The position numbers were made by a program, and so were the translations under genes. Positions 1 through 64,000 of a DNA stretch of 64,000 nucleotides are shown here, piece by piece (the stretch's first letter is position 1; each line of letters starts with the position of its first letter). Under the pieces are notes generated by a model. That model saw nothing but the letters and a program-made list of their open reading frames with translations, was not told the origin of the DNA and ran no database searches. This stretch comes from Emydura subglobosa (Eukaryota > Chordata > Testudines > Chelidae). Location of the stretch: NCBI GenBank assembly GCA_007922225.1, contig ML679956.1, positions 69,866,111-69,930,110 on the forward strand, given 5' to 3'.

Positions 1-618
1 AGCACAAATAAATATGCATGATAGCTGTGGACACAGCCATACATTCAAGAAAATGCAAATTGGAGAGGACAGACATGCAAGATAGAACAATGAACACAAA
101 TCACATGGTTACAATGCTAATCCTGGCATTCTATCTTAAAATTCAAATTCTTCAGAGGAAATTTTTTGTGAATTTGCTCATTTGTTTTTCATATATAGTA
201 TGCCTCTAATGTTCATTTTCTTTATTAGTGAAAAAGTCCTCAACAACTTTGTGATTCATTCTAATTTTAATAAAATTTGGAGGCAGGAGCAAACATGTAG
301 CAAAATTATTTTCCCCAATGTGATGCATAATTAAAGAGATAATTATTAGCCAGATGTTACCTCATCCAAAAAGCTGTTTTTAAAACATAATATGACAAAT
401 AATGCAGCGGGATTAGCTTATCATGAAATCAATCAAAGAGTAAAAGCTGCAGCTATACTACTGCAATCAAGACAATGAAGGTGGGTTTTTTTTTTTAATA
501 TGGCATTATCATTCATTTCCTTTGCAGTCATAATGAAAACAAAACCAAAGAAATATGGCCCTTTTACATGCTTGATGTTCACACAGATGGGCTTCGATGA
601 TTACTTATTTACTCTTAC
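1..618 (-). other. Intron downstream of exon 22a
   Basis: AT-rich intron sequence with a short T run near 487-496. I looked for the next sodium-channel exon (the one starting with the S4-S5 linker) on the minus strand and did not see it. No repeat family recognised. Confidence 0.5.
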
Positions 619-741
619 CCTCATCCCTTCAAATCGTGACAATGCTCTTAATGGTCTCAAAGCTCGGAGGGTCCTAAGGGATTTAATAGGACCCATTTCG
701 GAGTATCCAAGTGAGTTAGCTATGAGGCTTATTAAAGAGAC
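619..741 (-). CDS. SCN5A: Sodium channel domain III S3-S4 exon, downstream copy (exon 22a)
   Basis: This 123-nt phase-0 exon encodes 41 residues, starting [17 protein letters not shown] and ending in the S4 run [17 protein letters not shown] plus GMR. It supplies the end of S3, the S3-S4 loop and the S4 voltage sensor, with a Lys and four Arg at every third position. The acceptor (cattcag before 741) has a T-rich tract and the donor is AGG|gtaaga. It joins in frame to the upstream exon ending in LIVD at 35285, giving the family-typical LIVDVSL. The sequence is the canonical Nav form, so this is probably the default adult-type exon. A second, divergent copy lies 798 nt upstream in the transcript (1540-1662). 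Confidence 0.93.
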
Positions 742-1539
742 CTGAATGGAGACATAAAGCAAAAGTCCAAACTATTAGCACAATCCTATCATTTTACTTC
801 TCTTCTGCCTTTCCTTTCTGAAAAGAAAAAACCTGTTAGTGGAATGATGATGAAATAACCTAAATGGAGGACATAGAATTAGACCAATACAGAAAGAAAA
901 GAAGGTTTAACATCCAAATATATACACAATTCTTTTCATGATTCCTTCAGAACATAAAGTCTTTGTTTCCAATTTAATGTAAACTCTTAGAAATAGAGTA
1001 TTAAAGTTGTCTATTTCCCTCTAGTGAAGCACGCAGAGTGCTTAGTAATGTCCATAGGAGCTATGTGGTTAGAAAAAGGGGAGATTACAATCACAAAAAT
1101 ATTATTCTGTGGCACTAACATTTTATTTATTTTATACCTGACAGAGGTGTGTGTGCATCTATCATTGTTAAAAGTATTATTAAATCATGTAAATGCTATC
1201 ATTTGGTGCTCTCCAATGAATCATTTTAAGATTCTTCAATATCCAATGATTTATTAAAATGGTAGAAGATTTTAAGATTTCATTGTAAAACGAATGGTCA
1301 ATCCTAAATACTGATTAAAAAAAATCTCTTCCTAAATTGCCACTGGATCTGAGTCTATTATAGACTCTTTAAAAGAATTATGTATATAATTTGTTTGGCT
1401 CTTTCCATTTTTCACTGTTATCTGGATCCCCACACAGCACCTAAAAGAGAAGACTCCATGTTATTTTCCTGTAAGGAAAGTTAGAAGGTGCTCAGCATTA
1501 AAGTGCACATACTTCATAGACACTAAAAGGTACCCTTAC
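742..1539 (-). other. 798-nt intron between the two alternative S3-S4 exons
   Basis: This segment separates exon 22b (upstream in the transcript) from exon 22a. It starts on the minus strand with gtaagggta and ends with a pyrimidine-rich stretch before cattcag. No repeat is recognised. At 798 nt it is too long for mutual exclusion of the two exons to come from simple steric crowding of the splice sites. Confidence 0.7.
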
Positions 1540-1662
1540 CCTTATGCTCTCAAATCTGGATAGGGCTCGGAGGGGCCTCAATGCCCTGAGTGTTCTGAGA
1601 TATTTCATAGCGCCCAGCTGGTCATAATCAAGAGTTGTTGCTATCAGGCAAACAACTGAAAT
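1540..1662 (-). CDS. SCN5A: Sodium channel domain III S3-S4 exon, divergent upstream copy (exon 22b)
   Basis: A second 123-nt, phase-0, stop-free exon encodes 41 residues: [19 protein letters not shown], then KY, then [17 protein letters not shown] and SIR. Acceptor ctgcacag| and donor AGG|gtaagg both fit consensus. It aligns without gaps to exon 22a with 26 of 41 residues identical; 17 of these form one unbroken S4 run. The S3/S3-S4 loop half differs in most positions, with an S3 Cys and two Asp in the loop. It would join the LIVD end of the 35285-35458 exon in frame. I read it as an alternative, probably mutually exclusive exon. Its position parallels SCN8A exon 18N, but 18N carries an in-frame stop and this copy has none. 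Use in transcripts is not shown by the sequence. Confidence 0.85.
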
Positions 1663-1984
1663 CTGTGCAGATTGAATGGAGTTTGAGATTACAGGTCAGA
1701 TGAACAAACATGGAGTAAATGGATTTTACATGCCACAGTTGCTATTCATAGCCTGAATTCTTACTGACCAGGGAGTGAAAAAGGAAGCTATTCCCATACA
1801 CTGCAACCATCTTTCTGACTTTCAAGAGTAAATTACATGGATTAATTTCTGTTCCATCTTTATAATCTTTTCTATTCCCAGGAATTGAGATTTTACAGGC
1901 AACCTGTATTAATATGTGCATTGTTGACTTTGACAAAACCTTCATTCCTGTGTATCCACAGGATGTATGCCCCCTCTTACTCTA
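1663..1984 (-). other. Intron, nothing recognised
   Basis: Sequence upstream of exon 22b in the transcript. It supplies the acceptor region of that exon; the pyrimidine tract is weaker than that of exon 22a. No repeat or coding signal seen. Confidence 0.5.
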
Positions 1985-2215
1985 ATATCTGAGTGCTTTA
2001 CAGCCTTGAATGTATTTATCTTCACAACACCCTTTAATGTAGGGAAGTGCTATTATCCCCATTTTACAGATGGGAACAGAAACACAGAGATTGACTTGTC
2101 CATCATCATGCAGGAGATCTGTGATGGAGCAGGAAATTGAACCCAGGTCAGCCAAGTCCCAGGCTAGAATCCTGACTCCCGGACCATCCCTACTCCTATA
2201 AGCTTAGTCATTTAA
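1985..2215 (-). repeat. MIR-like tRNA-derived SINE
   Basis: Read on the minus strand it has the usual order of a MIR/CORE-type SINE: a tRNA-like region with a gggttcaatttcct B-box-like stretch, a region around ggacaagtcaatctctgtg, then catctgtaaaatggggata and a short tail. It is diverged and lacks obvious target duplications. Confidence 0.65.
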
Positions 2216-3235
2216 CTACAGAAAGCTGGGCAGACAGTATTCATCTCTAAATATCATTGTACAATGCACTCAGTATATGAATTTTTTAAAAATAAATGAA
2301 TGGTTCTATTGCACATTTTAGACACAGCCAGCGGTAGGGTAGCAGCTCCTGGAGTCATTGTGCCAGGACAGACACATAGGCCAGATTCTTAGCTGGTGTC
2401 AATCAGCATAACTGTGCTGGAAGAAACACTGGTGTTTGGCACAGAGCACTAGCCACTGATATCCTCTTTAATAAGGTGCATCATGGAAACTCACCTCACT
2501 GCCTTACCTCCTGTGGCTGGAGTGGAAGGAGGAATGATGATAAATGCTTCTGTACATGGTGATAAGCGTGGTATAAAAATTTACTAGGTAGATAGAGCAG
2601 ACATAGGCTAGGTTTAAGTAGATAATTTGTATAGGTTCCATATATTAATTAGTGATATTTTTCTCTCCCTTTCTAATGTTTGCACGCTTGGGATGCAGAA
2701 TTAACTATGGCAGCCTGGCTTTTACAGGTGAAGGGCCTATGAAAAATAGTATCACTAAAGCATTATAAACTCTCTATAACATTTCTGAAATGCATTAGAA
2801 TTAGTGTGGTATAAAGCTGCTACTGACACTCATTTGGGATGCTCTGTATAGCTTGAGTTTCATGACTTCTGTGATTAAAATTTGGACCTTGATATTACAT
2901 TAACACAGAGTCAAATTCTGCTGTCCTTATTTGCTCCACCCACTGACTTTAATGGGAATGCTGCCTAAGAGAGGAGAAAAGATTGTTGGATTCACATGTG
3001 CTGCATGCATATATAAAATAGCTTTTCAGTTGACTCTCAACATTATAATATAATTGGCATTACTGAGGTATTCCCTTTATACTAAGGTCTCCACTACGAT
3101 ACACAACCCTCTGATGTATACTTCCCTAATAGGAATTCCTGAAGGTGCCTGGCCATATTTCTATTCCCACTCTCTCTGGAGAATATAATACTGACAATGC
3201 GTCCACCTCAACCTTCATGCAAGAGGTTTTTTTTG
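2216..3235 (-). other. Intron with only small ancient repeat traces
   Basis: Mostly unrecognised AT-rich sequence. Short stretches near 2375-2440 and 2905-2970 (for example ccactgactttaatggg) resemble a diverged palindromic repeat common in turtle and crocodilian DNA; a similar trace lies near 51630-51735. No coding signal. Confidence 0.3.
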
Positions 3236-3239
3236 CCCA

Positions 3240-3900
3240 GATAGCTGGGAGAAAAGAGTTGTTGCTCTTTTAAGATCTTCTTACAATGGGTGGGGAAAAA
3301 AGGAGAAGTTTACAGGGATGGACAGGAAGGGCAGGAAGCAGTTGGGGCCAGGTCAGGAGAAAGTCACTGCACTGTCTTTCCTGTTGACTGAAAGAGTGGG
3401 AAGGTATTTATACCCCATGCAGCCCTTCAGGGGCCCTCTTTACCAGGGGCAGGGTGGCAGCCCTCCTCCTCCCAATGAACATGGTGAAAGGACCGAGTTC
3501 CCCCTTGAGCTGCTGTGGACATTACACTAGTTGTTCTTTTCCTTAGGGGGCTGGGAAAGAATTTTTCCCTCACCGACAGATTGGCCTAAGCGGGTGTTTT
3601 TTTCTGCCTTTCCCACAGCTGGTCTGAGACCCCATGGGGTGGAGTAGGAGGGTTAGGTTATAATGTCTCAACCTAATACATAAAACCTGTGCCAGATATC
3701 CAGTGCAGGCACTCAGAATGGGAGGAATATGGGTATCGGATAACATGGATTGGAAAAGGATTTGAAGGTAATCATCCCTTAAGGGAGCTGAGTAAGGGGA
3801 GCTTTGGGCCCCTCCATCTTGGGGGAAGGGGAGGCGACCCCCTCCTTTTCCTAGATCTCTTTAAGGGCGTTGAGGAAGGGGATTTGTGACTCCTGTGTCT
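3240..3900. repeat. Probable unclassified interspersed repeat, G-rich
   Basis: This block is richer in G and C than its surroundings and has several short purine-rich and ggggaagg-type stretches. Its base composition and sharp change from the flanks suggest an inserted repeat, but I see no termini, tail or protein motif that would name it. Confidence 0.3.
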
Positions 3901-5059
3901 GGTAAAGCACGAACCCGACCTCCTTCCTGTCCTGTACAATTTGTTGCTGGGTACTCACAGATATTTTAAGTGAATGAAGTTGCAGCCTAATTAAACCACA
4001 TCTGGTTCCTCCTTTCTTTTTTCTGGAATAGTCGGACAACGGCACTAGTCCTGCAGAGTCCTTGAGTTCCCTGTCTACCAAAACCCACAGAGATATGAGC
4101 ATTGCTATGAATAGTATGAGAGATGATATGAGTAACAGAAGTCAAAATACCAACACACTTATGAAAAGCTCAGTTTTTTGATTTTTTTAAAATGTATTTT
4201 TACAACAAAACGATTAAAATGCAATGCAACCAAGATCATTTCTCTTGTTATCTTTACCCAGAATGATTTAAAGGCAAATCTTTTAATACTCTTCTTCCCT
4301 CATTCCCAGATTTATGGGCCATAGGCCCATCTCCACTAAAGGTAAAAGGTACATTGTTCAAATCCTGTAAGACCAGGTTTCAGCTTAGAATGGGTTACCA
4401 GTTTCTCTAGAGTGCCACAAATGTCACCCTGAAATACATCACAGGTGCTGCTGTCCTCCTGACACAGATTTACACAGTATTAGATATCTATTCAGAGGAT
4501 TAGCTGTGAAGCTTTGTGATATTTGGCAATGATTTACAAGGTTGGAGTCAGTCCGCAGTTTGAGACAACATGTCTAAATACTCTACTGTTGATTTCGAAG
4601 GTATTTGATTCCTCCCTGTCAAATTTTATTAATAGGAAAATCACTACAGCAGAGAGTTGGCTGTTTGGACTTGATTAAATGTGACCCCAAAAAGCTATTT
4701 AAAAAAAATCAAACAGCTTTCAAAACCAGTACTGACTGCCCCACATAAGCATGGCAAAAAGGAAAGTCAGCATTTTTCTAATGTGTGTTTTTTTCTGTTG
4801 CAAACTTGTGAATTCCAAAGCCATGGTAACTTACTGCCTTGTACTCTATATATTATATCAGATATACCCCCTAAATGATGCAGGGAAAGCATCGGTGGAG
4901 ACAAAGTAAGCCCCAATTTTAACAACAGTGCACATTTTACTAACCATTTTAAGCTTTGTATTTGATTGCCCATATGGTTTTCTTGGTAAAAATACATTTG
5001 AAAGCCATGCAATATTGTAACATTATAGAATTTAGCTTACTCCTATGGAGCATCTGCAG
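3901..5059 (-). other. Intron, nothing recognised
   Basis: AT-rich sequence without a convincing repeat, exon or RNA gene. Short open frames here have no recognisable domain. Confidence 0.45.
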
Positions 5060-5254
5060 CAGGGGTTCTCAAACCTCCTCAGGGGGTCACGAGGTTATTA
5101 TGGCGGATTATGGAGGGGGTCACAAGCTGCCAGCCCTTATTCATGCCAGTAAGGGAGGCATGACATGGGGAGGGTCATCATGTTTTTGGAAGGGGTCATC
5201 ACAGCCCAAAATATTTTCAAAGGGGTTCCAGAAAAAAAAGTTTGAGAACCCCTG
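5060..5254. mobile_element. Short hAT-type nonautonomous DNA transposon
   Basis: A 195-bp element bounded by a perfect 15-bp terminal inverted repeat, CAGGGGTTCTCAAAC and GTTTGAGAACCCCTG. The CAGnGGTTCTCAA terminus is characteristic of hAT/Charlie-group elements. Flanking 8-bp target duplications are not clear (atctgcag versus atcgactg). No transposase sequence is present, so it would have moved in trans. Confidence 0.75.
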
Positions 5255-5309
5255 ATCGACTGTCTCCATAAAGACCACCAGTAACACCAGTTACACTACA
5301 AATGAAACT

Positions 5310-6575
5310 ACTGGATCTAACTTTCTGGGGCAAAGTTAATTGGAACTGCACTGATACAAATACCAAACAAATTTATAAGGATTGTTGTGAATTTGATAAG
5401 TGAACTACAGCACATGATGTTAGAACTCTGCATGCTGTTTGACTTAAAGTGTGAATGCAGGAATTGAAAGACAAGGAAAAACTTGAATGAAGTTAAAACT
5501 TTTCGGAAAATTAGCTATGATGGAAAGTCGCAAGTCCAAACGTAGATATAGAGTTATTTAATAAATTTAAGGGTTAACAAAAGAGACAGTAGGTATTAAA
5601 GATGAAGTGTACCAGAATATAAATGAAAAGTAGAGTTGGTTTTGTCAAATGCACACAGATGTGTCCAAAAAAAAAAGGAAAAAAACAGGAAGAATAGGGA
5701 TAGCATATTGTATACCAAAATTGGGCATTAGTACAGCTAAAACAATATCTGACTATGTAGCTGTCATGACAGCTGAACTCGTAGAAATAATGCTAGCATT
5801 AAATTGGATCTGAGATGTACAACAGTTATTTTTTCAAATTCAGTCTCAGGCCTTATGGCAATAAAAAAGGGTGTCTCAGAATGCAGAAATGATTTAATCA
5901 ATAAAGTTATATTTCAATAACAAAGTTAGTATAGATGGGGATACATATAGCATTAGCTTGGATCCCTGAGCATATTGGGATCACAGAGAATAATATGATG
6001 GACAAAGCAGCTAAAAACACTTTAAGAAACGGAACGATTGACATAGAAATACCCTCAAGTAAACAGGAATTCAAAAGCCTAGTATAGAAAAATGTAAAAG
6101 AGGACTGGCAAAAAAATTTAGATTAAAGATAAAAGAGGAAGAAGATTTTTTTGAATTTTGCCCTAGAGTTGAGAATTATAACATACTTCAGGGCCTGGAT
6201 AGGGCTAATGAAGTGCTTTTGTTTAGAGTAGTAATTGGTCTTTGTGGCTTAAACAAAATCTTTTTTGAATAAAAAGAGACAAAGATGAACTATGTGCATT
6301 CTGTAAAGCAGAAGAAACAATTGACCACCTTTCAGGGGTATGTCATGGGTTTGATAAAGAAGGGGAAAAGCTTTTTGAGGAATTCAAATGTCTTAAGGTT
6401 AAAAAAAAATTACATTATGTGATTTAATAAAAACATCAGGGGAAATGGAGTATTAAAAAAGGTGCTGTGGCATTACTTAAAAGACACAGGGCAGAGTGAG
6501 AGGATATAAACCGCTAAATATTGAGGGATTGTAATGGGTGGTGGCTATAGACTATTCAGTTGTATGCTTCATCAT
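5310..6575 (+). mobile_element. I-clade (Nimb-like) non-LTR retrotransposon, 3' part, copy A
   Basis: Broken frames on the plus strand encode an RNase H domain (pieces TISDYVAVMTAELVEIMLAL near 5740 and WIPEHIGITENN near 5960) and a C-terminal region with a Cys-His motif, CAFCKAEETIDHL, near 6300. This RT plus RNase H plus zinc-motif order is typical of I-clade LINEs. It aligns along its length with copy B at 14260-15490, including the gagaggatata stretch near the 3' end. It is truncated at the 5' side and contains stops and frameshifts. The A-rich 3' end runs straight into ORF1-like sequence of another copy at 6576. Confidence 0.7.
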
Positions 6576-7675
6576 AAAAAAGAGAAAAAGAAAAAAAGGA
6601 GAAAGAGCGCTAGTTGGATTGCTGGCTGGGCTTGGGGTTGTCGTTTGCTGGGCTTCAAATTGTCTGTGTATGTTGGGAGAGGTTGAGAGCTGGGGCTTGG
6701 CATTCAAAGCCTGGCTGGCTGGACAAACAGAGCTGGAAATACAGACTGAGAGGGAAAGACTGAAAGCTATGATGGAAATTGAAGGGAAAAAAGAAAGAGG
6801 TGAAGAATTGCTTCATGTTAGGATGAAGAAAAAAAGAATAGAAATATCTGTATCTAAAGAAGAGGGAGCAGACAGGGATGGAAAAAAAGAGTAAGGAAAA
6901 GTATCAACATCTCATATTTACCAAATCACCAGCTGAATATGTAAAGATAGGAGATGTTAATCTCTTAAAAACAGTGGAATGGATTAGGCGAATAATTGGA
7001 GATATATTGAGAGCTAAAAGAATGCAGGGTCGACCTACTGTTTCAGGGTAAATAAAACTAATTCACCAGCTACCTAAATCTATGACATAAGCAAGAGGGC
7101 AAATGTATGGAGTTTCAGTAGGCACAACTGAGGATGAAATTAAAAGGGGTATAAGTGAGGACCAATTGTTTTTGGTTTAGAAACTGATTAGCAGGAGAGA
7201 GGAAGAACAGAAACCATCCACAGCTGTCCAAAGTACACTACCACCCAATAGGGTTAATATAGGATAACAACTCTTCTGAATTAAACCATATATCCCAGCT
7301 GCTTTGAGATGTTATAAATGTCAAAAGTTTGGGCATGAGGTTGCTGTCTGTAAGGGGAAAATGAGATGTGGTAAATGTGGAGAACACTTGTACGAGAACA
7401 GATTGGAAGGAACAGAACTAAAATACAACAATTGTGGGGATAAGAAGAGTGCAGCATCCAAACGGGGGGGGGGGGGTGGCAGCAGAACAAGGTAGATAGA
7501 TACAGAAAACTAAATCTATCCATAGAATATCCTATGCAGAAGCTACACAGACATATTCACAGTGGAATGCGGAGGAGGAAAATGCCAGTGAGGGAAAAGT
7601 GCTACTGATACAGCAATATGCAATTCAGGGCAGGAAAGATAATGTAAGGGGAATAGATGAAGATGTAGGTGGGGC
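6576..7675 (+). mobile_element. I-clade (Nimb-like) LINE, 5' UTR and ORF1 remnant, copy C
   Basis: After the A-rich end of copy A the plus strand shows a charged stretch (6720-6895) and then ORF1-like pieces, including KSPAEYVKIGDVNLL near 6918 and ISYAEATQTYS near 7528. The nucleocapsid zinc-knuckle region lies between them. Stops break the frame at about 7050 and 7180. The ORF2 that should follow is missing; the element stops near 7675. With copy A in front it forms a head-to-tail pair. Confidence 0.6.
7304..7495 (+). pseudogene. ORF1 nucleocapsid-like zinc-knuckle fragment
   Basis: The fragment RCYKCQKFGHEVAVC gives a complete CX2CX4HX4C knuckle. A second (RCGKCGEH) and a third (KYNNCGDKKSA) follow at the spacing typical of I/Jockey-group ORF1 proteins, but each has lost one or more metal ligands. 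A G-rich run at 7466-7474 follows and the frame ends soon after. In an intact LINE this protein binds the element RNA in the ribonucleoprotein particle. This copy is a fragment. Confidence 0.65.
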
Positions 7676-8209
7676 ACCATTTCAGAGTTTGAGGGCGGGG
7701 GTCGGGCAGGGCCGCCATTTCAGATGCGGGGGCACATTTGTGATTCCAGGGGCTCCTTAGACACTTGAAAACTAGTTTTTTTGCAGATAATAATTTACAA
7801 ATTAGCTGTACCTAATTCCTATATAAAGAAAAAAAATTAAATAAATCTTTGACCCGCTCACCTCTAATCCTAACATGTCCTGACATGCTGTGTCAAGTCA
7901 CTTACGGGACACTGCGTAGGGTTAAATTTTTTGAATGTATATTCTTACTTTGTTACTAGCTCTGGAATACAACAATTGAAACAACTGTAGACAAATCTAG
8001 ATCACTTGCTATGGTATTCATTTTTTGCAGTTCACCAAGCTTGGACTCTTATCATTTACCTTTTGGAAATATCCTACTAAGCTAGGGCGAGGCCCTGTGA
8101 ATTTAAACTGCCCCTGCCTGGCACTCTAGGGATGTTATCATACCATAAATACTAGATTAGAAACTGACTTTAAACTGGAATGAAACTGACACCTTCAAGT
8201 CACTTTGAT
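7676..8209. other. Unclassified sequence
   Basis: A short G-rich stretch (7690-7735) is followed by AT-rich sequence. No family recognised and no coding signal. Confidence 0.35.
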
Positions 8210-8490
8210 AGTGTTGCCTACCCCAAACGTTCAAAAATCATGAGTCAGGCTCACCAAAAATCATAAGATTGGCTTAAAAATCATGAGATTATGTAAAAAA
8301 TTTTTTGAACGTTTGGGGGTCACATTTTGAAGCTTTCTCCACAGCCACAAGGGCTAGAAATCTACTTTTTCTTTAAGACTGAAGTCTGAAATCATTACAT
8401 ATCCACTTGGCTCCAGGAGCTGGGGCTTTAAGGAAAACAATGATTATCATGAGACTCATGACAAAATCATGAGAGCTGGCATCACTGCTT
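8210..8490. repeat. Possible MITE with ATCATGAG-rich inverted termini
   Basis: The left end starts agtgttgcctacc and the right end reads gagctggcatcact, an imperfect terminal inverted repeat. The motif atcatgag recurs near both ends and inside, and aaacgttcaaaaa pairs with ttttttgaacgttt at 8229/8298. No transposase. The family is not named. Confidence 0.45.
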
Positions 8491-9184
8491 TCACTTCTGT
8501 TTAAAGGCTAGTTACTTTCCAGAAGGCTCTTAAACTCAACACTACAGTGATTGAGTTGCAATTCTCACAGGAGAATAGTTAAAATCAAACATCAAGAAAA
8601 TTCCACATTTTATAGTTGAGAAAAAAAATTGAGTCTCTGAAGGTATATCAGGGCCACTGCAGGTAGAAAAAGAAAATAAACAGGCACAGGAGCTCTGGGC
8701 AGCTCTTCCTCTTGAAAAAAAGTTGGAGGGTCAAATCTTCCAGGCTTTAATAAGGTATAACTTCCACTGCCATCAGTGCCTCCACTCATAGATATTAACT
8801 TGTGCTGAATAACTATACACTTCATACTTAAATATCTGAGCCTTCTTATCCAGGGCTACACATTTTATATGTGTTAGTTCAGGGACTACATTTTCTGGCA
8901 TATTCTGAACAGTGCTAAGCACACAGATGGTACCCAGTGAATAATGCAACTCATGACAATAATCGTCGACTTTATGGACTCACTGGATGCAATTTCTGTT
9001 CTTTGTTCTGAAATTGGCCTGAATACAGCTGAAACCCCCCATTCCTGTTTCATAGATTCATCTAAGACTTCCAGATCCTTAATTTAATCTCCAGCCCTTT
9101 CTTATCTTAATCACCCTACCTCTGTTCGTAAACAAAATACTGACTCCCTGCCCCAGGGACACAAGCTGGAAGCAGCAAACTCTC
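8491..9184. other. Intron, nothing recognised
   Basis: No convincing repeat, exon or RNA gene. Confidence 0.4.
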
Positions 9185-10074
9185 AGGCCTTGTCTACACT
9201 TAAAAATTAAGTCAACCTAATATAAGTTGACTGATAGCCACTGCTGTAATTACAGTGGTGGCTGATGTCCGCATTGCTCTCTTTGGGTCGGTGGAGTGCA
9301 TCCTCACCAAGAGCACTTCCATCGACCTAAAGGGCAGTGTGGGGAGCGGAGAGCTCCCTTCTGGGAGCCCACAAGCTCCCAGGCTCTCTGTGGGCTGTCC
9401 CCCAACTCTCTGATTCCTGCCGGGAGCCTGGAGAAGCCACCAGGTACTTCTCTCCTCCCTTTCCCCACTGGGAGCCGCCATGCGGGGCTTCTCTGTTCCC
9501 ACTCTCCTCCAGAATGGGCAGCCATGTCAATTTCATGGCTCAGCCATGTAGTTAAGAAGGCTGCCCCAGCAGGGAGCAGGTGGAGAAGCACCCGGATTTC
9601 TGGCCCTGACTCTCAGCCAAGGGTGGAGACCAGCCACCCGGGCTGGGCTTCTCTCCCCACTCCCAACTGGGAGCTGGATGAGAAGTCCTGGCAGCTGATA
9701 TTTGCTCCTGGCTTGGAGCAAGAGCTTCTCCACCTGCTCCTCACTGGGGCAGTCTTGTCAATTACATGGCTGAGTTGTGAAATTAATATGGCTGCCTGTT
9801 CCATCCCGGGAACCAGCCCCTGAGCTTGAGCTTTCTTGTCAATTTCACAGCTCCAGCAGAAGGGTGAAATTGAGAAGAATGACAACCCTGGAGCCGATGT
9901 AAGGGGATGCAGTGTCTACATTGACACTGCATTGCTCTAACTATGCTGACAAAAGCCCTACACCTCTCATCAAGGTGGTTTTATTTTGTTGAAAAAATAG
10001 GGAAGTTTTGTCAGTGGGGGGTGGGGGGTGGGTTTGACTATGGTTGACAAAACTCTCTAGCGTAGACCAGGCCT
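9185..10074. mobile_element. TIR DNA transposon of the GTCTACACT-terminus group, nonautonomous
   Basis: The ends AGGCCTTGTCTACACT and (reverse complement) AGGCCTGGTCTACGCT form an imperfect terminal inverted repeat. The interior is GC-rich and contains variants of a short segment, tgtcaatttcatggct near 9524, tgtcaattacatggct near 9756 and tgtcaatttcacagct near 9837. Several overlapping frames are open on both strands, as expected from its composition, but none resembles a transposase. Shorter relatives lie at 38512-38773 and 40387-40668. Confidence 0.6.
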
Positions 10075-10345
10075 TCTTATACACTCAGTGTGTGCTGCAG
10101 TTAAGAGCTCTGTCTGGGACTAGGACATGAGCCTCGATCAGAACTCCTGTATGAAATGTAAGGGAGGGCTATGCAGCCCCTCTTTGCCCCACCAAGGGAC
10201 ACCCCTTTTTGTAGGCAAGGAAAAATTTATAGCATTTATGCTATAAGTGATTAATTGCATTTTACAGACAGAGAAAAGACTGAATGAATTTTAAAAAATA
10301 CCCAAAGTGGCAGAAAAGTATTTTCATATAGGCTCTCTCTTAATA

Positions 10346-12334
10346 AATCATATTCATACCATTCATACCACAGAAGTGTGGGACTGGAAGGGACCTCACT
10401 AGGTTATCTAGTCCAGTCCCCTGCACTCAAGGAAGGACTAAATAAGAACTAGATCATTTCTGACAGGTGTTTGTCTAACCTGCTCTAAAAAGCTCCAATG
10501 ACAGAGATTCCACAACCTCCCTAAGTAATTAGTTCCAGTGCTGAACTACCCGGACAGAAAGCTTTTCCTAATGTCCAACCTAAACCCCCCTTGCTACAGT
10601 TTAAGCCCATTGCTTCTTGTCCTATCCTCAAAGATTAAGAAGAACAAATTTTCACCCGCCTCCTCCTTCTAACAACCTCTTATGTACATGAAAACTGTTA
10701 TGTTCCCTCTCAGTCTTCTCGTCTCCAAACTAAACAAACCCAATTTTTTCAATCTTCCCTCATAGGTCATGTTTTCTAGACCTTTAATCATTTTGTTGCT
10801 ATTCTCTGGACTTTCTCCAGTTTGTCCACATCTTTCCCGAAATGTGGAGCCCAGACCTGGACACAATATTCCAGTTGAGGCCTAATCAGCGCAGAGTAGA
10901 GCAGAAGAATAACTTCTTGTGTTTTGCTTACAACACTCTTGCTAATACATTCCAGAATGATGTTTGTTCTTTTTGCAACAGTGTTACACTGTTGACTTAT
11001 ATTTACCTTGTGATCCCCAGATCCCTTTCTTCAATACTCTTTCCTAGTGAGTCATTTCCCATTTTATGTGTGTGCAACTAATCGTTCTTCTATAAGTTGA
11101 GTACTTTGCATTTGTCCTTATTGAATTTCATCCTATTTACTTCAGACCATTTCTCCAGTTATTCCAGATCATTTTGAATTTTAATCCTATCCTCCAAAGC
11201 ACTTGCAACCCCTCCAAGCTTGGTATCATCCACAAATTTTATAACTGTACTCTCTATGCCATTATCTAAATCATTAATGAAGATATTGAACAGAAACAGA
11301 CCTAGAACTGATCCATGCAGGACCCCACACAATATGCCTTTCCAGATTGACTGTGAATCACTGATAGCTACACTCTGGGAATGGTTTTCCAATCAGTTAT
11401 GCACCCACCTAATAATAGCTCCATCTAGGCCATATTTCCCTAGCTTGTTTATGAGAAGGTCATGTAAGACAAAATCAAAAGCTTTACTAAAGTCAAGATA
11501 TACCACATCTACTACTTTTCCCCATCAACAAGGCTTGTTACCCTGTCAAAGAAAGCTCTTAGGTTGGTTTGACATGATTTTTTCTTGACAAATCCATGTT
11601 GACTGCTACATATCATCTTATTATCTTCTAGGTGTTGCAAATTGATTGCTTGGTTATTTGCTCCATTAATTCTATGGGTACTGAAGTTATATTGACTGGT
11701 CTGTAATTCCCAGGTTATCCTTATTCCACTTTTTTGTAGGTTGGCACTATATTTGCCCTTTTCCTGTCCTGTGGAATCTCTCCCGTCTTCCGTGACTTTT
11801 TTAAGATAATCACTAATGGCTCAGATATCTCTTCAGTCAGCTCCTTGAGTATTCTAGGATGTATTTCATCAGACCCCACTGACTTGAAGACATCTTACTT
11901 GTCTAAATAACTTTTAATGTGTTCTTTCCCTATTTTAAACTCAGATTCTACCTCATTTTTCACTGACATTCATGATGTTAGACGTCCAATCGCTTCTAAC
12001 CTTTTTGGTGAAAACAAACAAAAAAGTCATTTAGCACATCCGCCATTTCTCCATTTTCTGTTATTCTCTTCCCCCCCCCATTGAGTAATGGGCCTACCCG
12101 TCCTTGGCCCTCCTCTTGCTTCTAATCTATTTGTAGAATGTTTTCTTGTTACTCTTTATGTCTGTAGCTAGCTTAATCTAATTTTGTGCCTTGACATTTC
12201 TAATTTTGTCCCTACATACTTGTTTTGTTTTTTCCTCCAACTTCTGAAATAAAAAATGGTCTCCAATGCATTCCAAGAACTTGTTGGATAATCTATGCCC
12301 TGCTGTATTATTTTTCCAACAGATATCTGGATAG
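10346..12334 (-). mobile_element. CR1 LINE, 3' region through part of reverse transcriptase (older, host copy)
   Basis: On the minus strand the segment encodes CR1 ORF2 pieces, including GVLHGSVLGLFLFNIFINDL and KFVDDTKLGG (RT catalytic FVDD) near 11220-11330, and MIKGLENMTYEGRLKKLGLF near 10740. Its 3' end lies near 10350 with the usual gggactggaagggacctc-type sequence. Stops and frameshifts are frequent. The same element resumes at 13161-13325, after a younger CR1 inserted on the opposite strand. Confidence 0.85.
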
Positions 12335-12342
12335 ATGAAATC

Positions 12343-13152
12343 AAACAAACTTTTGGGATTGGGCCAAAAGAAACCTGATGAGGTTCAACAAGGACAAGTG
12401 CACAAAAAGTCCTGCACTTGGATGGAAGAATCCCATACACAGCTACAGACTGGGGACCGATGAGCTAGGCAGCAGTTCTGCAGAAAAGGACCTGGGGTTA
12501 CAGTGGATAAGAAGCTGGATATGAGTCAGCAGTGTGCCCTGGTTGTCAAGAAGGCTAATAGCATACTGGGCTGCATTAGTAGGAGTATTGCCAGCAGATT
12601 GCGGGAAGTGATTATTCCCCTCTATTCGGCATTGGTGAGTCCGCATTTGGAGTATTGTGTCCAGTTTTGGGCCCCCCACTACAAAAAGGACGTAGACAAG
12701 TTGGAGAGAGTCCAGCAGAGGGCAACAAAAATGATTAGGGGGCTGGAGCACAAGACTTATGAGGAGAGGCTGGGGGAACTAGACTTGTTTAGTCTGCAGA
12801 AGAGAAGAATGAGGGGAGATTTGATAGCAGCCTTTAACTACCTGAAAGGGGGTTCCAGGGAGGATGGAGCTAGGCTGTTCTCAGTGGTGGCAGATGACAG
12901 AACAAGAAGCAACGGTCTCAAATTGCAGTGGGGGAGATCTAGGTTGGACATTAGGAAAAAGTTTTTCACTTGGAGGGTGGTGAAGCACTGGAATGGGTTA
13001 CCTAGAGAGGTGGTGGAATCTCCATCTTTAGAGGTTTTTAAGCTGCGACTTGACAAAACCCTCGCTGGGATTATTTAGCTGAGGTTAGTCCTGCTTTGAG
13101 CAGGGGGTTGGACTAGATGACCTCCTGAGGTCCCTTCCAACTCTATGATTCT
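12343..13152 (+). mobile_element. CR1 LINE, 5'-truncated young copy nested in another CR1
   Basis: This plus-strand CR1 3' end inserted into the minus-strand CR1. An 8-bp direct repeat atgaaatc flanks it (12335-12342 and 13153-13160). It ends in the CR1 octamer-type tail (ctatgattctatga). It is 5'-truncated, which is normal for LINE insertions made by target-primed reverse transcription. Confidence 0.85.
12503..13078 (+). pseudogene. CR1 ORF2 C-terminal fragment, 191 codons open
   Basis: A continuous 191-codon frame encodes the C-terminal region after the RT core of CR1 ORF2, with [30 protein letters not shown] and [20 protein letters not shown] as landmarks. An equally long frame from another CR1 lies at 57960-58535 on the minus strand. 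The preserved frame suggests a fairly recent insertion. The endonuclease and most of the RT are absent, so the copy is dead on arrival. Confidence 0.85.
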
Positions 13153-13160
13153 ATGAAATC

Positions 13161-13325
13161 CTCCATCACCACCAAGTCTTGTGTTTTGGATGATTGTGTT
13201 AGTTGTTTAAAAGAAGCCTCATCCACACCTTCTTACTGGTTAGGTGGTCTGTAGTAGACCCCTACCATGACATCACCCTTGTTTTTTACCCCTTTTACCA
13301 GTATCCAGAGATTTGCAACCAGTTT
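13161..13325 (-). mobile_element. CR1 LINE, remaining 5' part of the interrupted host copy
   Basis: The sequence from ctccatcaccaccaag onward continues the minus-strand CR1 that was cut at 12334-12342. It ends near 13325 where the I-clade LINE begins. Confidence 0.65.
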
Positions 13326-13329
13326 GTCA

Positions 13330-15520
13330 TAAACTCTGTACAAAATGGTTTCAGAAAAGGAAGGTGCACAGTTGATCACATTAGAAGATTAGAAACAGAA
13401 ATACCAAAAAAAAAAAAAAAAAAAAAAGAGGAACAGAGAGTTTATGATAGCTATCTTTTTGGACATAGAAAAAACGTATGACATGCTATGGAGGGAAGGC
13501 TCGCTGTATAAACTAGCAGCAACTGGAACAAGAGGAAGAATGTTCTGTTGGATAGGAGATTTCTTAAGTGATAGAATCATACAAGTCAGGGTGTGGGCAG
13601 CTTTGTTGAATATTTATAAATTTACTAACAATACTCCACAGGCAAGTGTTATCAGCCCATCCCTGTTTAACATTAACTCCTGGAGAGTATATGGGCAGGA
13701 ATAGGCATTACTCTATTTTAGATGACTGCTATATGGTCCAAACATAGAAAACTTAAGATAGCTGTGGAGAAAACTGATGAGGCGCTCAGGGGGATTTCAA
13801 AATGGGGAGATACATGAGGATTTAAGTTCTCACTCGCTAAAACAAAGGGAACAATCTTCACAAAAAGGAAGACTGGGGGAAAATGGAACCCATATCTCTA
13901 TACAGAAAAAATACAGGTAGTTCAAAATTTTACATTGTTAGGAGTTATGCTCCATAACAAACTAACCTGGATGATGTCAATACTAAATGTAAAAATTAGG
14001 ATGAATCTGCTTAAAAGCATTGATGGGAACAACTGGGGTGTAGATAAGAACAGTCTGTTGATGCTGTAAAGGGCACTAATGAGACCAGTTATACATGATG
14101 GATGCCAAGCATTTAATTCAGCATCTAAACCAACACTCAAAAATATTAGAGCTGATCCAAACCCACACTCTGTGAATCACATGTGGTGTGAGTATTACGA
14201 CTCCCTTGTGTGTGCTGCAGGTAGCAACTGGAGAAATGCCTATAAATGTAAAGATGAAATTGTTAGATTTAACCTTTTGGGCTACGGTTAATGGAAATAG
14301 AGCAGATAAGATAAATGAATATACAATGACTGTTGGGAATTAAATAGACAAGAAGTAACTGGGCGCCACAAACTCCAATATGCTAAACAGGGTCAAAAGG
14401 TGGGTAAAAGACTTGGGTGAAAAGGATAGTTTGGAAGAAATTAAAATCTTTAGTCATGGGAAATCAAACTAAAGCTGGATGGTTGTCTCTCCACTATGGA
14501 TTTGGAATTATACAATAAAACAAAGGAAAGAGTGGGACCATTAAATACTGTATGATGAGTAAAGATTTACAAATTTATACATGACAAATGGCATCACTGT
14601 TGTCAAATCTATACTGGCAGCTCTAGAGATGACAACACAAGAGAGTGGAAGGCCTTTTATATGCCTGAATTTGGAATTAAGAGATCTATGAGATTATCCA
14701 ATTCTGTTACCATTATAATGGCCAAATTGATGGCATTCTGTTAGCACCGACCTGGATAAGTAAGGCACAGCCAACTATCCTACTGGGACTCTTTACTGGG
14801 TATAATGGTGATTAGAAAGGGAGTCTGGGAAAGCAGGAATGACTTAATCAATGAAATATTGTTCTCAACTATGGAAATAGTACAACTACGTAATAGTAAT
14901 AGCATAGATTCTGGCACGACAAGATACTGGGCAATGAAATGGTAGATAAAGTAGAAAAAAATGTCTTAAAAATGAGAAGATTGATATAAAGAGCCCTCTG
15001 AGTAAAGAAGACTTCAAAAATTTGGTTGACAGAAAAATTACGAAGGAATGGCAAGAACTATGGACCAAAGAGAAAAAAGGATGAAGGTTCTATGAAATAT
15101 GTCCTAAGCTTGAGGATAAAGGCATATTTATTATGATGAAAGAAGTGAAGTAACTATATTTAGAGTGCTAACAGGTCACTGTAACCTGAATGGTAATTTA
15201 TATTTACTGAACAAGCACAAGACATATGCAAATCCAAGAAACAGCTGAGCATCTGCTGTGGCAATGCAGGGATAATTACACAGAAAGAAAGATGGTTTAT
15301 GAAGAATTCAGACATCGCAAGGTGAAAGGATTTAGGCTGAAAGGATTAGTGAGAGTACCGGGAAAATGGGTGGCATTAAAAAAAAGCATTACTTCACTTT
15401 TTTAAGGATACAGGACTGGTGAGAGGATATAGATTTTTGCCTATGAGAAAACTGAACTAGATGGTGGTTATAGCCTCACATGACGAAGCTGCTGTACCAT
15501 AAAATGACATGAAAAGAAAG
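13330..15520 (+). mobile_element. I-clade (Nimb-like) non-LTR retrotransposon, copy B (RT, RNase H, C-terminus)
   Basis: Plus-strand pieces give an RT domain: QNGFRKGRCTVDHIRRLETE near 13340, IFLDIEKTYDMLWREG near 13450, and TPQASVISPSLFNI near 13635. The Y/F-x-DD box is decayed to ILDD near 13715. A thumb-like piece EKIQVVQNFTLLGVML lies near 13905, and SPLSKEDFKNLVDRKITKEW then ETAEHLLWQCRD mark the C-terminal region near 14995-15270. The copy is interrupted by a run of about 22 A at 13408 and many stops. It starts within the RT, so it is 5'-truncated. Confidence 0.75.
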
Positions 15521-16025
15521 AAAATGAGTTGCAGTGTAGAAACTGACAGTCACTCTCTAGGTTTAGAAAGGGAAAAGGAGGAAACCCAGGGAGACAGAAG
15601 CCTTGGGATACTGGCCCTAAGGGAATGGTTTACCCAGAAGGATGGAGAAGAGAGCCCGGGGGAGCAAAGTAGGAAGCAGCCCAGGGAAAGAGCAGTGAGG
15701 ATAGAGATTGTGAAGGCCTTGGCTGCTGGTTGTAGGGTCCCCGGACTGGAACCTGGAGTAGTGGACAGGCCCAGGTTCCCCTACCAGTCACTGAACAATA
15801 GCACAGGATTGTGGGAGATGCCAACTGGACAGCTGGTCTGGAGGGACTTTGATACTCTGGAAGGTGAGATCAAGCCAGAAGACTAAGTCACAAAGAAAAA
15901 AAGCACCTTGAGTCAGATAGAGAGAGAACACAGGGTGAGCGAATGACAGAAGGGGGCACCAGACCAGACGAGAGCTGATTTCTCAGACACAGCCATGAGG
16001 AAGTGCCCCCGCAGTGAATGTACCC
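15521..16025. repeat. Unclassified interspersed sequence
   Basis: GC content is higher than in the flanks, and the right part ends with gtgcccccgcagtgaatg and taccctgtgacagg. A 125-codon frame (15509-15886) lies here without any domain I recognise. It may be an LTR or a composite repeat, but I cannot show termini. Confidence 0.3.
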
Positions 16026-16392
16026 TGTGACAGGCATATAAAACATTAGCAAAAGAGATGATATAAATGAATCCTTAATTTTACTGCTAACTGACAACTA
16101 GGCCTCAGTTAGCAGACTCAACTATTTCATGAGTCCATCATAGTTGGTGGCACTACATTCCAATTAGCCAAGGAGGTACTGTCACTTTTAATTCACCCTA
16201 TCATTCTGGACTTACATTTACCCCCATTTTTAAAAATTCACTTTGGCAAATCATTAGCATCTTCACTTTAAAGTTTTGGGACGCTTACATTCATCCCAAG
16301 CTCCTATCACGGCCATGTTTGTGCATGTCAGAGAGAAAAATTGCAGAGCAGGTTTATTACAGAAAAGACTTTTTAAGTCAGTAGTCTAGAAA
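16026..16392. other. Intron, nothing recognised
   Basis: AT-rich intron sequence without a recognisable repeat or exon. Confidence 0.4.
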
Positions 16393-16394
16393 GA

Positions 16395-16640
16395 GAAAGG
16401 ATAATCCAATGGTTAGGGCACTAAAATAGGATTTGGGCAACCTGGGTTCAGGTCTCTGCTCTATTATAGACTTCCTATATGACCGTGGGCAGGTTCCTTA
16501 GTCTCTTTGTGCCTCAATTCCCCACTGTAAAATAAGGATAAAAGCAATTCTCTACCTCAGCTGGGGGTTGTGAGTATAAATACATGAAAGATTGTTAGGT
16601 GCTCAGACATTATAATGATGCAGGCCATAACAGAATTTAG
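16395..16640 (+). repeat. tRNA-derived SINE (MIR/CORE-like)
   Basis: An A-box-like tccaatggttagggcac, a B-box-like gggttcaggtctc, then tttgtgcctcaattcccc and ctgtaaaataaggata, followed by a tail with gctcagacattataatgatg. This order is typical of MIR-like SINEs of amniotes. It is not a functional tRNA gene. Confidence 0.75.
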
Positions 16641-16779
16641 AATAGATGATCTATCTTACCTGACAATGCAGGATTTCTTCCTACCACATGTTTTCTGGTG
16701 TTTTGTTTAGTCTTATTTTTAATTTGCAAAGCCTTGTAGCTTCTAGTATTTCTTTTGGGAGGATTTTACAGAACCCAAT

Positions 16780-17215
16780 AGATCTCATACAGTTAGGAAG
16801 TTTTTCTAAATATTCAGTCTAAATTTTCCTTTCCTTAGTTTAATTCAGCTATTCCTTGTTATATTCCATTGGACACTCCTAAATAATTCCTCTTCTTCCT
16901 TGGCATTTACTGCCTTCATTACCTGCAAACTGTTAGGCTATTTTCATGTTCCCATTAATTTGCTACATAACCGATTTATATACACACACACACATACATG
17001 CCTTTTCAGATTTTACTCAGACTTTACTCAGGCAATATTTGGCTCTTATGCTGGACGATGTCGGTGTTTTGCTTGAGTAAAGACTATGTATAAACCGAGA
17101 AGGGACATCAGCATTTGGCCCCTGGTATTTAGTTCTTTTCCCATCATGACTCAGTCTTTCTAGGTCCTGGATCATTTTTCTTGCTCCACCCTGAACTCTT
17201 TTCAATTAAACAAAT
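16780..17215 (-). repeat. Degenerate CR1 3' region
   Basis: Fragments such as aggtcctggatcatttttctt and the ccctgaactcttttcaatt stretch correspond on the minus strand to the CR1 ORF2 C-terminal area (KRVQGGARKMIQDLERLSHD). A short CA repeat lies at 16982-16996. Strongly decayed. Confidence 0.5.
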
Positions 17216-19435
17216 AGTGTCAGTTAGTTCAATACGGAAGGGGAAAACTTTTACCCAGGATGCTGATACGTCACGTGACCCTAAGAAAGGCTCATCACAC
17301 TACATATGTGAAAACACTGAGTAATAAAAATGGGTGTGGGGAAGGAAGGAGGAGCTGCACAAGACAACTGATATCAACTAAATGCTTGCCTGCCACAAAC
17401 TGCACAATATCCAACATAAATGGCACTGCAAATGAAGGATGCCATGGTAATACTAACTTTTCCATGAAGTCAACACACATTGGTAATTCAAACTACAAAA
17501 GGCTGCAGCAGCTTATAGGGAACACAGAAGCTGTCTGCAGCAGTTATTACTATTTACATTACAGAACTGTCCAGCAAGATCAGGATCAAGGCCCTACAGT
17601 GACAGGCACTGTACAAGGATATGTTCTCTGCCATAAAGAGCTTACAGTCTTGTGTGCTTCATGGCAGACACCATGGGCACAAGCTGCTGAGTTAAGTACT
17701 TCAGTAGGCAAAAACTCCTGCTACAGGTCTCTCCATGTTGCATCTAGCTAGTGCAGAGAGCCACACCAATTTGTGTTTGTAAGTTTGTTGCTAGGTCGTT
17801 CCTGTAGCCTTGGATCCACAAAGGGGGGGGGAGGCAGGGGGGGAGGAGAGAGAGATAGAGGAAGAGAAGGAGGAATAATGGGAGCTCTGAGAAGGAGGGA
17901 GAGGAATAAACCTTACCTCTACAGTTTTGGCTGTGTGCAATGGGGTATTTGGGCATTCCCACTATGGTTATGACATGTGGTGTGCACACTGGGTTTAATT
18001 TATCCGTCTATCTATAGCTCATCCAATGTGTAATACTACTTATCATAAACTTTCACAACTGCTGACTACTTACATGCTGACTTCTATGAAATGGCAATAT
18101 GTGTCTCAAACTGGACTGTCTGAGAGTGCCTTCCCCAGCCTTTCCCTGCCCTCCCACCCAGCCATCCACGAATCAATAAATTGTTTTGGCAACCCTACTG
18201 GTTCTTCATTAGCACGGGAAGCAGGAGTCTCCCAAACACTACTGACTATAGAGTAGGTCCTGTATTTATTGACAAACACTGTTATGGAATTTACTGGAAT
18301 TTGCTATTTATAGGCCTGTTTCTGCAAACCTTACTGGTAATGGTAGACTAACTCACCCATAAGGTCAATGGAATAAGGTTGCAGAATCAGTCCCTATGGA
18401 ATGCATAGTGTTTAATCAAATAGGACATGTTTTTTTTTGCTCCCAGCCTCAGTTCATTTCAGTACAGACCCAAGCCAGAAGTCAATCCAAATGCTATTAA
18501 AGACTTCCTATCCTAACATTTGTTCCATTGATGCTGCTTCTGAAACAGGCAGCATGAAGTGTCCCTCTTAGAGACCGAGACAAATTTGCCAACAGACCTC
18601 AAGGGCTTTAGACTAAAATAGGCATGATGTTGTTTGCCCCACCTTGGCTTCTTTCATGTTGCTGTGGAAAGGCTGCCATTGTTGAACTTTCTCTAATCCT
18701 AGTATTTAGGGAAGTTTGTCCCACCTGCTCCTCACTCTCATTGGCCATGGACAGTTTTATGTACACAGATTTCCCCTGCCAAGCAGGATGATCTAACTCA
18801 AACTGAGAAGAAGCTGGTTTCAGATGTCAGCTCTAACCCTCCTGGAATCAGGTAAAGACACAGACAAACTAATCCCATCACTGCTCAATCAACAGTTATT
18901 TACTAATACTTTCATTTTCTCTTCTTTCAAGGTTGCGTTCAAGAAAAACTAGCTTCAAATCCTTGTGTTTGGATTAACCGCATAAAATGTCCACTCCGGA
19001 CAGCCCCAGGGATTGTCAGGCCTGTGCCAAATGTTTTAAAGACAGACTTCTTGTCATCTATAAGGCTTAGCAGAACTAGCAACATGTATCCAGACTGTCC
19101 CTTTATAGAATATATGCTCCTTTTTCCAGGGCAGCAGCAAGAATGATTGATGAATTAAACATAGCTAAAATATTGGTAATGAACTCTGAAAAGAAACTAG
19201 CCTGATTAATAAATGTTTAAAGTTATTGCTAAACTGCTTCTGGTGTGATAAACATCTGACTTTGTAGAGCAGCTTTAGAGTCTGGTAATAATTGATATTT
19301 ATCTGGAAAATATTCATTGTCTAGGAGTTTATTAATTAAATCTTTCAGTGATTGTCATGAATTTAAAATTCAACACTTAAAAGGGATGTTGCCGTATTCT
19401 TTAGATGACAAATTCTGTTTCTTATTTATTTCTGT
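17216..19435. other. Intron with minor repeats
   Basis: Mostly unrecognised. At 17570-17650 there is an ancient repeat tail (caggcactgtacaagg and aaagagcttacagtct). At 17821-17880 there is a G-rich, A-rich low-complexity tract. An open 163-codon frame at 17260-17751 has no recognisable domain. Confidence 0.4.
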
Positions 19436-19439
19436 CCCA

Positions 19440-19560
19440 ATAGTGCCTAGTGAAAATTAGGGCCTCACTGTGTTTGGCACTGTACATCTATCGAGTCAAA
19501 GGCAGACCCTGCCCCAAAAAGTTTACTCATTATAGACAAGACAGATGGAGGGAGGGGAAA
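19440..19560 (+). repeat. Ancient SINE/LINE tail
   Basis: The stretch ggcactgtacatctat and ccctgccccaaaaagttta matches the same kind of tail as at 17570-17650. It is an old, diverged repeat; family not named. Confidence 0.45.
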
Positions 19561-19794
19561 AGGAATCTGCGACATACACAATGACTTACCTTTAAATTTG
19601 TATATTATAAAAAGAAGAAATCCAAATAATTTTTAATGGATTTTTTAAATGAATTAATACCTAAAGTAAAAACAAATCAAAACAAAAAACCAAAACATAT
19701 AGCAGTAGTTTATGTAGGTGCTGTCTGTATTCCACAACTGCACAAATATGCAGCCTTTATTTATACACAGCATTATTTACAACTTTAGCATAGG

Positions 19795-19995
19795 CAGTGG
19801 GTGGCTAGGGCTAGAGGGGTTGCGTGCCACTTGTTATGTTACTTAGCCTCTCCCTGTGCTTCAGTTTTCCCATCTGAAAAATTGAGATGATTCATTACCT
19901 CATAGGTATGTAATGAGATGTAATTTGTTAAAGTTTATTTTAAAAAAAAGTAGTCTGAGATCATTGATCAGTGCTATACAAATGCCAAATATTAG
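19795..19995 (+). repeat. MIR-like SINE, diverged
   Basis: Contains ctctccctgtgcttcagttt, cccatctgaaaaattgagat and cctcataggtatgtaatgag, then a core ending in agtgctatacaaatgcc. The order fits a MIR-type SINE on the plus strand. Confidence 0.65.
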
Positions 19996-20865
19996 CATCA
20001 TATTTTCAAACTCAGAAAGAGGCTACTTCTCATTGAGGTTTAGCACTGTGTGAGGTTAGAAAGTTGATGGTTCGCTTTTTAAAACCCAGCCTTCCTTTCT
20101 GTACCTATGGCTTGTGTCCATAAATAACTGCATACACAATTTTGTTCTCACAGTTATTCTAGATGTCTCATTGCCTCAGTCATGTAGTTAGAATCTAAAT
20201 GAGAATAATTGCAGGTGCAAAACAGCACCTGTTACGAACCGAGCCTGTAAAACTTGAGGTACAAAAAGAAGACTGGATTAAAACCAGGCACCTATAGTCA
20301 TTATTTCTAAGTTATCCTTAAGACCTTTTTTTTTTTATGTGGAAAAGGTATACTTTTCTAGTCACAAATAAAAAATGTCTAAGTGTATTTAGCTTAAAGA
20401 GTCTTTAAAAATTTGGTGTATGTGTTGAGGCCTTGGAAAGAAAAGCTTTAGAGGTAGATTTTCAAATGCATAAATGGGACTCAGGTGCCTAACTCCCATC
20501 TATGCGATGAAAACCTTGTTCTTAGTCCTAGTCTTGCTCCAGATGGTTTAAATAGAAGCAGGACAGATCCCCAAAAAGAAAATCATTTCAGAAAATTATG
20601 AATGATGGAGAACTAGGAAGCAGAATGGAAATATATATATGCAAGCTTAATTTCTATACTATCAGTAAGTTGAAATCTTAAAGACTTTTAGCACAACTGG
20701 CATTTCTTCCATCCTTAACGAGTGTTAATTCCATAATACTTTGTCTTTTAAAAAAGGCATCAACCTACCTTCTGATTCTGGAATTGCAATATATACCACT
20801 TAGACATCTAGCTACTTGATTGCAAGATGTAAATCAGATAATTAGATATCTAAGTGCTTTGAATT
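19996..20865. other. Intron, nothing firm
   Basis: A short stretch at 20460-20520 (gactcaggtgcctaactccc) resembles the TIR element that hosts the DIRS copy at 43792-51415. Otherwise nothing recognised. Confidence 0.35.
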
Positions 20866-20875
20866 ATGGGCACAA

Positions 20876-21126
20876 AGGAGGAAGAGTTGTCTTGTAGTTA
20901 TAGAGCATTAGATGGGAACTCAGGTTCTGGATTCGATTTCCATTGCTCTTACAGTTTCCTTGAGCAAGTTGCGATCTCTCTGTGCCTCACCCTTTTGTCA
21001 GTAAAATATTCAGATTGTAAGCTTTGTGGGGCAGTTACTTTAAAAAAAAATTATATAACACCTAGCATAACAGGGTCCTGGTCCATGACTGGAGATCCTA
21101 GACACAACTGCAACATAAATAAATAA
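20876..21126 (+). repeat. tRNA-derived SINE with (TAAA)n end
   Basis: tRNA-like part with tctggattcgatttccat as B box, then tctgtgcctcacccttttgt, ttgtaagctttgtggggcag, and the tail region gggtcctggtccatgactgg ending in ataaataaataa. This layout is typical of a common turtle/crocodilian SINE. Confidence 0.75.
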
Positions 21127-22409
21127 ATGGCTTTCCTAACTGACAGGCTAGGAAGAGAAGTTGTGAAGAGAAGTTCATTACTGATCGTAAGGTATTCACA
21201 GATACTACACTGTTATGGGCCATGTGTGTACCTAGATCTACTCTCCCCCCCCCCCCCCCCCATTATGAAATCAAAGACTGCTTCTCAAAAATCAGATCCA
21301 GAACATTTTAAGTAAAGCAATTCAATAAAATTAGGAGTGTGGAGGAGCTTTTTTCCCCGAGACACTTTTACTTGTGCTATTTTCATTTTTTTCCATAATA
21401 CTCAAACCAAGGCCAGGAAGCTTTCTGATTAATATTCCATGTCCTCAGTTGTGTCACTATTTATTATTTGTGCACTTATCAAGGGAATGTTTTCTTTTGA
21501 GAGAACAGCCTTATTGAAATGGCATATGCCACTCCTGTTGGTTTACATTCTTTTAAATAAATCATTTCTGCACTCTAATTGCTTCCTGCTGTTTTTCAGA
21601 AAATGCGTTTTGCATCTATGTGTTCTTTTAATCTCTGTCACCTCCTTTACACCCGTTCAGATTTTTCTAACTGGTCCAGTGAATTCCCAAGGCAGATGGC
21701 TGGGAATCAAAAATTGAAGCTCAGCTAATTTCTGAGGGCAAGCCTAATGCTCTTTCACTGTGAATTTACACACAGCTAGAAAGGGAAGAGTTCAGCTCTC
21801 TTATCAATTTTCAGTTTTCCCACAAAAACATTTTCAAGTATGTTGTCAGCCCCACTCCCAAATCCACCCTTTATTTTTCAAACACACCTTCTTACCACAC
21901 ACAAACAATGGCATATGGGGAGAGGATGAGGATGAAGCAATTTTCAGAACCATGTGCACCTCCTGATTTGCCAAATGTTGACACACAGGGTCAAATACGT
22001 CCTTGGATTACATCTCTGCAACCCCTGTGAATTTAACAGCAGTTGGCACATGTGTAATGGGGAGAGAAGCTGGCTCAGAAAGTCTGATTTCACATCTGAA
22101 CATAGTCCACAGTTAAAGAATGCTTTCACTTGTAGCTACAGTCAGTACAGTAACATGCTTGATTTCTAAAGGGCGGCTTAACTTTCAAAAACAAAGATTT
22201 TTTTTCAAAAAATGATCTGCAGTAAAGCGAAACAACTAATTCCCTGGCAACCTCATATGAAACTGAGCACTGTTGTCAAGAGTAGGAGGAGGTATTCTTT
22301 ATTATTATTTAACATTTGAATACAGTATTAGAGTGCCAGAGATATGTGGAGTGATTACTAAGAAAATACAATGACCTGTCTGGGGAGTTTACAGTCTGGG
22401 GACTCAAAC
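21127..22409. other. Intron, nothing recognised except a poly-C run
   Basis: A run of about 16 C lies at 21246-21261. The rest holds no repeat or exon that I can support. Confidence 0.4.
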
Positions 22410-22512
22410 CTACAAGATGCTATGATGAAGTGGGTTGCAGCCCACGAAAGCTTATACCTGCAGAAATTTGTTAGTCTTTAAGGTGCTACAGGACCCCCGT
22501 TGTTTTTTTTAA
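22410..22512 (+). repeat. 3' tail of a retroelement with a hammerhead-like fold
   Basis: The segment atgatgaagtgggttgcagc followed by ccacgaaagcttata and ttgttagtctttaaggtgct is a conserved reptile repeat tail, possibly of a Penelope-like element. It contains GATGA, a hairpin gtggg-ttgcag-cccac (22430-22445) and GAAA (22446-22449), as in the CUGAUGA-stem II-GAAA core of hammerhead ribozymes. The core first base is A rather than C here, so this copy should be inactive even if the family is a ribozyme. Confidence 0.5.
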
Positions 22513-24160
22513 TTTAGAATTTCTAAGGTTGATGTGGGAAACATAAGCCTCCCTTGTAGAAAATAATCTACTATTAGGCACAGCCCCTAGAATTTTGAGT
22601 TAAGGTTCTATGGTACTGGAGATGACGGTTCTGAGGGAGATTCTGGTCAGCCCCGAATGGTCTCAAAATGTGCTTGCATCTACATAATAAGATACATTAA
22701 ATGTAGTATTTTATTACATTCAAACAAATCTCACAGAACACTCTCTTTCTGCACGGCAAATATGAGAATGCTGATTCCACAAATCTGCCAAGAAATGCAT
22801 CTCAAGCGTCATAATGCAGAACAAACAAGGATGGAATATTTACTTTATTGCCTGTTTTGACCCTCACTTTTGCTTTCAGTAGTGCAAACCACCTGCAAGG
22901 CTGATACTGCAGCCACTCCATGGATTAAATTCACCCCTGTGCAGTGGGCCAGCACAAAGCCTATGTACCACATAGGCACAGCTGCCAAGTTTTGCGCCAC
23001 TCCCTGTGTGATATATCTCACCAGTGAAAATGTCACTTATTTCCCCCTCAGGGCGCCCCTCAGCAGCAGGACAGGCATGGGGGACACAGAAACCTCTCTC
23101 TCCCCCTCCACAGGAGGGAGCGGACCCAGACAGGATGACGGTGTGGAGCCTGGACAGCCAATAGAGAACATGCTGTTGAGGGATTCAGGGGCCAAGTGTG
23201 GAACAGAAGGCCTGGGGGCTTGTTCAAGAAGAGGAGATAGGAAGTGGCAGGAGAGTCTGAGGCAGTCAGGGATAGGCAGTGGCAGATTTGGTTACAGGGT
23301 GAGACCTGGAATAGACTCCATTATTCTGCATGGCCCTCTCCCACTCCCCATGGCTACAGATTGCTTCCTTCAGTTCATATCCTCATACCCGGTCACTGCC
23401 AACTGTCCTTGCTTCCCTCGTGCCACCACAGCTTGTCCCTGCCCCCTTCTGTTCCCGTCCCCGCCTCCATTCTACCACTTCCCCCTTCCTACACTTATTC
23501 CCCTTTCTTTTCTCTGTACTTCTCAGCAGTCAGGGAATCACTTATGCAGCCAGCTGACTCCTCTTTCTCTTCCATGCCAGTTTTGTGGTGACTGGGCACC
23601 AGCAAGCGGAATGTTGAAAGCAGTGGAGACATACTCTGACTGCCCTCAGTACTGGTGCTCAGCATCACAGCATCTCTGATGACTGGGAGGAGTAATTGTA
23701 GGATAATCTTGCTCAGTCCCTGTGGGATGCAAGGGATTCTAGCAAATACGTGAGTGTCATGCTCAGTAATTAAACTTGTCTTACTTAAATCCCATGTAAA
23801 CCTGAAAACAGGTGCTAAGTGCTACACGGATCTCATGCTGCCTCTCTGCTCCTGAGTGAATTTAACTGGTATAAGGAACTCCCATTACCTTCAATGACCA
23901 TCTCATGAACTGATCAGCCACAAGACGAGGCATTTGTGCAATAAATGGCATAGAGGCAACATGCCTACGTTAGGGGTATTTTCTTTTCCCATTTGGAAGT
24001 GGGTAGGCAACTCAGTGGCGAACTGTGCTTTCTGCCTCTGACTGTTTTGCTATCCCTCCCAATCCACTACCCACCCTGTGTGTTCACCTGCCACACTGTG
24101 TCTGAGACCTAAGTGGTTAAAGAAGTGTGTTCTTACCACGTTAGTTAACTTGTGGAAACC
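22513..24160. other. Intron, unclassified; GC-richer block at about 23050-23700
   Basis: The region 23050-23700 is C- and T-rich with several overlapping open frames, the longest 22870-23679 (269 codons, plus). The predicted protein is rich in Ser, Pro and Cys and shows no domain I recognise. I treat it as noncoding, perhaps an unclassified repeat. Confidence 0.35.
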
Positions 24161-24164
24161 AACA

Positions 24165-24300
24165 CAAGGTAAAATCCTAGCAAAGAGAAGGCAGTTTGTA
24201 GTTTTCACATGAGTTAGCAAGTTGAGGGGGAGTCTAGACTCCCCCTCAACTTGCTAATTCATGTGAAAACTTCAGCTGCCTTGTCTTCAGTAGGATTTTC
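24165..24300. repeat. Long foldback (inverted repeat) centred at 24235/24236
   Basis: Two arms meet at the palindrome agtctagact. The inner 22 bp of each arm are perfectly complementary and the match continues to about 35 bp with one mismatch (24201-24235 against 24236-24270). A weaker match then runs on to about 24168/24297. It overlaps a small TIR element at its right side. Confidence 0.85.
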
Positions 24301-24371
24301 TCTCACGTTAGTTACAAAGTTAGGTAACACATAGTAAGAATTCAACTTTTCTCCTACTGAAGACAAGGCCC
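24278..24371. mobile_element. Very short TIR element (94 bp)
   Basis: GCCTTGTCTTCAGTAGGA at 24278-24295 and its exact reverse complement TCCTACTGAAGACAAGGC at 24354-24371 form an 18-bp perfect terminal inverted repeat. The terminus resembles the CTTGTCT(A/T)CACT ends of the larger TIR elements in this window and of a fragment at 42885-42967. Confidence 0.65.
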
Positions 24372-25800
24372 TTGATTGTAAAATCTCAGGGTGGGGACTT
24401 TCTTCCTTAGTTGTCTTTGAGCTTTCAGACCCAGAACGATACATGCTGAGGCATCTTTTAAGAACCCCATAACAATACTTGCTTTTTGGAATTGGAATAA
24501 AACTAGGCACATTAGAGTAAAACTTGTTCGGAAGTAATAATTTTTTGTTGTACTCTGTAGTTTTTCAGTAACTATTTAACTCGCATGGACTCCTTCATGT
24601 GAAAAGGTCTATTGTTTTTGCTTTAGCTCCCTGCATTGACATCACACTGTTCTTGTAAGCTTTTGATAACAAAGGTGAGATTAAATTCAGCACATGCTTT
24701 TAAGATATTTTCCAAACAATACAAACAAGGTTTCACTACTGTTTGGGAACGACTGATTACAACAGATTGTGCAATTACTGGCAAAGCAAACAGAAATCAT
24801 CTCGCTAATCAACAGGGAATACAAATGTAGAAAATTAAAGTAATCATAAGCCATCAATATTTGCCTCAGACAACAAGTTTTTAATTGTCACTTAAAAACA
24901 ATCCAACACAAGAGCATAATTCACTTCAGTTCTTGATGCTAAGTAGCAAGACTTGCAAGTTTCAAGCTGCTAGTCTCAAAACCAGGGATTGTTAGATTTT
25001 TGACACAAGACAGCAGTCAGGCATTCCTTTCTAAGTTTAATATAGAAATCTTAGAACACATCATTTCCAGGAAACTAATTGGGAAAGTAATGATCTGTGT
25101 TTGATTTCAGCACTCTGTGGAAAATGATGTTTTACTTAATGACAACACCTGTGAGCAGCTCTCAAACTAATACACAGGAAGTTGTCCCCAAAGGAATACA
25201 AGTCTCTAAGTACAAGCTAATCAGATCATGGCCACTGGCAACACACATTCCGTTACATCTCCATTCACAAAAAAGTGGGATAATCCTCTTGATACAATTT
25301 GCTGGCTGGGAGACCTAGTAAAACATTATTTCACTTTCACAACAGCAACTACGAAATCCCAATTAGTGGACTTTGTCTGAGTAGCTGACAACCTGAGTAA
25401 TTTTGCCGGTTAGCATCTGGCAACACAGTAAGTCTCTTTCTCTCTGCAGGGTTTTCAAACTATTGTGTGGATAATAGTTCACTCCAGTTCTAAGCAATAT
25501 CTGCTGCTATGGTAGCAGAACGGGTTCTCTGGGAAGTGGGGATGGAACAAACACAAACTTCTCTGCTAGACTTTCAATAGGTGACATTTGCTGAGGATCT
25601 CGACTAGGGGGACAAGGGAGGATGTATGGGTCATGACCTATGAATTATATCCCTTTCCATCCAGTCTGATGTATTCTAGGTAGGAAGTGTTGGGACCTAT
25701 GTTGCAGATACTGTCAATATCTCCAGAAGAAAAAGAACAAGATGCCAATTTCTCTTGAGAAAGTGATTGTTAGATACTTGCTCAAGACAACGTAGTTATA
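24372..25800. other. Intron, nothing recognised
   Basis: AT-rich. No repeat, exon or RNA gene that I can support. Confidence 0.4.
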
Positions 25801-25804
25801 GAGT

Positions 25805-27800
25805 CATAGTCATAGAATTTAAACCCAGAAGGGACCAACAGTTCATCTAGTTTCACCTCCTGTATATCACAGGCAACCACCACAACCCAGCATCCATACA
25901 CTAAACTCAACACTCTAAATTAAACCAAATTAGAGTGTTCCCAAAATCAATCCTTGAGGAATTCCTCTAGTAATCTTACTACAGTTCGATAGTTCGTCTT
26001 TCAGTACAACATGACCCGTTACAGACCACTAGAAACTAAACTATTGTGTGCCGCAGAAAAGAATAGGAGGAAATTAGGTGCACCAATATCTGAGGACCCT
26101 GCAATGGCAGAAAAATGATAGAGATATAGCCAGATAATCCTGGCAAGTGACCTGAACCTTATGCTGCAGAGGAAGGTGAAAAACTTTTAAGTCACTACCA
26201 ATCTGACCTGAGGGAAAATTTCTTCCCAATCCCACATATTGCAAAAAATTAGACCCTGAACACGTGAGCAAGAACCAGCCACCTAAAGCTCCCGAGAGAG
26301 AAGATAATCAGTGCCATCCAGTATCCCATCTCCTGATGTGGCTATCTCTGATGCTTCAGAAGGAGGACACCAAAAAAACCACACCCCAGAATACATTGGG
26401 GGGGAGGGGAGGGAAATAAACCTCTTTCTGGCAGCTCTGTCAATGTATTTATAGAACCCAATCATATCCTCTCTCAGCCTTCTTTTGGCTAGGCTAAACA
26501 AGACAAACTCTTCCAGTCTCCTCTCAAAAGATAGGCCTTCCATTCCCCTGATCATCCTCTTTTCTGCACCTGATCTAGTTTAAACTAATCTTTCTTGAAT
26601 ATAAGTGATCATAATTGTACACAGTATTCCATATGAGGTCTTACCAGTGCCTTGTACAATGACATTAATACTTCTCTATCTCTACTGGAAATGCCTCATC
26701 CTAGGCATCCTAGGATTTCTTATCTTTCTTACACAATGACTTGATGGCATTCTGAAGTCAAAAAGGCATTTGCCTTTTTCTGTCTCACCATATTGGTAGC
26801 TCATCAACGTCCTGTGATCAACCAACACACCAGGGTTTCTCTACACTTTTGCTTCCAACTGATGAGACCCCAGCTTGTAGCAGATATTCTTATTATTAGA
26901 CCCTAAGTGCATGACCTTAAATTTCAAGGTCAGACAGATCTTACTGATGATGCCTCCGAACTTTGTATCATCATCAAGTTTCATTAGAACACTTCTATTT
27001 TTTGTGTCAAAGTTATTAATATTGAGTAAGATTGGTCCCTAGACCAATCCTTGAGGAATTCCACTAGTAACCTCCCTCCAGTCCAATAATTCATCTTTCA
27101 GCACAACCTCTTGCCTTCTCCCCTTTAGCCAGTTCCTTATCCACCTTACAATTCTTGTACTGATCCCCATCTCCCCTAATTTAACTAATAATTTCCCATG
27201 TGGTACTGTGTCAAATGCTATCTTGAAGTCCATGTATACTAGATCTACTGCATTTCACTTATCTAAAAAATCAGTTATTTTTTCAAAGAAGAAAATGAGA
27301 TTAGTTTGGCATGATCTACCTTTGGTAAATCCATGTTGCATTATAGTTACCCTTCACAACTTATTGCAAAGTCTTGCATAATAATGAGGTTAAACTAACA
27401 AGTCTGTAATTTCCCATATCACTCCCCCATTTCTTAAATATAGGTACAACATTACCTATTCTCTAGTTATAAGGTACTACCCCCCAAATAGGTAGATATA
27501 TTAAATCCTTGCTACTGGACTAGCAATCTCGTGTGGTAGTTCTTTCAGTATTCTGGGATGGTCTCCCTGATTTGAGTACATTAAACTAAGTATTTCTTCC
27601 ACCTCAGATGTGATAATTTCCATTTCTATACACTCATTTCCAATAGCTGTTCTGCCTTCATGCTCATGGTCCATATTATCATCCTTACTGAAAACTGAGG
27701 TAAAATATTTAATTAGTTATGGTGCTATACTGAAATTATCTTTAGTTTCCTTCCCATCCACTCATCTCTTGACTGAGGCAGCCTCTCCAGTTTCACTTGT
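25805..27800 (-). mobile_element. CR1 LINE, degenerate, RT and 3' region
   Basis: The 3' end lies near 25805 (catagaatttaaacccagaa). Minus-strand pieces include MIRGMEGLSFERRLEEFVLF near 26530 and the RT segment DFKIAFDTVPHGKLLVKLGE to SGIPQGLV (27039-27230). Frameshifts and stops separate them. The 5' part fades at about 27800. Confidence 0.75.
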
Positions 27801-28445
27801 TTCAGAACGAAATTTGTGAAGAAAGACATCTTTGATCACACTCAATTTGTTTTAAACCAGGGTACAAACACAGAAGTGGATAATTGAGGAATGTCTTGGA
27901 ATTAGCTTCCCATTGATACAATTGATCCGGCGGGCTCAGGGTGCTGCTGCCATCCTGATTCTTTAAGGGAGAAGCTGGTGCCACCTCCCTCTGCCAACAC
28001 TGCAAAGTCGACTAAAAGGGGCGGAGATCATGCCTGGAGCCAGCCTGTTCTAAACTGGCTGCCTGAGTCAGCCACCAGGATTCCTAATCTTTCTTACACA
28101 AGGATTTGATGACATTCTGAAGTCAAACCCATTCAGCCTTTGCTTTGGCTCTTGCCAAACATGTTTTTGAAAACTCAGGATTGTAGCCTCATCTTTTTCT
28201 TAGCTCCAGCTGCAGTGAGCGCCTCCTCACTGATCCATGGATGACGTTTGAAAGGCTGAGGCCCCAGCACTGAGCTGGCAGATGGTCAGCACTGATGACT
28301 TGAAACAACACCATTCCTAATCAGATGACAAAGGGAATAAGACTTCAGTCTCTAATGCTTTGATGGCCTTACACAGTTCAGAACTGAAAGCAATTTGGTA
28401 GCTTTTGGTTATAAGAAGAGCTTTTGGTTGAACTGGGCTAATTTC
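27801..28445. other. Intron, unclassified; possible upstream part of the next LINE
   Basis: No clear motif. The right-hand portion may belong to the LINE that is recognisable from about 28450. Confidence 0.3.
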
Positions 28446-28449
28446 GGCC

Positions 28450-29960
28450 TGTTTACTGGATGTCATCAAAGTCAGAGGTGCACTTTTGACAACAGAAGCT
28501 GATGGTTCATCTCAAGTTCAGCAGTGTCTGTTGTCTGCAGTCTCACTTCCATTTGAAGCGAGGCAGGAAGCTCCAGTACAGCCACCTTCCTTCAGCCAAG
28601 AAGAGATCCAGGTTGTAGTCCATAAAATGAAGTTAGGGATGGCACCAGGGGTTGTAACATAATTCCCGAGTTGCTGAAGACAGGTGAAAGTGTTGTTGTA
28701 CGGTTGCTGGATAGGCTCTGCCAGATCTTCTGTCTCACTACTATAACCCCTAATGACATTATTAAGGGTGCTGGTTGCTTCTGTTTAAACAGGCCGAGAA
28801 GGCAGAATAGCAACGATAGAGGTGTTATGCTGTTGTCAGTCTCAGGCACAAGTCTTCACTTCCGTGTTAATAACTCGAATCAATGGTGCACTTTGTGGAA
28901 AAGATTGGGATAACTCACTGTGACTTTAGATCTGGTTGCTCCACTATCAACCAGACCTTTAGTTTGAAATAGCTTTATGAAAAGATAGCTGAATTTAATA
29001 AGCCATGCACAGCACTTCTTATAAAATTCTGTCAGACCTTTGATTCAATGCATTGAGCAAGTTTGTGGGATCTGATGAAGCAACCCAGTGTCCCTGGGAA
29101 GATAATATCATTGAAAAAAGAGCTCTATAATGAATGGAAAATTGTGTCTGTGTCAATGGCAGATACATAGCATGGGTAAGAAGTAGCACACAATGGTCTG
29201 GTTTTTAATCTGTATAAAACTCAGTCCCTGGCCACTACCATCAAGCAACCTGTAGATTACAACCAGATCAGAATTAACCTGTTTGGGCCGGACATCGAGC
29301 AGGTGACAATTGTCAAATATATGCGCACTGTCATAGACAGTGTTAAAGAATGCCCGAAAGATGTGGACATTCGTATAGCGGCAGCAGCTGCCATGATTCA
29401 AACACTTCACCTGCTTCTGTGGGGACGTTGCAACATCAAGCTTGCTAAAAAGCTTAGACTCTATAGAATGGCAGTTATACCAACTCTGTTATACAGAAGT
29501 TAAATGTGGGCAATGAGGAAGGCTGAAGAATACCAAACTGATGTTTTTGAATCTTGTCATATCTGTTAGCTGCTCCATATCAAGTGTCAGGACAAGATCA
29601 GAAATGAAGATATTCAGAGCCAAACCCAGCAACTGCCTCCATCAGCATGTTTGGTTTTGGTGGCTTTCTTGGTATGGACATATTATTAGCATGGAAGACC
29701 AACACATTTCAAAGTGTGCACCAACGATTGCCACTACATGGCTGGTGATCATGTGGGTGCCAAAAGCTTTGGTGGCATGTTAAGATTGCCAGTGATGGAT
29801 ATAAACTGAATATCCAGCCAGACCACCTTAACAACCTAGCTAGAGATCGATCCAGCTGGTGCTCAATCTGCAAGGAGGTCACGTCGATTTGGGATTTGCC
29901 AGGATGATGATAACACAGAACCAACATTGGTGATGACTGCTTGATAATCTTCTGGAAATG
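28450..29960 (+). mobile_element. RTE-like non-LTR retrotransposon remnant
   Basis: Plus-strand pieces include SFSQEEIQVVVHKMKLGMAP near 28590 (start of RT, usually ending KAPG), a degenerate middle, and a C-terminal block DIRIAAAAAMIQTLHLLLWG then CNIKLAKKLRLYRMAVIPTL near 29365-29490. That block is the conserved post-RT region of RTE-related LINEs. Many stops; clearly dead. Confidence 0.55.
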
Positions 29961-30595
29961 GATGAAGATTATGTGTGGATATCATAAGATGACATAGATA
30001 CCTTGACCATGAGCATTTGTTGACTGTACTGCAGACCTTTGCAGAAGTTGAAAAACGGACTGCTCCTTTTTTTTCTTTTGAGCATTCCCAGAGACAGATT
30101 AGGACAATTACTCATCTTCCCCAAAAGCTCTCTTGTTAGAGGTTCTCTAGGGTACTATTCTGTTCCCTCCTTGTACAATGTGTATATAGATGCACTGGGA
30201 TATGGTTAGTGAGGAAATTATTGATTGAAGTGCTTTAAGTATTGGAGTGACACCAGTGTGTAGACTGCCACTTTTTGTAAATCAACCACTGCAATAGCGT
30301 ATGCAGTGTCAACAGAATTTGGGGCATGTATTAGAGCTAGCTGGCTTAAACTCAAACTAGGTAAAGCTGAGATAATGTTACTAGAGTAGAGAAAACAACT
30401 GAAAGGAACATCAAATACTATAAAAGCATACATGGTTGATGGAGTCTACCTGCTACTTTAAAAATTCAGTGTTGGGATTTGTTGTATCTTCAGTTGCTCC
30501 CGGATACATACATACAGAGCTGGGTAAACACCCTCAAAACAACATTCACAAACATCTATTTTAATTCCTAGTTTTGGCCATGTTCATGCTTCTTT
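29961..30595. other. Intron, nothing recognised
   Basis: No repeat or exon that I can support. Confidence 0.4.
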
Positions 30596-30599
30596 ATTA

Positions 30600-32275
30600 A
30601 TCTGCTATGTTTGAACAAGAATATTTTGATAAGTTAGGTGTATTCAAGTTAGTGGGGCCTGATGTAATTATCCTAGAGTACTTAAGGAATTATCCGACTG
30701 CAATTATCTTTGACAACTCATTCAGGGTGGATGAGGTCTCAGAGGATTGGAGAAGGGCAAATATAGTACCTACCATTAAAAAGGGGAACAAAGAGGATCC
30801 AAGAAATTATAGACCAGTCAGTCTAACTTCAATACATGGAAAGATACTCGAAAAAATTATTAAATAATCAATTTGTAAGCACCTACAGGATAACAGGGTT
30901 ATAAATAATAGCCAACATGGATTTGTCAAGAACAAGTCATGCCAAACCAAACTAATTTATTTCTTTTGGTAAGGTTACTGTCCTAGTGAATGGGAGGAAG
31001 CTGTAGATCTCACATATCTTGATTTTATTAAGGCTTTTGACACAGTCCCACATGAAATTCTCATAAGAACAATAGGGAAATATGATTGAGATGCAATTAC
31101 TATATGGTGGGTGAAAATCGGCTTGAAAGAACGTACCTATAGAGTAATTATCAATGGTGTACTGTCAAACTGGGGTGATGTATCTAGTAGGTAGGGTGAC
31201 TAGATTGCAAGTGTGAAAAATCGGGATGGGGGTAGAGGGCAATAGGTGCCCATATAAGACAAAGCCCCAAATATCAGGATTGTCCCTATAAAATCGGGAC
31301 ATCTGGTCACCCTACCAGTGGGGCCCAGCAGGGGTTTGTCTTGTGTCTGGTATTAATGACTTGGATAATGGAGTAGAATGTATGCTTATAAAATTTGTGG
31401 ATGACACCACTCTAGGAAGGGTTGCTAGCATTTTGGAGGACAGGATTAGAATTCAAAATGACCTTGACAAATTGGAGAATTAGTTTGAAATCAACAGGAT
31501 GAAATTCAATGAAGACAAGTTCAAAGTATTACACTTGGGAAGAAAAAAATCAAAACGAATATTTACAAAATGGGGAATAACTGGCTACGCAATAGTACTT
31601 CTGAAAAGGATCAGGGGTTATAGTGGATCGCAAATTGAATATGAGCCAATAATGTGATGTAGCTGTGAAAAAAGCTAATACTACTCTGTATTAACATGAT
31701 TGTCATATGTAAGATCTGGGAGGTAACTGTTTGCTCTATACTGCAGTGGTGAGGCCTCAGCTGGAGTGCTGTGTCCAGTTCTGGAAATCACACTTTAAGA
31801 AAGATATGGACAAATTGGAATGAGTCCAGAGGAGATCAAGAAAAATGATACAAGGTTTAGAAGACCTGACCTATGAGGAAAGGTTAAAAAGATTGGGCAT
31901 GTTTAGCCTTGAGAAAAGAAGGCTGAGGAGGGGCCTGATAACAATTTTCAAATATATTAAGAGCTGTTATAAAGAGGACAATGATCAACAGTTCTTGACA
32001 TCTCCAGAAGTTAGGACAGGAAGTAATGGATGTAATTTGCAGCAAGGGAGATTTAGGTTAGCTATTAGGAAAAACTTTGTAACTATAAGAGTAGTTAAGC
32101 ATTAGAATAGATTTCAGAGGGAGGTTGTACAATCCTCATCAATGGAGGTTTGTAAGAATACGTTAGACAACCACCTGTCAGGGATGGTCTAGGTATACTT
32201 GGTCCTGCCTCAGTGCAGGGATTTGGGCTATTTGACCTCTTGAAGTCCCTTCCAGTTCTACCTTTTATGATTCTA
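30600..32275 (+). mobile_element. CR1 LINE, RT to 3' end, interrupted by a MITE
   Basis: The RT start is open at 30607-30867, with KKGNKEDPRNYRPVSLTSIH. Later pieces include DFIKAFDTVPHEIL near 31020, KFVDDTTLGRVASILEDRIR near 31395 (FVDD catalytic box), and MIQGLEDLTYEERLKRLGMF near 31845. It ends near 32275 (ttttatgattctaag). A 125-bp TIR element sits inside at 31191-31315. Stops throughout. Confidence 0.85.
31191..31315. mobile_element. 125-bp MITE inside CR1
   Basis: Termini GTAGGGTGACTAGAT and, as reverse complement, GTAGGGTGACCAGAT form an almost perfect inverted repeat, and the match continues in part (aaatcggga on both sides). CR1 coding sequence resumes on the far side. Target duplication is not clear. 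Confidence 0.75.
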
Positions 32276-33995
32276 AGTTTTTGTTTGTATATACGTTTGT
32301 ATAAATGGCAATTCTTTGTGAGTATATGGGTAATTGTGAGTGACCACAGTTTCTGATTATCTCATGCAAATGAGAATGAACTCACATCTATTCAAGCTTC
32401 ATACCTGTTACAATCTCTCAGTATATTCCTAGTTGAGAAGAACTATGAGTTTAGCATGGCCATCATCCTGCTTCATGTGCACACAGATATCAATGTTCAC
32501 TGTAAATTGACTGAATTAGATTTATCTTAGTAGTACAGTTGCAAAGTAGATAGGTGTATCCAGTATTTGAGTAGACTCCTATAGAAGTCTTTCCCATCAA
32601 TCCTAGGTTTTAATGACTGTGCATTTTGCTTTTTTGCCATTTTCCCCAACAAGTCTGTTACTATTCACTTAACATGGCCTTACTATGCTGCAATATGTTT
32701 AAAAATGCTTTTAAAAATGTTTTATTGTTAAATTGGCACATTCCTTTAAGATTTATTGAGGCCCATTATCAGAGATCATTCTTCAGGGATTCTATATCTG
32801 GCAAAAATAGCTTCCAGTATGTGGATTACTGTGGATTTTTGATGTCCAGACTTTGACATCTAGAATCTACTTTAGTTAACCACAATTATGAGATAGTCAT
32901 TGCTGTTTCACAGGCACAAATCAGTGTCAAAGATCTGTCACAGAGCTGAGTAAGTACCTCAAAAACATTCCTCAAATACGTGCTTAAATAATGAACAGAA
33001 TATGATTTATAGCCCTTTTGGATTCACTTATCATTTAGATTCTAGTGAGCTAATTTCCTAACTGAAATGTTCATAGAAATTGAATTTTAAGTGAATATCA
33101 GTGTATATTTGCTGAAAGCAAATTCTGAATTGTTTATACAAGTATTGGCACAAGAAAACTGATTGTAAGGGTTACATTACTACAACCAGAATACACGTGA
33201 CTGACATTTCCACTGAAAAATCAGCCAACACAGCTTGAATTTTGAATATTCACAATAAACTGCTCATGAACAACTGGCAAATCAAGAATTGTTAAGTAAT
33301 TAATTTTGAACAACAAATATAATTGAGAAAGTCAGACAAATGGTTTATCTGCTTCCTTGGAACAGTTAATTCATCCTTTCACTCCCCAGCTCAGTTCAGT
33401 GGCAGTAGATTTGGTTCTCAAAGGACAGAAGAAATTAAAATTAAAAGGAAAAATTGCATAAGAAAATCATAGCATGTCACTGTCCTGATTCATAGTTGTA
33501 CAGTGCTGGTAAACAATACAGGTTGGAGAGGAGCATCTGTTAAAACCTTTGAAAAAATAGTGCAGGACTTTTACAAATACTATCAAAAAATGACTTTGGG
33601 GGTCAGAAAGAGGCAAGGTGAAAAACTGTCAACTGGGAACATTATAGACAAGTGTTTTCCTTGAGTCTGTTAAGTAACTTGAGTGACTCATGTAATAGAT
33701 AATTTTTGGTTAACTAAATGGGTTTGCAAAAGCAAAAGTTTAAATATATTTTGAGAATCCAAACTGTCTATATCACCAGAAAGACTTGAGAGTAAATGTT
33801 CAGTGTGACCTAGTGTTACATGTACAAACTCCATTATTCAAAGGGATATCTGTACATAAACTTTCTGGGTAAGATGCTGACTTTGGATTCACAAATAACT
33901 CTCATTAAATAAGTTTTACGCATGGAGGACAGAATTTAGCTTGGGCTCTCAATTTCACTCCCTTTGGTATTCATTAAATGTTACACATATAATCT
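32276..33995. other. Intron, nothing recognised
   Basis: AT-rich sequence without a repeat or exon that I can support. Confidence 0.4.
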
Positions 33996-33999
33996 TATA

Positions 34000-34105
34000 A
34001 CATATGGCTGGCATTGGCCACTGTCAGAAGACAGGATGCTGGGCTTGATGGACCATTGGTCTGACACAGTATGACCATTCTTATGTTCTTATATTCTTAT
34101 GTATT
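34000..34105 (+). repeat. CR1-type LINE 3' end fragment
   Basis: The sequence gatgctgggcttgatggacc then ttggtctgacacagtatg and repeated ttcttatgttctta at the end is the 3' terminus of a CR1/L3-group LINE. Only about 100 bp remain. Confidence 0.7.
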
Positions 34106-35284
34106 TTAACAACTGTGGAACTCACTTAAAACTGTTTGTAATGAAGCAGAATTAATTGTTCCAATTCATGAAAAATTCCTGCTCGTCTGTAAAAAAGAAG
34201 CCTTGGTACAGTGTATCTAGCCTTTAGTGAATTCAACAGCCATGTTCATAAGCTGAATATATGGACTTAAAGTCCACATCCAAGCACTCTGATACTTTGG
34301 AATCTACATGTTTACAACTGGTCCTTATATGTACCAGCATCCAAAGACCCCTGAACTTTAGTGGAAGAATGGGTAAAAATCTGGATCTATCATTCTTGTA
34401 GTTTGATTTTACCTTTATTCAGCCTGGCTGTCTAATTTTAAGGATTTCCTTATTAGGGAAACTCAGAATGGCAAATTTCAATATACGAAGGTATGAGGGA
34501 ATCAAATTCTTTTGCAAGACTTTGTAATAGAGAAATCATTTTCAGTTCAAGGAAATTTTTCATGCCTTCATCTCCTGGACTCCTTCACTTGTAAATACTT
34601 GGGAGATGATACTGAACACATTGTTACATACCCCTGGCAGCCTCCCTAGGAAACTATGCCAGGGGATAGCTTCTCTAATCTGCTGAAAGACTTGTGTGCC
34701 GAGGTCATGTGCAGCACAGTCGGAGGTAACCAGACCTTGTGCTAGCCTGGAGTGTGGAATGAGATGTGAAATGCTAAGAGACAGAGCGAGTTCTTATGGA
34801 TGAAAATGAAGTGTGACTTAAATTAGCATGGTAACACCTCTGTATAATGATACAAAACTGCTTTTCATTTTGGCACACTGGTTGCCAGAGGATGCTCAAT
34901 GACACACCAAGCCTTGCACTTTACATCTAGGTTCATGTAAGGTTGCTTCTTATCCCTAGAATGATGCCTGTCATTTTCCAAGTGCAAGCACTGGCAGACT
35001 TAATAGGGCAGACAGGGAACCTGGTTAACATTAAGAGATGAAGGTCATTTCATTTATGCCAATAAAGTAGAAAGGAAGATGTAGTTATATGTTTGCTCTT
35101 ATGCTACAATGAGGTTTCTCCATGGCAAATGAATTCACATAGATACTTCTGCAGATTATTTTACATTGACAGGAGCTGTTAATCATAACAGCTTGTACAT
35201 TTTTAAGTCATCTAAATTTATCTACATTCCTGCATGCTACATAATCCAACACAAGAAACATAATATTTCAAAAGTGATACTTAC
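34106..35284 (-). other. Intron downstream of exon 21
   Basis: AT-rich. No repeat recognised. The donor of the 35285-35458 exon (gtaagt, 35284-35279) lies at the right end. Confidence 0.5.
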
Positions 35285-35458
35285 ATCTACAATTAGGAAG
35301 TCAAGCCAACACCAGGCATTGGTGAAATACTTCTTGAAGCCATAAGCCACCCATTTCAGAAGCATCTCCAGGACAAAGATGTAAGTGAAAATTTTGTCAG
35401 CATATTCTAACATGGTTTTAATGTGTTTTCTCCCTTCAAGGTAAATATCTTCAAATGC
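35285..35458 (-). CDS. SCN5A: Sodium channel domain III exon: S1-S2 loop, S2 and start of S3 (exon 21)
   Basis: This 174-nt, phase-0 exon encodes 58 residues from [19 protein letters not shown] through [20 protein letters not shown] (S2) to [13 protein letters not shown] (start of S3). The acceptor is ttccag| before GCATTT and the donor is GAT|gtaagt. S2 and the [12 protein letters not shown] segment are family-invariant, including the acidic residues that pair with S4 arginines during gating. It joins 37736-37890 upstream and can join either of the two S3-S4 exons downstream. The pattern DIYLE, LEML and GFKKYF is close to SCN5A as I remember it and less like mammalian SCN10A. A Nav paralogue outside this group is unlikely. 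Confidence 0.95.
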
Positions 35459-36189
35459 CTGGAAGTACAAAGCCTCACTTTACAACTGCTCTGCAGTACT
35501 GCAGTAGAAAATGTTAAAATTGTAGTGCAAGTCTACAATATAGTTTGATGTAACGTCACTTACACCAAAAGCCATAGTAAATATAAATTTTGTATTTTTA
35601 AATGTAATAAGTAACCATCTGTTTTCCTGTATGCAATTTCTCATTATTAAAACTGTATCTAGCTGGCCAAGCAGAAATATTAGGATTTACATAATGGAGG
35701 TGTCTCTTCTTGATCAACTGGCTGTTAAGTAGGAGACCCTAGGCATGACGGCTGTATTTGTTTCCCTGTGTTTTTATACAATAAATTGATTTTGGGAGAG
35801 CTTTTCAAAAGCATTGATGTGTCAATGGGATTTGTGCTCCTAAATCCCTTATGCACTTTTGAAAATCCCTCTAACCAAGTGACCACACATGTACACCCCC
35901 TAATGGCTTGAGGTGCTCTGCAGGTGCCCTGCCTTAATTTCCCTCTTCTTCAAGCAGCTTCTCAAATAACCCCACACAGGCTTTTAGAATATAAATAGCT
36001 CTTGAGAGAGTTGATTTATTACAAAAGGTGCCACAACCATGATCCAGATTTTCGCAGCACAGTCCAAACAGTACATTTAATATGATGAAGTCCCAACAGT
36101 TTTTACAGCAGTATTATGAAAGCATTATCATATGCCCCATTCACTCTAGGAGACAATGCTTTTTAAGGAACAGAGCATATAGCAGGGAC

Positions 36190-36405
36190 AGGTAACTACT
36201 GTGTTTCTGGTTGTATTCCTTGCTCTGCCACTGACTTGCAATATGACCTTGGGTAAGCTAGTTAACTCTTATTTCTAGTTTACACATCTGTACATTGGGG
36301 ATGATAATACTTATTTCACATGCATTTTGATTACTTAACATTTGTAAAACACTTTGAGATCTAAGGAAAAAAGTGCTATGCTGTACAGAGCTAGTGCAAA
36401 CTATT
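36190..36405 (+). repeat. MIR-like SINE
   Basis: Contains tgctctgccactgacttgc, tatgaccttgggtaagctag, catctgtacattggggatga and aaaacactttgagatctaag, in the order found in MIR-type amniote SINEs on the plus strand. Confidence 0.75.
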
Positions 36406-36650
36406 AGTACCCCATTCAAAATGTAATTAAGATATGAAATAACTGGCATGGCAAAAATAAAATAAACCTTAGGGTTATGCTCATAATTTAACTTTTTTTT
36501 CTGAATAAAGAATTGTAAATTAACCAGACATTAAGCAGTATGACCCTGATATTATATATTTTAAATTTACAAGACTTCCTTGAGTCTGAATTGGTTTTTC
36601 CTCAGCCTGATGGACGATTTTTAGCATGTTGTTTCTAAATAACAAAATAA

Positions 36651-36778
36651 GGCCCCGGTCCTGCAAAGACATCTATGTATGCTTAACTTTACATCTGTGA
36701 AATGTCCTGTTGACTTCAATAGTGCTCCTTACATGTGTAAAGTCACCCATATGCATAAGTGCTTGCAGGATCAGGGCC
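36651..36778. mobile_element. Short TIR element flanked by TAA, Harbinger-like
   Basis: The ends GGCCCCGGTCCTGCAAAG and (reverse complement) GGCCCTGATCCTGCAAG are inverted repeats with few mismatches. TAA flanks the element on both sides, a 3-bp TWA duplication as made by PIF/Harbinger transposases. The interior is itself partly palindromic. No coding capacity. Confidence 0.6.
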
Positions 36779-37735
36779 TAAATTAACAATCACAAATGTG
36801 CTAATCTTTTTTAGCTGAACGTGAACTGTGTGGAACACAGAAGGGAAAGATAAATTGGAGCTGAATGAATGGTGCAGTGATCAATTCCAAACCCAGTCCA
36901 TGTATAAAGGGCCTGTATAATTGTTCCAGATAGCAAACTGATTAATCAGCCCAATACACATAAACCAAATGTTGAATGCTCGCAATCTGATGAGCCCAAG
37001 GCAGCAATTAAAATTCTCATCCTACTTTATAGAAAAGATAATTTGATTATGGGGTATGTGAAATATCTGGGGTAGAGGATCTCAAACCCAAAATCAGGGT
37101 AACATCACATATATGGAAGCAATAAGAGGGTAGTTCTCAACCCATTCCATATTGTAATCCCATGTTACAACAGACAAAAAATATTTTGAGATCTCTCCCT
37201 TCTCTTGCCAGTAATAGAGAAAGGGAGGGTAAACCCAGCCTTCCTGGACCTGCTTCTGAACCCTATAGTCTGAGGAACATCTGGGTGACACCTTAAGAAG
37301 TAGATTCTTGTCCCTGATAGCTAGAGAGAACCAGCGAAGGGGAGCATCCCAACATTCCTTCAGATTGCAACAGCCTCAAGAAACCAATACTTGAGGAAGA
37401 CAATCTTCACAACTACTGCTCCATCTCTGAGCTCCCCTAACTCCCCTTACTCACGTGGTGTTTGGCTGCCATTGGACTACTCATGGAATAAAGCACTACT
37501 CTTACTCGAGTGGAAGGATGGGGCCTTAAGTTTTTAGTGAATATTTTTTTAAAACATTGAAACAAGATGGTGAATTTACCAAGGGATAAAACAAGTTTTA
37601 TTCCCAAACTAATGGTCTTTAGGAAACAAGCAGCAAGGGGTGAGTTTTCCTGAAGTGGAATGTAACTAGTCTGTCATCTTCTTCCTTTAAACACACATGC
37701 AGTTTAAACCTAATGAGAGATAATGCTAAATTTAC

Positions 37736-37890
37736 CAGCGTGCCACTGCTCAGCAGGATCATGAATATGATGAAAGTTTCAAACCAATTGTGTTCAACTA
37801 TTCTGTAGCAGGTTTTCCTCAGCCTCCACCAAATTTTGCCTGCAAATGTTGTGGTGTCCACTGAACAGCAAGGGAAGAATCGGACACAGA
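37736..37890 (-). CDS. SCN5A: Sodium channel domain III exon: pre-S1 and S1 (exon 20)
   Basis: A 155-nt exon with two bases completing a split codon, then 51 codons starting [13 protein letters not shown], through [20 protein letters not shown], to [15 protein letters not shown]. This is the cytoplasmic lead-in and transmembrane S1 of domain III. The acceptor follows a long T-rich tract (ctctttcag|) and the donor is CTG|gtaaat. The cysteine cluster and WWRLRKTCY are hallmarks of the SCN5A-type channel. The codon across the upstream junction reads G|TC (Val); I remember Gly at that place in mammalian members, so this may be a lineage change. Confidence 0.95.
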
Positions 37891-38405
37891 CTGAAAGAGA
37901 AAAAAAAAACCCAAAAAAACTGAAACAGTCAAGAATATTTAATGCCCACGGACGCCATGTGTATTTCTCAGACATGGGAATATTAGAAAGCTCTGAGATG
38001 CTTCAGACTCTTTCCTCTTTCTTTTTTATGTCATCCTCTTCTCCTTTCCCCCTTATCCATTCCTGCTTCTTACCCTAATACCAAAGAACCATCAAAGCCA
38101 CTTAAAGATGCCAGTTCTTTCTAGAACTTCCTTCCACTGGTTTTTATAATGTAGGCAGAACTGGTAATGCTTTACCAGTGCCACCTGGCCTATCATGTTA
38201 TGCTGTCCAATAACAAACATTGTAGCAGGATTGGTCTAGTGACTCTTGAAGTTGTATTACCAATACTCTCAATACCATTCTGAGCTTTGGTGAGGGCAAA
38301 TTCCTGGTATTAAGGTACCACAGAAGTTATTTATTAAAAAAAGACAATTTGATCAAAGGGAGGCGAGGGTAGGATGTTCCAATGCACAAAGGTCTCAGGC
38401 CTCAG
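37891..38405 (-). other. Intron, nothing recognised
   Basis: Contains the polypyrimidine tract of the 37736-37890 exon (visible as the A-rich run 37899-37920 on the plus strand). No repeat recognised in the rest. Confidence 0.5.
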
Positions 38406-38407
38406 TC

Positions 38408-38900
38408 AGAAAGTGTGGATCAGTGGTAAGGGTACCATCCTAGAATTTGGGAGATCTGAGTTTATATGTGCTCTAGCACAGGTTTCCTGTGTGACCCTGG
38501 AGAAGTCACTCAGGCCTAGACTACACTAGAAAATTAGGTCAGCATAACTACATCACTCAGGGGTCTGAAATATCCACACCTTTGAGCAGCATAATTAAAC
38601 CTACCTAAGTCCCTGTGTAGACACACGACGTTGATGGAAGAATTCTTCCGTCGACTTATCTACCACCTCTCGGAAGTTGATTACCTACTCTGATGAGAGA
38701 ACCCGTCCCGTTAGCGTAGGTTGGGTCTACACTGCAGCTGTGCTGCTGTAATGTTTCAAAGGTAAACAAGCCCTGTGACTCTCTGGGCCTCAGTGCCCTA
38801 TTTATAAAAGGTGGATAATAGCACTTGCCTACCTCAGAGGGGTGTTGTGAGGATAAATTCATTGAAGCTTGTGCGGTGCTCAGATACTACAGAAAAGGGG
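38408..38900 (+). repeat. MIR-like SINE split by a TIR element
   Basis: The left part ends tgtgaccctggagaagtcac. The right part resumes with ctctgggcctcagtgcccta, then aaaaggtggataatagcact and ggtgttgtgaggataaattc. Together they form one SINE on the plus strand. The interruption is the element at 38512-38773. Confidence 0.75.
38512..38773. mobile_element. GTCTACACT-group TIR element inserted in a SINE
   Basis: The left end reads ggcctagactacactag and the right end aaacaagccc, a decayed version of the group terminus. The interior has ctcaggggtctgaaat and atccacacctttgagcag, the same hairpin as in the element at 40387-40668. The flanks gtcactca and gtgactct could be an 8-bp duplication with two changes, as made by hAT-type transposases. 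Confidence 0.65.
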
Positions 38901-38974
38901 GGTTATATAAGTACCTAAAATAGATACACTGTGTGACAGCTATGGCAATTTCCTGCAATATCCTGGACAAACCT

Positions 38975-41870
38975 TATTGAATGTTGAGTATAGCAGTTGG
39001 AATATACACCAGCCACCTGACCAGGATAGCGACAGTGATTGTGAAATGCTAAGGGATCTAAGAGAGGCTAGAGAGGCTATAAAACCAGAACATTCAATAA
39101 TAATGGGTGACTTCAACTATCCTCACATGGACTGTGTAAATGTCACCTCAGGGGATGACGCAGAGATGAAATTTCTAGACACCATAAATGACTGCTTCTT
39201 GGAGCAGCTAGTCCTAGAATCCACAAGGGGAAAGGTAATGCTTGATTTATTCCTAAGTGGCGCACAGGATCTGTTCTGAGTAACTATAGCTTAACTGCGT
39301 GATAATAGTGACCATAATGTAATGAAATTTAACATCCTTGCAAGGATGGGGGAATACCAAAAAACCCACCACAGTAACATTTAACTTTAAAAAGGGGGAA
39401 CTACACAAGAATGAGGACACTAGTTAGACAGAAAATAAAAAATAGCAACCACAAGGGTAAAATGCCTGCCAGCAGCATGGAGACTACTTAAAAACACCAT
39501 AATAGAGGCTCAGATTAAATATATACCCCAAATCAAAAAAGACAGTAGGAGAACCAAAAAATGCCACCATGGTTAACCAGCAAAATAGTAGAAGCTGTTA
39601 GTGGCAAAAAGGCATCCTTTAAAAATTTGGAAGTCAAATCCTAACCAAGATAATAGGAAGGAGCACAAACTCGGTGGGGGGGGAGGTAAAAGTATAATAC
39701 GGGAGGCCAAGAAAAAAATTGAGAAGCTGCTTGAGAAAGACAAAAAACCTAACAGTCAGAATGTTTTTAAGTACATCAGAACCAGGAAGTCTGCCAAACC
39801 GGCAGTGGGGCCACTAGACAACACAGGTCTAGGAGCACTTAAGCAAGACAAGAGCAATACAGAGAAGCGAAATGAATTCTTTGCATCGGTTTTCACTGAA
39901 GAGGGTATGGGGGAAATGCTCATAACACAGCTATGCTTTTGGGGTGACAAATCTGAAGTACTGTCCAAGACTGAGGTGTCAACAGAAGAGTTTTCAGAAT
40001 AAATTGGTAAGTTAAACAGTAATAAGCCACGAGGCTCAGATGGCATTTACCCAGGAGTTCTGAAGGGACTCAGATGTGAACCTGCAGAACTGTAGAATAT
40101 AATCCGTTACTGAAATCAGCCTCTGTACCAGATGACTGGAAGGTCCTAACGGTGATTTTTAAAAAGGACTCTTAAGTTGATGCTGGCAGTTATGGGCTGG
40201 TGAGCCTAATGGACTAGGCAAACTAATAGAAATGATTGTAAAGAATAGAGAGAGTCTAAGAGAATTTTTTGAGGGAGTCAAAAAGCATGTGAATAATAAA
40301 GGTGGTTCAGTCAATATAGTGTACTTGGATTTTCAGAATGTCTTTGATAAGGTCCCTCACCAAAGGCTCTTATTAAAACTGATGTCTGGTCTATAATACA
40401 GACCTATAAGGTATAACTACATTGCTCAGGGGTGTGAAAAATCCACACCCTTGAGCAACGTAGTTATATCGGCCTAACCCCGCCTCTGTATGTAGTCAAC
40501 ACTATGTCAGCAAGAGAGCTTTTCCTGCCTATATAGTTACTGCCTCTCAGGAAGGTGGATTAACTAAAATGACGGAAGAGATCTCTCCCATCAGTTTAGA
40601 GTGTCTTCATTAAAGCGCTAAAACGGCACAGCTGCACTCATGCAGCATTTTAAGTGTAGATGTGCTCTAAATAGCCATGGGATAAGAGGGAAGGTCCTCT
40701 CATTGGTTGAAAAATAGGAAACAAAAGGTAGGAATAAATGGTTAGTTTTCATCGTGGAGTGAGGTGAACAGTAGGAGCTCCTAAAAAGCTGTACTAGGAC
40801 CAGTGCTTCTCAGCATATTCATTAATGATTTGGAATAGGGGGTGAACAATGAAAGTGGCAAAGTTTGCAGACAATACAACATTATTCAAGATAGTTAAGC
40901 CCTGAGCAGACTATGAGCAGTTATAGAGGGATCTCACAAAACTGCGTGACTGGGCAACAAAATGGCAAATGAAATTCAATGTTGATAAATGCAAAGTAAT
41001 GCACAATCCCAACTATATATGCAAAATGATGGGGTCGAAATTAGCTGTTTCCACGCGTGCAACAGATCTTGGAGTCACCGTGGATAGTTTTCTGAAAATA
41101 TCTGGTCAATGTACATCAGCAAATAAAAAGCCTAACAGTATGTTAGGAACTATTAGGAAAGGGAGAGAAAATTATGCAGAAAATAAAATAATGCCGCTAT
41201 ATAAATACATGATGGGCCCACACCTTGAATACTGTGTCCAGTTCTGGTCACCCACCTCAAAAAGGATATAGTGGAACTTGAAAAGGTTCAGAGAAGGACA
41301 ACAAGGATGATCAAGGGTATGGAACAGCTTCCATACTAGGAGAGACAAAAAAGGTTAGGGTTGTTCAGCTTAGAATAGAGATGACTGGAGCAGCGGGGTG
41401 GGGGGGGCGGGCAGAGATAGAAAAGAGGTCTATAAAATCATGAATGATGTGGAAAAAGTGAATAAAGAAGTATATTTAACCTTTCATACAATACAAAAGC
41501 CAGGGATCACCTAATGAAATTAATAGGCAGCAGGTTTAATATAAACAAGAGGAAGTACTTTTTCCACACAATGAAGAACTAACCTGTGGAACTCATTGCC
41601 ATGGGATGCAGTGACAGCCAAAAGTATAACTGAGTTCAAAAAATAACTGGGTAAGTAGAGGTAGGATCATCAGGGATTCAACTTCATCATTGGAGAATCC
41701 CTAAACCTCTGACTACCAGAAGCCAACAGTGGAAACCAGAGACAAATCACTCCAAAATTGCCCTGTTCAATATTCTTCTCCTCCAGCACTGTCAGAGACA
41801 GAATACTGGGAAAGATGAATGATGGTCTGACTCAGTATGGCAGTTCTTCTGCTCTTATGTTATGTAAATT
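38975..41870 (+). mobile_element. CR1-type LINE, endonuclease to 3' end, degenerate
   Basis: The endonuclease piece IIMGDFNYPHMDCVNV is at 39098, followed by a spacer domain and KPRGSDGIYPGVLKGL near 40030. Next is the RT piece YLDFQNVFDKVPHQRLLLKL near 40325, and ILSIFINDLE near 40810. The C-terminal piece [17 protein letters not shown] lies at 41219-41271. The tail near 41830-41870 reads agtatggcagttcttctgct and ttatgttatg. A TIR element interrupts it at 40387-40668. Many stops; it is the longest CR1 copy in the window. Confidence 0.8.
40387..40668. mobile_element. GTCTACACT-group TIR element with strong internal hairpins, inserted in CR1
   Basis: CR1 RT sequence stops at 40386 and resumes after 40668. 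The left end is tggtctataatacagac and the right end aagtgtagatgtgctc. Inside, 40412-40436 and 40444-40468 form a 25-bp stem with about three mismatches and a seven-base spacer. More palindromic sequence follows (agagcttttcctgcc; agagatctctcccat). Confidence 0.7.
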
Positions 41871-43790
41871 GAAGTATCTTATGAGCTCACTATATTAAAA
41901 TGCAAATGTTTATATATTGTTCTGGGATTGTATGCAACTTGTTTAGAAGATATGACTAATGTAAACCTTAGGAAATGTTATGAGCTTGAAAGGGCTCTTT
42001 TAAACAATGGACTGACATAACAGTGAACTCTTGGTTAAGTAGGTTTCCCAGGAAATCTCTAGGAGGAATGGTACGCAAACGCACCTACTCCAATTAAGCA
42101 AGAACTCAGCCTTTTAATCTTTGCAAGATCTTTTTTCCGTACATCATCTGTTACATGGGGACAGATCAAGACCTCAACAATATAGAAAAAAGACAATACA
42201 GATTCATGAGTGTTCTTGTTCTGAGAAAAAGGAGTGATGAACAGTTCACCACAAGAAAATCCCAGGGTGGGATTTGAAGGGCCATTCACTGGTTAGAGTC
42301 CTGTTTGGAGTCAGGGGGTGATTTCTGGTAAGATTGTTAGCACGTGTGTAGATTCTTTCATTGTTTTAAATATGTTTTCTCTGTAATGCTTTTACCTCAA
42401 GAATAAATGTGATTGCTTAGAAAGCGCTAAAAGTGTGGCCGCTTAACTGTTGGTGACTACACTTTTCATCATCTCTAAGAAGAAAAGTAAAGCAGGTTGG
42501 CTTAGGTAGTCTAATTTTGCTGGGGAATTCACGGTATAGGCAGAGGGCTGTGCAGCCTGGAAATACCCCAATCAGGAGAAAGAGAGAAGTGTGTTGTCCA
42601 AGAGAGGCAATGGCTGGGGAGCCAGAAACCTAAGAGTGGGTGCCCTTGCATAGAAAGGGAATTCAGGTACAGCTGCCCAAAACTGTGACACACGGAACTA
42701 GCCTCATTCTTCAAGATCCTGGCTTTTCCTAGCAATCTTGACAATCATCAGCTATGCTAGAAAGACTGGTATAAATGGAAATAGACAAACCCATATACCT
42801 GGTTTAAAAACCTGTTTGCTGTATCTCCAGGTTTGTCTTAAGTAGGAATTCATAACTATGAGAGCTGACCATAATTTAACCTTGTCTACAATGACCTGCC
42901 AGCATTGTATCAATGAATTGGACTCCTTAAAACACAATAAGATTTCCTAGTGAAGACAAGCCCTAGAAACTACTGTGGTTCTGAAAAGCAAGATACAGAC
43001 CCCAATTTTTCTCCTAATATGAAGACAAAGGGACTTTTACTACTAAATTCAATGGGAGCATAATCAGTCCTAAAGTAATAAAATATGATATGCCAAATCC
43101 TTCATTAGCTAAAAGGTGGCCTATGTTACTAATTTACATCTGAAGTGTAAAAGTAATGGTCAAACATGACAATTCAGGTTATCTTGCAATGTTTTCGAAT
43201 GCTGCATTACTGTATACAGAAATAATAGTCATCAAGAGGTGGGAAGGAAAGGATGTACTTAGAAAGGGGCTATGGTCAGCCATAAGGGGACCTGCCAGGG
43301 GCATATCAATGGGGAAAGTTCCACTAAGGGAATCCTGAAGTGAGCAAGCAGCTGTGATATGATTGCAGTAGCCTCTTGACCATTTTAGCTTAAATGTCTC
43401 CAGCGTGCAGAGCTCTGCACAAGCCCAGCCCAGACTATTCCTTGTATAGTTTCATTCTGGTACTTGGATCAATTCCAGGCATAATTTTAAAAACAAATTA
43501 ATAAAATTAATAAATTATTTTTTTAAAATTAAGTGTTGGTAAAAGATGCCAGTTTGACAGCAAAGGAGACTGAAATCCTCTACCTCCTTACAGATCAGGT
43601 ACAGCCTGAGCAAAGGAAGGTTCCACCCCAGCAATGCTTCATTCCTAAATCTTGAAGGACCTTGTCTTGGGACAAAAGGATAGTTCAGTCTGCATAGACA
43701 TTCAATTCTTGTGGCTGACACTGCTAAAAGGGTGATGGCGATTTGTGTCATGTGAATATCTGTATATTAGGAACACTAAGAACAAGATTA
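41871..43790. other. Unclassified intron, with a short TIR fragment at 42885-42967
   Basis: The segment 41935-42710 has features of an inserted repeat (ggaattcacggtataggcag, gagggctgtgcagcctggaa) but no termini I can prove. At 42885-42967, ttgtctacaatgacc and ctagtgaagacaagcc look like the ends of a short CTTGTCT-type element. Nothing else recognised. Confidence 0.35.
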
Positions 43791-43896
43791 AGGGTAAAAT
43801 TTTCAAAAATGCCTCAGTGCTGTAGAAGCCTATGTCTCAGTTTCAAAAGTGATTTAAGCACTTAGGGCTAGATTCACAAAAAGAATTAGGTGCCTA

Positions 43897-44225
43897 AGAG
43901 AAGGTTACTCACCTTGTGCAGTAAACAGAGGTTCTTCAAGATGGTTGTCCCTATGGGTGCTCCACTTTTGGTACCCGAGCGCCCTGCTATCAGAGATTTA
44001 TGGTAGCAGTGCCCAGTTGGTCGCACATGCACTGTCTCCATCTAGAGCTGTTTTTGGCGGTTACAGAGCACTGTGCGACCAACCATCCCTCCATTCCTTT
44101 TCTACTGCGGAGCGCAATTTGTATCTACCTACTCCAAAGTAGAGGGGAGATGGGAGGGTAGTGAAGCACCCATAGGGACAACCATCTTGAAGAACCTCAG
44201 TTACTGCACAAGGTGAGTAACCTTC
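43897..44225. repeat. DIRS left terminus: ITR plus internal complementary hairpin
   Basis: The stretch from gagaaggttactcaccttgt (about 43899) to tccctatgggtgctccac is repeated in inverted form at about 44157-44225 (ending ggtgagtaaccttctc), giving arms of about 65 bp around a 190-bp spacer. A direct repeat of gtgggtgctccact follows at 44252. Such internal complementary regions are used in DIRS replication to make a circular intermediate. Confidence 0.75.
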
Positions 44226-44266
44226 TCTTCTTTTTCTTCGAAGAGTGTCCCTGTGGGTGCTCCACT

Positions 44267-45352
44267 TCAGGTGACTGTTGAGCAGTGCCCCTCAATGGAC
44301 GGAAGGGGCTTCAGAGCTGTGTTATGTACTGTTGATAATACTGTCAGTCCGAATAGGGCATCTGAGGCCAATTGTTTTTCTATTGCATAATATTTTGAGA
44401 AAGCATGCATTGATGCCCAAGTAGCTGCTTTGCAAATGTCTATAACAGATACATTATTAAGGAAGGCCACCGATGTTGAGAGTTGCTCTTGTAGAATGCG
44501 TGTGAATCCCAACTGGAGCCTATTGGTGCATTTTTTGGTAACAGAGGTGAATACACCCCGAAATCCACTTGGAGAATCTTTTTTTGGAGATAGCCTGTCC
44601 TTTAGATTGTTCTGTTTTAGAAATGAATAGTCTTGGTGATTTTCTAAAACTTTTTGTCCTATCTAGGTAGAAGGCCAGTACTCTTCAGATATCAAGAGTG
44701 TGGAATGCTGCCTCCCTTTTGTCTGCGCACGGCTTTGGAAAGAATACAGGTAAGTAAATAGGTTCATTTATGTGAAAAGAAGAAACTACTTTAGGTAAAA
44801 ATTTTGGATGTGGTCTCAAGGTGACCTTGTCTTTAAGGAAGATTGTATATGGAGATTGGCCAGTAATGCATCTAGCTTGCCTACTCGTCTAGCCGACATG
44901 ATGGCAATAAGAAAGGCAACCTTCATGGAGATGTGCAATAGAGAACACGTGGCAAGTGGTTTGAAGGGTGGTCCCATAAGTGTGTGCAGAATCAGAATGA
45001 GGTCCCAGGTAGGGCTTGGGATTTTGGTCTTTGGCTAAGTATTTTTAACGCTCTTGAGGAATCATTTAGTTGTTGGATGGGCGAATATGGTAGTGTCGTC
45101 TACTTTGTCATGAAATGCCGTGATAGCTGCTAGATGTACTTTAATGGAGTTTATGATAAGGCCACTTTTCTTGAATTCCAATATGTAATCTAGTACTTGT
45201 GGAAGTTGAGAAGAAGCCGGGTTGAGGAATTTATTGTTGCACGAGGTACAGAATCTTTTCCATTCGTAGGTGTATATCTTTCTCTTATTTAGTCTTTTGC
45301 TGTTTAGCAGAATGTCTTTTTCTTCTTCTGAACAGGTTAACTCACTTTCCAT
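44267..45352 (-). pseudogene. DIRS tyrosine recombinase, disrupted
   Basis: The N-terminal SAM-like domain is open at 45352-45062, with KRKIYTYEWKRFCTSC and SIKVHLAAITAFH. The C-terminal part is open at 44512-44267 with SVIDICKAATWASMHAF, which lies near the catalytic H-x-x-R/Tyr end of the enzyme in DIRS families. Frame breaks separate the two. An intact protein would integrate a circular DNA copy by site-specific strand exchange. Confidence 0.8.
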
Positions 45353-45355
45353 GAA

Positions 45356-47278
45356 TCATGGAGTAGCCATGCTCTTAGGTGTAGGATCGTCAGGTTGGGA
45401 TGATAGGTATGTCCCGAGTCCTGGGAGAGGAGAGGAGATATTTGTGGGAGGTGCTGTGTTGGTCACAATGCCATCTGGAGAAGGTAGGGAAACCAGGTTT
45501 GTCTGGGCTAGGTAGGTACTATGAGGATGACCTTGGTACTGTCCTTGATTTTGTGGATGACCCTGGCTACTAGTGATATGGGTGGGAATGCGTACATTAG
45601 GGGTGCCTCCCACTTGATGAAGGGAGCATCATCTAGCAAGTTTGGACCTAGTCCTGTTCTGGAACAGAACTGTGGGCATTTGGTATTCTGTGCCATTGCA
45701 AATAAGTCTATTGAAGGAAGCCCCATCAACTGAATATCACGTTGAGGACTACCGGATGCATTTCCCATTCATGGTCCTGTACAAAGTCTCTGTTCAGTGC
45801 ATCCGCTGTTGTGTTCAATGAGCCTGGAAGATATGATGCCATTATGTCCAAGTTGTGGCTGATGAACCAGTTCCAGAGATTAACTGCCTCGTGCATAGGG
45901 AGTGCAATCTTGTACTGCCCTGGCAGTTTATATAAAATGTGCATGTCATATTGTCTGTTAGGATCCTGATTGATTGGTTCTTGATCAGTGGGAGAAAATA
46001 TTTTCATGCATTCTATACTGCTCTTAGCTCTAGCAGATTTATATGGAGGTTTGTCTCTGATTTGGACCACTGGCTTTGCATCTTATTGTCGAGTAGGTGC
46101 GCTCCCCAACCTTTAAAGGAGGCATCTGTGGAGATTATGAGTGTTGGGGTCCTTTGGGAGAAAGGGACTCCCGCGCAGACATTTTTGGGAAGAGTCCACC
46201 ATTTTAGAGATTCTTTTATTTTGGATGATACTATAAGGAGTCTGTTGAGACTGTGCTTCTGAGGAATGTAAACCATTTGAAGCCATGCTTGAAGGCTTCT
46301 CATATGAAGTCTGGCATGTTTGACCATGAAAGTTATTGCAGACATGTGGCCTAATTGTTACAGGCACATTCTGGTGGATATCTGCAGGCTGTCTATCACC
46401 GTTATGAGATTGGTTAGGGTGATAAATTGTTGTTGAGGAAGTATGGCTCTGGCCTCTAGAGTATTGAGGTAGGCTCCGATAAATTCTAGTTTTTGAATAG
46501 GTATATTTGTTGACTTATGTTTCTTTATTTGTAACCCTAATTTCGTGAACAGGGTTATCACTCGAGTAGCCTCCATTGCGTTTTTTAGTGTTGTTGCCTT
46601 TATCAACTAGTTGTCTAAGTATGGAAATATTTGATTCCGTGTTTTCGTAAGTGTGCTGCCACCACCGATAGAACCTTTGAAAAGACCCTCGGAGCAATCA
46701 ATAGGCCAAATGGAAGCACCTTGTACTGAAAGTGTTGGTTCCCTAAAGTGAATCTCAGGAATCTCCTGTGAGATGGGTGAATTGTAATATGAAAATATGC
46801 ATCCTGAAGGTCGAGACCAGAGGGCCAAACGCCCTTTTCCAATATTGGGATTATTGCTGCTAGTGTCACCATCCTGAAATATTGGGTTCTGATGAATTTG
46901 TTGAGTTTCATTAGATCTAAGATGGCTCTCCATCTGCCTGTTTTCTTCTGTGTTAGAATAGCTTGAGTAGAAACCCTTCCTTCTGAACCATGATGGTACC
47001 GGTTCTACTGTGCCCAGTTGTATGAGGCCTTGTGCTTCCTACTGTAACTGGTTTTCGTGAGAGGGGTCCCTGAAGAGGGACAGTTGGGGGTGGTGGTGGA
47101 TGGAATAGACATAAATGGGATGGAATAACCATCCTCTATGATTTCTAGAATTTATTTGTCTGATGTGATGTTTCTCCAGATGTTCTGAAATGGTGACAGG
47201 CTGTCTCCGAATGCTGTGGAGATGGTAAGTATTTCCTGCGTTAGTATGTTGGGGGTTCTTGTGCTCTCAACTGGACCT
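45356..47278 (-). pseudogene. DIRS reverse transcriptase and RNase H, disrupted
   Basis: RT pieces lie at 46911-46615, with SGLDLQDAYFHITIHPSHRR (first catalytic Asp) and KVLPFGLLIAPRVFSKVL. The catalytic box is YLDN at 46610-46621 where DIRS enzymes have YLDD, and the next codon is a stop (TAG, 46607-46609). RNase H is seen at 46345-45726, with STDASFKGWGAHLLDNK and ELRAV, and LPGSLNTTADALNR near the end. Several frame shifts separate the pieces. The copy cannot make an active enzyme. Confidence 0.85.
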
Positions 47279-50074
47279 TCAAAATTGTCGTCTGGATGTG
47301 GGTTCCTGGCTTGTTGAAGGTTGATTTGACGTTGGGCGTCTTCTGGTCTGATGCTGTTTAGGCCTGGTTGAACTGTCTATGAGGTTGGGCGTAAGGTGGT
47401 CAGAATCTTTGAGTGTAAAACCTGCCCTGTTTCTTTTTGTTTGCAGGTGTGTAGATTCCCAGGGATTTGAGAGTTGCCTGGGAGTCTTTGAGGGAGTGAA
47501 GAGACTCATCTGTTTTTTCTGCAAGTAGCTTCGGGCCTTCAAATGGCAGGTCTCCTCCTGTTGACTGTATTTCTTTCAGGAAACCCGAAAGATGAAGCCA
47601 TGATGCCCGGTGCATGACTACTGATGTGGCCATGAAGCGAGCCACTGTATCAGCCAAGTCAAGTGAGGCCTGTAATGCTGTGTGCGCGATGAGGTGGCCC
47701 TCAGTGCTATTGGCTCTAAACTGCTCTTTCTTTTCCTCCAGTAAATTATCAATAAAAGTTGCTAGTTTAGAAAAGATTGTGTGGGTTTTGTGATGGGGTG
47801 GCCTTTGTGTTCCCGTGGGCCGAGCGCTTTTCCCGTGTGATGGGCACAAAATGGCTGCCCGGGGCTCTCACCGGTCTCAAGATGGCGGCTGTCTCGCTTC
47901 TGCCCGGACTTCCCTCAGGCCGAGCAGTGCCCTCGGGACCTTAGGTTCTAAGGTTGGGGTAGGGGGTGTCCGAGCCTGCCCTCTTCTTCGGACACCAGCC
48001 CAGAGACCCTGGCTGACAGCAGTGGCTGGCTGCTGCTATAAGGCACTGTGTAAGTCTTTTCTCTGGGCTGCTTCCCTACCCTGGTCTTCGTTGGGGCTAA
48101 GTAGCCATTCCACTGGGCAAGCCCCTGCTTTCCTCTGGCTCCTGCCACTCACTGTTCTTCTCCTTCTCCTTCTCTTTCTCTCCAAACTCCAAGAGCACCC
48201 TGCCTGGCTGGCAGGGAGCTTATATCTGCTCCCAGGCAGTGCTTAATGGGTCTCAGCTGACTCTGGCCTCAGCTGACCCTAATTGGTCCCAGCTGACTCT
48301 GGCCTCAGCTGGCCCTAAGCTGCCTGGAGGAAGCCTTGGGCAGCTGCTAGGGGAACAGGGCCCTGGTCATTCTTCGGCTAACATAGTGCCCTTCTACCAC
48401 CCTCCAGTAGCCCCTGTCACAGTTTATTTTGACAATAATGCCTCATAATTGGCTATGCGGAATTGAAGTTTAGCGGATGAGTACATCTTGCATCCAAAGA
48501 GGTCTAGTCTCTTCTGGTCTTTATCGTAAGGTGTTGCTCTGCTGTGGTGCTGTTTACCTCTCTGATTCACAGCTTGTACTACCAAACAGTTCGGTACAAG
48601 GTGGGAAAACAGGAACGCGTTATCCTTGGAAGGGACATAGTATTTTTTATCTGAGCATTTACATGAAGTTGGTGCAGTGGCGGGTGTCTGCCACATGGTT
48701 TTTGCAGGTTCCATAATTGCATCATTAATGGGTAATGCAATCTTAGAGGATGCAGCAGTTTGTAATATGTAGCACAACTTGTGGCGTGCTTCAGGTACTT
48801 CTTCCATGGATATTTCAAGAGCCTCTGACACCCTTTTGAAAAGATCCTGGAATTGTTTGAAATCATCTCCAGTAGTGGGTGGTGGAGGCATTATAGTTTC
48901 GTCTGGAGAAGATGATGATAACTCTGGAGGAGCCATCTCCTCCTGATCAGATGGTACATCAGATTCATCACCTATCTCCTCATGTGGTTCAGAGGGAGGT
49001 GGAGCCATTGTTGTCGCTAGAGAGTGTGGTGCTCTTGACCTTGGTGGGCTTAAGGTCCTTGAAGTTTGGGTCCTGTACATGGCCCAAGGGTCCCAATCCT
49101 GCCACTGCCATGGGAATGGCATAGGAGGCGGTAAACACAGGTGTCCGTACCAACTAGGTGCTTGAGATGTCGGGTGGTGAGATGGTCCCAGTTTGAGAGA
49201 ATGCACAGGAGAGGAGTGGCGAGGTGAATGTATTTGATCTTCTTCCTCCTTCTCGTCGTCACTGGAGAGTAACTGGTCTGTCAGGAGTATTGTAATAATG
49301 TAGCTTGGCATCGAACGTGTTGATGTAGCGACGGTATCGAAGAGGGGGGATTCTGGTGTTGCTGAGACTACTAAATCGCCCTGCCTGAGAAACTGCCGCA
49401 GTGCCGGGAAGTTAGATACCGGCACTGGTGCAGCTTGTGTAGGTATTATTGCCATTGGTGCCGCAGGTTTCACCAGTAATGTAGGCAGCGGCATATGCTG
49501 CCGTGCCATTGAAGTGGTTGGTGCCAGCTGTCTTTTTGGCTCCGTAGGTACCGGGACTGTGCGCTTTTTCTTGCCCTTAGTACTTTTGTTGGAGCTTGCC
49601 CTCTTAGGGTCTGTAGCTCTATAGGTACTTGCGGTATCTGACAGTACCAAAGTCCTGGAGTCTGAGGCGCTCGGTGCTGTCAGTACTGAAGTGGTTTCTG
49701 TTGCTGAGAGACACTTTTTCTTTGATGATTCCCTCACTGGTGAGCTTGCAGAGTGCTTTTAGTGTGGCATTTTTTTTGACCTCGGTAGTCATTTTTGTGG
49801 CTAGCCCTGTATCAGAGGCTGCCGAGGGTGACTGTTGGCTCAGAAAAGACCCTGGTTCAGCCTCCGATGAGGGTCGCAGTGATTCTTCCATTAGGAGGAG
49901 TTTCAATTGAAGGTCTCTCACTTTCCTTGCTCTTGCCTTTAAGTTGTGGCAATGAGAGCACTTCTGAGGGATATGCAATTCCCCAAGGCAATGGACACAC
50001 TGTGAGTGACCATCTGAAAGCTGAATGGAAAATCTGTAGGTCAGGCACCACTTGAACCCTGGGGAACCATGCAT
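47279..50074 (-). pseudogene. DIRS Gag-like protein, split by a solo LTR
   Basis: The N-terminal part (50074-49619) has CVHCLGELHIPQKCSHCHNL, a Cys/His cluster usual at the start of DIRS Gag. The next part (49737-48424) is long, acidic and Pro/Ser-rich and ends with NYEALLSK. After the 633-bp LTR the same protein continues with THTIFSKLATFIDNLLEEKK and HTALQASLDLADTVARFM (47788 downward). Removing the LTR and one target copy restores the frame except for a TAA codon at the junction. A frameshift near 49620-49737 links the first two parts. Confidence 0.75.
47789..48421 (-). mobile_element. Solo LTR inserted in the DIRS gag
   Basis: A 633-bp GC-rich block begins TGTGACAG and ends CCATCACA on the minus strand. 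It is flanked by the 4-bp direct repeat gttt (47785-47788 and 48422-48425, plus-strand sense). The DIRS Gag reading continues on both sides, which fixes the boundaries. A near-repeat lies inside (ctgactctggcctcagctg, twice at about 48259 and 48293). TG...CA ends and a 4-bp duplication fit an LTR retrotransposon; Gypsy versus ERV is not decided. Confidence 0.8.
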
Positions 50075-50284
50075 GCCTGGTTTTTGTCCATTGTGTATAT
50101 TCCTATTCTTCTATTTTCTAACTATAACTATAGGCAGAAGCAGGGAAAAAAACTCTGGGGAAAATAGGATGGGAAAAATACCTTTTTTTTTTAAATATAG
50201 GGAGAAACAAGGAAAAAAATTAGAATTTATTAGGTTTCTAATGAGAACAACTAACTACTAAGAATCAACTATCTAAGCAGAAGG

Positions 50285-50502
50285 GCGCTGCTGTAGGCTC
50301 CGTCTCAAGCCAAATGCGGTAGAGATAGAACTGAATGATGGTTGGTTGCACAGTGCTATGTAACCACTGAAAACAGTGCAAGACGGTGACAGGGCATGTG
50401 CAGCCCAACTGGGCACTACTACCATAAATCTCTGATCTCATACGCAGGGCGCTCAGACACCTAAAGTGGGGCACTCAGAGGGACACTCCTTGGAGAAGAA
50501 CT
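50285..50502. repeat. DIRS right inverted terminal repeat
   Basis: Read as reverse complement it follows the left terminus: gtgtccctctgagtgcccca, gagcgccctgcg, gatttatggtagtagtgccc and gcactgtgcaaccaaccatc. The first 30 bases present in the left terminus (gagaaggttactcaccttgt and onward) are missing here, so the two ends differ. Confidence 0.75.
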
Positions 50503-50799
50503 GCCACTTTAGGAACCTAAGTCCTTGATTTAAACACCATTGGTATTCACAAAACTCCCACTCAGCTACCACCTAACCCCCTTGGCATCTAAACTAAGTT
50601 TTTGTAGTAAAAATTCCCTAGACACCTATGTTTCTTTCCCTGGGCATATGCCCTGCTGCCTCACTGGAGCAGAGGGATTGGACCCTAGGTATCCCACCTC
50701 CCCGGTGACTGGCTATGGAGTCATTCTCATGCTCCTAATGACTATTTGGATAAATAATTAAAGTGGAACAGGTTCAACAGGAGAGACTGAGGGAGCCCC

Positions 50800-50935
50800 A
50801 TAGCTTGGTGGTTAGAAAGCTAACCTGAGAAATGGCAGATCCCTATTCAAATCCCTTCTCCTCATCAGGTGGAGGGAGGGACTCGAACCACCATCCTGGG
50901 TGAGTACCCTAACCACAGGGCTAAGTGTTATAAGG
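50800..50935. repeat. tRNA-like hairpin repeat
   Basis: Sequence tagcttggtggttagaaagc (A-box-like) and ctattcaaatcccttctcc (B-box-like) is followed by an inverted partner (gggactcgaaccaccatcc ... ctaaccacagggcta). Facing tRNA-like halves of this kind also lie at 54548-54690. It is part of the interior of the TIR element that hosts the DIRS copy. Confidence 0.5.
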
Positions 50936-51415
50936 GAGATTGTTGTCATCTTTCTCCTCCTCCTCCTCTCAAATAACACCTTAGGTGCCTGACTCCAGGA
51001 GAGAGTTCTTGGCCGTGAATCCCATCCAGACACAGGCACCTCCCTGCAGCAGGGACATAGGTAACTCCCTTAGGAAGGCAGAGCTTAGCACACACCCATC
51101 TCCCAAAACATCTTAGGCGGCTCAGAATGCTGGCTTTTGTGAATTCCGTTCTTACAGGCCTATATCTTCTCATTCATAGTACAGGGAGTGTAGGTACCAA
51201 ACTCAGATTTCGTGAATCCAGTGGTTACCTAGGCAACAAAAAGTGAGGTGTCATGAAGCTCTGCATCACAACACTAAGTCCCTTTGTGAACCTAGCCTTT
51301 AGGAGATTAAGGCTTACTAAAAATTAATGGGACTTTGGCGTCTAAGTGCCTAAGTCTTTTTTGAAAATGGCACTTGGGCCCCTAAGTCACTTGGGCACTT
51401 ATGAAAATTTTACCC

Positions 51416-52645
51416 ATAGACCACAATTCACTTCACCTAGTCTACTGTATATGTACAACATAGTAATAACTGGTCATTACTGATTTGGGCAGCTTCCACC
51501 TGGTGATCTAGAGGTACACAGATACTGCCACCCCTAATTCATATACTTTACTCATGAGTAAATCCATTGTTTTTCCAGACAGTTGTTTAAGCAGTAATGT
51601 ACTATTCATCATAAGCATGGAGTAGCAGAATCAGACCCTCAGAGGGCCAAATCCATTGCTGGTGTAAGCCAGTGCCTGTTAAATCAATAAAGTTGCACTG
51701 GTTTGTACAGTGGTGAATTTGGCACAAAGAACAATGGTGGTGTTTTCAATTCATATCAGAACTGTACATGTAATTTCTGACTAAAAGAGAGACTTTTTCA
51801 CCAGGGAACATTTCCAAATGCATCAGACTAACATAATGTCATTTACTTTTTAACTGCTTTTCATAACTATTGAGTTATTGCCTTTGCTAGCTGTGGTCTC
51901 CTGTATGACATCATAAATTACATAATGCTAAATTTGTGACAACAGCTTTCTTGTGAGCGGAGTGTGATGTGTCCTATACAGCTTACTTCCCTGCAGGTAC
52001 AAGTAGAAGGCAGTACTAGGTTGTGAGAGAGAAAGCTCTTACTCAGATGTCTTCAATAATGACAAATGAATTATAGAAAAAGTAATAGCAAATTTACAAT
52101 GTAGTTTGTGTAAATATTCTCTGTATTGCATTCAAGCTTTCCAATGTGGAAATCTCCCATTAAGAACACTAGACACTATGAAGCTATCAGACCCAGTCTC
52201 ACTACCTTTGTGCATTCTGATGCAAGTATCTCCATTAAAGGCAAGTGAGCTGTATTGTATTAATTTATTACCTTATAGGCTAAAACACAAACATGATGTC
52301 GCACTAGAAACTTGATTTGTAACGACACTGACGCTTTCTGTAGACCCTTTGTTAAAAATGCAGTCATTTAGTACCCAGAGATATATTTTAAAACAAATAC
52401 AATAGTCAAAACTTTATCAGTTAGACTGGGATACTGATTATCTGTTGTAAACAAAGAAAACAGATTAATTCTTGTATGTCATGGCACAGAATAATGCTAC
52501 ACTAGAGTAATATTTGGTAATTGATATATTTGATATATACCTTTTGGCATAAGGTCCCGCACTCACTTTTTAACCCAATAAAAGTTTACTATATTTGAGC
52601 AATAACTTTGGGCTGCTATAGAACAGATAAGGCTGCACCAGCATT
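51416..52645. other. Intron, nothing firm
   Basis: A diverged palindromic repeat trace lies at 51630-51735. The rest is AT-rich and unrecognised. Confidence 0.35.
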
Positions 52646-52649
52646 GATG

Positions 52650-52770
52650 TGATTCACAGATTCATAGACTCCAAGGCCAGAAGGGATCATTGTGATAATC
52701 TAATCTGACTTCCTATATAACACAGGCCATAGAACTCTCCCAAAATATAAACTCCTCTAGTCAGACATTT
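52650..52770 (-). repeat. LINE 3' end fragment (CR1/L3-like)
   Basis: On the plus strand it reads ttcatagactccaaggccag then aagggatcattgtgataatc, the reverse complement of a typical CR1-group 3' end. About 120 bp remain. Confidence 0.65.
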
Positions 52771-53555
52771 AGAACTCTATAACAACATATTTTGTCCAAA
52801 ATTGGTTGCTCTGGGCCAGATTATGGCTAGTCTTGTGCACCTGTGCAGGAGAAGAAGTGGGGTGAAAGACACTCCCTCACTACTCTTTGCTGGCTATCCA
52901 TACCACTGATAGCATCACAAAGAGGACAGTTACCTGCAAAAACCCATAATTTCCTCCCTCCCATGCATGTGGACAGGACTGGGCAGAGTCCTTGCTCCAT
53001 AAATGCACTGGCTAGCACAGCTGTGCGGGCACATCAGGGGCTGTAGGCCAGATATGGGAGCTGGCACAGGGTAATTCCTCCCCTCCCCCTCTCAAATCCA
53101 GAAACAGGGTCTCTGAATCACAATCTGCATCTTGATCTGCTCCTTTAAGATATTGAGATATTGTATACATGGGCTTGTGACAAAGCCACAATTTACCCAT
53201 CTGGTTCAGTCTGCAAATGGTTTTGCGGACTACAGATTCTCCTATCGAGGCCTATACCCTTCTTCGAGGGCATTTAAAAATAAAAGATTGTGAATTTATC
53301 TATTTAATTTTGAATTATTCCATTTAATTTTAAACATGCTATAACAATAAGGCCTATATTTGAGAAGCCAACTCCAGTGGCTGAGGAGATGTCTATCTTT
53401 AGTCCAGTCTCAAATCTGGTGCTTTACATCTATAATATTTGAAGAGCCATTCGAAGTCAACTACTAACTCTCTCCCAGGTTTCAGACTGCACCATAATAC
53501 AAAGATTGTTGTGTGGAAGGTATCCAATAGTCAATTGAATGCAACCAATCCAGGT
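52771..53555. other. Intron, nothing recognised
   Basis: No repeat or exon that I can support. Confidence 0.4.
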
Positions 53556-53559
53556 CTCT

Positions 53560-54060
53560 TTCTGTTCTAGTTTTCTTTGGACCTCTGGGCAACATTTGAC
53601 ACTGTTAATCACTGTATCCTGTTGGCAAGTTCATGTTAGCATGAGTCTTTTGTTGGCGTTGACTTGGTTTTAATCATATTTGAAACATCATTTAGTGAGA
53701 GCCTCTATGAGCCAGTTTAGATGTGTGCTGTGGTGGTTTTCAGGGATCTATGTGAGGTCCTTTTTCTCTTTTGTATTTATAAATTGCCACTAGCTGCTAT
53801 TATTAAGGATTGTGACCTGAGTTTTCACTGCTATTCAGATGATACTCAGATTTATTTCCCCTTGCCATTGAATTATCCAGTCATGATATCTATTCTAATT
53901 GTTTCTGAAACATTAGGTTGTGGACGTCATATTCATTGGAAGTCAATATCTAAAGCAAAACAAATTAGAGATCCTGTTAGTTGGTACTAAGTGCTTGCTG
54001 ATCAAAGCATTCATTCCAGCAACTCCTCTGAAGATATTTTTTGAACCTACTGCCAAATTT
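53560..54060 (+). mobile_element. L2-like LINE reverse transcriptase fragment
   Basis: Pieces on the plus strand include a decayed FDTVNH region near 53598, IIKDCDLSFHCYSDDTQIYF near 53793 and the following QNKLEILLVGTK near 53957. The YSDD box and the TQIYFPL stretch after it are typical of L2-group elements. Frameshifts and stops show it is old. Confidence 0.7.
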
Positions 54061-54545
54061 AAAGAGTCTGTATCTGGGAAATTTACATGTGTAGGTGCTC
54101 AATGAGAAATTGCCCCCTTATTAGACTCAGAGTGAGGAGAAAACTGGAACCAGAGGTTCTCTTTCAATGCTTCTCTGAGACACAGAAGATAATGCGCCAA
54201 CTGTAATTCTACTAGCAATGCAGAGAGAATGTGTTCCAGTGGAAGTAACAGCACAATAGGAGGAAAAAATGCCAGAATAGTGGTCTCTGAGTGGATGCTA
54301 CTTTCACACTAACTGGCTGCAAGAATAACACTTCATGTCCCATCCAGTTATTCATCAGTAGAACTGTGAGAATAATTTATGTTTTGGTTCACTGGCTGAA
54401 TCAAAAAAAACCAATAAAAAATAATTTTGTATTGAACCAAAACACAATTTTGTTAGTTTTCTTTACGAAACAAAACAAAAACAAAAAAGTTTTGGGTTGA
54501 AATGCCATTCATAAAACCACTGGAAAAAGAAGTGGTGCCCTCCTA
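54061..54545. other. Intron, AT-rich, nothing recognised
   Basis: A/T-rich, including simple A-rich runs near 54400-54490. Confidence 0.4.
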
Positions 54546-54547
54546 TA

Positions 54548-54690
54548 GCTCCATAGTTCAAACACTTACCCAAGATGTGGGAGATCCAGTTAAATTTCCC
54601 CTCTGCCTAATGTGGAGCAGTGATTTGAACTTGTGTCTGCCACACTGAAACTGAATGCCCTGAGCTGTAGGGCAGTCTCTTGTTGAAACT
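54548..54690. repeat. tRNA-like inverted SINE-type repeat
   Basis: The sequence gatgtgggagatccagttaa and, further on, gatttgaacttgtgtctgcc (reverse complement also tRNA-like) are facing halves of the kind seen at 50800-50935. It is too diverged to be a tRNA gene. Confidence 0.5.
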
Positions 54691-55945
54691 TAAATAGTTA
54701 TATTGAATTCACAGATAGTTTTGGTCAACCCAACACTGCATTTTCTGGCAAATAAACTATTAGTCTGAAAAATACTGTCCAGCTCTATTCCCCAGCTAGC
54801 TAGAATTTGCTAGTTGCCAGAGGTGTAACGACACCCGGGATTCATTTTTAATGGACCAGGACTATTCCCAGTTAACCATTTTTAGTTATTTTGAAATATT
54901 GGCAAATTAAAGCTATCAGTAACAGTAGCCCCACAATACAACTATCTGCAGCTAATGTGGCTGGCTTAAACAAGCCACCCAAACTCTCAGGAAAACTGTG
55001 ACCTCTGCAGCCTTACATCAGAATACTGTTTTGAGAATATTTATTATCTCCATTAACTATGTTACGGAGATCATAAATAGGGAGTCTAGGATATAACCTA
55101 TGCCTGAATGTGTTCAGAAATGTCATAGTTTTAATTTAGACAGCCGGTGAGCTAAGTATGGTAAGAGTTTAGCTTTTTCTTTTTCATTCCTCTTCATCAC
55201 TCACATTCATGCAGTGTCACTCATTTGCCCATATGTACTAGCTATCACTGGATCTCTTTCATTGTAGGTGGAGTTAGTAATGCCACCTATAATTAAGGCT
55301 GCCCAATATTTTCCATTAGAAGATCATGTTTTCAGTTGCTTAAAACTTTCCCAAACATTAGCCAACTGGACTGAAATTCTCCATGCCAGGTGTTTGGCTC
55401 AGGCTGAATTGTTTTGGAAGATTTCAGGAAAAATGGTTCAGCTGTTTCTCAAAACGATGTAAAGGAAAAAAATATTGTTTTGTCCATGTTAAAAATATTC
55501 TTAAAACTGTTTCATTGAGAAACTCTAGCACCTTAATGCTTTGGATCAGAGATTTGAAAATTCTCATGGGGTCATCGTGGTGTCCAGGTTGTGACTTTTG
55601 CTATCTCTGTGAACATTTACCTGAATTTGGCTAAGTGACAAGTCTCTGAAAAAATCTCAGTTTGCACATGCTCAACACAGATTTGTTAGAGTTTGACAGC
55701 TAAATTCTCCAAAGATTCCATCTATACTGAACATGATTCCGCTTGGGGCTATAGGGGCTGAGATGGACTTTCCCTGGAATTGCTTCTTCCAGCAGCCAGA
55801 GCCACTGTGGTGCAAGGCTCAGGAACTATGCTCTCAATGCTCTTCTGCTGATGCCCGGGAGAAGGAGAAAGCAACCAGGATGTGAATGAAGAGAGGTAAG
55901 GAACTGGGGAGAGTAGAAGGGGAGAATATGATCAGGAGGTGTGCT
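54691..55945. other. Intron, nothing firm
   Basis: A stretch near 54715-54795 (gatagttttggtcaaccc to ccagctctattccccagc) looks like a copy of an AT-rich repeat seen also at 62780-63125. Nothing else recognised. Confidence 0.35.
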
Positions 55946-56035
55946 CCACCGCGACGGAGGGTTCGTGGTTTGAGATCTCGGTGGTGAGAAAAGAGCAGTC
56001 GGGCGAGCCAGTGCCCACAAGAGCTGTAGTTTAGC
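55946..56035 (-). mobile_element. Inverted LTR end (U5 side) of the ERV
   Basis: The sequence gacggagggttcgtggtttg then agatctcggtggtgagaaaa is the reverse complement of the right end of the LTR at 58670-58750, with some differences. It stands where a 5' LTR would be expected but in the opposite orientation. Confidence 0.75.
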
Positions 56036-56059
56036 ATCGCTATACAATCAAAAAGCAGA

Positions 56060-57230
56060 TCAGCTGGCTGCTGTCCGCCCAGAGGTACTAGCGCTGGGGC
56101 GATGGGCTCATGAGACCGTGGAACACCAAGGGGTGGAGGCAAGCCTCCAATGGGCACGAGATAAGGTATACCCTTGACGAGAGATGCTGCAAGGGAAATA
56201 GGCGATCAGTGTGCAGTGTCTCTCCAGGTTAAGGATAGGAAACTAACCACTAAGTCCCGCGGGCATCTCCGCCGAGGAGAGGGTCCCGGAACAATATGGT
56301 AGGTTGACTACATAGGCCTCCTACCTCGAGAAGGGTGAAAGAAATATGCTTTAATAGCAGTAGATACATACTCAGGAGTCATGCAAGCCCACCCCGTGGG
56401 GAGGGCCAATCAGGCCACCACCCTCAAGGGCCTGAGTCAGCTCATTTTGGCGTATGGTATTCCAGAGGAAATTCAAAGTGATGAAGGGTTGCATTTTACT
56501 GGACAAATGGTCCAACAGTGGGCCAAAGATGCAGGAATCCTATGGACTACACACATACCGTACTATCCACAGGCAGCCGGGCTAATAGAAAGATATAATG
56601 GGATACTGAAGGAGGAAATCCGAAAGCTCACCCCCTACGGGGACCCTCAAGGGGTGGACTAAGGTTTTTGACCAAGCCCTGTTAAGCATGAACACACGCC
56701 CACTAGGAGGGGCGAGCCGTATGAGCGAATGATAAACATGTCCCAAACCACAATGCCCACCACCCTCCAGGTGTGGAAACTAACGCCCAGAGCCTTCCTG
56801 CCATTTAGGGCCACCGAGGGCAGTGTGGGTTTAGATCTGAGGATAAATATAGCACCTGTCACGCAAGGCTGTATTCTCCTGGGCTTGGGGGTGGCACCTT
56901 CCCCAAGGTACATATGGACGAATAGCCTCCCGGTCAAGCATGGCATGCCAGGGAGAACAAATCATGGGTGGAGTGATTGATCCAGACTATCAGGGGGAGG
57001 TCAAAGTAATACTGCACAACCTTGGGCCTAACCACCTTGCATTCGAGCCCAGGGAAGTATTAGCCAAGGGGCCCGGTAATACCTCGTACGTCCTAAAATG
57101 GGACGGGGGAGGGGGAACACTCACCCTCTATACATTCGTAATACTAGGCTGTCTTCGCGTGCGAGAGTGCAGTAAACGCCTGGAGTTCCTGGTATGCATG
57201 TCCCAGCGATTGGGGATACACTAATACCGG
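56060..57230 (+). pseudogene. ERV pol remnant: integrase and dUTPase-like domain
   Basis: A broken frame starts with an integrase HHCC-type region (HETVEHQGVEASLQWARDK near 56107) and a catalytic core with VDYIG (first Asp), IQSDEGLHFTGQ (second Asp) and GLIERYNG (Glu) at 56305-56610. Further on a dUTPase-like domain appears: FRATEGSVGLDL (motif 1) near 56805 and GGVIDPDYQGEVKVILHN (motif 3) near 56966, in a different frame. Motif 2 is altered and the C-terminal glycine-rich motif is not seen. A dUTPase downstream of integrase is known from ERV-L (class III). Gag, protease and RT are missing. Confidence 0.75.
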
Positions 57231-57289
57231 ACTCAACAGCGCCACCGGGAAACCCATTGAGAACGCCTCATAGTTCCGTCCTACAATTT

Positions 57290-57494
57290 ACAGGGAGCCG
57301 GGATCCAATGGCTCGGGCATCATTCCCATTGGGGGCTTGAACCTTACCTGTATCCTATTATGATTTTGCTTGTTGTGCTATTGCTTTTGGCAGCTATTGC
57401 CTTCATTTTATGGTGTAAAATGAAAAGGATGTATACCCAATTTATGTTGTTTAAGCAAGCTTATGAAGGATATAAGCCCGTGCCTCTGGCCTAG
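57290..57494 (+). pseudogene. ERV envelope transmembrane-subunit tail
   Basis: An open stretch encodes a hydrophobic membrane span (IMILLVVLLLLAAIAFILW) followed by a basic stop-transfer segment (CKMKRMY) and a short cytoplasmic tail ending at a stop at 57492-57494. It lies directly before the polypurine tract and LTR, as expected for Env. The rest of the envelope is not recognisable. Confidence 0.65.
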
Positions 57495-57500
57495 CCTTGC

Positions 57501-57512
57501 CAAGGGGTGGAG
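57501..57512 (+). promoter_or_regulatory. Polypurine tract of the ERV
   Basis: The purine-rich caaggggtggag lies directly before the TG of the LTR. It would prime plus-strand DNA synthesis in an active element. Confidence 0.65.
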
Positions 57513-57868
57513 TGTAGGGAACGGAAGATATTGTGACATGAATGCACCATAAGCGGCAAAGGCTAGGCTCGATGACCTAGATATGAGCTTGAGATAAAGC
57601 AAAAGTGTGCTAACCACAAAACTGATTTGAAGCAGCTAAAGACGTAAACAAGTACGCACGGTTTATAGCGGATTGGGCACTGAAAAAACACCAATAGTGA
57701 GAAGAAAAACAGGTGCCAGCAACCAATCTCTCAGTGAATTATGAAGTAACCAATGTGCAGATTGTTAGGATGAGGGAGAAGGTTATATCAGGGTAAGAAA
57801 TAACACACTGCAGTGAAGCTCTCCGTGAACCCACGGCATGCAAGGGTGTCAAGTGGCAGGTCCGCTCC

Positions 57869-58577
57869 TAGAATCATAGAATCATAGAATCATAGAGTTG
57901 GAAGGGACCTCAGGAGGTCATCTAGTCCAACCCCCTGCTCAAAGCAGGACTAACCTCAGCTATATCATCCCAACCAGGGCTTTGTCAAGCCTCAGCTTAA
58001 AAACCTGTAAGGATGGAGATTCCACCACCTCCCTAGGTAACCCATTCCAATGCTTCACCACCCTCCTAGTAAAAAACTTTTTCCTAATGTCCAACTTAGA
58101 CCTCCCGCCCTGCAACTTGAGACCGTTGCTCCTTGTTCTGTCATCTGCCACCACCGAGAACAGCCTAGCCCCATCCTCCCTGGAACCCCCTTTCAGGTAG
58201 TTAAAGGCTGCTATCAAATCCCCCCTCACTCTTCTCTTTTGCAGACTAAACAAGCCCAGTTCCCTCAGCCTCTCCTCATAAGTCCTGTGCTCCAGCCCCC
58301 TAATAATTTTGGTTGCCCTCCGCTTCACTCTCTCCAAATTGTCCACATCTTTTTTGTAGTGGGGGGCCCAAAACTGGACACAGTATTCTAAATGCGGCCT
58401 CACCAATGCCAAATAGAGGGGAATAATCACTTCCCGTGACCTGCTGGCAATGCCCCTCCTAATGCAGCCCAATATGCCATTAGCCTTCTTGACAACCAGG
58501 GCACACTGCTGACTCATATCCAGCTTTTTATCCACTGTTACCCCCAGGTCCTTTTCTGCAGAGCTGCTGCCCAGCTT
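57869..58577 (-). mobile_element. CR1 LINE inserted in the ERV LTR
   Basis: A 5'-truncated minus-strand CR1 with its 3' tail at the left (gaatcatagaatcatagaat). Its sequence parallels the plus-strand CR1 at 12477-13152. It is younger than the retrovirus that it interrupts. Confidence 0.85.
57960..58535 (-). pseudogene. CR1 ORF2 C-terminal fragment, 191 codons open
   Basis: An unbroken 191-codon frame with [36 protein letters not shown] and [20 protein letters not shown]. It has the same length and start as the frame at 12503-13078, with scattered substitutions and no indels between the two. The upstream RT and endonuclease are absent. Confidence 0.85.
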
Positions 58578-58664
58578 GTCGGTCCTGGTGCAGTACGCTT
58601 AAGGGAGAATGGGGCTTCCCTCCCTCATTTTGGTAAGCGCCTGAATTGTATTGCTAGAAGATTA

Positions 58665-58670
58665 AATAAA
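58665..58670 (+). promoter_or_regulatory. Polyadenylation signal in the ERV LTR
   Basis: AATAAA in the R/U5 part of the LTR, in the sense of the provirus and antisense to the sodium channel gene. Confidence 0.6.
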
Positions 58671-58750
58671 CAGCTCTTGTGTGCACTGGCTCTCCTGACT
58701 GCTCTTTTCTTGCCACCAAGATCTCAAAACACGAACCCTCCGTCTCGGCA

Positions 58751-60698
58751 GAGTACAGGAGGTAGGAAGGAGCCAGAGCATGTGGGAGGGATAGGTGAAG
58801 AGGGGGGAAGGAGTGGGGAGGTTGAAGAATTACAGTAGGGTCTACAACCACAACCCCTTTCTAAATTAGAACTGAACCGAGAAGACCTGAATTCATCTGC
58901 AGACAGTGTATAACGGTTTCACAACTGGCAAAGCCTGTGTCTCATTCTCTTCTAATGCTGATCCATGGGGCAGACAACAGTTTACTATTGCTACCAGTTA
59001 CTCTGTTAGCTCAAGTGGCAGAGGTCTGTATGGTGGATGTAAAGTTTCAAAACCTGCTGATGACCCAAGTGGACCTAAAAGATTCCATATGATAGGATTT
59101 CTGTTTTTTCAAATTTTTAAAAGAATGATTAACTTATATTGAGGGACAGCGGTTTCAGAAAGTATCAGGGCTATGTGGTGAAAAGGCTATTGTTTGTAGG
59201 ACCCTGCCTAATTTGTTGCAGATGTTAGAAGATATGTAATGAATGAGGCTGGGGATTGCAGGAGGAGAAAGGATGGTGAAATATTAAATAACTAGTAATT
59301 CACTGAATGAAGCAGGGGTCCCCTGGAAAAAAATAATTTGTATATTATCTTCTAATTAAGTATTGTATCATGAAGCATGAGCAACCTTAATTCTGGCATC
59401 CCTAACTTTTGAGTGCTTGATAATGTTATTTTAATGTAGGTTTTTTGTATGTAACTCTCATTGCAACTTTGCAGAAGGGAATATGGATCAGTGCTCACTG
59501 GCCTCAAGAAGTATATTATGAGAGAATGGAAACACCACATCTAATCTATTGTATTGACTGGAATAGTTGCAGCATAGTACCATTCTATCTTCAGTCAACT
59601 GCATTACTCTTTGGCTATTGCTTTTAAGCAGAGCTGCCAAGAAAATATTTAGGTCCTGGAGACATTTGTAAGCCCTGCAGGGCTCTCTTACCTCATTCAA
59701 TCATCTCTCTCACATTCAGACGCACATTTTTGCTGACTTCAAGGGCTATCAAATACCCTGGGAATGATCCCTGTCTGATCCCATCTGAGCTGCTGGTTTT
59801 GAGTATAATACTCCTTGAATTTTCAAAGGAATATAACTCATTGATTAACTAAAATTCACCTAACCTTATTTCCCTCACAAAGAACTAATGGCACTGTGGA
59901 ATCTAACTGAAAAATCAATTGGAATAGAAACTCACTTTGAGAAGAAACCACATTTGAGAGACATTTCCCTCAAGGATTTAGCTACAGCTAAGGGCTTTCA
60001 ATACATTTGTTGTGCATTATCCTTGTATTTCAGTGATGTTAAAATTGGTAAATTGGAGTTAAAATTGGTAAAATTCTGGTATATTTTGATATTAAAAGGT
60101 GGATATGTAAATGCATTATGATATTATCTATATAATTAACTTGAATGCCCTGTTTGTATTATACCATCTGTCAGATCAAAGTTAGTGAATTTGCTAATCT
60201 TAATATCTTTTACAAAACATTTTAGTTACTTTGAAACAAAGTAAAAAAGCATCCAGGAAAATAAATATAAACCAATCATGGGAATCATGAACTTTCTAAT
60301 CAGTTTCTACTAACCAATTATTTTCCAGTGAGCTCAGATTAGTTATGTACCAATTCTGAGTACACACGTCTTTGACGGCAGAGAGCTACACTGGTCAGAT
60401 GAAAACAACTTCATAAAATAAGTTGCACAGCACAAAGTATGATGTGAAAAGCCTATCAAGCTAAAAGCTGTGCAGCAATGTAGGCTTTCAGGCTTATCAG
60501 ACTTTAGAAATTCACAGACAAATGTTAACAAGTAACTGCTGCCTATTGCGTACGTTTTTGGAACATAACAGTGTCTGTGAAATGAAGCACATCAGTAAAA
60601 TACTAGTACAAGTGGCCAGAACACCTTGGTGTTAATGTTTGATAGGAGAACAAGAGCATTTTCACTTTACAATCACAGAGAAGCAAGCAGGTCCTTAC
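58751..60698 (-). other. Intron, mostly unrecognised
   Basis: A possible tRNA-type SINE head lies at 59015-59090 (tagctcaagtggcagagg, A-box-like, and taaagtttcaaaacctgc, B-box-like). Otherwise AT-rich intron. The donor gtaagg of the 60699-60819 exon is at its right end. Confidence 0.4.
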
Positions 60699-60819
60699 CT
60701 TCTGGAAAACAGTCCTCAGGTTCCATTAACTCTTCAGCCAGATCGGGAATCTGTTCCAGCAGTTCTCCATGATTTGCCAAATCCACTGTGCTGCCTTCAG
60801 AGAAACTGATTTCATCAAC
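60699..60819 (-). CDS. SCN5A: Sodium channel exon: end of the domain II-III linker (exon 19)
   Basis: A 121-nt exon of 40 codons plus one base, encoding VDEISFSEGSTVDLANHG, then ELLEQIPDLAEELMEPEDCF and PE. It is the acidic C-terminal end of the cytoplasmic linker before domain III. The acceptor is cacaag| before GTTGAT and the donor GAAG|gtaagg; the split codon is completed by the exon at 37736-37890. ELLEQIPDL matches the SCN5A pattern as I remember it, while SEGSTVD and CFPE also recall SCN10A. It is the most variable of the exons found, which makes it the useful one for telling the paralogues apart. Confidence 0.9.
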
Positions 60820-61205
60820 CTTGTGTGTAACAGGGGCAAAGATGAGGAAAACAAATTGATCAATTTTCCCTCAAGGAAGGTGCTGTATTTTGAATTCAAC
60901 TGAACAATATCCCAGCAAAGAATTTAACAAAGAAAAAAACTGCCATGCATTTTATATAGCATCCCTCCTCCATGATGATAATTCTACCTATTCCTCTGTG
61001 TGTTTATTGTAATCCCATCACTGTATTATCTACAACAAAATTGTTCATACGAGAAAACTTGAGAGGTATTATTTTAAAAGTTTACCTATACATCAAAATA
61101 AAGCTCTCTTTTGTCATAATTATATTTTGAGTTTTAGCATGGGAGAGCCTCTAGCAATTTTCTTGTGGCATATGTCCTTTCCTCATACCCTGGAACAGAA
61201 TATGA
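60820..61205 (-). other. Intron upstream of exon 19
   Basis: AT-rich. I searched it for the preceding linker exon and saw none. No repeat recognised. Confidence 0.45.
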
Positions 61206-61209
61206 GACC

Positions 61210-61500
61210 CTATTATGAGGTAATGTGGTCTAGTGATTAAAGTACTTGATTAGGAGATCTGGGTTCATTGCTGGGTCTGGGACTTTCAGTGACTTGTCCA
61301 AGGTGATACTGAATCTCTCTGCATATCAGTTCCTCATCTGTAAAATGGGGAAAATAACCCCTTTTCCTGAAGCGTCGCCTGTTTTGTCTGATTAGATTAT
61401 AAAATCTTAAGGCAGAGAGTGTCTCTTATGATGTGTTGTAATAGTGCCTATCACAATGGAGCCCTAATCTCAGCTCGAGTCAACTAGGCAACATAATAAT
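61210..61500 (+). repeat. tRNA-derived SINE
   Basis: A-box-like ggtctagtgattaaagtac, B-box-like tgggttcattgctggg, tcctcatctgtaaaatgggg, then a tail region with gtgcctatcacaatggagcc and ataataatac. It is the same SINE type as at 20876-21126. Confidence 0.75.
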
Positions 61501-61504
61501 ACAG

Positions 61505-61690
61505 AACAGTAACTGTTAGGAGGCATGGGTTTCTAATTTCTAATAAATCACTGAATTTTTTTGAGCCTCTGTTTGTAATACTATTATGTCCATTCACAAG
61601 ATGAGATAATAATACTTACCCATGCTTGTAAAGCACTTTGAGATACTTAGATGGAAGGTGAAATGTGTATGCAAAGTATTTTTAATGAGG
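61505..61690 (+). repeat. MIR-like SINE 3' part
   Basis: Contains tgagcctctgtttgtaata, acaagatgagataataatac and tgtaaagcactttgagatac, in MIR-type order. It follows the previous SINE directly. Confidence 0.6.
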
Positions 61691-62225
61691 ATGATGATGC
61701 AGTTAAAGAACAACTACAACTTTAATACTTATTAATGTGAAAATGAGCCTACTGCTTTCAATGTACACAGTCCATGTAAAATGTACAGCCAAATTCATAT
61801 AGAAGCGAAAGTTATACTAAAATGAACAAGACTGATCACTCCAGAAATGCTTACAAATGAGGACGAAACCTAATCATCTGCAATTAATTATAACACCTCA
61901 CAGGACATAGACTTGGACAGAGTCTACAATTTCCTATGAAAAAGGGCTACAAACAGTTAAAAAGCAGAAAAATAGCATTTCAAGAAAGAGGGCAGAAATA
62001 AAGTTAATCACAGAATTAACTGGGCAATGCTTCTAAAAATCGCTATTCAAAATGAATATCTGAAAATGGCTCTGTCTACAGACTAGCAAGACTAGATGAG
62101 AACAAGAATGAAAAAAATGCTGGGCCAACTTTCAGTTCAGTCAGAACCACTGGGTACCCATTCATGAAAGATTTTATTTGCTCATTTACCTGTTGGGTTA
62201 TAAACGCAGCCAAAATGGATTGTTA
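61691..62225. other. Intron, nothing recognised
   Basis: No repeat or exon that I can support. Confidence 0.4.
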
Positions 62226-62229
62226 AAAT

Positions 62230-63590
62230 GTTTCCTAAATCATGTACGCTACAAGACAACTTTATGATAAATAAAACAGAAACTCCAGCTAGAAGGGAAA
62301 CCATTTTGGTTGTACTTTCTATCAATAGAGAGAACGTGAGAGATTGTGACAACAGTCTCATCTTGGTATCAGTACATATGGGAATTCAGCATGGGAAGAT
62401 TAAGGGATTCACAGAATGCAGCAATACAATTGTATTAGATTTCAGGAAAGCACATACTGATGAATTAGGAAATCTATAAGGAAGTTATATGTGACGAAGA
62501 AGTTAGGGGGAAGCATTAAAATCCGCCAGTGTGAAACGCAGATGGGGAGTAGTTAAAGTACAACAGATAACAGTTCTTTTGAGAAGCATTTAAAGAATAA
62601 GCAGCAGCATATGTGGCTTCAGAAAATACTAGACAAAGATCTGAGGATCTGTATGGGGAATGAAAAAGGCAAGATAAATGAGGCAACCAACCAAGAATCG
62701 GGAGAAAAAGAGAGGAAGGGCTTGTAGGGAAAAGAAAAGACCAGCAAAAAAGCAAATCGATTGACTGTTAGCCAAAAATGGAAGAAAAGAAATTTTTTTG
62801 AAATTTCCCACAAAATAAAATTCCAAATATTTTTGTTTCACATCAGTCCAAACATTTTGCTTGATAACACTGAAATGTTTCATTCTGATTTTGATCTCTT
62901 AAAACTTTAAAAAAAAATTATATAAAACAATTAATTTAATTGAAATGTTCCATTCTGAAAATATTTAAAGAGGATATTTTGACACTATCAAAATGTTACA
63001 TTTCATTTTTTTCCTAAACAAAATTGTCAAAATCGACATGCTTTTCTAAACATTTGAATTTTGCCAAAATGGCATTTTTCATCAAAAAATCATTTTAATG
63101 AAAATTTCTGACTTGTCTAGCTAAAAGGAATAAGAAGGGGTTTCACACACATTGATGGAAAGATATTTTCTAGAGACAAAGTAACATTTGATGAAAGGTA
63201 TGTCATTAATGAGAACTCAAATATGTTGAAGATAGTTATCTCATTTTCAAAATCTATGTTCAACATGAAAAAAAAAGTTAGGAAAAGGAAGTAGTGAGGA
63301 AGATCATGTAAAAATAATTAATGTTAAAGTGCAAGTAAAGACAAACTCAGAACATCTAAACATACCAAATCTGCAGGTCTAGAAAATGTACATTCTAGGG
63401 AAAAAAGGGAATTGAGAAACAAAATTAACATACCACTGACAATTGTTACTGAACATTCATAGAAAACTGGGAAGAGACCAGAACAACAAAGATAGTCCTG
63501 AGCTTTAAAGAAGGAAAGGGAGAATAATCCTGACAATCGCCATTCATTAAGTCTTTGTTTGCAGATCTTTATTAAAATAATGGAATAAAT
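62230..63590 (+). mobile_element. Strongly decayed CR1 LINE, interrupted by an AT-rich repeat
   Basis: The right part translates, with stops, to KSAGLENVHSREKRELRNKI then NIPLTIVTEHS and NPDNRHSLSL with IKIME, which fits the CR1 RT start (usually KSPGPDG ... NPxNYRPVSLT ... GKIME). The left part (62230-62770) is compatible with the stretch before the RT but is weak. The interruption at about 62780-63125 is a separate repeat. Confidence 0.5.
62780..63125. repeat. AT-rich repeat with recurring GAAATGTT(T/C)C motif
   Basis: Motifs such as ctgaaatgtttcattctga and ttgaaatgttccattctga recur, and aaaatttctgac and aaaatggcattttt show local symmetry. It resembles an AT-rich reptile repeat also traced near 54715-54795. 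No coding capacity. Confidence 0.45.
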
Positions 63591-64000
63591 ATTATGAGAC
63601 CAGAGGATAATGGAACCATGAACTGCAGATGGATGTATGAAGGCTTAGGGGTGGACTCTCTAGTCTGCCAAAACCACTGTGCACCACAGAAGTGCAAAAT
63701 GGCCTTGGGCAGGGGAATTCTCTTTATTGGTGTATGGCTGGGAAATATGTCATCTCCTATGCCAGCTGCATTTCCCTGGCATAAGGGGAAAGTGAGGGCA
63801 TGTCAGGGGCAGGGCATGAGCAGGAAATGGTGGGAACCGGGCAGAAGAGAACTCTGCCATGCCAGATCTTCCACTGGTATAAGGTGTCTCTTGAGTGCCA
63901 CTTGGGGTACACCTACAATGGAATAAAAGTGGCTGCCCTGGGTCAGCTGAGGCCTTGGGCCGTGGGGCTAAAAATTGCTGTGTAGACATTCAGGCTCAGG
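63591..64000. other. Unclassified; right end may enter a TIR repeat
   Basis: The last 95 bases (tacacctacaatggaataaa to ctgtgtagacattcaggctc) look like the start of a repeat whose remainder lies beyond the window. The open frame 63594-63926 has no recognisable domain. Confidence 0.35.

Follow-up and report, generated by a model that had tools for sequence, protein, structure and literature searches.

SCN5A of the turtle Emydura subglobosa contains a putative ancient pair of alternative exons for the domain III voltage-sensor paddle

We analyzed a 64,000-nt stretch of the Emydura subglobosa genome (the window) and propose that the locus is SCN5A with an ancient alternative-exon pair for the VSD-III paddle, which predicts a second full-length Nav1.5; we put the probability of this reading at roughly four in five. 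The two exons, canonical exon A and alternative exon N, are listed with their neighbors in Table 1. The gene is carried by the minus strand, and the plus-strand translations of both exons contain stops. Both exons are 123 nt long, phase 0, stop-free and bounded by GT-AG sites; they agree at 26 of 41 residues and 76 of 123 nt, and 15 of 41 residues differ. CAG precedes both exons, and both close with AGG/GTAAG (slashes mark splice sites). The sequence-only reading of this DNA had described two stop-free, phase-0 versions of 123 nt with 26 of 41 residues identical and AGG/gtaag ends, which is exact on the minus strand; it had also fitted both versions to the flanking exon ending in LIVD, where the junction at 35285 is likewise exact and its phase 0 suits both. 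N and A are homologous and adjacent, have equal length and phase and occupy the same protein position, as do the members of known S3-S4 exon pairs.

Table 1. Exons and introns around the proposed N/A pair (window positions unless another locus is given)
Feature	Position	Strand	Description
Exon A	619..741	-	canonical domain III S3b-S4 exon of SCN5A, 41 codons; best PDB match Nav1.5
Exon N	1540..1662	-	putative alternative domain III S3b-S4 exon, 41 open codons, CAG/...AGG/GTAAGG
Intron between N and A	742..1539	-	798 nt
Intron upstream of exon N	1663..35284	-	33,622 nt
Upstream exon, DIII S1-S3	35285..35458	-	ends ...FLIVD/GTAAGT, phase 0
DIII start exon	37736..37890	-	sequence ends ...ILLSSGTL
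DII-DIII linker end exon	60699..60819	-	5' boundary inferred
Next downstream exon	L017:2031-1744, beyond window		begins VVVNALIGA

The assignment of the gene to SCN5A is supported by exon A, by the linker and domain III exons, by the clade of the matching models and by the gene cluster. The best PDB match of exon A is the Nav1.5 chain (6uz0, E 5.8e-22). The same chain is the best match of exon N by whole-sequence E-value (E 8.8e-14), with a narrow margin; in domain III, however, N scores 41.4 bits with Nav1.3 and 37.9 bits with Nav1.5, so we identify the gene from A, the linker and the neighbors, and not from N alone. The linker and domain III exons of the window match SCN5A-like turtle models, which sit in the SCN5A/10A clade, and also human Nav1.5. 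In the SCN5A-like model of Emydura macquarii (P0075), the N exon (41 residues) and the upstream exon are identical to those of the window, and the DII-DIII linker piece has 91% identity over 46 residues. Two further Nav exons are located on the same contig and minus strand, 0.33 and 0.51 Mb from the window, and from the human gene order we take these clustered neighbors to be SCN10A/SCN11A-like. The earlier designation of the gene as SCN5A-like is borne out by the PDB match of exon A, the SCN5A-like models and the same-strand cluster with two paralogues.

Besides the two exons of the window, the genome (1.93 Gb) has eight further matches: C29 carries four, C91 and C125 have a single match each, and the remaining two share the contig and strand of the window. 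We take these eight paralogues to be SCN1A/2A/3A/9A, SCN8A, SCN4A and SCN10A/SCN11A-like genes. Window A shares 86-113 of 123 nt with the paralogue A exons but only 76 of 123 nt with N, and the closer relation of A to all eight points to an old split or a fast change of N. A profile scan found no N-type exon upstream of A in the eight paralogues, where seven introns were bounded by a found upstream exon and 8.85 kb upstream of A was scanned in L015. Two z 5.0 matches in L009 were rejected; they are repeat-like with stops inside, and the window contains a similar string near 18,600. In the two clustered paralogues, the A exons (L014:1030-1152 and L016:981-1103, on C21) are identical to window A at 113 and 106 of 123 nt, with dS values of 0.14 and 0.35, and the introns upstream of these A exons are about 520-535 nt long. 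They are closer than expected for the old SCN10A/SCN11A splits, suggesting recent duplication or gene conversion.

Within the gene, a profile scan of the 34.5-kb intron detects N at z 15.4, with a profile that itself included N, and no further exon copy was found in this intron (best match not overlapping N, z 4.6). Together with the PDB match of N, this score rules out a chance likeness. The donor sites of both exons score well on a simple scale (86.9 and 86.1), and the acceptor of N is the weaker one, with a pyrimidine fraction of 0.6 over 20 positions compared with 0.8 for A. Elsewhere in the genome N has no match above 71%, so it is not a stray paralogue copy. An assembly error or a misplaced paralogue exon might be suspected in a genome that has A exons in eight paralogues, of which two belong to the same cluster, but both this low identity and the occurrence of the same exon in SCN5A-type models of many species speak against it; the latter refutes a paralogue mix-up, and the chance of such an error is negligible.

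The divergence between N and A has the pattern of coding sequence under constraint. By itself, the open frame is weak evidence, since 19% of randomised exons remain open. The differences are distributed 15/4/28 over codon positions 1/2/3, and the protein of the 17-residue S4 core is identical in the two exons despite 17 of 51 nt differences (5/0/12). When 17 changes were placed at random, the S4-core peptide was kept in 0 of 200,000 trials, starting from either sequence. Silent sites between N and A are saturated (dS returned -1), so no dN/dS is given. N evolves faster, with a mean of 13.4 differences per pair compared with 5.4 for A, as judged from 406 pairs of 29 N+A proteins, some of which share one species. 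All 48 N exons printed are open and have an intact S4 basic series by a loose pattern; the N/A pair hence combines intact S4 charges with an open frame over long evolution, other species being represented by predicted proteins, which favor open exons. Its weaker acceptor and faster change would suit a pseudo-exon or decaying relic that is spliced seldom if at all. We consider this very unlikely, given the 48 of 48 open exons with intact S4, the third-position-biased divergence, the silent-only changes in the S4 core and the presence of N-only models in turtles, lizards, newts and lungfish, even though such models favor open exons.

The occurrence of N in other species was evaluated by a protein search scored on this region alone, which gave 5,585 matches; we examined the best 120 in a ranking by similarity to N. 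The protein collection is clustered at 90% identity; the counts are accordingly not frequencies, and an N isoform may hide within an A cluster. Among the best 120 of 5,585, exon N is present in 50 and A alone in 70; the N-bearing models comprise 18 with N without A and 32 with N followed by A (30 from exon parsing plus P0088 and P0100). The N-only models in this set come from turtles (Emydura, Carettochelys, Trachemys, Chrysemys, Chelydra, Pelodiscus), squamates (Hemicordylus, Sphaerodactylus, Anolis, Varanus, Tiliqua) and, beyond reptiles, the newts Lissotriton and Pleurodeles and the lungfish Protopterus. Intact N is found in models from turtles, crocodilians, squamates, amphibians, lungfish, sturgeon, teleosts and a ray. 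The sequence-only reading would have been refuted by a broken copy in close relatives, but in these predicted proteins N is intact from turtles through the ray; its suggestion that a second open domain III S3-S4 exon predicts a second full-length channel gains support from relatives' models in which N replaces A. The N/A pair is not special to this species and looks much older than had been supposed. Three fragments deserve mention: N is joined to A in the gecko fragment P0004 and directly to the downstream exon in the rattlesnake fragment P0051, and P0003 (55 aa) contains an N-like stretch followed by sequence resembling the window intron past the N donor. Window positions 1510-1539 in that intron and P0003 both translate FSVYEV, and the donor-side intron past N may be conserved for splicing control.

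In the mechanism that we propose, the spliceosome would join the upstream exon (35285) to either N (1662) or A (741) and then to the VVVNALIGA exon, which is separated from A by an intron of 7,698 nt, and each splice product would be a full-length channel. N and A are probably used in a mutually exclusive manner. The models do not by themselves show exclusivity, because N and A stand in tandem in 32 of the 50 that bear N. Since both exons are 123 nt long, tandem inclusion or double skipping stays in frame. The intron of 798 nt between them seems too long for simple steric exclusion, and the frame is kept when both exons are joined, so that exclusivity would need active control. The same data could be explained if N were a cassette exon that transcripts normally contain along with A; the product would be a longer channel in which S3b-S4 is doubled, or such transcripts would brake expression. 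Among the best 120 of 5,585, the 32 tandem models do join N and A in frame, as 123 + 123 nt allows, and they include Alligator, Pelodiscus, Hemicordylus, Xenopus and teleosts. However, gene predictors tend to take in every in-frame exon, and Hemicordylus is represented by the N-only model P0087 and the A-only model P0158 besides the N+A models P0060-P0063. A doubled S3b-S4 should, moreover, disrupt the topology of the voltage sensor, and we consider inclusion of both exons unlikely. Public tandem models with a doubled S3b-S4 include P0055, P0056, P0058, P0073, P0088 and P0100; should they be artefacts, 41 residues are in error in many predicted Nav1.5 proteins.

Candidate splicing signals are present around the pair. 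Rbfox is reported to promote the use of SCN8A 18A through UGCAUG downstream of the 18A exon, according to the sections available of a recent review (PMC13011093). The 1,500 nt downstream of A contain two TGCATG (expected 0.4), at 540 and 685 nt, within a total of three GCATG (expected 1.5), and seven TCATY (expected 2.9). The N-A intron contains neither TGCATG nor GCATG, and five TCATY (expected 1.6). These expectations assume equal base frequencies, and the counts are leads, not evidence. A TGCATG is also located just downstream of the SCN8A A exon of this genome.

The pair can be compared with several known systems. SCN8A 18N/18A is found at the same protein position as N/A, and the alternative exon 18N lies upstream of the SCN8A A exon. 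In this genome, the candidate SCN8A 18N, recognised by its peptide, is also located upstream of its A exon, by about 300 nt (L010:8424-8494 on C91; AG/71 nt/GTAAGG). No likeness was detected between N, window A or SCN8A A and 400 nt with the candidate 18N; the scores were 16-22, with shuffle means of 19-20 and maxima of 30-33. As far as could be seen, the likeness of N to SCN8A 18N is positional. The accessible literature agrees with the sequence-only reading that there is a stop in SCN8A 18N (PMC3809569) and that its inclusion leads to a truncated channel, and Nav1.1 is reported to have an 18N as well (PMC4309913); turtle N, in contrast, is open and homologous to A over its whole length. SCN1A poison exon 20N is, like N, a conserved alternative exon near the domain III S4 exon, but it is 64 bp long, frameshifting and located downstream of the A exon (PMC7790302, in part). 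Inclusion of 18N and 20N is described there as high in fetal brain and inverse to the functional transcript. Could N be a poison or silencing exon of this type? Its location upstream of A, in the intron position of 18N, would agree with such a role, but N has no stop or frameshift (41 open codons in 123 nt) and keeps the S4 basic series, and the candidate SCN8A 18N of this genome, of 71 nt, has no detectable likeness to S4 exons. We judge a silencing role to be quite unlikely.

The insect sodium channels, which the sequence-only reading had correctly named as having alternative exons at domain III S3-S4, provide mutually exclusive open exons of the kind that we propose for N/A, namely K/L of para/DmNav and G1/G2 of cockroach. 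K and L differ at 16 of 41 residues (PMC4309913, in part), compared with 15 of 41 for turtle N and A. The insect pair, however, belongs to an arthropod gene in which effects of K/L on persistent current have been measured, whereas N/A is known from sequence alone. Among vertebrate Nav genes, SCN5A 6/6A and neuronal 5N/5A and 6N/6A are open S3-S4 pairs like N/A (PMC13011093, available sections); these are located in domain I and are retained in mammals, whereas the N/A pair is in domain III.

A protein tree of 59 sequences, from which the domain III S3-S4 exon region had been cut out, included 35 of the 50 N-bearing proteins. All 35 fall in the SCN5A/10A clade (local support 0.983), so that source names such as 'type 4' and 'type 1-like' are misleading for some of them; some inner nodes of the tree are weak, down to 0.13. 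The N-bearing taxa in this clade are the ray Narcine, sturgeon, teleosts, lungfish, frogs, newts, squamates, crocodilians and turtles. The A-only teleosts Brienomyrus, Cyprinus, Clarias, Electrophorus and Nematolebias are also placed there, and the Latimeria exon is ambiguous. In a tree of the 41-residue exon itself, one split (UFBoot 94) unites the 30 N exons, and the only other exon in it is from a lamprey. This suggests that the N/A pair probably predates jawed vertebrates, with a single origin as the simplest reading; 41 residues cannot prove an origin, and cartilaginous fish are represented by one ray. The lamprey domain III S3-S4 exon (ISIVSLMATALGYDQLSAIKS..., P0155 and P0171) shows the D1294/Q1295 signature of N, and P0155, the one placed in the exon tree, groups with the N exons. 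This may mean that the N-like form is ancestral or that the pair exists in lampreys too.

Among the matches listed, the mammalian SCN5A proteins (eight by name, and P0116, P0143 and P0174 by exon sequence) are A-only, as are four bird proteins named SCN5A, and N appears to be absent from mammals and birds in this set. Six bird fragments named SCN5A (P0037-P0039, P0043, P0044 and P0047) have an exon of 36 residues that differs from both N and the usual A, shortened by a truncated S3-S4 linker, e.g. ISLINLLGGTFGPMKSLRT... (...SLIN[LF]..., MKSLRT...). The exon upstream of it is of paralogue type in five of the six and of SCN5A type in P0038, which is probably a chimeric model.

The N exons carry a distinct residue signature, which we describe in the numbering of the 2,016-residue Nav1.5 chain (exon, residues 1281-1321) from 30 N and 37 A exons, with lamprey and Latimeria excluded from the A set. 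Residue 1294 is Asp in 25 and Glu in 2 of 30 N exons, and Ser or Ala in 37/37 A exons, while residue 1295 is Gln or His in 22/30 N exons and Glu or Asp in 37/37 A exons. Residue 1285 is Cys in 23/30 N and Ser or Thr in 37/37 A exons, and residue 1299 is Met in 26/30 N and Ile in 34/37 A exons. The three frog N exons of 41 residues all have Gly, and no acid, at 1294; the fourth frog model, P0086, has 42 residues.

These positions are of functional interest. In human Nav1.5, Glu1295 approaches Arg1739 of the domain IV loop, and the E1295R substitution causes depolarising shifts of 4 mV in activation and 7.6 mV in steady-state inactivation, with reduced fast and enhanced slow inactivation; E1295K is a reported Brugada-associated variant, and A1294G has also been studied (PMC8551724, available text). 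The 1739 position is basic (Lys) in the five turtle channels checked (P0056, P0067, P0075, P0076 and P0079). The IVP2-S6 loop was found by a simple pattern in 19/27 proteins, an earlier pattern having found it in 0/25. In these few cases, the base is kept in newt P0095, the ray, sturgeon and reptiles with the loop found; lungfish keep the acid at 1294 and not the base, and the frogs P0064 and P0073 (two of the four with N) have neither. N would supply S3b, the linker and S4 of VSD-III, with the S4 basic residues kept, S3b changed and the linker acid shifted from residue 1295 to 1294. Such a change would be expected to alter the coupling of VSD-III to activation and inactivation rather than to abolish the channel, and we predict that the full-length N form has shifted activation and inactivation midpoints. 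The direction of the shift is not confidently predicted, since Asp1294 may replace Glu1295 as the partner.

No report of an open domain III pair in SCN5A was found in the accessible parts of the open-licence PMC literature, a scope outside which most subscription papers fall, and a 2026 review of Nav splicing gives SCN5A variants without such a pair in the sections available (PMC13011093). The N exon is already present in public gene models, yet undescribed in the literature searched. Few human disease genes have been studied as much as SCN5A, and its reference view of splicing comes from mammals, seemingly without N. If N is used as proposed, it represents a natural full-length VSD-III variant that has been kept since before jawed vertebrates, at residues known to matter, and it would allow the role of VSD-III in Nav1.5 inactivation to be tested by the swap of one 41-residue exon.

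Finally, one may ask, in view of this distribution, why N was given up in mammals and perhaps in birds. A tentative reading, which we regard as possible rather than likely, is that the ancestral cardiac channel of jawed vertebrates existed in two full-length VSD-III versions, used in different tissues, stages or conditions, and that the two warm-blooded lineages, mammals and birds, each lost N independently. Both versions would then still be made in reptiles, amphibians, lungfish and many ray-finned fish, and mammalian and avian Nav1.5 would be without a gating mode that was normal for the vertebrate heart.
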